Shown here: positions 1 through 38,967 of the stretch, piece by piece
Position numbering within the stretch: the stretch's first letter is position 1
Layout: each line of letters opens with the position of its first letter
From: a bacterium
GTDB taxonomy: Bacteria > Gemmatimonadota > Glassbacteria > GWA2-58-10
Direction: 5' to 3'
NCBI GenBank assembly: GCA_021372515.1
Contig: JAJFUG010000023.1
Coordinates: 1 to 38,967, forward strand
Length of the DNA: 38,967 bases
Notes under the pieces: model-generated
Databases searched by the model: none
The model's input: the letters and a program-made list of their open reading frames with translations, nothing else
Told to the model about the DNA's origin: nothing
Position numbers and translations under genes: made by a program

Positions 1-2790
1 GCTCAGACTGACATGCTCCGTCGCGCCCTCGGGCACCTCGAACTTGATCGAGGTGGAGGGGTTGAACGGGTTGGGTGAATTCTGCATCAGGCTGAAAGCC
101 TTGGGCAGCGATGCGGCGTTGGCGCCCAGGGCCAGGAGCTCGGTGAGGAACTGCTCGCGCTGGCTGGTGCTCAGGTCCAGATTGCCCAGGGCGGTTTCCA
201 GCTCGATCACGTCGAGCTGGCTGAGGTTGAAGCTGCTCTGGCCGGGCGAGAAGATGCTGCCCGCGGCGAGCAGGGCCTGCGGGGGATTGCATTTGCCGGA
301 GAGAAGCTCCTTGAGCAGCAAGGTGGCGTCATCGAGCGACCACTGGCCGTCCCCGTCCCAGTCCAGGGCCGGGTTGTCCGGATCGGTCACGCCGCCGGCC
401 ATCAGGAACAGGACGTCCTTGACATTCAGGGCGCCGTCGCGGCACAGGTCGCAGCGGGTATCGATCGCCAGCTCATTGGTGGGTTTCATCGCCACACCCA
501 GACTGGTGGCCAGGTTGCCCGTATTCTGCAGGTCGTGTCTCCACTTGGGCCAGGTGGTCAGATCGTAGCCTACCGGCCAGCCGGGGCTGGCGCTGCAGCC
601 CTTTTCGTTGAGGCTGACATAGAAGACCGGTCCGTAGACCGAGACGCAGGAAGTGCCTGAGTTACCCGATGAGCCTTGTATCCCGCTGCCGGATGACTGT
701 CCCTCTGTGGTCAGGAAGATACTCTCCCACGGGAAAGTCGTGGAGCTGTTTGTCAAGTCCGCATCGATGGCTATTATATTGCTCGAATTGCAGTCAATAT
801 CTCCCGTAGTGGTCATGACCGCCGAGCTCCAGACCGGGCCCTTGACATTGAAGGTCCATCTGGGGCTGCCGCCGTTGACACCGAAGGCGTAGATGAGGCT
901 GTCACTGGAGCCGACATAAGCTGCGCCGTGGATCAGGTCGATGGTGGGCGAGGAGATGACCGGGCCACCGGTGGTGTAGCTCCAGGCCAGGCTGCCGTCC
1001 GACTGCAGGGCGTATATCTTGCTGTCGTTGGACCCGAAATACAGGCGCCCGTTCAGGTCTATCGCAGCCGAGGACCAAATTGCAGCCCCGGTCTGATAAG
1101 CCCAGCGCAGGTTGCCGCCGTTGTCCAGGGCGTACATTTTCCCGTCGCTCGAACCGCAGTACACAGTCCCGTCCGTAGCCAGGGCCGGGGAGGCGAGCAC
1201 CTCGCCGCCGGTCTGGAAGCGCCACAGGAGCGAGCCGGTGGGGCCGATGGCGTAGATGTACCCATCGCAGGAGCCGACATACACCTCACCGTTGGCGCCG
1301 GCGGCAGGGGAGGACACCACCGCGCCGCCCGTGGTGTACTTCCATTTCAGGGTTCCGTTGGGGTTCAGCGCATACAGGTTGCCGTCATTGCTGCCGAACA
1401 GGATCGTGCCCACGTAATCCACGGCCGGCGAGGAGAGGACCGCGCCCCCGGTCTTGAACGACCAGATGACGTTGGGGTTGAGTATCTCGTAGAAATTGAC
1501 GCCGTCGACCAGCTTGGTAAGGTCTGGAGCCGGGGATTTGACAACTCCCTGGCCTTCGATGACCTTCTCGGCATAGAAATAGCCGTCGGCCCGGCCGTAA
1601 TAGGCGATCCCTGTGCTGTCCACTGTCGGGCTGCAGGAGATGATTGTCTGCTTGTCCAGTGCGTAAAGGTTGTAGGAGCCCTTGGCGTTGATCAGCGAAA
1701 TCCCGTTGTCGGTGGCGCACCAGATTTTGGAGGGATTTTCCATATAGATATCGTTGACCTTGCCTGCGGACAGGCCGTCCGACGTGGTGATAGTCGTCCA
1801 GGCGCCATCCTGGAACAACTTTACACCGTAGTCGGTAGCCACCCAGACTCTTCCGATGCCGTCACTGATCAGGGAGGGGACTCTGGACCAGCCATCCACG
1901 CCAGCGTTGAACAGCGATTCGGTCAAACTTCCACCCTGGTAACGGTAGAAACCCACTGTCTGGCTGGATTTGTCGTAGGAGGCGAACCAGATAGTATTCC
2001 CGTCGGCCGCCACGTCAATCGCGGTGACCTCGCCGCGGATTTGATTCGCCTGTATCAGCGTGGCGCAGGCGGTCTCACGGCAGGTGGTGATCCCATGGGT
2101 CGGGGTGCCGAAATATTTAACCCCGTTCTTGTCCACGGCTACGCAATTGGCCGGGCCGTCCACTATGCTCCAGTCCTGGCCGGTAAAGCGCAGAATTCCG
2201 GAGCTGCTGCAAACCCAGAAAACCCCATCCGGGTCCACTCCCACCGCGTTGAACACGGCCTGGGCGGGAAACCCGAAATATGAGGCATCGTAGGTTTTAG
2301 ATTCTGTCTTTTTTTGCGAGCATCTGTTCTGACGTCCGTCCGCGCCGATGAATGACCACGTGACATCCTGGTCTCTCAGCTCCCAGAGCATACGCACGGA
2401 GTGCTCGCTGATGGCCATCATGAGATACAGCCAGGTCGCAGGCGGCTGGTTCTCGATTGGGCTTATTGCCAGGTCTTTCGGAGCGAAATCGGTGAGGGCT
2501 TGAGGATCGTAGACGGGATAGGTTACAAATTCGATCCCTTTTCCGCCGAGGAACAACGCATCGGACCGGTAAACCAAGTTGGTGATCAACCCCTGCGCCG
2601 CGTCATCCGAGCCGGTGCGCACCGCGGCGAACTTTTCGTTGCGCGAGGCGGTGCTGAACACAGCCTGGACCTTGCCGCCGTCCTTCAAGCCGATGACGTC
2701 GAAGGTGTGGATGCCAAAGTCCGCGCGCATCCCGGAGGCGATGAAGCAGAGAGCGGTAATTGCGGGATATAGAACTCGCATGAATCTCAT
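1..2790 (-). CDS. Secreted beta-propeller protein with dockerin and C-terminal sorting motif (3' end cut off)
   Basis: One frame is open without a stop from the ATG at 2790 to the window edge (930 codons), so the C-terminus is missing. AGGAG lies 7 nt before the ATG. The first 24 or so residues form a signal peptide (basic MRFMR, then a hydrophobic stretch, cut near GMRA). Residues about 300-360 carry propeller repeats of the two-component-regulator type (VWVATDYGV, IWCATDNGI). Residues about 435-650 hold at least five PQQ-like blades with recurring SSPA, FGSNDG and YAL. Residues about 783-830 look like a type I dockerin (DLCRDGALNVKDV, then DWDGDGQWSLDDA). The last visible residues, QNSPNPFNPSTS, begin a sorting domain of the type found on proteins exported by type IX secretion in FCB bacteria. 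The role is probably extracellular or surface binding; the ligand is unknown. The PQQ-like blades do not imply PQQ binding. Confidence 0.9.
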   Translation of the reverse strand, partial: MRFMRVLYPAITALCFIASGMRADFGIHTFDVIGLKDGGKVQAVFSTASRNEKFAAVRTGSDDAAQGLITNLVYRSDALFLGGKGIEFVTYPVYDPQALTDFAPKDLAISPIENQPPATWLYLMMAISEHSVRMLWELRDQDVTWSFIGADGRQNRCSQKKTESKTYDASYFGFPAQAVFNAVGVDPDGVFWVCSSSGILRFTGQDWSIVDGPANCVAVDKNGVKYFGTPTHGITTCRETACATLIQANQIRGEVTAIDVAADGNTIWFASYDKSSQTVGFYRYQGGSLTESLFNAGVDGWSRVPSLISDGIGRVWVATDYGVKLFQDGAWTTITTSDGLSAGKVNDIYMENPSKIWCATDNGISLINAKGSYNLYALDKQTIISCSPTVDSTGIAYYGRADGYFYAEKVIEGQGVVKSPAPDLTKLVDGVNFYEILNPNVIWSFKTGGAVLSSPAVDYVGTILFGSNDGNLYALNPNGTLKWKYTTGGAVVSSPAAGANGEVYVGSCDGYIYAIGPTGSLLWRFQTGGEVLASPALATDGTVYCGSSDGKMYALDNGGNLRWAYQTGAAIWSSAAIDLNGRLYFGSNDSKIYALQSDGSLAWSYTTGGPVISSPTIDLIHGAAYVGSSDSLIYAFGVNGGSPRWTFNVKGPVWSSAVMTTTGDIDCNSSNIIAIDADLTNSSTTFPWESIFLTTEGQSSGSGIQGSSGNSGTSCVSVYGPVFYVSLNEKGCSASPGWPVGYDLTTWPKWRHDLQNTGNLATSLGVAMKPTNELAIDTRCDLCRDGALNVKDVLFLMAGGVTDPDNPALDWDGDGQWSLDDATLLLKELLSGKCNPPQALLAAGSIFSPGQSSFNLSQLDVIELETALGNLDLSTSQREQFLTELLALGANAASLPKAFSLMQNSPNPFNPSTSIKFEVPEGATEHVSLS

Positions 2791-2982
2791 TTGCTACTCC
2801 TGTGAAGGATACGGACTGTCTGTCACAGTTGCGGGTGACAACGAACATCACAGTTGCTGCATGCTCCCTCCGGAAATGAAGAAGATGAAAAAATTATGTA
2901 TTATGTCCTGGGAGGATTTTCGGGTTGAGAAATGTCGGATTCATAAGCTACAAAAGCTACATATATGACATCGGACACTTTC

Positions 2983-3011
2983 ATTCTAAATATAAGAGAA
3001 GAGATTGTCAA
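2983..3011 (-). promoter_or_regulatory. Sigma70-type promoter of the beta-propeller gene
   Basis: On the minus strand TTGACA (3006-3011) is followed after exactly 17 nt by TAGAAT (2983-2988). Transcription would start near 2976 and leave a leader of about 185 nt before the ATG at 2790. The surrounding 2791-3240 is AT-rich and holds no gene; it contains this promoter and the divergent promoter at 3178-3206. Confidence 0.65.
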
Positions 3012-3177
3012 GGTTTTTTAAAAAATATTATGCATTTCCCGGTGAAAAGGGATGCAACCAGGGATATACTTGAGGCGCAACCAGGTCGGCGTGGTTTTTG
3101 CATCAAATGTTATTGTAAATCCCGGGTGGTTCATATTAATATGGTCTTGCCCGGACAGCTTGCCCGTAACGGAAAAA

Positions 3178-3206
3178 TTGACTTGAAATCCAGTGTGTGT
3201 TATTAT
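3178..3206 (+). promoter_or_regulatory. Sigma70-type promoter of the HTH-REC response regulator
   Basis: TTGACT (3178-3183), a 17-nt spacer and TATTAT (3201-3206) match the sigma70 consensus well. Transcription would start about 3213, giving a leader of under 30 nt before the ATG at 3241. It may drive the whole sensory cassette up to the terminator at 8560. Confidence 0.65.
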
Positions 3207-3240
3207 AGTCACCAATGAATCAAATGCAAGGAGAGATGCC

Positions 3241-3855
3241 ATGGCGGATAAGCCCGATTTCCAACCCTCCCTGGAACCGGCCCTGTCCACAACCACGGTA
3301 GCGAAATATTGCCGTGTTTCCGGAGTGCAGGTCAACCGCTGGATCAAGGACGGGAAGCTGAAAGGGTACCGGTATCCAGGTGGACGCTATAAAGTTTCGA
3401 AAAAGAATTTCCGGGAGTTCCTGGAGCTGAACAACATACCGGTCATCGAGAAGTTCTTCGAGGAAAACACGCCGGTCAAGATCATGATCGGTGAGGACGA
3501 TGTCGATTTCGCCCAGAGCATTGTCCAGGCCTTGGAGGACGAATTCCCGGACTATGAGGTCCGGGCGGCCAACGACGGTTACGAAGTGTTGCTGTGCATG
3601 GGCTCCTACATCCCCGACATCCTGCTCCTGGACATGAAAATGCCCAAGATCAACGGCCTGGAGGTCTGCCAGCGGGTCAAGAGCACCGACTCGCTGGAGG
3701 GAGTCAAGATCGTGGCCATGACAGGCAACTCGGTTACCTACACGCGGGAAGTGGTGCTGCAGAACGGCGCGGACGATTACCTGATCAAGCCGTTCGAACG
3801 GGCCGAGCTGTTCAGAGTGATCGGCAAGCTTCTGAGCCGGAAAGCCGCAGTCTGA
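3241..3855 (+). CDS. Response regulator with N-terminal excisionase/MerR-like HTH and C-terminal receiver domain
   Basis: The protein has 204 residues. ATG at 3241 is chosen because AAGGAG sits 7 nt upstream and the candidate promoter ends only 34 nt before it; an upstream in-frame ATG at 3193 lies inside the promoter. Residues about 16-60 form a small winged HTH of the excisionase/MerR type (TTTVAKYCRVSG, VNRWIKDGKLKGYR, GGRYKVSK). Residues about 78-200 form a receiver domain with the acidic pocket E85-D86-D87, phospho-acceptor D131 (LLLDMKMP), T161 (AMTGNS) and K183 (LIKPF), so all phosphotransfer residues are present. Having the DNA-binding domain before the receiver is the reverse of OmpR or NarL types. 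The gene lies just ahead of a TonB receptor, binding-protein and kinase operon. It is inferred to be the output of that kinase. Confidence 0.9.
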   Translation: MADKPDFQPSLEPALSTTTVAKYCRVSGVQVNRWIKDGKLKGYRYPGGRYKVSKKNFREFLELNNIPVIEKFFEENTPVKIMIGEDDVDFAQSIVQALEDEFPDYEVRAANDGYEVLLCMGSYIPDILLLDMKMPKINGLEVCQRVKSTDSLEGVKIVAMTGNSVTYTREVVLQNGADDYLIKPFERAELFRVIGKLLSRKAAV

Positions 3856-4021
3856 GCCGGCGTCTGCAAGTCGACAGGATCGGGCCGAGCTGGAATGGAC
3901 CGGTTGCCCTGCGCCCCGGAAAGAGCGGGGATGCATCGGAATGGTTCATGCCTTTGGAATAGAGAGATTACGGTTCACTTCTCTGAGGTTGGCTTCCACT
4001 CCAGTCGGACAACGCCTGGCA

Positions 4022-5914
4022 ATGAGACCCGCAAATGCAATCCGATGGATACGCGCCGCGGCTTTGTTTCTGTTGTGCAGTGCGTCCTGGCTTCCGGCGG
4101 CCGGCCGTGAGAGTCCCGAAGATTTTCTGTTTACCCCCCTGGATACGATTATAACCGCCAGCGGCATGGAGCAGAGTATCGACCGTGCCCCTACCGCCAT
4201 GACGGTGATAACCGCGCGGGAGATTCACGCCTCGGGCGCGCTCTCCATCCCGGAGCTGCTGCGTTTCATCCCGGGGATGGACGTAGTGACAGTCAGCTCC
4301 TCGCACGCCGAGGTCAACGTGCGGGGACTGAGCCAGGTCCCGGCCGACAAGCTCCTGGTGCTGGTGGACGGGCGTTCGGTGTACCTCGACTACTACGGCG
4401 GGGTGATCTGGGAGAGCCTTCCCCTGGCCCTGGACCAGATCGAGCGGATCGAGGTCGTGCGCTCGCCGGCCTCGGCCCTCTACGGGGCCAACGCTTTCAG
4501 CGGCGTGATCAACATCATCACCAAGACCCCGGCCCGCATGGGCGGGCCGCAGTTCCGGCTGCAGGCCGGCGAGCGCGGTACGCTCTACGGGCAGGGGCTT
4601 GTCGGACGGGTGTTCGGGCCGACCAGCTTGCGCCTGGCTGTGGGCGGGAACCGGATCGACAGTTTCGAGGACGCCTCCGAGCCGGCCAAACGCATGTTTT
4701 TCAGCAATTTTCTTCTCGAACACCGCCTCTCTCCCTCACGCAGCCTGTCCCTGGATGTCGGCGGGAGCCAGGGGCATGTCCGGCGCGTGTTCATCGACGA
4801 TCTGACCAAGTCCCAGATCAGCTCCTCGTACGTCAAATTCAACTGTCTGCTGGATGCCCTCTCCATCCAGGCTTTCTGGAACCGGATCGATCAGGAGGAG
4901 AAATCGGTCTATCTGACCAGCCCGGACGAGCGGATCAACTCCAACACAGTCGACCTCGAACTCCAGTACAAAAAAAACCTCAAATGGAACAACTCACTGG
5001 TTTCGGGCGCCTCGATCCGGCACAACTCGTTCAGCACGGATGTCACCCCGGCGGATGAGGAGCAGGACCTCTATTCTTTCTATCTTCAGGACGAGTACCG
5101 TCCCATCCCGGAGCTGAGCTTTCTGGCCGGCTGCCGGGTGGACCATCACCCCCTGACCAAGACCAATGTCAGCCCGCGTTTCAGCCTGATCTGCGCCCCG
5201 GACCGGGTGAACACCCTGCGCATTTCCCTGGCCCGGGCCTACCGCAACCCAAGCTTTCAGAACTCGGAACTGGACTACAAGCGGAGCTACCGTCTGCACG
5301 TGCTCGGAAACCGGGAGCTGAAGGCCGAGAAAGCCACCTCGACCGAGTTCGGCTACACCTTCTTCCCGGGCGAGATGATGAAGTTCAAGACCGACCTGTT
5401 CTTCCTGCGTTTCCACGACAACATCTTCCTGGAGAAGGCCCGACAGGAGGGCGATTTCCTGGTCCTGACCTTCAACAACCGGGATAAAGCCAGAATTATC
5501 TGGGGTTTTGAGTCCTCCCTCGATTTCATCCCCGTACCCTGCCTGAAATTCAACCTGAACTACAGCTTCCAGCGGGTGGGGAACGACTATTTCGTGGGTG
5601 CGCAGCAGTCGCCCCCGCGCGACAAGGCGAACTGCAAGGTGTCCCTGTCTCCGGCCGCCGGTGTGGACCTGAGCCTGAACGCCGGGTACACCAGCGGCTC
5701 CAAATGGATCGTGGTGGACCGGGACGGTGAGTTCGGGCTGTACAAAGTGCCGGCCCACAGCACGGTGGACACGCGTCTGGGCTACAGCGCCGGCGACAGC
5801 GGCCTCGAGCTGTTTGTCGCCGGCTACAACCTGTTCGACAACAAGGTGCGCGAATACCCGGTGGCCGAGCGGATTCGCCGGAGGGTGACAGTCGGTGCCT
5901 ACTGGACTTACTGA
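4022..5914 (+). CDS. TonB-dependent outer-membrane receptor
   Basis: The start at 4022 gives a 630-residue precursor with a clear signal peptide (MRPANAIRWIRAAALF, cleaved around AAG-RE); an ATG at 3941 would add 27 residues ahead of it. A probable TonB box (DTIITASG) is followed by a plug domain with the usual marks: RAPTAMTVITAREI, ELLRFIPGM, VNVRGLSQ, IERIEVVRSPASALYGANA and GVINIITK. The rest is a beta-barrel rich in alternating aromatic strands, ending in a terminal tyrosine. The length fits vitamin/siderophore-type receptors (about 600-700 residues), but the substrate cannot be read from sequence. Its 3' end overlaps the start of the binding protein by 20 nt, indicating co-translation with the periplasmic protein and kinase. 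It could act as importer, sensor or both. Confidence 0.92.
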   Translation: MRPANAIRWIRAAALFLLCSASWLPAAGRESPEDFLFTPLDTIITASGMEQSIDRAPTAMTVITAREIHASGALSIPELLRFIPGMDVVTVSSSHAEVNVRGLSQVPADKLLVLVDGRSVYLDYYGGVIWESLPLALDQIERIEVVRSPASALYGANAFSGVINIITKTPARMGGPQFRLQAGERGTLYGQGLVGRVFGPTSLRLAVGGNRIDSFEDASEPAKRMFFSNFLLEHRLSPSRSLSLDVGGSQGHVRRVFIDDLTKSQISSSYVKFNCLLDALSIQAFWNRIDQEEKSVYLTSPDERINSNTVDLELQYKKNLKWNNSLVSGASIRHNSFSTDVTPADEEQDLYSFYLQDEYRPIPELSFLAGCRVDHHPLTKTNVSPRFSLICAPDRVNTLRISLARAYRNPSFQNSELDYKRSYRLHVLGNRELKAEKATSTEFGYTFFPGEMMKFKTDLFFLRFHDNIFLEKARQEGDFLVLTFNNRDKARIIWGFESSLDFIPVPCLKFNLNYSFQRVGNDYFVGAQQSPPRDKANCKVSLSPAAGVDLSLNAGYTSGSKWIVVDRDGEFGLYKVPAHSTVDTRLGYSAGDSGLELFVAGYNLFDNKVREYPVAERIRRRVTVGAYWTY

Positions 5915-6896
5915 AAGAGCCGCGCCCCGCTGTGTCCGGGTGCTGGTCTGGCTGGTCCTGCTGCTCCTGTCCGCCGGGACCGGGGCCGAGGGAGGCGCTC
6001 CGGCTGTCCTGTCCGGCCAGGGCCGGATACTGGTGCTGGTCAGCCCCGGACGGGCGGAATATGAGGTGGCCGCGCGGGGTTTCCTCGACCGGATTGCCGG
6101 CCTGCGGCTCGACCTTTCCACCGAGAAACGCTACCTGCCCGAGGCGCCGGAGCAGGAGAAAGCCTTCTGGAAGTCCCTGGAGGGAAACCGTCCCCGGCTG
6201 ATCGTCACATTCGGCAGCCCGGCCTCTTTTTCGGCCCTGCGCAGCAGCGCCGACCTCCCGCTGGTCTGCAGCATGCTGCTCGACCTTCCCGACCCGGCCG
6301 CATCCGGCGCCTCCGCCCGTGATGTAACCGCTCTTGTTCTGCGCCCGACACTGACCAACCAGCTCGGAATGATCCGCGAGGCCCTGCCCGCGGTGCGGCA
6401 CGTGGGAATGCTGTATTCCCCCGAGGAGTTCCCGGACGGCAACCCAGAGAGCACGGCCTCCGGACTCGGGCTGCGGGTGATCAAGGCCCCGGTCTCCAGT
6501 GACCGCCAGGTGCCGGAGGCCCTGCGGAGCATCATCGATCAGGTCGATATCCTCTGGCTCCCGCCGGACAACCGGGTCTACAACCGGGACGCCCTGCGGT
6601 TCATCCTGGAGGAATGCCACAGGCGCAGCATGCCGGTGGTGGCTTTCACCCGCCGTCTGGCCGAGGCCGGTGCGGCCCTGAGCCTGGATTTCGACTACGA
6701 GGACCTGGGGGCGCAGACCGCCGATCTGGCCCTGGCCCGTCTGGCCGCGGGCGCGCCCGCCGGGCGGCGTGTCGAGGCGCCGCGCCGCCTGAAACTCTAT
6801 ATCAACGAGGCCGTGGCTTTCGGGCTGGGCCTGCATATCGAGCCGCAGGTGCTGGGCGAGGCGACCCTGGTGGGGCGGGAAAGGGGGCGCCGATGA
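5895..6896 (+). CDS. Periplasmic substrate-binding protein, ABC_sub_bind family
   Basis: This 333-residue protein starts with GTG at 5895, overlapping the receptor gene by 20 nt; a GTG at 5940 is an alternative. The N-terminus has a hydrophobic export segment (VLVWLVLLLLSAGTG). The two-lobed binding fold of the ABC_sub_bind family (PF04392, COG2984) is suggested by LIVTFGSPASFSAL, HVGMLYSPEE, VDILWLPPDNRV, MPVVAFTRRLAEAGAALSL and DYEDLGAQTADLALARLAAG. No ABC permease or ATPase gene is nearby. Instead the gene is followed, with a 4-nt ATGA overlap, by a histidine kinase. It therefore more likely presents a ligand to the kinase than feeds a transporter. The ligand is unknown. Confidence 0.82.
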   Translation: MPTGLTERAAPRCVRVLVWLVLLLLSAGTGAEGGAPAVLSGQGRILVLVSPGRAEYEVAARGFLDRIAGLRLDLSTEKRYLPEAPEQEKAFWKSLEGNRPRLIVTFGSPASFSALRSSADLPLVCSMLLDLPDPAASGASARDVTALVLRPTLTNQLGMIREALPAVRHVGMLYSPEEFPDGNPESTASGLGLRVIKAPVSSDRQVPEALRSIIDQVDILWLPPDNRVYNRDALRFILEECHRRSMPVVAFTRRLAEAGAALSLDFDYEDLGAQTADLALARLAAGAPAGRRVEAPRRLKLYINEAVAFGLGLHIEPQVLGEATLVGRERGRR

Positions 6897-8533
6897 ACAT
6901 GCCCAAAGCCGCCCGGTTCCGGGCCAGCCTGGGGCTCAAGGCCAGCCTGGCCGTGATCGCCCTGATCTGCCTGATCTCGGCCCTGTTCTCGACTTTCTTC
7001 ATCCTGTACCAGAAAAGCTCCTCGCTGAACGAGTTGCGCAAGCGGGCCCTGTCCCTGGCCGAAACCCTGGCCTACAACAGCCGCTACTCAGTGTACGCCG
7101 GGGATATCCAGACCCTTAGCCGCCTGATCGACGGCTCGCGGCACGACAGCGACATCCTGCGCGCCGCCCTGACCGACCTGGAGGGCAAGCCGATCGTCTC
7201 CTCCGGGTTCCCGGCGCGCTGCGCGGACAGCCTGCTCAGCCTGGGACGGCGGGACAGCCTGGCCGACTGGTTCCCGCTGGAGGAGGGGAAAGTCTACCGC
7301 GCCCAGGTGCCGATCCCTGGGGAGCAGGTCCGCAGCGGGGAGGACGAGTCGTTCCTGTTCGAGCCGCTGAGCGAGGAGAAAGGTGACTCCGTGGAGGCAG
7401 TGAAAGGGGAGACGATTGCAGGTTACGCCGTGCTGGATGTCTCGCTCGGGAGCATGAACCGCGGCCTGACCGCTGCGGCGCGCTGGGCCGGGCTTCTCAC
7501 CCTGGCCCTGATCCTGGTCTCCATCGCCGCAGTGGTGCTGATCGTGCGGCGGCTGGTCAGCCCGATCTACAGCCTGGCCGAGGCCACCCAGGAGGTGGCG
7601 CGCGGCGAGTTCGGCCTGCGGGTGGAACTGGAGCGCAAGGATGAGCTGGGCGTGCTGGCCGATTCGTTCAACGAGATGAGCACCCGGCTCAAGACCTCGC
7701 GCGATGAGTTCGACGCCCTGAACCAGGAACTCGAAAAGCGGGTCAGCGAGAGCACCTCCGAGCTGGTGGCGCGCTACGGCGAGCTGCAGAGCACCCTGAG
7801 CCAGATGCGCAGCCTGAACGCGGCCAAGGATGATTTCATCTCGCTGGTCTCGCACGAGCTGCGCACCCCGCTCAGCTCGATCCAGCTGTTCTCGGAGACG
7901 CTGCTCCACGGCCTGAGCAAGGAGGAGACAAAGCGCGCCGATGTCCTGAGCACAATCATCCGTAACTGCCGCCGCCTGTCGCGCCTGATCAACGATGTGC
8001 TCGACCTGTCGCGCATGGAGGCCGGAAGGGTCCAGGTGCACCTGCGCCGCTTCGACCTGGCCGAGCTGACCGCCGTGACCCTCGATTCGCTCGAGCCCAA
8101 TTTCGCCGACCGCTCCCTGGTCTGCGCACGGGAATTCCCGCGCAACGGTATCGAGCTGACCAGCGACCCGGACAAGGTGATCCAGGTGGTGACCAATGTG
8201 GTGGGCAATGCGATCAAGTTCTCGCCGGCGGGTTCACGGATCGAGGTGGGGATCGAGATGCCGGAGGGCGACGCCCTGATCCGGGTGCGTGACCACGGGC
8301 CCGGAATCGCCCCGGAGGACATCCCCAAGGTGTTCGACAAGTTCCATCAGCTCGAGAATATCAACCTGACCGTGGAGGGCAGCGGCCTGGGCATGTCGAT
8401 CTCGAAGACACTGGTCGAGGTCCTGGGGGGGAGAATCTGGATCGAGAGCCGGGTGGGGGACGGCACCTGCGTGTTCATCCGCCTGCCGGGCAAAGTGCCA
8501 GCCCGGCTGTCGGCCAAGGCGCGGCCGGCCTGA
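6893..8533 (+). CDS. Membrane sensor histidine kinase (HAMP, HisKA, HATPase)
   Basis: The ATG at 6893 overlaps the preceding stop (ATGA); the product has 546 residues. TM1 is about residues 17-38, a periplasmic sensor region about 39-195, TM2 about 199-218, then HAMP (about 219-270) and a coiled-coil linker (about 275-310). The HisKA phospho-site is H331 in SHELRTPLSS. The ATPase domain has an N box (NVVGNAIKFSP), a G1 box (DHGPGIAPEDIP), an F box (FDKFHQ) and a G2 box (GSGLGMSISKTL). It is a complete, apparently active kinase. The periplasmic loop is short and resembles no sensor domain I recognise, in keeping with signalling through the binding protein made from the same transcript. It is the last gene before the terminator at 8560. 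Confidence 0.93.
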   Translation: MNMPKAARFRASLGLKASLAVIALICLISALFSTFFILYQKSSSLNELRKRALSLAETLAYNSRYSVYAGDIQTLSRLIDGSRHDSDILRAALTDLEGKPIVSSGFPARCADSLLSLGRRDSLADWFPLEEGKVYRAQVPIPGEQVRSGEDESFLFEPLSEEKGDSVEAVKGETIAGYAVLDVSLGSMNRGLTAAARWAGLLTLALILVSIAAVVLIVRRLVSPIYSLAEATQEVARGEFGLRVELERKDELGVLADSFNEMSTRLKTSRDEFDALNQELEKRVSESTSELVARYGELQSTLSQMRSLNAAKDDFISLVSHELRTPLSSIQLFSETLLHGLSKEETKRADVLSTIIRNCRRLSRLINDVLDLSRMEAGRVQVHLRRFDLAELTAVTLDSLEPNFADRSLVCAREFPRNGIELTSDPDKVIQVVTNVVGNAIKFSPAGSRIEVGIEMPEGDALIRVRDHGPGIAPEDIPKVFDKFHQLENINLTVEGSGLGMSISKTLVEVLGGRIWIESRVGDGTCVFIRLPGKVPARLSAKARPA

Positions 8534-8559
8534 GAACTCGGGTAGATACCTTGTTAACG

Positions 8560-8593
8560 CAGGGGCAATTCTTGAATTGCCCCTGTTTTTTTT
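8560..8593 (+). terminator. Rho-independent terminator after the histidine kinase
   Basis: A perfect 11-bp stem (CAGGGGCAATT / AATTGCCCCTG) with a CTTG loop is followed by eight T residues. It lies 26 nt after the kinase stop codon and closes the sensory cassette on the plus strand. Confidence 0.95.
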
Positions 8594-8703
8594 AAAGGCT
8601 GCTGGCTTTTGATCATGCAGCCTGAGGACAAAAACGGCGTCTTGCAGACCGGGGTAGAATAAGAAGGTACGATAGAAGATGGATGCAGGTCGGGGGCGGC
8701 TGC

Positions 8704-9498
8704 TCAGCGCAGTGAACGCAGGAAGGAGGACACCCCGTCCAGGGCGGCTTTCTCATCCGCGCCCTGGTTGTAGAGGTCGATCACCCGGCTGCCGAGCACC
8801 GAAATGTCGAACAGGGGTTTCACCTCGTCCACATGCTCGCGGCTGGAGAGGCCGAAGCCCAGGGCCAGGGGTACTTTCACCCGCGAGCGCAGCCGTGCGG
8901 CGAACGCCTCCAGTCCGGCAATGCGGCTGCCATCGCGCGCGCCGGTGATCCCCACCCGCGCGGTGGCGTAGAGGAAACCGGTGGCCCGCGCGCCGATCAG
9001 CTCGATCCGGCTGTCGGTGCAGGAGGGGCTGAGCACGTAGATCGGGTGGAGGCTGTGGCCCAGGCAGAGACCGTGGTAGTTTTCAGCGGTCTCCTCGGGC
9101 GGGATGTCGGGCACGATCAGCCCGGCCAGGCCGGCAGCGGCGCTGTCGCGGCAGAACGCCTCGACGCCGTAGTTGAACGGGATGTTGATGTAGGTCATGA
9201 ACAGCAGGGGCACGTTTGTCAGCTTTTTCGCCATGCGCTCGGCAAAGGTGAAACAGTCGCGCACGCGGATGCCGTTGGCCAGCGAGGCCAGGTTGGCTTT
9301 GAGGATCGTGGGGCCATCCGCCACCGGGTCGGTGAACGGTATCTGAAGCTCGATCAGGTCGGCGCCGGAGTCGGCGATGGTAAGGAGCAGGCGCTCCGAG
9401 GCGGCCAGGCTTGGGTAGCCCACCACGATATGGGCCATCAGGCCGTGGGCGCCCGCCGCCCGCAGCGAGTCCAGCTTCAAGTCTATCGCGTTACTCAT
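8704..9498 (-). CDS. trpA: Tryptophan synthase alpha chain
   Basis: The 264-residue product cleaves indole-3-glycerol phosphate to indole and glyceraldehyde-3-phosphate and passes indole to TrpB. The catalytic acids are present as E50 (LIELQIPF) and D61 (DPVADGPT), matching E49 and D60 of the Salmonella enzyme. Other TIM-barrel marks are [22 protein letters not shown], the phosphate-binding [16 protein letters not shown] and [10 protein letters not shown]. Several positions depart from the usual text, such as ELQIPF for ELGIPF and SPSCTDSRI for APTSTDERI, so this is a somewhat divergent subfamily. Its start overlaps trpB by 8 nt. No other trp genes are in the window. Confidence 0.95.
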
Positions 9499-10741
9499 CG
9501 TAGCCCGCCTTCGCCTTGCGCTCCAGGAATTCCAGCCAGGCTTTGTCTTTCAAAGCTTCGGCCACAATGAAAATGTCCTTGTCCCCGCGTCCCGACAGGT
9601 TCACCACCATTATGCAGTCCTTGGGCAGGCCCGGGGCGCGGCGCACCGCTTCGGCCACGGCGTGCGAGCTTTCGAGCGCCGGGATTATCCCCTCGGTCTT
9701 CATCAGGAGCTTGAGCGCCGCGAGCACCTCGGCATCCGTGGCGCTGACATATTCCACCCGGCCCAGGTCGTGCAACAGGGCGTGCTCCGGGCCCACTCCG
9801 GCGTAGTCCAGGCCCGCGGCCACGCTGTGGGTGGTCAGGGTCTGGCCGTCTTCATTCTGCAGGAAATAGGACTTGTAGCCCTCGATGATCCCGTGCTTGC
9901 CGCCTTTGAAACGCGCCGAGTGCAGGCCGCTTTCCAGGCCCAGCCCCCCGGCCTCCACTCCCACCAGGCGGACCGATTTCTCATCCAGGAACGGGTGGAA
10001 CAGGCCGATCGAGTTGCTCCCGCCGCCCACGCAGGCCACCAGGACATCCGGCAGACGGCCCTCGGCCTCCTGGAGCTGACTGCGCACCTCGCGGCCGATC
10101 ACGCTCTGGAAATCGCGCACCATGCTGGGGTAGGGGTGCGAGCTGAGCGCGGAGCCCACCAGCAGGTAGGTGTTCTCCAGGTTCTCGATCCAGTTCTTGA
10201 AAGAGGCGTTCACCGCCTCCTTGAGCGTGCGGCTGCCATAGGGCACCGGGGTGACCTTGGCGCCCAGTTGCTCCATCCAGAACACGTTGGGCCGCTGACG
10301 GGCCATGTCCAGCTCGCCCATGAAAATCTCGCACTCGAACCCGAAACGCGCCGCCACGCTGGCCGTGGCCAGGCCGTGCTGCCCGGCGCCGGTCTCGGCG
10401 ATCAGGCGGGTCTTGCCCATGCGGCGGGCCAGCAGCGCCTGGCCGATGCAGTTGTTCACCTTGTGGCTGCCGGTCTGGCCCAGGCCCTCCTGCTTCAGGT
10501 ATATCCTGGCCCCGCCCAGGCGGGCGGAAAGGTTCCGGGCGAAATACAGCGGCGTGGGACGGCCGCTCCAGGTGCGCAGAAGACATTCGAGCTCGGCCTG
10601 GAACGCGCTGTCGGCGCGCGCCTCGAGGTAGGCCCGCTCCAAGGCCTCCAGGGCGCTCACCAGCATCTCCGGCACATACCGTCCGCCATACGGCCCGAAA
10701 TGGCCGTGCGAGGCGAAGCTGTCCACCTTGAAGCCGTCCAT
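9491..10741 (-). CDS. trpB: Tryptophan synthase beta chain
   Basis: The start at 10741 gives a 416-residue protein beginning [10 protein letters not shown], close to the family length of about 400; the frame is open upstream but that part lacks homology and contains the promoter. The enzyme condenses indole and serine using PLP. The PLP lysine is K94 (GSHKVNN), the catalytic glutamate is E116 (AETGAGQHG), and the phosphate loop is GGGSNSIG. Family motifs [10 protein letters not shown] and [10 protein letters not shown] are also present. QTGSHKVNN replaces the usual HTGAHKINN, suggesting the same divergent lineage as the adjacent trpA. A promoter lies about 40 nt upstream. Confidence 0.95.
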
Positions 10742-10782
10742 GCGCTGAGTTCCAGTCCGGGTTGAGAGTGAAATAAGGCTGC

Positions 10783-10812
10783 AATATAGGTCAGCGGCCG
10801 TTGCCGTGTCAA
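10783..10812 (-). promoter_or_regulatory. Sigma70-type promoter of trpBA
   Basis: On the minus strand TTGACA (10807-10812), an 18-nt spacer and TATATT (10783-10788) form a near-consensus promoter. Transcription would start near 10776, about 35 nt before the trpB ATG. That leader is too short for a leader-peptide attenuator or a T-box. Confidence 0.7.
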
Positions 10813-10892
10813 GATGGAAGTGCCCTGTCCGCCGGGAAAGCAGAGCGCTAAGTCGAAGCCCTGCGCAGCGCGGAGACAAAAATTAAACCGCC

Positions 10893-10907
10893 CGGCCGCA
10901 GCGGCCG
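10893..10907. promoter_or_regulatory. Short palindrome between trpB and the small membrane protein gene
   Basis: CGGCCGC-A-GCGGCCG is a perfect 7-bp inverted repeat around one base in the divergent intergenic region 10742-10982. It could be an operator for either gene. No regulator is implied by the sequence, and GC-rich chance palindromes are common, so this is tentative. Confidence 0.3.
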
Positions 10908-10982
10908 ATTATTGAAAGTGTGAGGATGTTTTATGCAGAGCCGCCCGAGACGGAACGAGGGCACAACGGCAAGGAGGCCGCA

Positions 10983-11273
10983 ATGTTGGGGGAATTGCTT
11001 GACTATCTGTCCGATCCGGTGTTTTTCACCGGCTTCAGCCTTGTAATCGGCGTAGCCTACATCTATGTCTGGGTCACCTCCCTGCGTGACCTGTCGCGTC
11101 AGGAAAGCAGCTTCTACAGCCTGGATCAGGATGCCGCCGCTGGAAACGGGGTCCGTCAGCGCCCGCTGCTCAAGTACAGCGGACGGCGCATCTCGGTGCG
11201 CTCAAAGGCTGTGCGAGATGAGGAATCCGAAAGCGCAGGGCGCAGAAGGGCCAGGATCACCCGGGCCGCCTGA
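10983..11273 (+). CDS. Small single-TM membrane protein of unknown function
   Basis: The start is set by AAGGAGG at 10971-10977, five nt before the ATG. The 96-residue product has one transmembrane segment at about residues 14-35 (FFTGFSLVIGVAYIYVWVTSL), then a soluble tail with a very basic end (SGRRISVRSK, GRRRARITRAA). I do not recognise the family. The strong ribosome-binding site and the terminator 28 nt downstream support a real monocistronic gene. Confidence 0.65.
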   Translation: MLGELLDYLSDPVFFTGFSLVIGVAYIYVWVTSLRDLSRQESSFYSLDQDAAAGNGVRQRPLLKYSGRRISVRSKAVRDEESESAGRRRARITRAA

Positions 11274-11300
11274 GGACCCCTTGCAGCCACACAGAATGCC

Positions 11301-11331
11301 AGCCCGCGCCGGAACTCCGGGCGGGCTTTTT
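11301..11331 (+). terminator. Rho-independent terminator after the small membrane protein gene
   Basis: AGCCCGC-CCGG pairs with CCGG-GCGGGCT around an AACT loop, with one bulged G on the left arm, and is followed by a short T run. It separates the gene ending at 11273 from yjbQ. Confidence 0.85.
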
Positions 11332-11407
11332 AATCTTGACATCATCGTACAGAAAGCGCATCATCATTCTGTCAAGAAACAGTGTGGATGAACCAGGGGA
11401 GGCAGTC

Positions 11408-11803
11408 ATGCGCAAGATCAGCCTTCAGACCAGCCGCCGCACCGAATTCATCGACATAACCGACCAGGTGGAACTGGCTCTGGCTGACTCGGGAGTGCGG
11501 GAGGGTGTCTGCACGGTGTTCACACCGCACACGACCGCCGCGGTGACGATCAACGAGAACGCCGACCCCAGCGTGCCGCGCGACATCCTCGAAATAGTCG
11601 ACTCCGTGGTTCCGTTCGATTCCCCCCGTTACCGTCACTCCGAGGGCAACAGCGCCGCCCATATCAAGAGCAGCCTGTTCGGTTGCAGCTTGCAGGTGAT
11701 CGTGGAGGAGGGCCGCTTGCAGCTGGGCACCTGGCAGGGGGTCTATTTCGTGGAGTTCGACGGGCCGCGCAGCCGCAAGGTCTGGATCACATTTACACAT
11801 TGA
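11408..11803 (+). CDS. yjbQ: YjbQ family protein (UPF0047, thiamine-phosphate-synthase-like)
   Basis: The ATG at 11408 follows a strong AGGGGAGG and gives 131 residues, the usual size of the family. Typical features are FIDITDQV near the start, the histidine-rich FTPHTTAAVTINENADP, a second conserved histidine in HIKSSLFG, and the closing GTWQGVYFVEFDGPR. E. coli YjbQ has a weak thiamine-phosphate synthase activity, but the physiological role of the family is not settled. The gene stands alone; a TTGACA at 11336-11341 could be a -35 box, though I see no convincing -10. Confidence 0.9.
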   Translation: MRKISLQTSRRTEFIDITDQVELALADSGVREGVCTVFTPHTTAAVTINENADPSVPRDILEIVDSVVPFDSPRYRHSEGNSAAHIKSSLFGCSLQVIVEEGRLQLGTWQGVYFVEFDGPRSRKVWITFTH

Positions 11804-11850
11804 AACCCGAATCGGCAAGACATTCCCAATAAACAACGAGGCGTTGTAGC

Positions 11851-11875
11851 GTAGGGGCGGGTTTCAAACCCGCCC
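11851..11875. repeat. GTAGGGGCG palindromic repeat, copy 1
   Basis: The 25-bp element starts GTAGGGGCGGG and ends CCCGCCC, able to fold into a hairpin (GGGCGGGTTT against AAACCCGCCC). It belongs to a family also found at 11906, 14010, 14118, 33024 and 33050. It lies between convergent yjbQ and the GHMP kinase gene. Confidence 0.8.
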
Positions 11876-11905
11876 TTATTGCGCAGCTGGCGGATGATTT
11901 TTTTC

Positions 11906-11931
11906 GTAGGGGCGGCCCCCTGTGACCGCCC
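11906..11931. repeat. GTAGGGGCG palindromic repeat, copy 2
   Basis: This 26-bp copy (GTAGGGGCGG ... ACCGCCC) has the same orientation as copy 1, 30 bp away. Only the outer GTAGGGGCG and CGCCC parts are shared; the centre differs but stays partly self-complementary. Confidence 0.75.
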
Positions 11932-11992
11932 GAAATGCTGTTGTGCACGGTGCAGAGTGCCCCCCCTTTTTTATACCTCCCTCTAATAGAAA

Positions 11993-12011
11993 CGGCGGCC
12001 CGGGGCCGCCG
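11993..12011 (-). terminator. Possible terminator of the galU-GHMP kinase operon
   Basis: CGGCGGCC and GGCCGCCG form an 8-bp GC stem around a 3-nt loop. Read on the minus strand it is followed by TTTCTATT, a weak T run, 34 nt beyond the kinase stop. A pure GC hairpin without a firm T run is only suggestive. Confidence 0.4.
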
Positions 12012-12044
12012 CATATCGGATAGATACAAAGAGTCAAACCCACC

Positions 12045-13031
12045 TTACTCGACCTCTTCCACGGTCAGGCCCGGCTGGCGCGGGTCGAGGTGCAGCACCC
12101 GCGAGTCGGCCTCGCGGCGGAACGCCGCTACAAGTTTCTCCGGCTCGGTGTGCAGTGCGATTATCGTTCCCCCGCCGCCCGCACCGGCCAGCTTGGCCCC
12201 CAGGGCGCCGTGCTCCAGGGCCAGAGTGATGAACTTGTCGTTGGCCTTGCCACTCGCCCCCAGCTCCTGCTGGATCGCGTGGTTGCGGTTCATCAGCCGT
12301 CCAAGTTCCGGCCAGTCGCGGCGCAGGAGCGCTTTCTTGCCCCGGCGGGCCAGCTCGGCGATCTCGCGGTAACCCTCCACCACGGCCGGGTCTCCCTCCA
12401 GCCAGCGCTCACGGATCGGCTTGAGGATACTGCCCGAGATACGCTGCACGCCCGTGTGCACCACCACCATCGGCAACTCGTCCACGAACCGCGCCAGCGG
12501 CTCCACCGTGGCGTAGACCTCGCCCTCCAGGTCGCGGTAGACCTCCTTGGTCCGGAAATCCAGGTAGTTCATGCCGCCGAATACGGTCATGTACTGGTCC
12601 TGGTAGCCACACTGGATGTCCATGTAGTTGAGCTCAATGTAGCGGATCGTCTCGGCGGTCTGGTAAGGGTTGATGTCACGGCCGACAAAGCGGCAGACCG
12701 CGCCGAACACGGCGGCCAGCATGGCGGTGGAGCCGGCCAGCCCGCTGCGGAACGGCACATCGCTTTCGCCCTCCAGGCGGAAAGCCTGTTTAGACAGGCG
12801 CAGGTAGCGGATCACGCTGCGGGCGATGTCGAACACCCCGCTGTCCATCTTGAGGTCGCGCTCGTCGCGGATCACGGCCTCCTGGCCGGCGAAACACAAC
12901 TCAAGTTGCTTGGCCGGGCTGATCCGCGCCGTGGCGCGGCAGCTCAGGGTGCATGAGACCAGGCTGCCGCCGTAGCCGTCCGTGGGGTTGCCGATCACAC
13001 CTGCCCGGGCCGGGGCCGATGCTACGATCAT
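12045..13031 (-). CDS. GHMP-family sugar kinase
   Basis: This 328-residue protein carries the GHMP signature: an N-terminal substrate loop (APARAGVIGNPTDGYGG), the ATP-binding loop (RSGLAGSTAMLAAV, a variant of PxxxGLGSS) and the C-terminal GAKLAGAGGGGTII. The family phosphorylates small alcohols and sugars. Its start overlaps the upstream nucleotidyltransferase gene by 4 nt (ATGA). That coupling suggests it makes a sugar-1-phosphate that the neighbour activates, as in glucuronokinase or galactokinase pathways. The substrate is inferred from context only. Confidence 0.85.
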   Translation of the reverse strand: MIVASAPARAGVIGNPTDGYGGSLVSCTLSCRATARISPAKQLELCFAGQEAVIRDERDLKMDSGVFDIARSVIRYLRLSKQAFRLEGESDVPFRSGLAGSTAMLAAVFGAVCRFVGRDINPYQTAETIRYIELNYMDIQCGYQDQYMTVFGGMNYLDFRTKEVYRDLEGEVYATVEPLARFVDELPMVVVHTGVQRISGSILKPIRERWLEGDPAVVEGYREIAELARRGKKALLRRDWPELGRLMNRNHAIQQELGASGKANDKFITLALEHGALGAKLAGAGGGGTIIALHTEPEKLVAAFRREADSRVLHLDPRQPGLTVEEVE

Positions 13032-13912
13032 ACCAGCCTCGCCAGGTAGTTGCGCAGCATGTGTCCGTATTTCTCATCCTGCAGCGCGAAATCGACAAAG
13101 GCACGGAAATAGCTCTCGAAATTGCCGATGTCGTAGCGTTTCTCCTCCTCACCCATCAGCACGGCGTAGACCGGAAGGCCTTTTTTGATGAGCAGGGAGA
13201 TCGAGTCCGTGATCTGCAACTCGCCGCTCTTGCCGGGCAGGGTCATGTCGATGGCGTCGAAAATGGCGGGCGAAAACACGTAGCGCGCCGCGATGGCCAG
13301 GTCGCTGGGGGCATCCTCGATGTCCGGCTTCTCGACCAGGCTCTCCACCGAGAACACCCCGGGCGCGGTCTCTGCCTTGAACTTCACGATGCCGTAGCGG
13401 TAGGCCTCGCCGGGCGGGATACGCTCGATGGCGATGGTGCAGGCGGCCTTGTTCTTCTCGTGCACCTCCATCATGCGCTGCAGCAGGCTGCGCCCGCCCT
13501 GGCCGGAGCGGATGATCGAATCGCCCAGGGCGCAGACAAAGTTGTCCTCGGCCACGAAATCGCGCGCCAGGTTGATCGCATCGGCCAGGCCTTTCTGCTC
13601 GCTCTGGCGCACGTAGTAGAAACTGACGCTCATTTCCTGGTAGCGCAGCTCAGCGACCAGGGAGGACTTGCCGGTCTGGTTCAGCTCCTTGACCAGTTGC
13701 ACGTCCTTGTCGAAATGGTTCTCGATCGAGCGTTTGTGGCGGCCAGTGACAAACAGGATCTGCTTGAGCCCGGCTTTCTCGATCTCCTCCACCACATACT
13801 GCACCACCGGTTTGCGCCCCACGGGCAGCATTTCCTTGGGCTGGCTCTTGGTCGCGGGCAACAGGCGCGTGCCGTGCCCGGCCACCGGCACTACGACTTT
13901 TTTGATCGGCAT
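13028..13912 (-). CDS. galU: UTP-glucose-1-phosphate uridylyltransferase (GalU type)
   Basis: The ATG at 13912 is preceded by GGAGG at 8 nt and gives 294 residues, matching GalU. It would join UTP and a hexose-1-phosphate into a UDP-sugar. The nucleotide-binding loop VVPVAGHGTRLLPATKSQPKEMLP is spread over residues 7-30; further marks are KPVVQYVVEEI, VTGRHKRSIENHFD, FVCALGDSI and LVEKP. The usual AAGxGTR reads AGHGTR. The tail is about normal length. The gene leads a two-gene operon with the GHMP kinase. The stretch upstream (13913-14251) contains no gene, only a pair of inverted palindromic repeats. Confidence 0.93.
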   Translation of the reverse strand: MPIKKVVVPVAGHGTRLLPATKSQPKEMLPVGRKPVVQYVVEEIEKAGLKQILFVTGRHKRSIENHFDKDVQLVKELNQTGKSSLVAELRYQEMSVSFYYVRQSEQKGLADAINLARDFVAEDNFVCALGDSIIRSGQGGRSLLQRMMEVHEKNKAACTIAIERIPPGEAYRYGIVKFKAETAPGVFSVESLVEKPDIEDAPSDLAIAARYVFSPAIFDAIDMTLPGKSGELQITDSISLLIKKGLPVYAVLMGEEEKRYDIGNFESYFRAFVDFALQDEKYGHMLRNYLARLV

Positions 13913-14009
13913 GGTAAGGACCTCCACGTATGGTTATTTTTTAGGATAATGATTCATAATTTTCGAGTCTTAGGCGTACACTTCAACATATTCCTCGAAA
14001 AAAACTGAC

Positions 14010-14034
14010 GGGCGAACACAAGGTTCGCCCCTAC
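14010..14034. repeat. GTAGGGGCG palindromic repeat, copy 3 (inverted)
   Basis: The 25-bp element is the exact reverse complement of copy 4 at 14118-14142. The two copies enclose 83 bp and lie in the 339-bp gene-free stretch between galU and the DUF4416 gene. Each copy folds on itself, with GGGCGAAC pairing with GTTCGCCC. Confidence 0.85.
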
Positions 14035-14117
14035 ACCGTTTGTTGTTTGTGGTACAGAATTCCGAACCCCTGGAATACGCACCTGGGGTGCATATTAAAA
14101 CACTTCGAGAGGATATC

Positions 14118-14142
14118 GTAGGGGCGAACCTTGTGTTCGCCC
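14118..14142. repeat. GTAGGGGCG palindromic repeat, copy 4
   Basis: The element (GTAGGGGCGAAC ... GTTCGCCC) is identical over 25 bp to copy 3 read on the other strand. A transcript across both could form either two small hairpins or one long stem. Confidence 0.85.
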
Positions 14143-14251
14143 GATAGGATACGAGTAGAATAGGCATCACACATAAAAACACCCTCCGGAATAGTGCACG
14201 GCGCTGGCTGAATTTAGGCCCCCGGGGCCGGTGTTGTCAACGCTGGGACGC

Positions 14252-14809
14252 TCAGGGCCGCTCCTCTGGATGGGGTTCGAGCATCTGGCGCTTGTAGAGG
14301 CGGCGAATCTCCAGGAGCGCGCTGTCATAGGCCCCGAGCTTGAAATCCGGGAAAGTCCATTCGAACTTGGCCCAGCCGCCCTTGCGGTAGTAGAGGGTCA
14401 GGTCGGCCCAAACCCCCTCGCCGATGAATATTTTCTGGCCCATGTACTTGAACGAGGCCAGCACGACTTTCTGGTAGTCCAGTGTGCCGGGGTCGACATT
14501 CACCTGTCGGTTGCCGCCGGGTGCGGCCAGCTCGCGCTCGATCCGGTCGGTGGCGAGCTTGGACTGGGCCAACGCACCGGGGTGGACCAGGCGCTCCCAG
14601 GCGACAAAAATGCGCTTGAGGCCCGCGCCCATCTCGGCTTCGTAAAAATCCGTGTGCTCGAACGGGAACGGCTCACTGACAAAGTCTTCCGGGCCGTACA
14701 GCCCGGAAAGCCGCTCCCGGGCCCGCTCCAGCAGGCTTTCCTCGGAATAGAGGATCGCGGCGAACAGCTTCACCGGCTCCACCCGTCCTTTGGCCGGTCC
14801 CTGGTTCAT
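14252..14809 (-). CDS. DUF4416 family protein
   Basis: This 185-residue protein matches the DUF4416 pattern: VKLFAAILYSEESLL at the start, FPFEHTDFYEAEMG in the first third, LATDRIERELA, a central NVDPGTLDYQKVVLAS, and DLTLYYRKGGWAKFEWTFPDFK near the end. The family is widespread in bacteria and has no established function, although some members have been labelled GTP-binding. The start overlaps the upstream NAT-like gene by 4 nt, so the two are co-translated. Confidence 0.85.
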   Translation of the reverse strand: MNQGPAKGRVEPVKLFAAILYSEESLLERARERLSGLYGPEDFVSEPFPFEHTDFYEAEMGAGLKRIFVAWERLVHPGALAQSKLATDRIERELAAPGGNRQVNVDPGTLDYQKVVLASFKYMGQKIFIGEGVWADLTLYYRKGGWAKFEWTFPDFKLGAYDSALLEIRRLYKRQMLEPHPEERP

Positions 14810-15654
14810 CCGCCCACCGCCTTGCCCGCGGCTTTCGCCCGCTCAATCTGCCGCAGCGCCGCCTCGACCAGCTCCCGGTCGATGCCGAAAAGCTCCTCCA
14901 CCGCCGCGCCCACCGAGCCGCTGAGGTTGCTGTTTTGCCGTCCACCGGGTTGCGTGACCCGCAGCTTGCGGTTGTGCACGTAAAGCTGTCCGCCCTCTGC
15001 GGCGCGGGTCAGCACGAGTTGGTGCATCATGGAGTCCTCGAACGTGCGCCGCCAGTGGAACTCGAAGGTGCTGTCCTCCACCGCCGCGGCCCGGATACGG
15101 TAGCGCCAGTGGGGCGGCGCGCTGCCGGACTGGGGCCGGGTGAAAAGGTGGATCACATCCGCAGCTTGCTGATCGCGCCGCACGATATAGGTGTAGACCT
15201 CACCGCGCAGGAGCGTTTCGGCCCCCACGGCTGTGGGCAGCTCCAGCGGCTCGGGCAGAAGGTATCCCGGGTCGCAGAGGAAGAGGGCTCCCTCCAGCGC
15301 CACCAGCACCGCGCAGTGGATGTTGTTCCCGTGCTGCATGTCGCCCAGCACGCGGCGGGCCTCGAAACCGCAGGCCACAAGAAGATCGTACAGGCCCTGG
15401 GTCAGGGAGAAACAGGTGCCGCCCAGGCGGCTGGCCAGGAACCCCTCGATCAGCTCGGACGGGCTCTGCAGCCACACTCCACCATGCCTGGCCGCGCCCA
15501 GCACTTTCGAAACGTTCTCGTAGGGCAGGTGCGAAAAGGCATGGTAGAGTTCCCCCAGGCCCGCGCGGGTGGGGGTCGCGGGGCGGTGGCTGCCGAAGCG
15601 GGCCAACAGCCGGTCGGTTGCGCGCAAAAGATTGTCTGTGCCGGATTGTTGCAT
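14806..15654 (-). CDS. Arylamine N-acetyltransferase-like protein
   Basis: The 282-residue protein has the Cys-His-Asp triad of the NAT fold: C81 in LGGTCFSLTQGLYDLL, H113 in NNIHCAVLV and D128 in LFLCDPGY. The N-terminal SHLPYENVSKVLG corresponds to the IPFENL region of NATs. NATs transfer acetyl groups from acetyl-CoA to arylamines or hydrazines; related proteins act on other acyl donors or are transglutaminase-like. Similarity outside the triad is low, so the substrate is open. It is translationally coupled to the DUF4416 gene and divergent from the HAD gene. Confidence 0.75.
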   Translation of the reverse strand: MQQSGTDNLLRATDRLLARFGSHRPATPTRAGLGELYHAFSHLPYENVSKVLGAARHGGVWLQSPSELIEGFLASRLGGTCFSLTQGLYDLLVACGFEARRVLGDMQHGNNIHCAVLVALEGALFLCDPGYLLPEPLELPTAVGAETLLRGEVYTYIVRRDQQAADVIHLFTRPQSGSAPPHWRYRIRAAAVEDSTFEFHWRRTFEDSMMHQLVLTRAAEGGQLYVHNRKLRVTQPGGRQNSNLSGSVGAAVEELFGIDRELVEAALRQIERAKAAGKAVGG

Positions 15655-15788
15655 GTTCGTCCGATTCCGTCTGGCTTGCCCCCGGTCGGCGCGGCTTTAC
15701 TTGCAGCCGCGCTCCCGGTATATTTGAAAAACATTGTGGTTCTCAAATCCTAAATTAACGCTCAACGCGAGTACAGGGAATAGGGACG

Positions 15789-16418
15789 ATGATACGGAAC
15801 CTGCTTTTCGATCTGGGTAATGTGCTGCTGATGCTGGACCACAAGACCACTGTCCGCGAGTTTGCCGCCTACAGCACGCTGCCGCCGGAGGAGTTCGGCC
15901 CGCAGCGGGTGTTCCCGCACGAGGCCCAGATGGCGCTGGAGCGCGGCGAGATCACTCCGCAGCGATTTTACGAGGTGTTCCTGGAACTGAGCGGCTGCCG
16001 TCTGAGTTACGAGCATTTCGTTCTGATCTGGACCGGCCATTTCAGGCCCAACGCGCCGCTCATCCGTCTGGGCGCCGCCCTGTCGCGGCGCATGGGAGTG
16101 TATTTCCTGTCGAACACCGACCCGCTGCACATCCCGCCGCTGTTCGACAAGTACCCGCAGATGCTGTTCCACCACGGCATGGCCCTGTCCTGGGAACTGG
16201 GGGCGCTCAAGCCCGACCGCCGCTACTACAGCCTGGCCCTGGAGAAACTGGAACTCGACCCGGCGGAGTGCCTGTTCGTGGATGACCGTCCCGAGAACGT
16301 GGCCGCGGCCGAGGAGTTCGGGCTGCGCTCGATCCAGTACCGGAATTTCCCAGAAACCCGCGCCCTGCTGGAGGCGGCCCTGTCGGGCTTGGGCCTGAAA
16401 CTGGATGCCCTGGTCTGA
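15789..16418 (+). CDS. HAD-superfamily hydrolase
   Basis: The 209-residue protein has all four HAD motifs: D8 in LLFDLGNVLL (motif I), SNT in VYFLSNTDP (II), the lysine in ELGALKPDRRYY (III) and VDDRPENV (IV). A helical cap lies between motifs I and II, as in the YihX/haloacid-dehalogenase-like subgroup, which mostly acts on phosphosugars or other small phosphate esters. The substrate cannot be told. AGGGA lies a few nt upstream of the ATG. Confidence 0.88.
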   Translation: MIRNLLFDLGNVLLMLDHKTTVREFAAYSTLPPEEFGPQRVFPHEAQMALERGEITPQRFYEVFLELSGCRLSYEHFVLIWTGHFRPNAPLIRLGAALSRRMGVYFLSNTDPLHIPPLFDKYPQMLFHHGMALSWELGALKPDRRYYSLALEKLELDPAECLFVDDRPENVAAAEEFGLRSIQYRNFPETRALLEAALSGLGLKLDALV

Positions 16419-16463
16419 ACCGGGGCTGAATGTCGGCGCCGGGAGGGGAAGGTGGATAACAGC

Positions 16464-16492
16464 TTGCCCGGAAGAGATTTATTTATTAGATT
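16464..16492 (+). promoter_or_regulatory. Possible promoter of the prfB-lysS run
   Basis: TTGCCC (16464-16469), a 17-nt spacer and TAGATT (16487-16492) make a fair sigma70 match in a locally AT-rich patch. The leader to the prfB GTG at 16618 would be about 118 nt. I see nothing else in 16419-16617. Confidence 0.4.
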
Positions 16493-16617
16493 ACTTGCTT
16501 TGTCGCCACCCGGAGGGATGGGACAGGGCGATGGCCCGGTTCGACGCCGCCGCAGACACGGGAGGCTGTAACCGTAAGACCGGTACGGCTTTAAAAATAA
16601 ACGAGTGAGGCTGACCA

Positions 16618-17719
16618 GTGCTGGAAAAAATTATGGAGCACGCGCAGGAACTTAGCGAGAGATTGACCAAACTGCGGAGTTTTCTTTGACTTGGACAAGA
16701 AAGCCGCCCGTCTGGCCGAGCTGGAGCTGAAAATGGCCGAGCCCTCGTTCTGGAACGACCAGGAGGGGGCGCGCAAGGTGATCGACGAGGCCAACGCGAT
16801 CAAGCGCTGGACCGAGCCGGTCAAGTCGCTGGGCAAGCGTTTGAGCGACCTGGCCGAGCTGGCCGAGCTGGCCGAGGAAGAGGACGAGCAGTCGGCGGCG
16901 GAGCTGGAGCGGGATGCCGAAGCTGCGGCCAAGGAACTGGATGACCTGGAGATGCGTCACATGCTCTCCGGCCGGGATGACCACCGCAACGCCCTTCTGA
17001 CCATCCATCCGGGCGCCGGCGGCACCGAGAGCCAGGATTGGGCCCAGATGCTGGCCCGCATGTACACCCGCTGGCTGGAGACGAAAGGCTTCCAGCAGAG
17101 CGTGCTCGACCTGTTGCCAGGCGAAGAGGCCGGGATCAAGAGCATGACCATCGAGGTGCAGGGCGAGTACGCCTACGGCTACCTCAAGGCCGAAAAGGGC
17201 ATCCACCGTCTGGTGCGTATCAGCCCGTTCGACGCCAACAGCCGCCGTCACACCTCCTTCGCCTCGGTGTTCGTCTACCCCGAGATCGAGAGCGACTTGG
17301 AGGTGCACATCGAGGAGAAAGACCTGCGGATCGACACCTACCGCTCCTCGGGCGCGGGCGGCCAGCACGTGAACAAGACCAGCTCGGCCATCCGGATCAC
17401 CCACCTTCCCACCGGGATTGTGGCCCAGTGCCAGAACGAGCGCAGCCAGCACCGCAACAAGGACAGCGCGATGAAAATCCTGCGCGCCCGCCTCTACGAG
17501 CACATGATGGCGGCCGAGCAGGTCGAGCGGGACGCCGTGGAGGCCGAGAAGACCGAGATCGCCTGGGGCAACCAGATCCGCAGCTACGTGCTGCACCCCT
17601 ACACCCTGGTCAAAGACCATCGCACCGGCTACGAGAAAGGCGATTCAGGGGCGGTGCTGGAGGGCGAGATCGACGGGTTCATCCAGGCTTATTTGCAGAA
17701 ATTCGGCGGGAAGGATTGA
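16618..17719 (+). CDS. prfB: Peptide chain release factor 2, programmed +1 frameshift
   Basis: RF2 ends translation at UGA and UAA. The gene is in two frames: GTG at 16618 opens 23 codons ending CTT TGA (16684-16689), and a +1 shift at CTT TGA C continues in the next frame to 17719, giving about 366 residues (E. coli RF2 has 365). The shift site has the classic autoregulatory form, CTT TGAC preceded by an internal Shine-Dalgarno-like GGAG at 16676-16679. RF2 marks are RISPFDANSRRHTSF with the tripeptide SPF, and SSGAGGQHVNKTSS with the GGQ loop near residue 248. GAGG precedes the GTG at good spacing. lysS follows 75 nt downstream, the same order as in E. coli. Confidence 0.96.
16676..16690 (+). 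promoter_or_regulatory. RF2 programmed frameshift signal
   Basis: GGAG (16676-16679), a 4-nt gap, the slippery CTT (16684-16686) and the poor-context stop TGAC (16687-16690) form the standard RF2 recoding site. When RF2 is scarce, the ribosome pauses at TGA and slips forward one base. Confidence 0.95.
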
Positions 17720-17794
17720 GCGCGTTTTGGCAGCGCACGCATACCGTCTGAATGGACTGAACTTCAAAATATATTAAACGAGCGGTGGACAAAA

Positions 17795-19348
17795 GTGACT
17801 GAGAACGAGACATCGAACCAGGGGGAGAGCCCCCTGGAGGACCGTCATGAGCTGGAGCGGGTGCGCATCGAGAAGCTCGACACCCTGCGCCGGATGGGAG
17901 TCAACCCCTATCCCTACGCCTGGGACGTGAGCACGCAGGCGGCAACGCTCCTGGAGAGCTTCCATGATACGGAGACGCCAGAGAGCGGCGAGCGGGTCAG
18001 CCTGGCCGGCCGGGTGATGTCGCTGCGGCCCAAGGGCAAGGTGACATTCGCGCACCTGGATGACGGGTCGGGCCGGATACAGTTCTACGCCCGGGCCGAG
18101 GAAGTGGGCGAGGCGGATTACGAAGTGGTCAAGCTGCTGGATATCGGCGACATCGTGGGCGTGCGCGGCTACCTGTTCCGCACCCGCACGGGCGAGGTGA
18201 CACTGCACGTGGAATCTATTGCCTTGTTGAGCAAGAGCATACGACCGCTGCCCGTGGTCAAGGAAAAAGTTGTTGGCGATCAGAAAATCGTGTATGATAA
18301 AGTGGAAGACAAGGAATTGCGCTACCGTCAGCGCTACGTGGACCTGGTGGTGAACCCCGAGGTGCGCGCCGTGTTCCGCACCCGGGCCGCCATCGTGGCG
18401 GCGCTCAGGCGCAGCCTGGACGGGCGCGGGTTCCTGGAGGTGGAGACCCCGGTGTTGCAGCCGATCTACGGCGGGGCCTCGGCGCGGCCGTTCATGACCC
18501 ATTACAATGCTCTGGACGCCAAGTTCTACCTGCGTATCTCCAACGAGCTGTACCTGAAACGCCTGATCGTGGGGGGCTTGAACCGGGTCTACGAGTTCTC
18601 GAAGGATTTCCGCAACGAGGGCCTGGACCGCAGCCACAACCCGGAGTTCACTCTGCTGGAGTTCTACCAGGCCTACGCCGACTATAATGTCATGCTGGAT
18701 ACGGTGGAGGCCTTGATCGGCGAGGTGGCCTGCTCCGTGCTGGGCGAGGGGACCACGAAAGTGGAGTGGTGCGGGCGGGAAATCAACCTGGCCCGCCCCT
18801 GGCGGCGCGCCCCGATGCTGGAGCTGCTGGCCGAGGCCACCGGCGAGCCGGAGGCTTTCCGGGGTGAGCTGGACCGCGAGCGCCTGGCCGCCCTGTGCCG
18901 CAAGCACGAGATCCAGGTGGAGAAGGGCATGGGGGTGGGCAAGCTCCTGGATGAGCTGTTCGGCGAGCTGGTGGAGCCGAACCTGATCGCCCCGACTTTC
19001 GTGATCGACTACCCGCTCGAAACCAGTCCCCTGGCCAAGCGTCACCGCAGCCAGCCGGACCTGACCGAGCGGTTCGAGCTGATCGTGGGCGGCATGGAGC
19101 TGGCCAACGCCTTCTCCGAGCTGAACGACCCGCTGGATCAGCGCGGGCGGTTCGAGAGCCAGATGCGCCTGCGCGACCTGGGGGATGACGAGGCCCAGGT
19201 GCTGGATGAGGACTACCTTCGGGCCATGGAATACGGCATGCCTCCCACCGGCGGGGTGGGTATCGGCGTGGACCGTCTGGTGATGCTGCTCACCGGGCAG
19301 AGCTCGATCAAGGATGTGATCCTTTTCCCGCAAATGCGACCGGAATGA
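17795..19348 (+). CDS. lysS: Lysyl-tRNA synthetase, class II
   Basis: The GTG at 17795 gives 517 residues, normal for bacterial LysS. It charges tRNA-Lys with lysine. The N-terminal OB-fold anticodon domain (residues about 65-165) contains VSLAGRVMSLR and FAHLDDGSGRIQFYAR. The catalytic core has class II motif 2 (KDFRNEGLDRSHNPEFTLLE) and motif 3 (GVGIGVDRLVMLL), with FLEVETPVLQ and ELANAFSELNDP. The N-terminal extension is charged, as is common in this family. lolC/E starts 3 nt after the stop. Confidence 0.97.
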   Translation: MTENETSNQGESPLEDRHELERVRIEKLDTLRRMGVNPYPYAWDVSTQAATLLESFHDTETPESGERVSLAGRVMSLRPKGKVTFAHLDDGSGRIQFYARAEEVGEADYEVVKLLDIGDIVGVRGYLFRTRTGEVTLHVESIALLSKSIRPLPVVKEKVVGDQKIVYDKVEDKELRYRQRYVDLVVNPEVRAVFRTRAAIVAALRRSLDGRGFLEVETPVLQPIYGGASARPFMTHYNALDAKFYLRISNELYLKRLIVGGLNRVYEFSKDFRNEGLDRSHNPEFTLLEFYQAYADYNVMLDTVEALIGEVACSVLGEGTTKVEWCGREINLARPWRRAPMLELLAEATGEPEAFRGELDRERLAALCRKHEIQVEKGMGVGKLLDELFGELVEPNLIAPTFVIDYPLETSPLAKRHRSQPDLTERFELIVGGMELANAFSELNDPLDQRGRFESQMRLRDLGDDEAQVLDEDYLRAMEYGMPPTGGVGIGVDRLVMLLTGQSSIKDVILFPQMRPE

Positions 19349-19351
19349 CAC

Positions 19352-20596
19352 ATGCGGGTCGAGCTTGAAATCGGCCTGCGCTACCTGTTTTCGCGCCGGC
19401 ACAAACGCTACCTGTCGCTGTTCACTCTGATCAGCGTAGGCGGGGTGTTCGTGGGGGTGATGGCCCTGATCGTAATCCTGGCCGTGCTGAACGGGTTCCA
19501 CGATGACCTGAAGGCCAAGATACTGGGCACCATGCCCCATGTGACCCTGATGAAGTACAACGGCGAGGGAATCACGGATTACGATTCCCTGCTGGCCGTG
19601 GTGGCGGCCGAGCCCGGGGTTAAGTACGCCGCGCCGCTGGTCTACAGCGAGGGGATGATCGTCTCCGAGCGCGGCAACACCGGGGCGATCCTGCGCGGGA
19701 TCGACCCGGCGCGCGAGGATTCGATCACCGGGATCGCGCAGCACATGGTGAACGGCGATTTCGCGTTCCAACGCAGCCAGGATGACCCGGACGGGCCGAT
19801 CTACCCGGCGGTGGTGATAGGCAGCTACATGGCGGCCGTGCTGGGCGTGGCCGAGGGCGATATCATCACGGTCTGGGCGCCGCGTGGGGTGCGGTTCTCG
19901 CCGCTGTTCGGGATGTCGGCGCTGTGGCGTAAGTACAAGGTGAGCGGCATATTCGAGACCGGGCTGTACGATGCTGACTCGAAATTCGCCTATTTCTCGC
20001 TGAGCGAGGCGCAGTCCTTTTTCGGCATGAAAAATGCCATCACCGATATCGAGGTCCGGGCGCGCGACGCGGAAGACGCGACCGCGGTGCGCGACAGCCT
20101 GACAGTCCTGCTGGGCTACCCGTTCACCGGCACGGACTGGATGAGTTTCAACAAGAACCTGTTCGAGGCGCTCAAGCTGGAAAAGACAGTGATGTTCATC
20201 ATCCTGACCCTGATCGTGCTGGTGGCCTCGTTCAACATAGTCGGCACCCTGACCATGCTGGTGGTGGAAAAGAGCCGCGAGATCGGAATCCTGCGCTCGA
20301 TGGGTTTCAGCGCCCGCTCAGTGGGGCTGGTGTTCGTGCTGGACGGGGCGGTGATCGGGGCGGTGGGCACCGCCTTGGGCCTGGGTGCGGGTTACGCGGT
20401 GGCGCGTTTTCTGTCCAGCCACCCGCTTAACGTGAGCGGCGAGGTGTATTTCATCGACCATATCCCGGTTATAATGCAGGCCGGTGATTTCCTGACCGTG
20501 GCCGGGGCCAGCCTTCTGATCTCGTTGGCCGCCACCCTGTACCCGGCTTTCCGTGCGGCCCGTCTGGCCCCGGTGGATGCTATCAGGTATGAGTGA
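19352..20596 (+). CDS. lolC: LolC/LolE-type lipoprotein-releasing permease
   Basis: This 414-residue inner-membrane protein belongs to the FtsX-like permeases that, with the LolD ATPase, release lipoproteins from the inner membrane for outer-membrane sorting. The N-terminus reads IGLRYLFSRRHKRYLS before TM1 (residues about 25-48). A large periplasmic domain follows, then three C-terminal TMs from about residue 275 (MFIILTLIVLVASFNIVGTL and later). The conserved cytoplasmic loop EKSREIGILRSMGFS is present. Only one permease is found here, so the complex may be a homodimer (LolF-like) or the partner is elsewhere. LolC and LolE cannot be told apart with confidence. The gene overlaps lolD by 8 nt. 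Confidence 0.9.
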   Translation: MRVELEIGLRYLFSRRHKRYLSLFTLISVGGVFVGVMALIVILAVLNGFHDDLKAKILGTMPHVTLMKYNGEGITDYDSLLAVVAAEPGVKYAAPLVYSEGMIVSERGNTGAILRGIDPAREDSITGIAQHMVNGDFAFQRSQDDPDGPIYPAVVIGSYMAAVLGVAEGDIITVWAPRGVRFSPLFGMSALWRKYKVSGIFETGLYDADSKFAYFSLSEAQSFFGMKNAITDIEVRARDAEDATAVRDSLTVLLGYPFTGTDWMSFNKNLFEALKLEKTVMFIILTLIVLVASFNIVGTLTMLVVEKSREIGILRSMGFSARSVGLVFVLDGAVIGAVGTALGLGAGYAVARFLSSHPLNVSGEVYFIDHIPVIMQAGDFLTVAGASLLISLAATLYPAFRAARLAPVDAIRYE

Positions 20597-21275
20597 ATCG
20601 GCCTTGACCGCAAATGCGGTGGAAAAAGACTATCCAAGCGGGGACAAGGGCCTGCTCCATGTGCTGCGCGGGGTGGACCTGCGCCTGGAGCGGGGGGACT
20701 CGGTCTCCATTGTCGGGCGAAGCGGGGCGGGCAAGAGCACGCTGCTGCATATCCTGGGCGCGCTGGAGGACCCCAGCCGGGGCGAGGTGGAGATCGACGG
20801 CAAGGTGGTGGGCCAGCTGGATGACCGCGCCCGCAGCCGTCTGCGCAGCCGCCGTCTCGGGTTCATTTTCCAGTTTCACTACCTGCTGTCCGAGTTCTCG
20901 GCCCTGGAGAACGTGATGGTGCCGCTGAGGATCGCGGGGGTGGCCGCCTCCAAGGCCCGCCGCACCGCGGCCGCGGCCCTGGAGGAGATGGGCCTGGGCG
21001 AGCGCCTGGAGCACCGTCCGGCGCAGCTCTCCGGCGGCGAGCAGCAGCGGGTGGCCGTGGCCCGGGCCCTGGTGCACGAACCGGATTTCGTGCTGGCCGA
21101 TGAGCCCACCGGCAACCTGGACCGTGAGAACGGCGCCCTGGTGAGCGAACTTCTGTTCGGACAGATTCGCAAGCGCGGCATGGGCCTGGTGCTGGTCACT
21201 CACGACCAGGGCCTGGCCGGGATGACCGGCCGCAGCCTTCTGCTCGATGAGGGCCGCCTTCTGCCGGTGGCCTGA
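20589..21275 (+). CDS. lolD: LolD-type ABC transporter ATPase
   Basis: The 228-residue ATPase has Walker A (GRSGAGKST), a Q-loop (IFQFHYLLSEFSALENV), the ABC signature (LSGGEQQRVAVARAL), Walker B (FVLADEPTG) and the H-switch (VTHDQ). FQFHxLLxEFxAxENVxxP is characteristic of the LolD/MacB family. It begins 8 nt inside the permease gene, so the two are translated together. Confidence 0.95.
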   Translation: MSESALTANAVEKDYPSGDKGLLHVLRGVDLRLERGDSVSIVGRSGAGKSTLLHILGALEDPSRGEVEIDGKVVGQLDDRARSRLRSRRLGFIFQFHYLLSEFSALENVMVPLRIAGVAASKARRTAAAALEEMGLGERLEHRPAQLSGGEQQRVAVARALVHEPDFVLADEPTGNLDRENGALVSELLFGQIRKRGMGLVLVTHDQGLAGMTGRSLLLDEGRLLPVA

Positions 21276-21327
21276 GAGTTGTCACCCCGCGGGCTGATTG
21301 ATCAGTCTTAAGTTCCTGGAGTGCGGA

Positions 21328-21849
21328 ATGAAGTGTGAGAAATGCAAGAAGAACGAGGCCGAGATCCACTTCACCCAGGTCAAGGACGGGGAGGTGGTGA
21401 GCTTGAACCTCTGCCGCGAGTGCGCCGAGCAGCACGGTCTCAAGGGGGTCAAGCTCGACAGCGATGAGCAGCCCGCGTTCGCCCCGGAGCAGAAAAGCCA
21501 GGTGCTCAAGGATCTGACCGAGCCGGGCGGCGACTCCGCGGCCGGAAGCTGTCCGTTCTGCGGCAGCACCTTAGACGATATAAAGAAAACCGGGCGCCTG
21601 GGCTGCGGACGCTGCTATTTCGTGTTCGAGAACCAGGTGGATATGCTTCTGCGGCGCATCCAGGGCAGCTCGTTCCACGTGGGCAAACGCCCGGGGCGCG
21701 CCGACAGCCAGGCGATCAACGACCAGCTCAAGGTGCGCGAGCTGAAGAAAAGGCTGTCCGATGCGGTCAAGCTCGAAAACTACGAGGAGGCCGCCCGCCT
21801 GCGGGATGAGATACTGAACCTGGAAAAAGAGAGCAAGCCCTCGAAATAG
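21328..21849 (+). CDS. mcsA: McsA, zinc-finger activator of the arginine kinase McsB
   Basis: The ATG at 21328 gives 173 residues beginning MKCEKCKKNEAEIHFTQ. There are four CxxC pairs: CEKC (residues 3-6), CREC, CPFC and CGRC, in keeping with two zinc sites. A UVR-type coiled segment at the end (KKRLSDAVKLENYEEAARLR) matches the McsA tail and the middle domain of ClpC. In Firmicutes McsA binds and activates McsB. mcsB follows 30 nt later and then clpC. Confidence 0.93.
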   Translation: MKCEKCKKNEAEIHFTQVKDGEVVSLNLCRECAEQHGLKGVKLDSDEQPAFAPEQKSQVLKDLTEPGGDSAAGSCPFCGSTLDDIKKTGRLGCGRCYFVFENQVDMLLRRIQGSSFHVGKRPGRADSQAINDQLKVRELKKRLSDAVKLENYEEAARLRDEILNLEKESKPSK

Positions 21850-21879
21850 GGCTGGAATATAAAATTTGGAAGGTGTGTC

Positions 21880-22946
21880 ATGGCGTTTCCGATGAAAGAG
21901 CGTCCCTCCGAATGGCTGGACGGCAGCGGCGAGAGCAGCGATATTGTGCTCAGCTCGCGGGTCCGTCTGGCCCGTAACCTCAAAGGCTTCCCGTACTCGA
22001 CCACCAACGCGGATGAGGACGAGAGCCAGGTGCTGGACGAGATCAACGCCGCGGTGGGGGCGGAGAAAACGATCCCGCCGCTGGTGCGGATCGATCTGAA
22101 CGAGCTGAAACCCTCCGAGTGCAGCTACCTGCTGGAGGAGCACCTGATCAGCCAGGACCTGCTCAACCGCCGTCGCTGGGCCTCGCTGCTGCTGGGACGG
22201 GGCAACCTGTTCTCGGTGATGGTCAACGAGGAGGATCACCTGCGCATCCAGGGCATCGCCTCGGGGTTCAACCTGGCCAAGTGCCTGGAGCGGGCGGACG
22301 CATTGGAAACCCGCCTGGGTCGGCGTGTCGAGTTTGATTTCCACCCCAAGTTCGGTTATCTTACCTCTTGCCCGACCAACACCGGCACAGGGCTGCGGGC
22401 CTCGGTGCTGATCCACCTGCCGGGGCTGGTCCTGACCAAGGAGATACAGAAAGTCCTGCGTGGCATCTCGCAGATCGGCCTCACTTTCCGCGGCCTGTAC
22501 GGTGAGGGCAGCGAGGTGATCGGGAACTTTTTCCAGGTCTCCAACCAGGTAACAGTGGGCAAGAGCGAATCCGAGCTGATCGAGCACCTGGGCCGGGTGA
22601 CCCGGCAGATCATCGAGCACGAGAGCAACGCCCGCGGCATCCTGTTCCGGGACGCGGGCTACTATATCCAGGACAAGGTCTGGCGGGCCTACGGCATCCT
22701 CGAACACGCCCGCACCATCAGCGTCGAGGAGGTGATGAACCTCCTGAGCGCTGTGCGCCTGGGGGTGAGCATGAAACTTATCAAAACCCTAAGTGTATCA
22801 AAGGTCAACCATATGCTGATCGGCTCCCAGGATGCCCATCTGGACATTGCGGCCGGGAGGATTCTCGACCCCGTGGAGCGCGACATATACCGTGCCAACG
22901 TGATTCGGTCATATTTCAATGACACCGAAACCGATAGAGGTCCATT

Positions 22947-22950
<4 letters not shown>
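21880..22950 (+). CDS. mcsB: McsB protein-arginine kinase
   Basis: McsB phosphorylates arginine residues, tagging proteins for ClpC. The 356-residue product has the phosphagen-kinase catalytic domain: SSRVRLARNLKGFP, EEDHLRIQGI, YLTSCPTNTGTGLRASV (the conserved cysteine region), GEGSEVIGNFFQVSNQ. The C-terminal RDIYRA matches the McsB-specific RDXXRA phosphoarginine-binding site, which separates it from creatine kinases. GGAAGG lies upstream of the ATG. Its stop overlaps the clpC start (ATGA). Confidence 0.96.
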
Positions 22951-25463
<2,513 letters not shown>

Positions 25464-25500
25464 GACCCCTGTCCCGGCGGAAACCGATCCTGAGTCTGAA

Positions 25501-25521
25501 ATCCGGGCCGGTCCCCCGGAT
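25501..25521. other. Small inverted repeat after clpC
   Basis: ATCCGGG at 25501-25507 pairs with CCCGGAT ending about 25521. It lies 37 nt after the clpC stop and just before the much larger hairpin at 25531-25585. It lacks a T run. Confidence 0.4.
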
Positions 25522-25530
25522 GCAACGGCA

Positions 25531-25585
25531 ACCCTGCGGCCCTGATGTTCCTGTCGATACGGGCGAAGCATCAGGGCCGCAGGGT
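25531..25585. other. Large perfect hairpin between clpC and bamA
   Basis: A 17-bp perfect stem (ACCCTGCGGCCCTGATG with its complement at 25569-25585) encloses about 21 nt that can form a further 5-bp stem around CGAT. No T run follows, so it is not a standard terminator. It is the main feature of the 313-bp gene-free stretch 25464-25776; it may mark an operon boundary, stabilise mRNA ends or be a repeat element. Confidence 0.75.
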
Positions 25586-25776
25586 GATATTACGTAAGGC
25601 CTTTTCACCTCAGACTGTGTCACCGTGTGCTGGAGCGGCGAGAAATTCGTAGCCGGTGAAAGCTCAATGCCTTCAATCCTCTCGCAAGAAAAGAAAAAAT
25701 GACCCTGGAAAAGCACCGGATACGACAGAGAGCCACTCATCACAGAGCCAGCCTTTTAATTCCGTATCTCAAGAAA

Positions 25777-28119
25777 ATGCCTGCGAAGCTTCTGGCCTCT
25801 AAATTCCTGGCCCTTGCGTTTTTCTTTCTCCTGGTTCCCCATACGGGACATCTGGGCGTGGGGACTGTTTTCGCCCAGCAGGAGGAACAGAAGATCGTGG
25901 ATGTGACGGTGGAGGGCAACGACCGCGTGGCCAACCGCCGCGTGCTGAGCCAGGCCCAGCTCAACGTGGGCGACACCTATTCCATCTTCAACATCCGGCG
26001 GGCGATCAAAAGCCTCTGGGAACAGGGCCTCTATTCGGACATAAAAATCCTGTCCGAACAGGCGCCCGGCGGCCTCAAGCTGACGATCAAGGTGAAAGAG
26101 AACCCGATCGTCTCGCGCCTGGAATTCAAGGGTAACAAGAAAATCAAGGAGCAGGACATCAAGGACGCCGTGCCGTTGCGCATCGGCGGCCTCTACTCGC
26201 CCTCCAAGCTCCAGGAATCCGTCAACAAGGTCATCGGTCTGTACGAGAAGAAAGGCTATTACAACACCAAGGTCGAGCCAGTGACCGATGACACCAAGTC
26301 GGCGGGACGGATCGAGCTGACGCTGAAGATCGAGGACGGCCAGAAGATTCGGATCAGGAGCATCGATTTCGAAGGCAACCATAATTTCCCCGCGGCCAAA
26401 CTCAAGGGGGCGCTGAAGACCAAGGAGAAATCCTGGCTCAAGTTCTGGCGCGGGGGCGGCTACGAGGACGAGAAGTTCCAGAAGGACATGAGCGAGAAGC
26501 TGCCCGAGTTCTACCGCAAGAACGGCTTCGTCAACGCCCAGATCATGGGCCACAAGATGGAGTTCAAGGAAGGCAGCCGCGACGTGGTCATCCGTGTCAG
26601 CGTGGATGAGGGGAACAAATTTTTCCTGGGCAAGCTGGATGTCACCGGGAACAGCCATTTCCCGGACGATGCGGTCAAGAACGCTTTCACCCTGAAAGAG
26701 GGCAGCGTTTTCAACGAGGACAAGTTCAAGGAGAGCATCCAGAAAGTCCAGGAATTGTATGGAGATGAGGGCTACATCTACCTTCAGACCCAGCCGCTGC
26801 GCGAGTACAAGGACAGCACGATCAACGTGAACCTGGTGCTGCAGGAGGGCGAGCCGGCCACGGTGCGCAAGATCATCATCCGCGGCAACGAGAGCACGTT
26901 CGAGGATGTGATCCGCCGCCGGGTGATGGTCTATCCCAGCGACCTGTTCCGCCAGCCATTGGTCAAGGCCAGCTACCAGAACCTGGTCAACAGCGGGTTC
27001 TTCGAGCAGGATATCGGCGTGGAGCCGCGCCCGGTGGCCGAGACCAACGAGGTGGACCTGGTGTTCAAGGTCAAGGAAAAGCACACCGGCAGCGCCAATT
27101 TCGGGGCCGGCTTCGGCGGCGGCTACGGCATGACCGGTTTCCTGGACCTGACCCAGAGCAACCTGTTCGGACGGGGCAAGAGCGTGCAGCTGCGTCTGGA
27201 GATCGGCAGCCGCATGAACAACGTGGACCTGAGCTACATGGACCCGTATTTCTTGAATAGTCCGGTCTCGTTCGACGTCGGAATCTTCAACATGCGGCGC
27301 CGCTACCAGAACGACCCTTACCAGGACCTGTACAAGGGATTCTACACGCGCTTCGGCTTCCCGACACCGTTCGACAACGTGCGGATCTACACGGGCTATT
27401 CGCTCCAGGCGATCGACATCCGGGGCGACAGCACCACGATCATGAACTACCTTGGGGTGAACACAGGCGATTACCCGCAGACCTCGAGCAAGGTATCCCT
27501 GACTCTGACCCGGGATACGCGCTTCAACATCCAGCACCCCAAGGACGGGACCTATCATTCGCTGGATGCCGAGTTCAGCGGCGGGCCTTTCGGCGGCAAC
27601 ATCGGCTATCAGAAATACGGGATCGACACCCGCTGGTATATCCCCACCGTAGCCGAGAAAGCCACCCTGGGGTTGAAAGCCAACTGTGGGGTGGTCAACC
27701 CGTTCGGCGGGTCGAAAAGCCCGCTGCTCGATTTCCGCGAGATGTACGTGCTGGGCGGCACGGGCTACGGCCGCGACACGGATATCCACCTGCGAGGCTA
27801 CGATGACCGCAGCGTGGGCGTGGGAGGCGTGCAGTACAAGCGCGGACGGGCGTTCCTGGTGGTGACGGCTGAGGAGGAGATCGAGATCACCAAGATGGTC
27901 TACGGTGTGATCTTCGCGGAAGCGGGCAATGTATGGAGCGAGCTTTCGGACATGGACCTGTCCAAGCTGAGGCGCAGCGCGGGTTTCGGTGTGCGGCTCG
28001 AGACCCCGATGGGGCCGCTGGGCCTGGAGCTGGGCTACGGCTTCGACCGGACCGATGCCTACGGGATTCCCGTTAAAGGTGGCTGGCAGCCGCATTTCCG
28101 CTTCGGACGGTTCTACTGA
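25777..28119 (+). CDS. bamA: BamA outer-membrane protein assembly factor
   Basis: The ATG at 25777 gives 780 residues and places a signal peptide (MPAKLLASKF, hydrophobic core, cut after VFA) at the start; the frame is open back to an ATG at 25699. Five POTRA repeats begin near residues 38, 108, 188, 280 and 357 (VDVTVEGNDRV, SRLEFKGNKKI, RSIDFEGNHNF, GKLDVTGNSHF, RKIIIRGNEST). The Omp85 barrel begins near residue 434. The lid-loop motif RGF reads RGY here (LRGYDDRS). The chain ends in an aromatic residue (FGRFY), as outer-membrane barrels do. BamA folds barrel proteins into the outer membrane. It leads a group with skp and lpx genes. Confidence 0.95.
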   Translation: MPAKLLASKFLALAFFFLLVPHTGHLGVGTVFAQQEEQKIVDVTVEGNDRVANRRVLSQAQLNVGDTYSIFNIRRAIKSLWEQGLYSDIKILSEQAPGGLKLTIKVKENPIVSRLEFKGNKKIKEQDIKDAVPLRIGGLYSPSKLQESVNKVIGLYEKKGYYNTKVEPVTDDTKSAGRIELTLKIEDGQKIRIRSIDFEGNHNFPAAKLKGALKTKEKSWLKFWRGGGYEDEKFQKDMSEKLPEFYRKNGFVNAQIMGHKMEFKEGSRDVVIRVSVDEGNKFFLGKLDVTGNSHFPDDAVKNAFTLKEGSVFNEDKFKESIQKVQELYGDEGYIYLQTQPLREYKDSTINVNLVLQEGEPATVRKIIIRGNESTFEDVIRRRVMVYPSDLFRQPLVKASYQNLVNSGFFEQDIGVEPRPVAETNEVDLVFKVKEKHTGSANFGAGFGGGYGMTGFLDLTQSNLFGRGKSVQLRLEIGSRMNNVDLSYMDPYFLNSPVSFDVGIFNMRRRYQNDPYQDLYKGFYTRFGFPTPFDNVRIYTGYSLQAIDIRGDSTTIMNYLGVNTGDYPQTSSKVSLTLTRDTRFNIQHPKDGTYHSLDAEFSGGPFGGNIGYQKYGIDTRWYIPTVAEKATLGLKANCGVVNPFGGSKSPLLDFREMYVLGGTGYGRDTDIHLRGYDDRSVGVGGVQYKRGRAFLVVTAEEEIEITKMVYGVIFAEAGNVWSELSDMDLSKLRRSAGFGVRLETPMGPLGLELGYGFDRTDAYGIPVKGGWQPHFRFGRFY

Positions 28120-28223
28120 TTCGACAATAATATTGTAATTGCAGGGTAAATATGACAGATTGTTCGTCTGGAAAAACAACACAGATTCTGTTGGAACGAT
28201 AAACCCAATTCGGAGGTAGGCTT

Positions 28224-28805
28224 TTGCGTACGATTATTCTCTCCATTGCCGCCGTGCTCTGTCTTTCGGCCGCTGCGTTCGCGCAGGATGCCAAGTTCGG
28301 TTTCGTGCAGGTCGAGGCTCTGATCCAGAATTTCCCGGAGGCGGATGACGCGGCCAAGACCTACGAGAAAGAAGTCGAAAGCTGGCAGGCGCAGCTCAAC
28401 GAGTACCAGAAGGCACTGGATGACATGCGCGAGGATTTCAAGCAGAAATCGATGCTCTACAGCCCGGAAAAGCAGCGCGAGAAGCAGGATGAGATACTGA
28501 AGAAGAACCAGGAAGCGGTCAAGTTCTACCAGGATGTGTTCGGACCCGAGGGCAAGGCCGAGAAGCGCAAGATGGAGCTGCTGTCCCCGATCTACGACAA
28601 GGTGAACCGGGCCATCGAGATACTGGGCCAGCGTGACAATTATACCATGATCTTCAACGCCCAGGGTCTGCTCTACGCCAAGGAAGGGCTGGACCTGACC
28701 GAGGAAGTGCTCAAGGTTCTGAAGACGGGTGTGGATGTTTCTCCTTCCGGTGCAAAGTCCGGAGCAGGCAGGAGCACAACGACAGGTTCGGCACCTCGTC
28801 GTTAA
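28224..28805 (+). CDS. skp: Skp/OmpH-type periplasmic chaperone, copy 1
   Basis: The TTG at 28224 is supported by GGAGG at 28212-28216. The 193-residue product has a signal peptide cut after AAAFA, then AKFGFVQVEALIQNFPEA, a long charged coiled-coil region (residues about 35-115) and the beta-strand return ILGQRDNYTMIFNAQGLLYA. Skp trimers hold unfolded outer-membrane proteins in the periplasm for BamA. A second copy follows 18 nt after the stop. Confidence 0.9.
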   Translation: MRTIILSIAAVLCLSAAAFAQDAKFGFVQVEALIQNFPEADDAAKTYEKEVESWQAQLNEYQKALDDMREDFKQKSMLYSPEKQREKQDEILKKNQEAVKFYQDVFGPEGKAEKRKMELLSPIYDKVNRAIEILGQRDNYTMIFNAQGLLYAKEGLDLTEEVLKVLKTGVDVSPSGAKSGAGRSTTTGSAPRR

Positions 28806-28823
28806 ACAGAAAAAACTTTCCAT

Positions 28824-29417
28824 ATGAGCAGAAAGTTAGTATTATTATTACTTATGTTAGCAGCACAGGGACAGTTGGTCGCCCAGGAGGCCAAATTCGG
28901 CTTTGTGGAGGACCAGCGTATCCTGAGAGACCTGCCGGCAGTCAAAGAGGTGCAGAAAATCCTGGACAAGGAAAATTCGATCTGGGATCAGCAGTTCTAC
29001 GACCGTCAGCAGTCGCTCAAGTCTGTCCTGGATTCCGTTGACACGGCCGAGAAGGCGTTTCTCGCCTTGCAGAAAGCGTTGCGGGAAGGGACCGACACCT
29101 CTACCGTCAAAGCCGATACGGTGGCGCAGAAAGATGAACTGAAGCGTCTTCTGCGGAAAGCCGAGCAGGGAAAAAAGGAAGTGGTGGGGTTCTATCGCCG
29201 GATTTACGGGGACAGCGGCCTTCTCAAACGCCGCAACGCGGAGCTTAGCCAGTCGGTGCTGGAGCGGGTCAACCGGGCGATAAGCGAGAAGGGGAGTCAG
29301 CTTGGCTTCACCGCGATTTTCGACTCTTCAGTGCTTTTGTACGTTGATCAGGAGTACAACATCACCGACCAGGTGATGGAGGCGCTGAACATGCAGACGG
29401 ACCAGAAAGCGCGCTGA
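28824..29417 (+). CDS. Skp/OmpH-type periplasmic chaperone, copy 2
   Basis: This 197-residue protein repeats the layout of copy 1: signal peptide (MSRKLVLLLLMLAAQGQLVA), AKFGFVEDQRILRDLP, coiled-coil arms and a matching end (GFTAIFDSSVLLYVDQEYN). The two copies have clearly diverged in the middle, so the duplication is old. The second probably works beside or together with the first. lpxD begins 16 nt later. Confidence 0.88.
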   Translation: MSRKLVLLLLMLAAQGQLVAQEAKFGFVEDQRILRDLPAVKEVQKILDKENSIWDQQFYDRQQSLKSVLDSVDTAEKAFLALQKALREGTDTSTVKADTVAQKDELKRLLRKAEQGKKEVVGFYRRIYGDSGLLKRRNAELSQSVLERVNRAISEKGSQLGFTAIFDSSVLLYVDQEYNITDQVMEALNMQTDQKAR

Positions 29418-29433
29418 GACAGGAGTACCAAAG

Positions 29434-30483
29434 TTGCCAAAGTACTGTTTGGGTGAGATAGCCGAAAAAGTGAACGGCAAGGTCAGAGGTAACCCGAACG
29501 TTGAGATATCGGGAGTGGCTGGTCTGGAGGAAGCCCGCGACGGGGACATTTCGTTCCTGGCCAACCCCAAATACCTGAGCCGCCTCGGAAGCACCAACGC
29601 CGCCGCGGTGATAATAAGCGAGAACAACGGGCATGTGCCGGACAAGCGGAACTATCTGCTGGTCGACAACCCGTACATGAGTTTTCTCCACACCGTGGAG
29701 CTGTTCTATCCGCAGAGCCGCAATTTCGTTCCCGGGATCCATCCCACCGCGGTGGTCGACCCGAGCGCAACTATAGAGGCCGGGGTGTATATCGGCCCGC
29801 TGGTGGTGGTGGAGCCGAATGCCCATATCGGCGAGGGCAGCATCCTGCAGGCCCGCAGCTACGTGGGCGAGTATTCGCGGATCGGCGCCCAGACCCGTCT
29901 GATGCCGGGTGTGACTGTCCTGGACCATGTCACAGTGGGACAGCGCTGCCTCCTGCAGAGCGGGTGCGTGCTGGGCGGGGACGGGTTTGGGTTTGTCTGC
30001 GACCGTCGCGGCGTGCAGCAGAAAGTGCCCCAGGTGAGCGGTCTGGTGCTGGGCGATGATGTCGAGGTGGGGGCCAACACCACGATCGACCGCGGCACCC
30101 TGGCCCCGACCCGGATCGGCAACGGGGTTAAGTTCGACAACTTGGTGCATATCGCGCACAACGTGGAAATAGGGGACAACACCCTGGTGGTGGCCCAGGT
30201 GGGCGTGAGTGGCTCGACCAAGGTCGGGCGGAGTGTGATCCTGGCCGGACAGGCCGGGGTGGGCGGCCACCTGCGGATCGGCGACCGGGTCAAGGTGGGC
30301 GCTCAGGCAGGCGTTACAAAGAGCATACCGGTGGATGCCGAGGTCTCGGGTTATCCCGCTCGTCCGCACCACGAGTCCTTACGTTCGCAGGCTCTGATTT
30401 CACGATTGCCGCAGATGATTGATACTGTCAAGGGCTTACTGGAACGGGTCCGCCGTCTCGAAAACGGTTCCAAATCCAGTTGA
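29434..30483 (+). CDS. lpxD: LpxD, UDP-3-O-acylglucosamine N-acyltransferase
   Basis: LpxD adds the second acyl chain in lipid A synthesis. The TTG start at 29434 gives 349 residues beginning MPKYCLGEIAEKVNG. The N-terminal uridine-binding part holds ISGVAGLEEARDGDISFL. The remainder is a left-handed beta-helix of hexapeptide repeats, with the catalytic histidine region NLVHIAHNVEIGDN and GQAGVGGHLRIGD. A short C-terminal helix follows. AGGAG lies before the start. Confidence 0.95.
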   Translation: MPKYCLGEIAEKVNGKVRGNPNVEISGVAGLEEARDGDISFLANPKYLSRLGSTNAAAVIISENNGHVPDKRNYLLVDNPYMSFLHTVELFYPQSRNFVPGIHPTAVVDPSATIEAGVYIGPLVVVEPNAHIGEGSILQARSYVGEYSRIGAQTRLMPGVTVLDHVTVGQRCLLQSGCVLGGDGFGFVCDRRGVQQKVPQVSGLVLGDDVEVGANTTIDRGTLAPTRIGNGVKFDNLVHIAHNVEIGDNTLVVAQVGVSGSTKVGRSVILAGQAGVGGHLRIGDRVKVGAQAGVTKSIPVDAEVSGYPARPHHESLRSQALISRLPQMIDTVKGLLERVRRLENGSKSS

Positions 30484-30639
30484 GCCTTGTTTTTCAGCCG
30501 TGGCGTTGATAACGGAGCCTCCAGGGCCTTTGGCTCGGGAGGCCGAGTTGTAGGCAGGTGCTAAATGGATGCGCTTGCTGGTTCAGAAAATAGCAGAGAT
30601 TGCCTTTCTATAAGGCTTCTAACGGATAAGGAGAGGTTG

Positions 30640-32031
30640 GTGAAGCAGAAGACCATAGCCCGGCCTGTCAGTTGTTCTGGAATCGGGATACACACGGGTG
30701 TGCACACGACTGTCAAGTTCTGCCCTGCCGAGGTAAACACCGGCGTAGTGTTTATCCGCACGGACATGGAAAACCAGCCGGTCATTCCGGCCCGTGTCGA
30801 GAATGTGAGCAGTGTCAACCGCGGCACCACTATCTCCAGCAACGGCGCCAAGGTCTATACGGTGGAGCACGTGCTGGCCGCGGTGGCCGGGCTGGGGATC
30901 GACAACCTGCGCATCGAGCTGGACGGGATCGAGACCCCGGTGGGGGACGGCAGTTCGCATGTGTTTGTCACGGCCCTGGAAAGCGCCGGGGTGGTCGAGC
31001 AGGAGGCGGCCCGGAAAGTGGCGGTCCTCACCGAGCCGCTCACCTTCGAGGAGAACGGCGTGCATTTCCTGCTCCTGCCCAGCGACAGCCTCAAGATCAG
31101 TTTCCACATCGAGTACCCCAACCCCATAGTCGGCTGCCAGTTCGATTCCATAGAGATCACGCCCGAGAATTTCCGCAAGTACATCTCCATCGCCCGCACC
31201 TTCGCTTTCCTGGACGACATCGAGGGGCTGAAGAAAGCAGGACTGATCAAGGGCGGGAGCTTGGACAACGCGGTGGTGATCGACAAGGACCGCATCCTCA
31301 ACGACGATCCGCTGCGCTCCCCCAAGGAGCTGGTCCGCCACAAGATTCTCGATCTGCTGGGGGATGTGTTCCTGCTGGGGATGCCGATCCAGGCGCATAT
31401 CATCGCCTCCAAGAGCGGGCACCCGACCAACATATCCCTGGTGCGCAAACTGCGCGAGCACCTGGCCCGCCAGGACCAGGCCGCGGCCGTGGAGGACATC
31501 TCTGTCCCGGCGGAGGGCCGTCAGCTCATCGGGCGGGCCGGTTCGGATATGCCTCCGGGTGATATCCGCGGGATGGTCATGGGGATCAAGGAGATCATGG
31601 CCAAGATACCGCACCGCTACCCGTTCCTGCTGGTGGACCGGATCCTGCATTTCGAGGCTGAGAAGCGGGTCGTGGGCCTGAAAAACGTCTCGATGAACGA
31701 GCACTTCTTCCAGGGGCATTTCCCCGGACACCCGATCATGCCGGGGGTGCTGATCATCGAGGCCATGGGTCAGACTGGCGGGCTGCTGCTGATGAACAGC
31801 GTCCCGGAGCCGGAGAACAAGGTGATGTATTTCATGAGCCTGGACCAGATCAAGTTCCGCAAGCCGGTTTTCCCGGGGGATCAGCTCAGGATGGAAGTGG
31901 AGATGATCAAGTTCCGCCACCGTATCTGCAAGATGTACGGACGCAGCTACGTGGGCGATGACCTGGTGGCCGAGGCCGAGATGACCGCCATGGTCGTCGA
32001 CCGTGACCGTCTGCCGGATACGGGTGTCTGA
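30640..32031 (+). CDS. lpxC/fabZ: Fused LpxC deacetylase and FabZ dehydratase
   Basis: The GTG at 30640 has AAGGAG at 6 nt and places VKQKTIARPV in register with E. coli LpxC (MIKQRTL); an upstream ATG at 30565 is less likely. The 464-residue protein has LpxC in residues about 1-300: E76-H77 of the zinc site (YTVEHVLAAVAG), ARTFAFLDDIE, HKILDLLGD and SGHPTN. A linker leads to FabZ in residues about 310-464: the catalytic histidine in KIPHRYPFLLVDR, then HFPGHPIMPGVLIIEAMGQ with its glutamate. LpxC commits UDP-acylglucosamine to lipid A. FabZ dehydrates 3-hydroxyacyl-ACP. Both compete for the same hydroxyacyl pool, so the fusion may balance LPS and phospholipid. Such fusions are known in Bacteroidetes and relatives. 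Confidence 0.96.
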   Translation: MKQKTIARPVSCSGIGIHTGVHTTVKFCPAEVNTGVVFIRTDMENQPVIPARVENVSSVNRGTTISSNGAKVYTVEHVLAAVAGLGIDNLRIELDGIETPVGDGSSHVFVTALESAGVVEQEAARKVAVLTEPLTFEENGVHFLLLPSDSLKISFHIEYPNPIVGCQFDSIEITPENFRKYISIARTFAFLDDIEGLKKAGLIKGGSLDNAVVIDKDRILNDDPLRSPKELVRHKILDLLGDVFLLGMPIQAHIIASKSGHPTNISLVRKLREHLARQDQAAAVEDISVPAEGRQLIGRAGSDMPPGDIRGMVMGIKEIMAKIPHRYPFLLVDRILHFEAEKRVVGLKNVSMNEHFFQGHFPGHPIMPGVLIIEAMGQTGGLLLMNSVPEPENKVMYFMSLDQIKFRKPVFPGDQLRMEVEMIKFRHRICKMYGRSYVGDDLVAEAEMTAMVVDRDRLPDTGV

Positions 32032-32160
32032 GTGGAAGGTGGCTGTTTTGCAGACAGTAAGCTGCACAAGAGGAAACAGAATGCTTATCAGCGCCGGCAA
32101 AGCCCGGACTGGATTGTGAATTCGGCCCCTGAGTCAGGGGCCTGCCGCGAGGAAAGAAAA

Positions 32161-32931
32161 TTGGCCATTCATCCAACCGCGATAATCGATCCCTCGGCAG
32201 AGATCGCCGGGGACGTGGAGGTCGGTCCTTATACGGTGATCGGCCCGAACGTGAAGATCGGCCCGGGCACAGTGCTCGGACCGCACGTCTTCATCTACAA
32301 GAACACCACCATCGGACGGGATTGCCGTCTCTGGAACGGGGCCGCCCTGGGCGCCGACAGCCAGGACCTCAAGTACACCGGCCAGCCGACCTATCTCGAA
32401 ATCGCCGACCGCACCACGATCCGCGAGTTCGCCACCCTGAACCGCGCCACCACCGAGGGCTGCGCCACCCATGTGGGCAGCGACTGCCTGATCATGGCCT
32501 ATTCGCACGTGGCGCACGATTGTAATGTGGGCGACAACGTGATCCTCTCCAATGCGGTCAACATGGCCGGGCATGTCACGATCGGCGACTTCGCCATAAT
32601 CAGCGGCCTGACCTGCATCCACCAGTTCGTGCACGTGGGTGTGCATAGCTTCATCGGTGGGGGCAGCCGGGTGCCCAAGGATGTGCCGCCCTACGTGATG
32701 GCCGTGGGCAACCCGATCATGCTCAACGGCCTGAACACCGTGGGCCTTCAGCGCCGCGGGTTCAGCGAGGAGGTGCGCCTGGAGCTCAAGCGCGCCTACA
32801 AGATATTCTTCCGCAGCCAGTACAACATCTCGCAGGCCTTGGAAATCGCGCGCACCGAGCTGAAACAGCTCCCGGAGATCAAGATTTTCAACGATTTCAT
32901 CGCCCGCTCCGAGCGCGGCGTGCTGGTCTGA
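32161..32931 (+). CDS. lpxA: LpxA, acyl-ACP-UDP-GlcNAc O-acyltransferase
   Basis: TTG at 32161 has GAGGA at 7 nt and yields 256 residues starting AIHPTAIIDPSAEI, as in the family (E. coli 262); the frame extends further upstream without homology. The hexapeptide beta-helix, the catalytic histidine region YSHVAHDCNVGDNV and SGLTCIHQFVHVG, and the C-terminal helices starting NTVGLQRRGFS are all present. LpxA performs the first step of lipid A synthesis. It ends the bam-skp-lpx group; lpxB does not follow, so the disaccharide synthase must lie elsewhere. Confidence 0.95.
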   Translation: MAIHPTAIIDPSAEIAGDVEVGPYTVIGPNVKIGPGTVLGPHVFIYKNTTIGRDCRLWNGAALGADSQDLKYTGQPTYLEIADRTTIREFATLNRATTEGCATHVGSDCLIMAYSHVAHDCNVGDNVILSNAVNMAGHVTIGDFAIISGLTCIHQFVHVGVHSFIGGGSRVPKDVPPYVMAVGNPIMLNGLNTVGLQRRGFSEEVRLELKRAYKIFFRSQYNISQALEIARTELKQLPEIKIFNDFIARSERGVLV

Positions 32932-33023
32932 GGTGAAGGGTCTGCGAAGTGGTGTTTGTTTGAAATAGGCAGGTTGTGTGGTGATTTGACAACAATGTCC
33001 GATTGATTCTCTTATAAAGACCT

Positions 33024-33049
33024 GTAGGGGCGGGCCCATGTGTCCGCCC
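33024..33049. repeat. GTAGGGGCG palindromic repeat, copy 5
   Basis: The 26-bp element (GTAGGGGCGGGC ... GTCCGCCC) lies between lpxA and the MFS gene and abuts copy 6, which is in the opposite orientation. Confidence 0.8.
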
Positions 33050-33075
33050 GGGCGCACACGCGGGTGCGCCCCTGC
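33050..33075. repeat. GTAGGGGCG-type palindromic repeat, copy 6 (inverted)
   Basis: Read on the minus strand it begins GCAGGGGCGCACC and ends GTGCGCCC, a variant with GCAG in place of GTAG. Together with copy 5 it forms a 52-bp head-to-head pair with no spacer. Confidence 0.7.
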
Positions 33076-33173
33076 ATTAGATGCAATAGTTTTTGACCCC
33101 CTAATGGGATCAGGCCGGTCTAAAGCGCCTGATTCCCCTTCCTGCTCAGTATAACCGAAAGCCGAGGTTCCCG

Positions 33174-34361
33174 ATGGCCCGGTTGTACGTCCTGTTCGCC
33201 GCGGTTTACCTGCTCGAAGGCGTTACCGAAGTCCCGTTCATCCTGAACGTGTACCTGAGCAAGGTGATGCAGTTCAGCCCGTCCCAGGTGGCGCAGACCC
33301 TGTTCCTGGGCGGGATGTGGTTCATCCTGCTCAAGCCGGTGCTGGGCTTTGTCGCCGATTTCTGGCGGCGGTTCAGCACGCGGGTCGCCCTGGGCCTGGG
33401 AGTCCTCTGCTCGGCGGGCGGCTGGCTGCTGATCGCACGGGCGCAGACCCAGGCCGCGATGATCGCCGGGGTGAGCCTCAAGGTGGTGGCGATCGCTCTG
33501 CTGGATGTGCTGATCGACGGGATGATCGTGTCGGTGAGCCATGCGAAAAACCGCAGCCTGATCCAGAGCATAGTCTACGCCGCCCGGTTCGGCGGGGGGA
33601 TGCTCTGCGCCAACTGGGCCGGCGGGATGATCACCGAGAGCACGGCCGCGTTCACCCAGATTTATTATGTGTTCTCGCTGGCCTCCCTGGCCGTGCTCCT
33701 GCCGGTGTTCCTCTACCGCAAACGTTATGTCGAGGCGGGGCAGGCCGCGGGCGAGCCGGAAACGGCAGAGGTTCAGCCCGAGGCGGCCCTCACTTTCAGC
33801 CAGCGCCTGGGGCAGATACGCACCCCGGCCTTTTTCTGGCTTTTCGCCCTGCTGTTCCTGGTCGCCTTCGGGGTGGACACCTCCACCTTTTTCGACCCGG
33901 TGCTGGAGGAGCGGTTCAGCGGCGAGTTCCTGGGGGCGATCACCACGGCCTACTATGTGGGTATCCTGGCCGGGATCGGGGCGTTCCCCCTGGCGCGGCG
34001 GCGGTTCGGGATGCGGCCGGTGTTCGTGGCCTCGCTGATCGGCTGGTCGCTGGTGGAGATATCGTGCCTGGGGATACAGACCTGGAACGGGCACGGGCTG
34101 TATTTCCTCGGCGGGTTTTTCAACGCCTGGAGCAGCATCGCGCTTTTGACCGTGGCCACGGCCATGTGCAAGATACGCGGGGTGGAGACATTCGCCTTTG
34201 CCACGGCGGTCTCGTTCAAGAACCTGATGGACCAGAGCAACGTGCTTCTGGGCGGCTACGTGATGGAGTGGCTGGGCCTGACCTGGCTGTTTGTCATCTC
34301 GGCGCTCTGCGGGCTGTTGCCGTTCCTGGTGCTGCACAAGCTGGCGTTTGAGGAGGTGTAG
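33174..34361 (+). CDS. MFS transporter, possibly folate/biopterin-transporter-like
   Basis: The 395-residue, highly hydrophobic protein shows about twelve membrane segments in two halves around a charged loop (residues about 185-215, EAGQAAGEPETAEVQPE). The motif between TM2 and TM3, FILLKPVLGFVADFWRR, resembles the LPWxxKPxxGxxSD region of the folate/biopterin transporter branch. The substrate is unknown. It stands alone between the lpx genes and the AT-rich gene. Confidence 0.8.
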   Translation: MARLYVLFAAVYLLEGVTEVPFILNVYLSKVMQFSPSQVAQTLFLGGMWFILLKPVLGFVADFWRRFSTRVALGLGVLCSAGGWLLIARAQTQAAMIAGVSLKVVAIALLDVLIDGMIVSVSHAKNRSLIQSIVYAARFGGGMLCANWAGGMITESTAAFTQIYYVFSLASLAVLLPVFLYRKRYVEAGQAAGEPETAEVQPEAALTFSQRLGQIRTPAFFWLFALLFLVAFGVDTSTFFDPVLEERFSGEFLGAITTAYYVGILAGIGAFPLARRRFGMRPVFVASLIGWSLVEISCLGIQTWNGHGLYFLGGFFNAWSSIALLTVATAMCKIRGVETFAFATAVSFKNLMDQSNVLLGGYVMEWLGLTWLFVISALCGLLPFLVLHKLAFEEV

Positions 34362-34411
34362 GGTTCGCATTTTTAAAGATTATATGATGAAATAAGGTGA
34401 TATAAAATCAT

Positions 34412-35902
34412 ATGGGAAAAGTATTTCAACATAACGAAGGGGTGACTGAGGCTGAAAGATATTTGCAATATTTATGCAATAAAACATTTTTGTCTATGTG
34501 GAGTTATCCTGGATTGTTTAAAAGTCCAGGGAAGGAATTGTGTGATTTGTTGGTCGTTTTTGATAACCACATAATCATTTTTTCAGATAAATATTGTAAA
34601 TTCCCGGAAACTGATTGTCTATCAAAGGATTGGAGCCGCTGGTATAAAAGAGCTATTGAGAAATCAGTGTATCAGGCTTGGGGAGCAGAACGTTGGATAA
34701 AGAATTTCCCAGAAAGAATTTTTACGGATAGAAAAGCAAAAGACAAATTGCCATTTTTGCTACCGGATATCGGAGATGCAAATATTTCACTAATTGTTGT
34801 AGCCCATGATGTGGCAAGGAGATGTGCTAAGGATTTGGGAGGTAGCGGAAGTTTAATGATACGATCCGATTTGGATGGGATTCAAAATGTTGCTAAGCCT
34901 TTCTTTATAGGTGATTATGATAAATCGAAGACTTTTGTGCATATTCTGGACGACATTACGTTAAACGCTATATTAGGCAAGCTCGATACTATTGCTGATT
35001 TTACCTCATATTTAACAAAAAAAGAACAGCTGTTTAGGTCGGATAAAATAGTTATAGCGGCGGGCGAAGAAGATTTATTAGCACACTATCTTGCTAATAT
35101 TGATAGAGACGGTATGCATGGTTTTGATCTGCCACCGAGTGTGAATTTAGTGGATTTTCCTGAAGGACTTTGGTTTGGCTTTATACATAGTGATACATTT
35201 AGAAAGCAGCAAGAAGAAGATACTATAAGTTATTTTTGGGATGATCTTATAGACAGATCAAGTAATCATGCATTCGATGGCACACAATATTTTGCAGAAC
35301 CTTCTGGAATACTATCAACTGAGAGAATCCTTAGACTTCTCGCAAAAGAATCGAGACTAAGTCGACGGGCTTTGTCAAAAGCATTTATCGATCTCTTGAA
35401 CAAAACGCCTTCTGATAAGCAAGCCACACGTTACTGTTTGTCTGGTGATAAGCGTAACTCTGGGACCACATATGTGTTTATGTTATACCCCAGGAAGGAA
35501 GATATAGAAGATAAGGAGTATAGAGAACAAAGGAAAGCGCTGCTAAAAGCTTTTTCTTATATTGCAAAAATGCGGATACCTGATTCAAAAAATATTATAG
35601 GTATTGCTACAGAATCGGGAGAACACATTGATGAAAGATCAGAAGACCTGCTTTATCTTGATGCATCCAATTGGACAAATGAGCAACAAGAAAGCACCAG
35701 ACAATTAATGGATGATTTTAAGCTTAAATCATATGTCAAAAAAAGCAAAATCATCGAAGAAGAATATCCGGATGTTACTACATATGACAAAGTACAGGAT
35801 GGGACAATACGAGAAAGCCTAAATAGAAACAAACCATGCCCTTGTGGCTCAGGGAAAAAATACAAAAAATGCTGTCAATATAATAATATGAATACTTCTT
35901 AA
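34412..35902 (+). CDS. AT-rich SEC-C motif protein with possible nuclease-like N-terminus
   Basis: This 496-residue protein is encoded by DNA that is obviously AT-rich compared with every neighbour, judged by eye at mid-30s % GC, with different codon choice (AAA, ATA, TTA). The last 30 residues include NKPCPCGSGKKYKKCC, a SEC-C zinc-binding motif, which in other proteins (SecA, nucleases, methionine aminopeptidases) serves as a binding tail. Near residues 40-60, GKELCDLLVVFDNHIIIFSDK resembles the core of PD-(D/E)xK/NERD-like nucleases, but the second acidic residue appears as serine. The middle is unrecognised. It has no operon partner. The composition points to recent transfer; a defence role is a guess. 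No strong ribosome-binding site is seen. Confidence 0.85.
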   Translation: MGKVFQHNEGVTEAERYLQYLCNKTFLSMWSYPGLFKSPGKELCDLLVVFDNHIIIFSDKYCKFPETDCLSKDWSRWYKRAIEKSVYQAWGAERWIKNFPERIFTDRKAKDKLPFLLPDIGDANISLIVVAHDVARRCAKDLGGSGSLMIRSDLDGIQNVAKPFFIGDYDKSKTFVHILDDITLNAILGKLDTIADFTSYLTKKEQLFRSDKIVIAAGEEDLLAHYLANIDRDGMHGFDLPPSVNLVDFPEGLWFGFIHSDTFRKQQEEDTISYFWDDLIDRSSNHAFDGTQYFAEPSGILSTERILRLLAKESRLSRRALSKAFIDLLNKTPSDKQATRYCLSGDKRNSGTTYVFMLYPRKEDIEDKEYREQRKALLKAFSYIAKMRIPDSKNIIGIATESGEHIDERSEDLLYLDASNWTNEQQESTRQLMDDFKLKSYVKKSKIIEEEYPDVTTYDKVQDGTIRESLNRNKPCPCGSGKKYKKCCQYNNMNTS

Positions 35903-35954
35903 TTGTAAAAATAGCGTAATGATGTTCTTGTAGTCTCACTTTTTGCTCAGTTCC

Positions 35955-36098
35955 ACACACCCCGTCGGCTGCGCCGCCACCCCTCTTTTTAGAGGGGAAT
36001 AAAAAGCACCAATTTCCAACCTGTCTGCGAATCACTGGATGTGGCAGTAAAAATCCCCTCTCGAGAGGGGTGCCCGCCTTGAGGCGGGCGGGGTGTGT
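35955..36098. repeat. MITE-like element with 50-bp imperfect terminal inverted repeats
   Basis: The left arm (35955-36005, starting ACACACCCCGTCGGC) and the right arm (36049-36098, ending CGGGGTGTGT) are imperfect inverted copies, enclosing about 43 bp. Each arm contains its own hairpin: CCCCTC-TTTTTA-GAGGGG on the left, and the palindromes CCCCTCTCGAGAGGGG (36055-36070) and GCCCGCC-TTGA-GGCGGGC (36072-36089) on the right. No open reading frame is inside. It lies 53 bp after the AT-rich gene. The structure fits a non-autonomous mobile or repeated palindromic element. Confidence 0.8.
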
Positions 36099-36191
36099 TA
36101 CGTATGGAAAACTGCTATCAGACTTGTTCCGGTGGCGGTTTTATTGTTTCTGAGACAGCACTCCTTAAACCCCCGGAAGGAGCGGCGGCAG

Positions 36192-37850
36192 ATGGGACGC
36201 ATACTTGCCGTTTTCGCATTCCTGTTCCTGCAAGCCGCCCTGGCCCACGCCGAGCCTGCCAAAGCCACGTTCCTGCCGCACGAGCTGATTTTCGACAGCC
36301 AGGGTCACACCCTGGCCTGGTACCAGCCGGGCACGCCCGGGGCGGCCTACGCGCATGTCTGCGGCCTGGCCGTGGACTTCCTCCTCAAGCGCGTGCCGGT
36401 GGAGCCCACCTCCGGCCTCAAGCTCTATTTCGTGCACCCCGAGTTCAGCGGCCCCGCGCAGTCGCCGGACTACGACAAAGGCACCACCGGGCTGGACTGG
36501 ACCCACAACCCGGCCTGCACGTTCGCCGGGTTTGTCCAGAGCCTGGCCCTGGACTGGCGCACGTTCTCGGGCGACAGCTCCTGTCTGCCCCTGGTGCGCG
36601 AGTGCCTGGACCACGTGCTGAAGCATGGCACCACGCCCGCCGGCTGGCCCTGGCCGAACTGCCCCTACGCAAGCTCCGACCCGCGCAGCCCGGTCTACCA
36701 GGGCGGCACCCGCTGGGAGATTGAGCGCCGCGGCGACGGCCTTCACTGCATCGAGCCGGACAAGGTGGGCGAGCTGGGAGTGGGCTACCTCCGGTTCTGG
36801 CAGGTCACCGGGGAGGAGCGGTTCCTGGCAGCCGCCCTGGACTGCGCGGATGTCCTGGCCGGGAAAGTCCGCGCCGTGAGCGCGGACACGGCCCGTTTCG
36901 CCGTGGACTACGACTGCCGCTCGCCCTGGCCGTTCCGGGTCAACGCCCGCACCGGAGCCGTGGTGGATGAGTACTGCTCCAACGTGATCGAGCCGGTGCG
37001 CCTGTTCGATGAGCTTCTGCGCCTGGACACGCGGATCGGATTGTCCGAGGAGCGCAGCCAGGCCTACTCCCGGGCGCGCGCCCTGGCCTGGGACTGGCTG
37101 TTCGCCAAGAACGGCCCCATCAAGACCTGTATCTGGAACGGCTATTTCGAGGACATCCCCAGCGACCCCCAGCGCGAGAACCGCGTGCAGGTGACCCCGA
37201 TGGAGACCGCCCGCTACATTCTCCAGCACCCGGAGTCCGACCGTTTCTGGCGACGGGATGTGGCGTACCTGCTCGGCTGGGTGGCCAGCGCTTTCGGCGA
37301 CAGCCTGGAGGGGATCAAGGAGCAGACCTGGTGCTACTCGCCCATGGGTAGCCACACCGCGCGCTATGCTTCTGTTTGCGCCCTGTACTATGAGAAAACG
37401 GGCGAGACGCGCTACCGGGACGAGGCCTATCATTTCTTCAATTTCGCCACCTACTGTTGCGAGGACAACGGCTATGTCTGGGTCGGGCCGGGCTGGTCCT
37501 CGTCCTGGTTCTCGGACGGCTACGGCGACTACATCCGTCATTTCCTGGCCGGGCTGGCCGCGGTGCCGCAGTGGGCCCCGGCGGACCAGGACCATATCCT
37601 GCGCTCCGGCTCCGTGGTGCAGAGCGTGAGCTACGGCCCGCAGTCCGTGGCCTACCGGACTTTCGACCCGCAGTCCGGGGAACTCATCCGCCTGCGCCGC
37701 AAGCCCAAAGCGGTCACTGTGGAGGGGGCTTCCCTCAAGGAGCGCGGCGACTCTAAGGCCGAGGGCTGGACCTGGAGCGGCCTTCCCGGCGGGGGCGGCC
37801 TGCTGCGCCTGCGCCACGACAACGGCAATACGGTCAGGATCAGTCTGTAA
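36192..37850 (+). CDS. Secreted protein, probable alpha-helical-toroid glycosidase-like
   Basis: ATG at 36192 has AAGGAG 9 nt upstream and starts a clear signal peptide (MGRILAVFAFLFLQ, cut after AHA); an upstream ATG at 36093 lies within the repeat element. The 552-residue protein is rich in W, Y and H with repeated helix pairs such as ELGVGYLRFWQVTGEERFLAAAL and ASVCALYYEKTGETRYRDEA, typical of six-hairpin glycosidases and lyases. A small beta domain follows from about residue 475. I cannot assign a CAZy family or catalytic residues. The next gene is a GH16 enzyme 84 nt away, which supports a polysaccharide role. Confidence 0.7.
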   Translation: MGRILAVFAFLFLQAALAHAEPAKATFLPHELIFDSQGHTLAWYQPGTPGAAYAHVCGLAVDFLLKRVPVEPTSGLKLYFVHPEFSGPAQSPDYDKGTTGLDWTHNPACTFAGFVQSLALDWRTFSGDSSCLPLVRECLDHVLKHGTTPAGWPWPNCPYASSDPRSPVYQGGTRWEIERRGDGLHCIEPDKVGELGVGYLRFWQVTGEERFLAAALDCADVLAGKVRAVSADTARFAVDYDCRSPWPFRVNARTGAVVDEYCSNVIEPVRLFDELLRLDTRIGLSEERSQAYSRARALAWDWLFAKNGPIKTCIWNGYFEDIPSDPQRENRVQVTPMETARYILQHPESDRFWRRDVAYLLGWVASAFGDSLEGIKEQTWCYSPMGSHTARYASVCALYYEKTGETRYRDEAYHFFNFATYCCEDNGYVWVGPGWSSSWFSDGYGDYIRHFLAGLAAVPQWAPADQDHILRSGSVVQSVSYGPQSVAYRTFDPQSGELIRLRRKPKAVTVEGASLKERGDSKAEGWTWSGLPGGGGLLRLRHDNGNTVRISL

Positions 37851-37934
37851 GCGCGGATACCGGTGGCAGAGTGCAGGCGCTGTCCGGCAACTTACTCGAA
37901 CGGGTTCAACATTCACGAGCGGGGAGAGGCGAGC

Positions 37935-38756
37935 ATGAAAGCGATGGTCCTGTTTCTCCTGCTGTCCTGCGGACTGCTGCAGGCGGCGGAAATGAAGCTG
38001 GTCTGGTCCGAGGAGTTCGACACGCCTGGGCGCCCAGACAGCACGCGCTGGGATTACGAGGAGGGATTTGTCCGCAACGAGGAACTTCAGTACTACACCC
38101 GCGGCCGCGCCGAGAACTCGTTCGTGGAGGATGGTTGCCTGGTGCTGGTGGCCCGGAAAGAGGAGTTCGCCAACCCGGCCTACGATTCCACGGCCACGGA
38201 TGACTGGCGCGCAACCCGCAAAAATTCAGAGTACACCTCGGCCAGCCTGATCACCCACAACAAGGCAGCCTGGGGCTACGGCCGGATCGAGGTGCGGGCC
38301 AAGCTCCCCACCGGACGCGGCCTCTGGCCCGCGATCTGGACCCTGGGCGAGAATATCGACCAGGTGGGCTACCCGGCCTGCGGCGAGATCGATATCATGG
38401 AGAACGTGGGTTTCGAGCCGGACAATATCTACGGCACCGCACACACGCCCAAGTCGATCCGCACACAGAAAGTGAAGAACGGCGACAAGACCGAGATCAA
38501 GGCCCCGTACGCGGATTTCCATGTCTACGCCATCGAGCGCGACAGCACGAAGATCGATTTCCTGGTGGATGGCCGGAAATATTTCACTTTTCCCAACGAT
38601 GGGGGCGGGGTCGATTCCTGGCCTTTCGACAACGAGCAGTACCTGATCCTCAACATCGCGGTGGGCGGCGCCTGGGGCGCGGCGCAGGGCATGGATGAGA
38701 GCGTGTTCCCCCAGCGCATGTACGTGGATTATGTGCGGGTGTACCAGGAACAGTAG
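37935..38756 (+). CDS. GH16 endo-beta-1,3-glucanase (laminarinase-like)
   Basis: The start at 37935 follows a purine-rich GGGGAGAGG and opens a signal peptide (MKAMVLFLLLSCGLLQAAE), giving 273 residues, a single-domain GH16 enzyme. The catalytic motif is ExDxxE: E151 nucleophile, D153 and E156 acid/base in GEIDIMENVG. Other GH16 marks are LVWSEEFDTPG, NEELQYYT, YGRIEVRAKLPTGRGLWPAIW, FHVYAIERD and the closing MYVDYVRVYQ. Bacterial proteins of this form usually cut laminarin. It is secreted and probably acts with the upstream glycosidase-like protein. A terminator follows 27 nt after the stop. Confidence 0.95.
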   Translation: MKAMVLFLLLSCGLLQAAEMKLVWSEEFDTPGRPDSTRWDYEEGFVRNEELQYYTRGRAENSFVEDGCLVLVARKEEFANPAYDSTATDDWRATRKNSEYTSASLITHNKAAWGYGRIEVRAKLPTGRGLWPAIWTLGENIDQVGYPACGEIDIMENVGFEPDNIYGTAHTPKSIRTQKVKNGDKTEIKAPYADFHVYAIERDSTKIDFLVDGRKYFTFPNDGGGVDSWPFDNEQYLILNIAVGGAWGAAQGMDESVFPQRMYVDYVRVYQEQ

Positions 38757-38783
38757 TCGGCAGGGTTAAGAACCGGGCAAAGG

Positions 38784-38821
38784 AAAAGGGGCACGTCTTC
38801 GTGGCGTGCCCCTTTTTTTTG
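38784..38821 (+). terminator. Rho-independent terminator after the GH16 gene, likely bidirectional
   Basis: AAAAGGGGCACG pairs with CGTGCCCCTTTT around a 9-nt loop and continues into a T run. The A run on the other side means it can also serve the convergent gene on the minus strand. Confidence 0.93.
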
Positions 38822-38839
38822 TCATCAGGCAAGGCCCGG

Positions 38840-38967
38840 TCACTTGAGCGGCGGGGCGATCCAGTCCTGCACATCCAGCCAGTGCGCGCGCATGATCTGC
38901 GCTTTCCTGCGCAACTGGCCCACCAGGTCGGCCCCCAGAAGGAACGTGTCCTCATCCTCCGGCTTGG
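38840..38967 (-). CDS. 3' end of an unknown gene (5' end outside the window)
   Basis: On the minus strand one frame runs from the window edge to a TGA at 38840-38842, encoding about 41 residues ending QDWIAPPLK, with FLLGADLVGQLRRKAQ and MRAHWLDVQDW before it. Amino-acid usage is normal for this genome and the convergent terminator begins just beyond the stop. I do not recognise the family from this fragment. Confidence 0.6.
   Translation of the reverse strand, partial: KPEDEDTFLLGADLVGQLRRKAQIMRAHWLDVQDWIAPPLK

Follow-up and report, generated by a model that had tools for sequence, protein, structure and literature searches.

A conserved Glassbacteria cassette joins a TonB receptor, a PF04392 binding protein and a two-component pair without transporter genes: a predicted sensory relay across the envelope

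Introduction

Proteins of the PF04392 family (ABC_sub_bind) are named as parts of ABC importers. What, then, is a member of this family doing between a gene for a TonB-dependent outer-membrane receptor and one for a histidine kinase (HK), behind a response regulator? We asked this of a cassette in a window (the whole stretch of DNA analyzed) of 38,967 nucleotides from a bacterium of the Glassbacteria (GenBank assembly GCA_021372515.1, contig JAJFUG010000023.1). Our answer, to which we give a probability of roughly 0.68, is that the cassette is transcribed as a single unit and encodes a sensory relay that crosses the envelope, with the PF04392 substrate-binding protein (SBP) acting as a sensor component.

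Results

The four genes form a compact unit

The original prediction described four genes, with an HTH-REC regulator in front and the receptor, SBP and kinase overlapping end to end by 20 and 4 nt, and the sequence bears this layout out (Table 1). Both the strong promoter placed before the regulator and the perfect terminator placed after the kinase are present. The 4-nt SBP/HK overlap (ATGA) is firm, and the 20-nt receptor/SBP overlap rests on the GTG start of the SBP gene. At sister loci, the receptor/SBP junction is a gap of 20 to 58 nt; the SBP/HK junction is tight (-4 to +3) across all loci compared. Four sister loci also have a promoter of the form TTGAC-17-TATNNT before HTH-REC. Repeats of 9 to 10 bp resembling GTTATRTTTG overlap the -10 element upstream of HTH-REC in L022, L023, L024, L026 and L168, and might be a putative autoregulatory operator of that regulator. 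They are little more frequent than in shuffled sequence and degenerate in the window, and for these reasons we did not accept them as an operator common to the HTH-REC upstream regions.

Table 1. Features of the cassette, in window positions
Feature	Position	Strand	Remarks
Promoter TTGACT-17-TATTAT, sigma-70-type, extended -10	3178..3206	+	TG before -10
HTH_17 + Response_reg regulator (HTH-REC)	3241..3855	+	Phospho-acceptor D131, codon 3631-3633
TonB-dependent outer-membrane receptor, Plug + TonB_dep_Rec	3941..5914	+	Pfam over cut-off
Periplasmic SBP, PF04392 (ABC_sub_bind)	5895..6896	+	GTG start, signal-peptide-like N-terminus, class I fold
Histidine kinase (HK), HAMP + HisKA + HATPase_c	6893..8533	+	H321, codon 7853-7855
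Kinase periplasmic sensor domain, residues 39-195	7007..7477	+	Single-Cache/CHASE8-like, weak in window protein
Intrinsic terminator	8559..8586	+	12-bp stem, 4-nt loop, then T8

The regulator's acceptor, D131, had been named correctly and is invariant in eight homologues. The phospho-histidine of the kinase had been given as H331; the actual H-box residue is H321, which is likewise invariant in homologues, and the two proteins have the marks of an orthodox two-component system. In a structure model of the kinase, a mixed helix-strand domain lies between two membrane helices. Pfam likens this sensor domain to single-Cache or CHASE8 domains, more clearly in homologues than in the window protein, where the similarity is weak, with scores for PF17152 (CHASE8) below the cut-off of 27 in both the window kinase (13.4 bits) and that of L023 (23.4 bits).

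In the receptor, Pfam gave the plug and barrel only and no N-terminal signaling domain, on which grounds FecA/FecR signaling was set aside. The residues DTIITAS (68-74, at about 4142-4162), before the plug, resemble a TonB box by eye.

The gene order is conserved in the family

A profile search built from the cassette found relatives in the window genome, and five more genomes from its family also have them. Counting the window, nine loci (6 genomes, 5 genera) have HTH-REC, receptor, SBP and HK in that order; in one of them, L025, the contig end precedes HTH-REC and that end of the cassette is lacking. The genes are thus not scattered in relatives. Identity to the window proteins among the family's cassettes is 31-39% for the SBP, 41-53% for the HK, 38-60% for HTH-REC and 40-52% for the receptor.

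The window genome has three cassettes, on contigs C8, C23 and C156, and its three closest HTH-REC copies are exactly those in the cassettes. A looser set on C103 consists of a receptor, a REC protein, an SBP and an HK. Each of the genome's PF04392 genes (4/4) stands beside both a receptor and a kinase. In a looser variant from this genome (L019, 6399-16986), the genes encode a receptor, REC, SBP, PAS-type kinase, FIST-domain protein, second kinase and REC.

On the minus strand at window positions 1-2790, divergent from the cassette, a gene that runs off the contig encodes a secreted beta-propeller protein whose sorting tail is type-IX-like. Upstream of the C156 cassette there is a homologue (41% over 469 aa). 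The genome has many such proteins and the orientation is not the same, which leaves the gene's membership of the cassette unproven. Contig C137 begins (1-141) with a stretch identical to the end of this gene product (residues 884-930, window 1-141), and C137 therefore probably continues the window contig.

No transporter accompanies the binding protein

As originally claimed, neither a permease nor an ATPase is encoded within the cassette. The window's sole ABC ATPase gene (20553-21275) lies 12 kb away, beside a lipoprotein-export-type membrane gene. Could a dedicated permease/ATPase pair be encoded elsewhere, as the original prediction had asked? A BPD_transp_2 search of the window genome, which is 99.5% complete, returned a single permease, ribose-type by sequence, on another contig and after an ATPase-sized gene. 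On the strength of this genome-wide search, we rejected ABC uptake through a distant permease. The broader proposal that the SBP passes its ligand to a permease encoded elsewhere, with the kinase only controlling uptake genes, is for us improbable. Loci with PF04392, permease and ATPase genes do occur in Desulfobacterota and on plasmids, and TonB receptors are importers as a rule; against it stand the type and location of the genome's sole permease and the SBP tree described below, in which transporter SBPs form a branch of their own.

The binding protein resembles aromatic amino acid binders

Can the SBP tell us what is sensed? The protein matches PF04392 with 78.9 bits (cut-off 25.9), and its structure model (pLDDT 83.5) has a class I SBP fold whose best matches are 3lkv, 3lft and 6hnj (CD0873). 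Crystallized 3lkv, 3lft and CD0873 hold Phe, Trp and Tyr (PMC6816091). By a residue mapping read by eye off the profile alignment, D225, invariant in the cassettes, aligns with an Asp common to all three crystallized relatives; Y268 aligns with the ligand-contacting Tyr-279 of CD0873, a position that is Gln in the Trp binder; and T252 aligns with CD0873 Glu-263, which contacts the Tyr hydroxyl. From this we infer a Phe/Tyr-like ligand, and the receptor suggests a scarcer or bulkier form of it. A point against the relay is that an aromatic amino acid in free form can usually do without a TonB receptor. Genes resembling trpA and trpB (window 8704-10879, minus strand) lie next to this aromatic-type SBP and are convergent with the cassette.

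An alternative is that the SBP carries no ligand and instead helps to regulate the kinase structurally, in the way that YfiR does with YfiN, with the receptor reporting on the state of the envelope. The layout from outer membrane through periplasm to inner membrane is YfiBNR-like, and the kinase sensor has CHASE8/sCache similarity, which we take to be of the YfiN type. The SBP, however, retains the class I fold, the invariant D225 on the shared Asp and a Tyr at the Tyr-279 site, and we hold the co-regulator explanation to be improbable.

Sensory and transporter neighborhoods separate in the SBP tree

The search suggested with the original prediction, for PF04392 genes beside HisKA and TonB receptor genes, found the association kept in the family and in other phyla. 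A profile scan of genome contigs gave loci in Omnitrophota, Desulfobacterota, Binatota, Acidobacteriota and Planctomycetota. SBP, HK and receptor occur together at Desulfobacteraceae, Binatia and Desulfonema loci and also in Omnitrophota, where the receptor gene is in pieces. In Acidobacteriota, the locus ends inside a kinase-like gene. In Planctomycetota, receptors come after the SBP, and a hybrid kinase gene is divergent. Two Gemmatimonadota genomes outside the family encode a receptor, an SBP and a hybrid kinase consecutively; the remaining matches of that phylum search are SBPs in other settings. Overlaps of 4 nt between the SBP and receptor and/or HK genes are frequent at the Omnitrophota, Desulfobacterota, Binatota and other Gemmatimonadota loci.

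Relatives were found in 120 of 297 Desulfobacterota genomes (E <= 1e-8), with up to seven PF04392 relatives per genome. We sampled the neighborhoods of 42 of these SBPs at 40 loci, counting partners within 3.5 kb. Both an HK and a receptor were near 19 of the 42; an HK without receptor accompanied 4, plus one with an unrelated membrane protein, and a receptor without HK accompanied 5, plus one. A permease and ATPase were near 5, and 7 were unclear. Full sensory and full transporter sets did not coincide at any of the 40 sampled loci. L121, L131 and L134 have a receptor and SBP without a nearby kinase, which speaks against the relay; the L121 region (446-14324) is a tandem receptor-SBP-receptor-SBP-SBP array. 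The relatives found on plasmids of Pseudomonas and Variovorax belong to plain ABC transporters, the Variovorax one adjoining tyrosine-catabolism genes.

In an SBP tree of 66 proteins, sensory and transporter neighborhoods were split with one change when unclear rows were omitted, in what is a quick tree with some long branches and a protein set gathered with the cassette profile, which favors sensory members. The window SBP groups with those of L021 and L020 (support 98), and this group is nested in a Glassbacteria group (support 99). Judged by gene neighborhoods, a sensing branch seems to have been overlooked in PF04392, which is classed as a transport family.

Most full-form cassettes adjoin a putative N-acyl amino acid synthase

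The group of three in the tree comprises the cassettes of short form (window, L020, L021). The full form (L018, L022, L023, L024, L025, L026) has further genes downstream: one for a REC protein, which was not called in L022, one for a REC-HD-GYP-type protein and one of the size of a B12-binding radical SAM gene, with domains checked in L018 and L023. Divergent from HTH-REC in L018, L022, L024, L026 and L168 is a gene for a roughly 400-aa synthase whose N-terminal domain is receiver-like and which also has a FeeM domain. The FeeM profile (PF21926, cut-off 27) scores 59.7 bits in L018 and 43.4 in L026, and 26.9, just under the cut-off, in L023. L023 and L025 encode a shorter FeeM-like protein after the radical SAM gene, and stand-alone short forms occur elsewhere too. 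The synthase keeps an R/D/D/R/E residue pattern, which we take to be LuxI-like.

At L018 (9123-10337), the receiver-like domain fused to the FeeM/LuxI-like synthase matches PhoB receivers by profile and seemingly lacks the acceptor Asp; a second FeeM gene follows. L168 is a second arrangement of the cassette regulators: at 2489-6735, the synthase is divergent from HTH-REC, REC and REC-HD-GYP-like genes, with no receptor, SBP or kinase.

Might the ligand be an N-acyl amino acid that the cells make themselves and perceive through receptor, SBP and kinase? This would be a special case of the sensory relay, differing in the ligand, with the short form in the window as an extra receiver for the same or a related molecule. 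In its favor, the synthase is divergent from HTH-REC at five loci, the FeeM matches of the window genome lie at the C8 cassette alone, and the LuxI-like pattern is retained. The SBP fold binds aromatic amino acids, and N-acyl tyrosines are suspected signals, tied in a planctomycete to putative N-acyl amino acid synthases (PMC7293339). Yet no synthase lies near the three short cassettes, window included, none was found by profile search in the sampled cassettes of other phyla, and a pocket for a free amino acid may not fit an acyl chain. The relation of the synthase to the window cassette is indirect, and a self-made ligand seems to us unlikely. Slightly less likely still is a quorum-type circuit in which the synthase's N-acyl amino acid would be perceived from outside the cell by receptor, SBP and HK, with HTH-REC and the REC-HD-GYP protein (cyclic-di-GMP) as outputs and the window cassette as a stripped-down receiver. 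By gene content, the full-form cassettes link a LuxI/FeeM-like synthase and an output of HD-GYP type with the sensory SBP lineage, a possible cell-signaling route.

Discussion

The best reading of the cassette is a receptor-fed, SBP-assisted two-component system with a predicted aromatic amino acid-like ligand. The sensory line first proposed, from outer membrane to periplasm to inner membrane to DNA, gains support because the cassette is conserved and a transporter is absent, and it is still a prediction. The observed gene order, domains, lack of a permease, conservation and separate sensory SBP lineage would fit the following route. The TonB receptor would take a scarce or bulky ligand into the periplasm, where the PF04392 protein, of an aromatic-amino-acid-binding family, would catch it. 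The loaded (or empty) SBP may then dock on the single-Cache-like periplasmic domain of the kinase, which would autophosphorylate at H321 and pass the phosphate to D131 of HTH-REC. The phosphorylated regulator would be expected to act on its own promoter and on other genes. Of these steps we infer the ligand class, the docking, the phosphotransfer and the autoregulation. With its own Cache-like domain, the kinase could also sense without the SBP.

An adjacent SBP gene and a kinase with a periplasmic domain are the gene-level hallmarks of an SBP-triggered two-component system, and the cassette has both. The mechanism has precedent, since about ten cases of SBPs that activate sensor kinases have been characterized (PMC9602780). 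We found no description in the open-access literature of PF04392/ABC_sub_bind proteins with kinases or TonB receptors. If the sensory lineage is what it seems, many proteins annotated as "ABC transporter substrate-binding protein" within it would be sensors.

How does the cassette compare with known systems? ABC importers of the TrpXYZ type encode a permease and an ATPase with the SBP; the window cassette has neither. TrpX, CD0873 and VC_1101, the PF04392 aromatic SBPs, share fold, family and the Asp and Tyr positions with the window SBP, but CD0873 and TrpX have been studied as parts of ABC importers, whereas the window lineage lies beside kinases and receptors. FecA/FecR likewise ties an outer-membrane receptor to gene regulation; Fec-type systems have FecR and ECF sigma genes, in contrast to the cassette, which has neither and whose route would run through the SBP and kinase. 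YfiBNR shares an outer-membrane part, a periplasmic regulator and a CHASE8/Cache-HAMP inner-membrane protein, with a kinase here in place of the cyclase, an SBP in place of YfiR and a TonB receptor in place of YfiB. Closest in design are TorT-TorS, XylFII-LytS, BctC-BctE and LuxP-LuxQ, in which a periplasmic SBP is encoded with a kinase that has an extracytoplasmic domain. The cassette differs from these in its PF04392 SBP, its lack of transporter genes and its fixed TonB receptor partner, and what is new, as predicted from the genes, is a TonB receptor as the constant companion of an SBP-triggered two-component system.

Follow-up and report, generated by a model that had tools for sequence, protein, structure and literature searches.

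REPs, RAYTs, the specific pairing between them and the presence of REPs within RAYT genes have all been described before (PMC3733652, PMC6006769). In the GTAG super-family, the stems of REPs are mostly 6–9 bp and up to 13 bp long, and REPs located within genes have been reported as well (PMC3733652). Each tnpA_REP gene was already stated to be paired with a specific REP family, and the insertion of a REP inside the RAYT gene itself was described as a remarkable and unique feature that probably has little impact on the protein (PMC6006769). For the Escherichia coli enzyme, contact with the GTAG tetranucleotide has been tied to residues W94, Q95, E100, H101 and R104 (PMC6006769).

Here we examined a set of short hairpins on contig C23 of a Glassbacteria genome (4.87 Mb in 222 contigs), where the window denotes the whole stretch of 38,967 nucleotides that was analysed. 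We put the probability at about 90% that these elements are GTAG-class REPs that serve as substrates of RAYTs (TnpA_REP) of subclass 2.4 (i.e. group 4) encoded elsewhere in the genome, and that they have been spread by such RAYTs.

A family of short hairpins in the window and its genome

A reading made from the sequence alone (referred to as the sequence-only reading) had reported four GTAGGGGCG...CGCCC hairpins in the window, all of them between genes, and these were recovered exactly at 11851, 11906, 14010 and 14118. The claim that two of them are inverted copies was likewise borne out, as the 14010 and 14118 elements match exactly across 26 nt and are separated by 83 nt. A laxer hairpin scan yielded seven elements in the window (Table 1), compared to a mean of 0.47 and a maximum of 3 in 100 block-shuffled versions. 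Six of these (those at 11851–14142 and 33024–33075) are intergenic and located between genes with Pfam matches, while the intergenic placement of the element at 8559 is by the ORF table only. The pattern GTAGGGGCGN{4,24}CGCCC matched the window five times, compared to an average of 0.02 for 100 shuffled versions. The 9-mer alone, when one mismatch was tolerated, occurred 19 times where 12.3 were expected, which is a weak enrichment. No Rfam family matched anywhere in the window at gathering scores.

Table 1. REPs of the window, and REPs embedded in the RAYT genes of this genome and two relatives
Position or carrier	Strand	REP type	Remark
8559..8582	+	AATTCTTGAATT	GCAG foot; then eight T
11851..11875	+	GGGTTTnAAACCC	25 nt, single foot; exact copy
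11906..11931	+	GGCC-CCNYGT-GGCC	inner stem decayed; 1 mismatch to REP embedded in own RAYT C159
14010..14034	-	GAAC-CTTGT-GTTC	left half of TT dimer, GTAG ends inside
14118..14142	+	GAAC-CTTGT-GTTC	right half of TT dimer; exact inverted copy of 14010 element
33024..33049	+	GGGC-CCATGT-GTCC (near GGAC class)	first half of directly fused HH dimer
33050..33075	-	GCAC-CCGCGT-GTGC	GCAG foot; second half of fused HH dimer
RAYT C159		AGGC-CCCTGT + GGCC-CCCTGT	embedded
RAYT C164		GGAC/GCAC fused dimer	embedded
RAYT C4		GAGGCCTGCCTC	embedded
RAYT C149		ACGGTGCACCGT	embedded
RAYT C34 of G001 (same family)		GGGTTTTAAACCC	embedded
RAYT C86 of G005		GAACCTTGTGTTC	embedded; broken frame

The REPs are non-coding hairpins 23–26 nt long, with a GTAG foot that remains unpaired and a stem whose GGGC/GCCC base is constant; in the window the foot reads GTAG in five of the seven elements and GCAG in the other two. 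Folding left the four foot bases unpaired in all four copies between 11851 and 14142. The 11851 element folded, as DNA, at −11.4 kcal/mol (z −4.96), and the inner stem of the 11906 copy was broken, with six pairs in the fold. The sequence-only reading had described the centres as variable and self-complementary; they do form hairpins, but instead of being free variants of one element they fall into separate, recurrent REP types. Classified by centre, the window contains five of these, namely GGGTTTnAAACCC (11851), GGCC-CCNYGT (11906), GAAC-CTTGT (14010 and 14118), the GGAC/GCAC-CCNYGT dimer (33024/33050) and AATTCTTGAATT (8559).

The same family is abundant throughout the genome, as GTAGGGGCGN{4,24}CGCCC gave 190 matches (90 + 100, sites footed at both ends being counted twice) versus 7 (5 + 2) for the reversed pattern. 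The enrichment over chance that the sequence-only reading had proposed to look for genome-wide was thus clearly present. Allowing A, C or T after GTAGGGGC added a further 85 matches, versus 7 for the control. The pattern does not fix stem pairs 6, 7 and 8. Among the 91 sites that make up the 100 matches listed of the 190, 270 of the 273 cells at these positions were nevertheless Watson-Crick pairs, three to four pair types being seen at each position. Since these free positions vary yet stay paired, it is structure rather than sequence that is kept at pairs 6–8. Seven directly fused 26+26 pairs were present among the same 91 sites. According to our stem rule, the type of 86 of these sites also occurs inside a RAYT gene of this or a same-family genome; the remaining five, with ATATAT centres, are of a type that was not seen inside any RAYT of these genomes.

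RAYT genes carrying matching REPs

Our searches of this genome listed no RAYT on contig C23, in agreement with the sequence-only reading, which had seen no such gene in the window and had suggested looking for one elsewhere. About four RAYTs of the group-4 / subclass 2.4 type were found on other contigs: C159, C164, C4, and C133 plus C149, which lie at two contig ends and are probably one gene. The first protein search scored 8 of the 49 candidates in this genome, and was repeated with insert-free N- and C-terminal profiles, in which all candidates were scored. As a detector of RAYTs in this genome, PF01797 performed poorly, as it found an ordinary IS200 TnpA on C18 and, weakly, C159, and missed C164 and C4.

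The C159 RAYT (ca. 192 aa, with a GTG start) has the motifs NHIH, WQRGYYEHVVR and YILNNP, and an alignment of C159, C164 and C4 showed the HxH, WQR and YI..NP motifs in all three. C164 (NHFH / WQ / YILNNP) conforms, like C159, to the subclass 2.4 motifs NH[IFV]H, WQ and YIxNNP. C4 departs from them (DHLH, YIALNP) and is a divergent relative. In our comparison, the positions that contact GTAG in E. coli read W, Q, E, H and R at the same spacing in the WQRGYYEHVVR stretch of C159. When the PDB was searched with the C-terminal profile, 4er8 (TnpArep; E 8.7e-4) was the sole match at E-values of up to 0.1. The NCBIfam model NF047646 (REP_Tyr_transpos) was the top-scoring family for each of the RAYTs compared with it (three from this genome and one from G001), with scores of 66.8, 47.6, 63.0 and 63.1 bits. 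Since all of these are below its cut-off of 80, the RAYT name rests on the motifs and the REPs and not on this model.

In every RAYT of this genome, the part of the open frame that separates the HuH motif from the W/Y motifs contains a GTAGGGGC REP. The link to a RAYT-like transposase put forward in the sequence-only reading is thereby supported, as the genome's own RAYTs carry REPs of the same family in frame. REPs of the same type also flank C4 on both sides and C159 and C133 on one side, while C164 has its type embedded only. In some other RAYTs (e.g. those of G006, G021, G137, G285 and G065) an embedded REP is absent.

Two of the window's types, those of 11906 and 33024, are present in a RAYT of the same genome, C164 having the same kind of HH dimer embedded as that at 33024–33075. 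For the type of 11851, a RAYT with a matching type occurs in the same-family genome G001 (C34). A REP matching the type of 14010/14118 was found only in the broken RAYT of G005, another genome of the same family; this RAYT has the sequence of the 14118 element embedded. The 8559 element differs by one centre mismatch from REPs embedded in RAYT loci L149, L160 and L191, such one-mismatch matches having been seen so far only in RAYT loci outside the family. For the types GGGTTTnAAACCC, GAAC-CTTGT and AATTC, protein and insert-free profile searches found no RAYT in this genome; loss, a gap in the assembly or service by another RAYT may account for the three types lacking one. As an observation going beyond the sequence-only reading, the five REP types that occur together in the window thus pair with different RAYTs, and for three of them no matching RAYT was found in the assembly.

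REP differences between relatives and REP types on the RAYT tree

The gene order UPF0047, GHMP kinase, nucleotidyltransferase and DUF4416 is kept in relatives G001, G003 and G005, and three of the four genes were seen in G004; no match was obtained in G002. Across ca. 3–4 kb each, no hairpin of the family, degenerate feet included, was detected in G003, G005 and the part of G004 that was seen. In the UPF0047-GHMP gap of G001 there are two REPs of other types, GGTTCGCGAACC and GACGCATGCGTC; the second of these types is also found in a RAYT of G001 itself (C259). This gap was rejected as a clean empty site, the relatives having other DNA there (ca. 57, 430, 960 and 1040 bp). Compared with G001, G003 and G005, the window has ca. 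165–210 bp more in the nucleotidyltransferase-DUF4416 gap, enough to accommodate the 14010/14118 pair together with its spacer. The different REP types at one and the same gene end, in a comparison made without an outgroup, are suggestive of gains.

These data also bear on the view that the hairpins are intrinsic terminators or mRNA 3′ stabilisers which are kept at gene ends and are not mobile. The elements do lie downstream of genes, the 8559 element is followed by its run of T and reads as a candidate terminator for the ORF ending at 8533, and a T-rich tail, GTCAGTTTTT, follows the 14010 element when read on the minus strand. However, neither a constant GTAG foot nor identical hairpins at many sites are needed for termination, and the elements at 11851, 11906 and 14118 were not among the terminator-like sites in a scan of 11700–14300. 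Moreover, the same hairpins occur inside RAYT reading frames, and they are absent at the same gene ends in most relatives. We therefore regard this view as improbable, and a terminator role is best seen as a later, secondary use of some copies.

Across 395 genomes of the phylum, a RAYT match was found in 36 (with at most eight candidates scored per genome). At least 20 REP matches were present in 21 of these 36 RAYT-positive genomes versus 8 of the 359 RAYT-negative ones (Fisher p 4.5e-19, which is not to be taken literally as the genomes are related). The genomes were tallied by eye, and the search pattern for the REPs covers the CG...CG sub-types only. The exceptions are 15 RAYT-positive genomes with fewer than 20 matches and the eight RAYT-negative genomes that reach this number.

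The relation between REP type and RAYT was then followed across phyla in the best 80 of at least 573 confirmed group-4 RAYT relatives, the named source genomes belonging to many phyla. Of the 80 loci, 44 contained an embedded GT[AG]G hairpin (in 41 of them GTAGGGGC), and our scan detected none in the other 36. In 30 of the 44, the embedded REP recurred in the 3-kb flanks with at most two mismatches, compared to a permuted mean of 2.43 and a maximum of 10 in 10,000 permutations; the other 14 had no near copy in the available flanks, some of which end at contig ends. Any GTAGGGG in the flanks proved too loose a marker, being found in 63 of 80 loci versus 48 of 80 for the reversed string.

A tree of insert-free RAYT sequences was subsequently labelled with the first embedded hairpin of each gene, using REP classes of our own. 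In a first version, the motif rule dropped 27 of 114 rows and 149 of 188 columns were kept; 37 rows with six types required five changes, which is the minimum, while 44 of 82 inner branches were open. In the second tree, a loosened motif rule dropped six of the 114 rows and two more were identical to others, leaving 106 rows, 46 of which were without a label. Another 17 of the 60 labelled rows, whose REP type occurred once, were left out of the change count because a unique type tells nothing about inheritance. The remaining 43 rows, with eight types, required eight changes, where the minimum is seven and shuffled labels gave a mean of 24.0 (lowest 19 in 500); the alignment behind this tree is short, many forks are open and several rows come from one genus. 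The GGGTTTnAAACCC type spans Glassbacteria, Chloroflexota, Pseudomonadota and Bacteroidota. As REP type follows the RAYT tree and types span phyla, the RAYT and its hairpin type are inherited or transferred together.

Alternatively, the hairpins might be binding sites of a host protein (e.g. IHF, gyrase or a regulator) that were multiplied by selection. This we consider very unlikely, since five centres in one window that are tied to RAYT lineages are better explained by enzyme-specific spread, and since it would leave the copy inside the RAYT genes unexplained. Least probable of all is that the hairpins are terminal or leftover parts of ordinary IS elements or MITEs that depend on a different transposase family. 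The intact IS200-type TnpA (146 aa) on C18 would be a candidate for this, but the 3.4 kb around that gene contain no such hairpin and the RAYTs, by contrast, carry and adjoin the same REPs.

The arrangement of the insert was examined for the leftmost embedded GTAGGGGC REP in the 41 loci. It was GTAG-first on the coding strand in 31, with phase 0 in 25, phase 1 in five and phase 2, which would place TAG in frame, in one. The ten reversed inserts were in phases 0, 1 and 2 in one, four and five cases, respectively. That one arrangement dominates would be expected if the inserts share an origin or if stops are avoided. Strand and phase nevertheless vary even within one REP type (e.g. 3 and 2 in GGGTTTnAAACCC), and such variability in one linker hints that the in-gene REP has been renewed repeatedly and does not go back to one old insertion. 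It is conceivable, if rather doubtful, that the embedded REP is a working part of the group-4 RAYT system, either as a master copy or self-tag that matches enzyme and hairpin or as a hairpin throttling its own gene. RAYT and tag would then move together from one phylum to another, and every tag would give rise to a new REP population.

Proposed mechanism and comparison with known systems

In the spread of REPs by RAYT that we favour, the enzyme would bind the folded single-stranded REP during replication, using GTAG as a guide, upon which its HuH-tyrosine active site would cut the REP and join the piece elsewhere, mostly in intergenic DNA that tolerates it. The moving unit would probably be two oppositely oriented REPs (a REPIN-like dimer), and some copies may later act as transcription terminators. 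We infer binding, cutting and transposition from the RAYTs that have been studied (PMC8266576), and some of the RAYTs of this genome may still be active. The window itself would then be ordinary, containing known mobile hairpins and not regulatory signals that evolved for its genes. In this group of RAYTs, where the gene often contains the hairpin, sequence alone suffices to propose a likely enzyme-substrate pair for many uncultured lineages, and orphan REP populations, for which a matching RAYT is not seen, become recognisable. REPs are short repeats that are widespread in bacteria, and their matching to an enzyme has been bench-tested for few RAYTs; embedded REPs offer ready pairs, together with mismatched controls, for binding and cutting tests.

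The elements share the terminal GTAG, short loops, high copy number, HH and TT dimers and the link to RAYTs with the GTAG super-family (Di Nocera et al. 2013, PMC3733652); the comparison with its 24 families was by the main text of that paper, in which the string GTAGGGG does not appear. Opposite-orientation pairs such as that at 33024–33075 are arranged like the unit described for REPINs and BIMEs (PMC3116915, PMC2817692), although many copies here are, unlike those, single or double-foot. With the E. coli and group-3 RAYTs, for which biochemistry is available (PMC8266576), they have in common the GTAG guide, the folded single-strand substrate and RAYT-REP co-evolution, that work covering groups 2 and 3 and the likeness of group 4 here coming from sequence comparison.

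The literature searched, which was mostly non-subscription, yielded no report on repeats of Glassbacteria, nor one on a tree-wide match between embedded REP type and RAYT lineage in subclass 2.4. The elements and RAYTs described here also resemble TnpA_REP subclass 2.4, i.e. group 4 of Bertels, and its REPs (Quentin et al. 2018, PMC6006769), which are scattered over phyla and share the NH[IFV]H, WQ and YIxNNP motifs, the three G-C pairs that start the stem, the "double foot" REPs and the in-frame REP insertion between HuH and Y. In contrast to that study, as far as its accessible text goes, the embedded REP was used here as a label, and was tested against both the neighbouring REPs and the RAYT lineage across phyla.

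A probable REP-based terminator and the UPF0047 gap

Behind the ORF ending at 8533 in the window, the stretch 8559–8600 was found to hold a REP with a T run after it; what separates them is a pair of bases from the REP's palindrome and then TG. Judging from this arrangement, the REP at 8559 probably works as a terminator for that ORF.

In the gap at the UPF0047 gene, where REPs lie in the window, one of the compared genomes (G004, locus L212, 571–789) has a tandem repeat made up of 2.6 copies of the gene's 3′ end, with a period of 83 bp.

LpxC/FabA-like and LpxA-like genes and an IS200-type transposase

From its domain matches, the 488-aa ORF is probably an LpxC-FabZ fusion. No REPs were observed in the 3.4 kb surrounding the IS200-type TnpA.

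Coding features of the window and of locus L031 (own genome, contig C18)
Feature	Position	Remarks
488-aa ORF	window 30565–32031	LpxC match, residues 28–297; FabA-like domain match, 348–472
LpxA-like gene	window 32032–32931	adjoins the 488-aa LpxC/FabA-like ORF
IS200-type TnpA	L031 1456–1896	intact, 146 aa

REP types, control pattern and RAYT genes

REPs with ATATAT centres, on contigs C32, C45, C54, C72 and C80, made up 5 of the 91 own-genome sites (from 100 listed of 190 matches), and no counterpart was seen among the RAYT-embedded REPs. They represent either an orphan type or a type with an unseen RAYT.

The reversed control pattern was itself plentiful in some genomes of the phylum (G244, with 79 + 11 matches, G249, G328, G338, G379 and G311), and in some of these its matches fell mostly on one of the two strands. 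A different family of repeats, or a gene with repetitive sequence, is perhaps the cause.

In three compared genomes (G371, G282 and G076), a double-foot GCAGCATGCTGC REP is located within the RAYT gene, whereas the RAYT genes of G006, G021 and G137 (loci L109, L110 and L077) lack an internal REP and carry double-foot GCAGCATGCTGC REPs in their flanks. These two sets provide a natural comparison of RAYTs with and without an in-gene REP.
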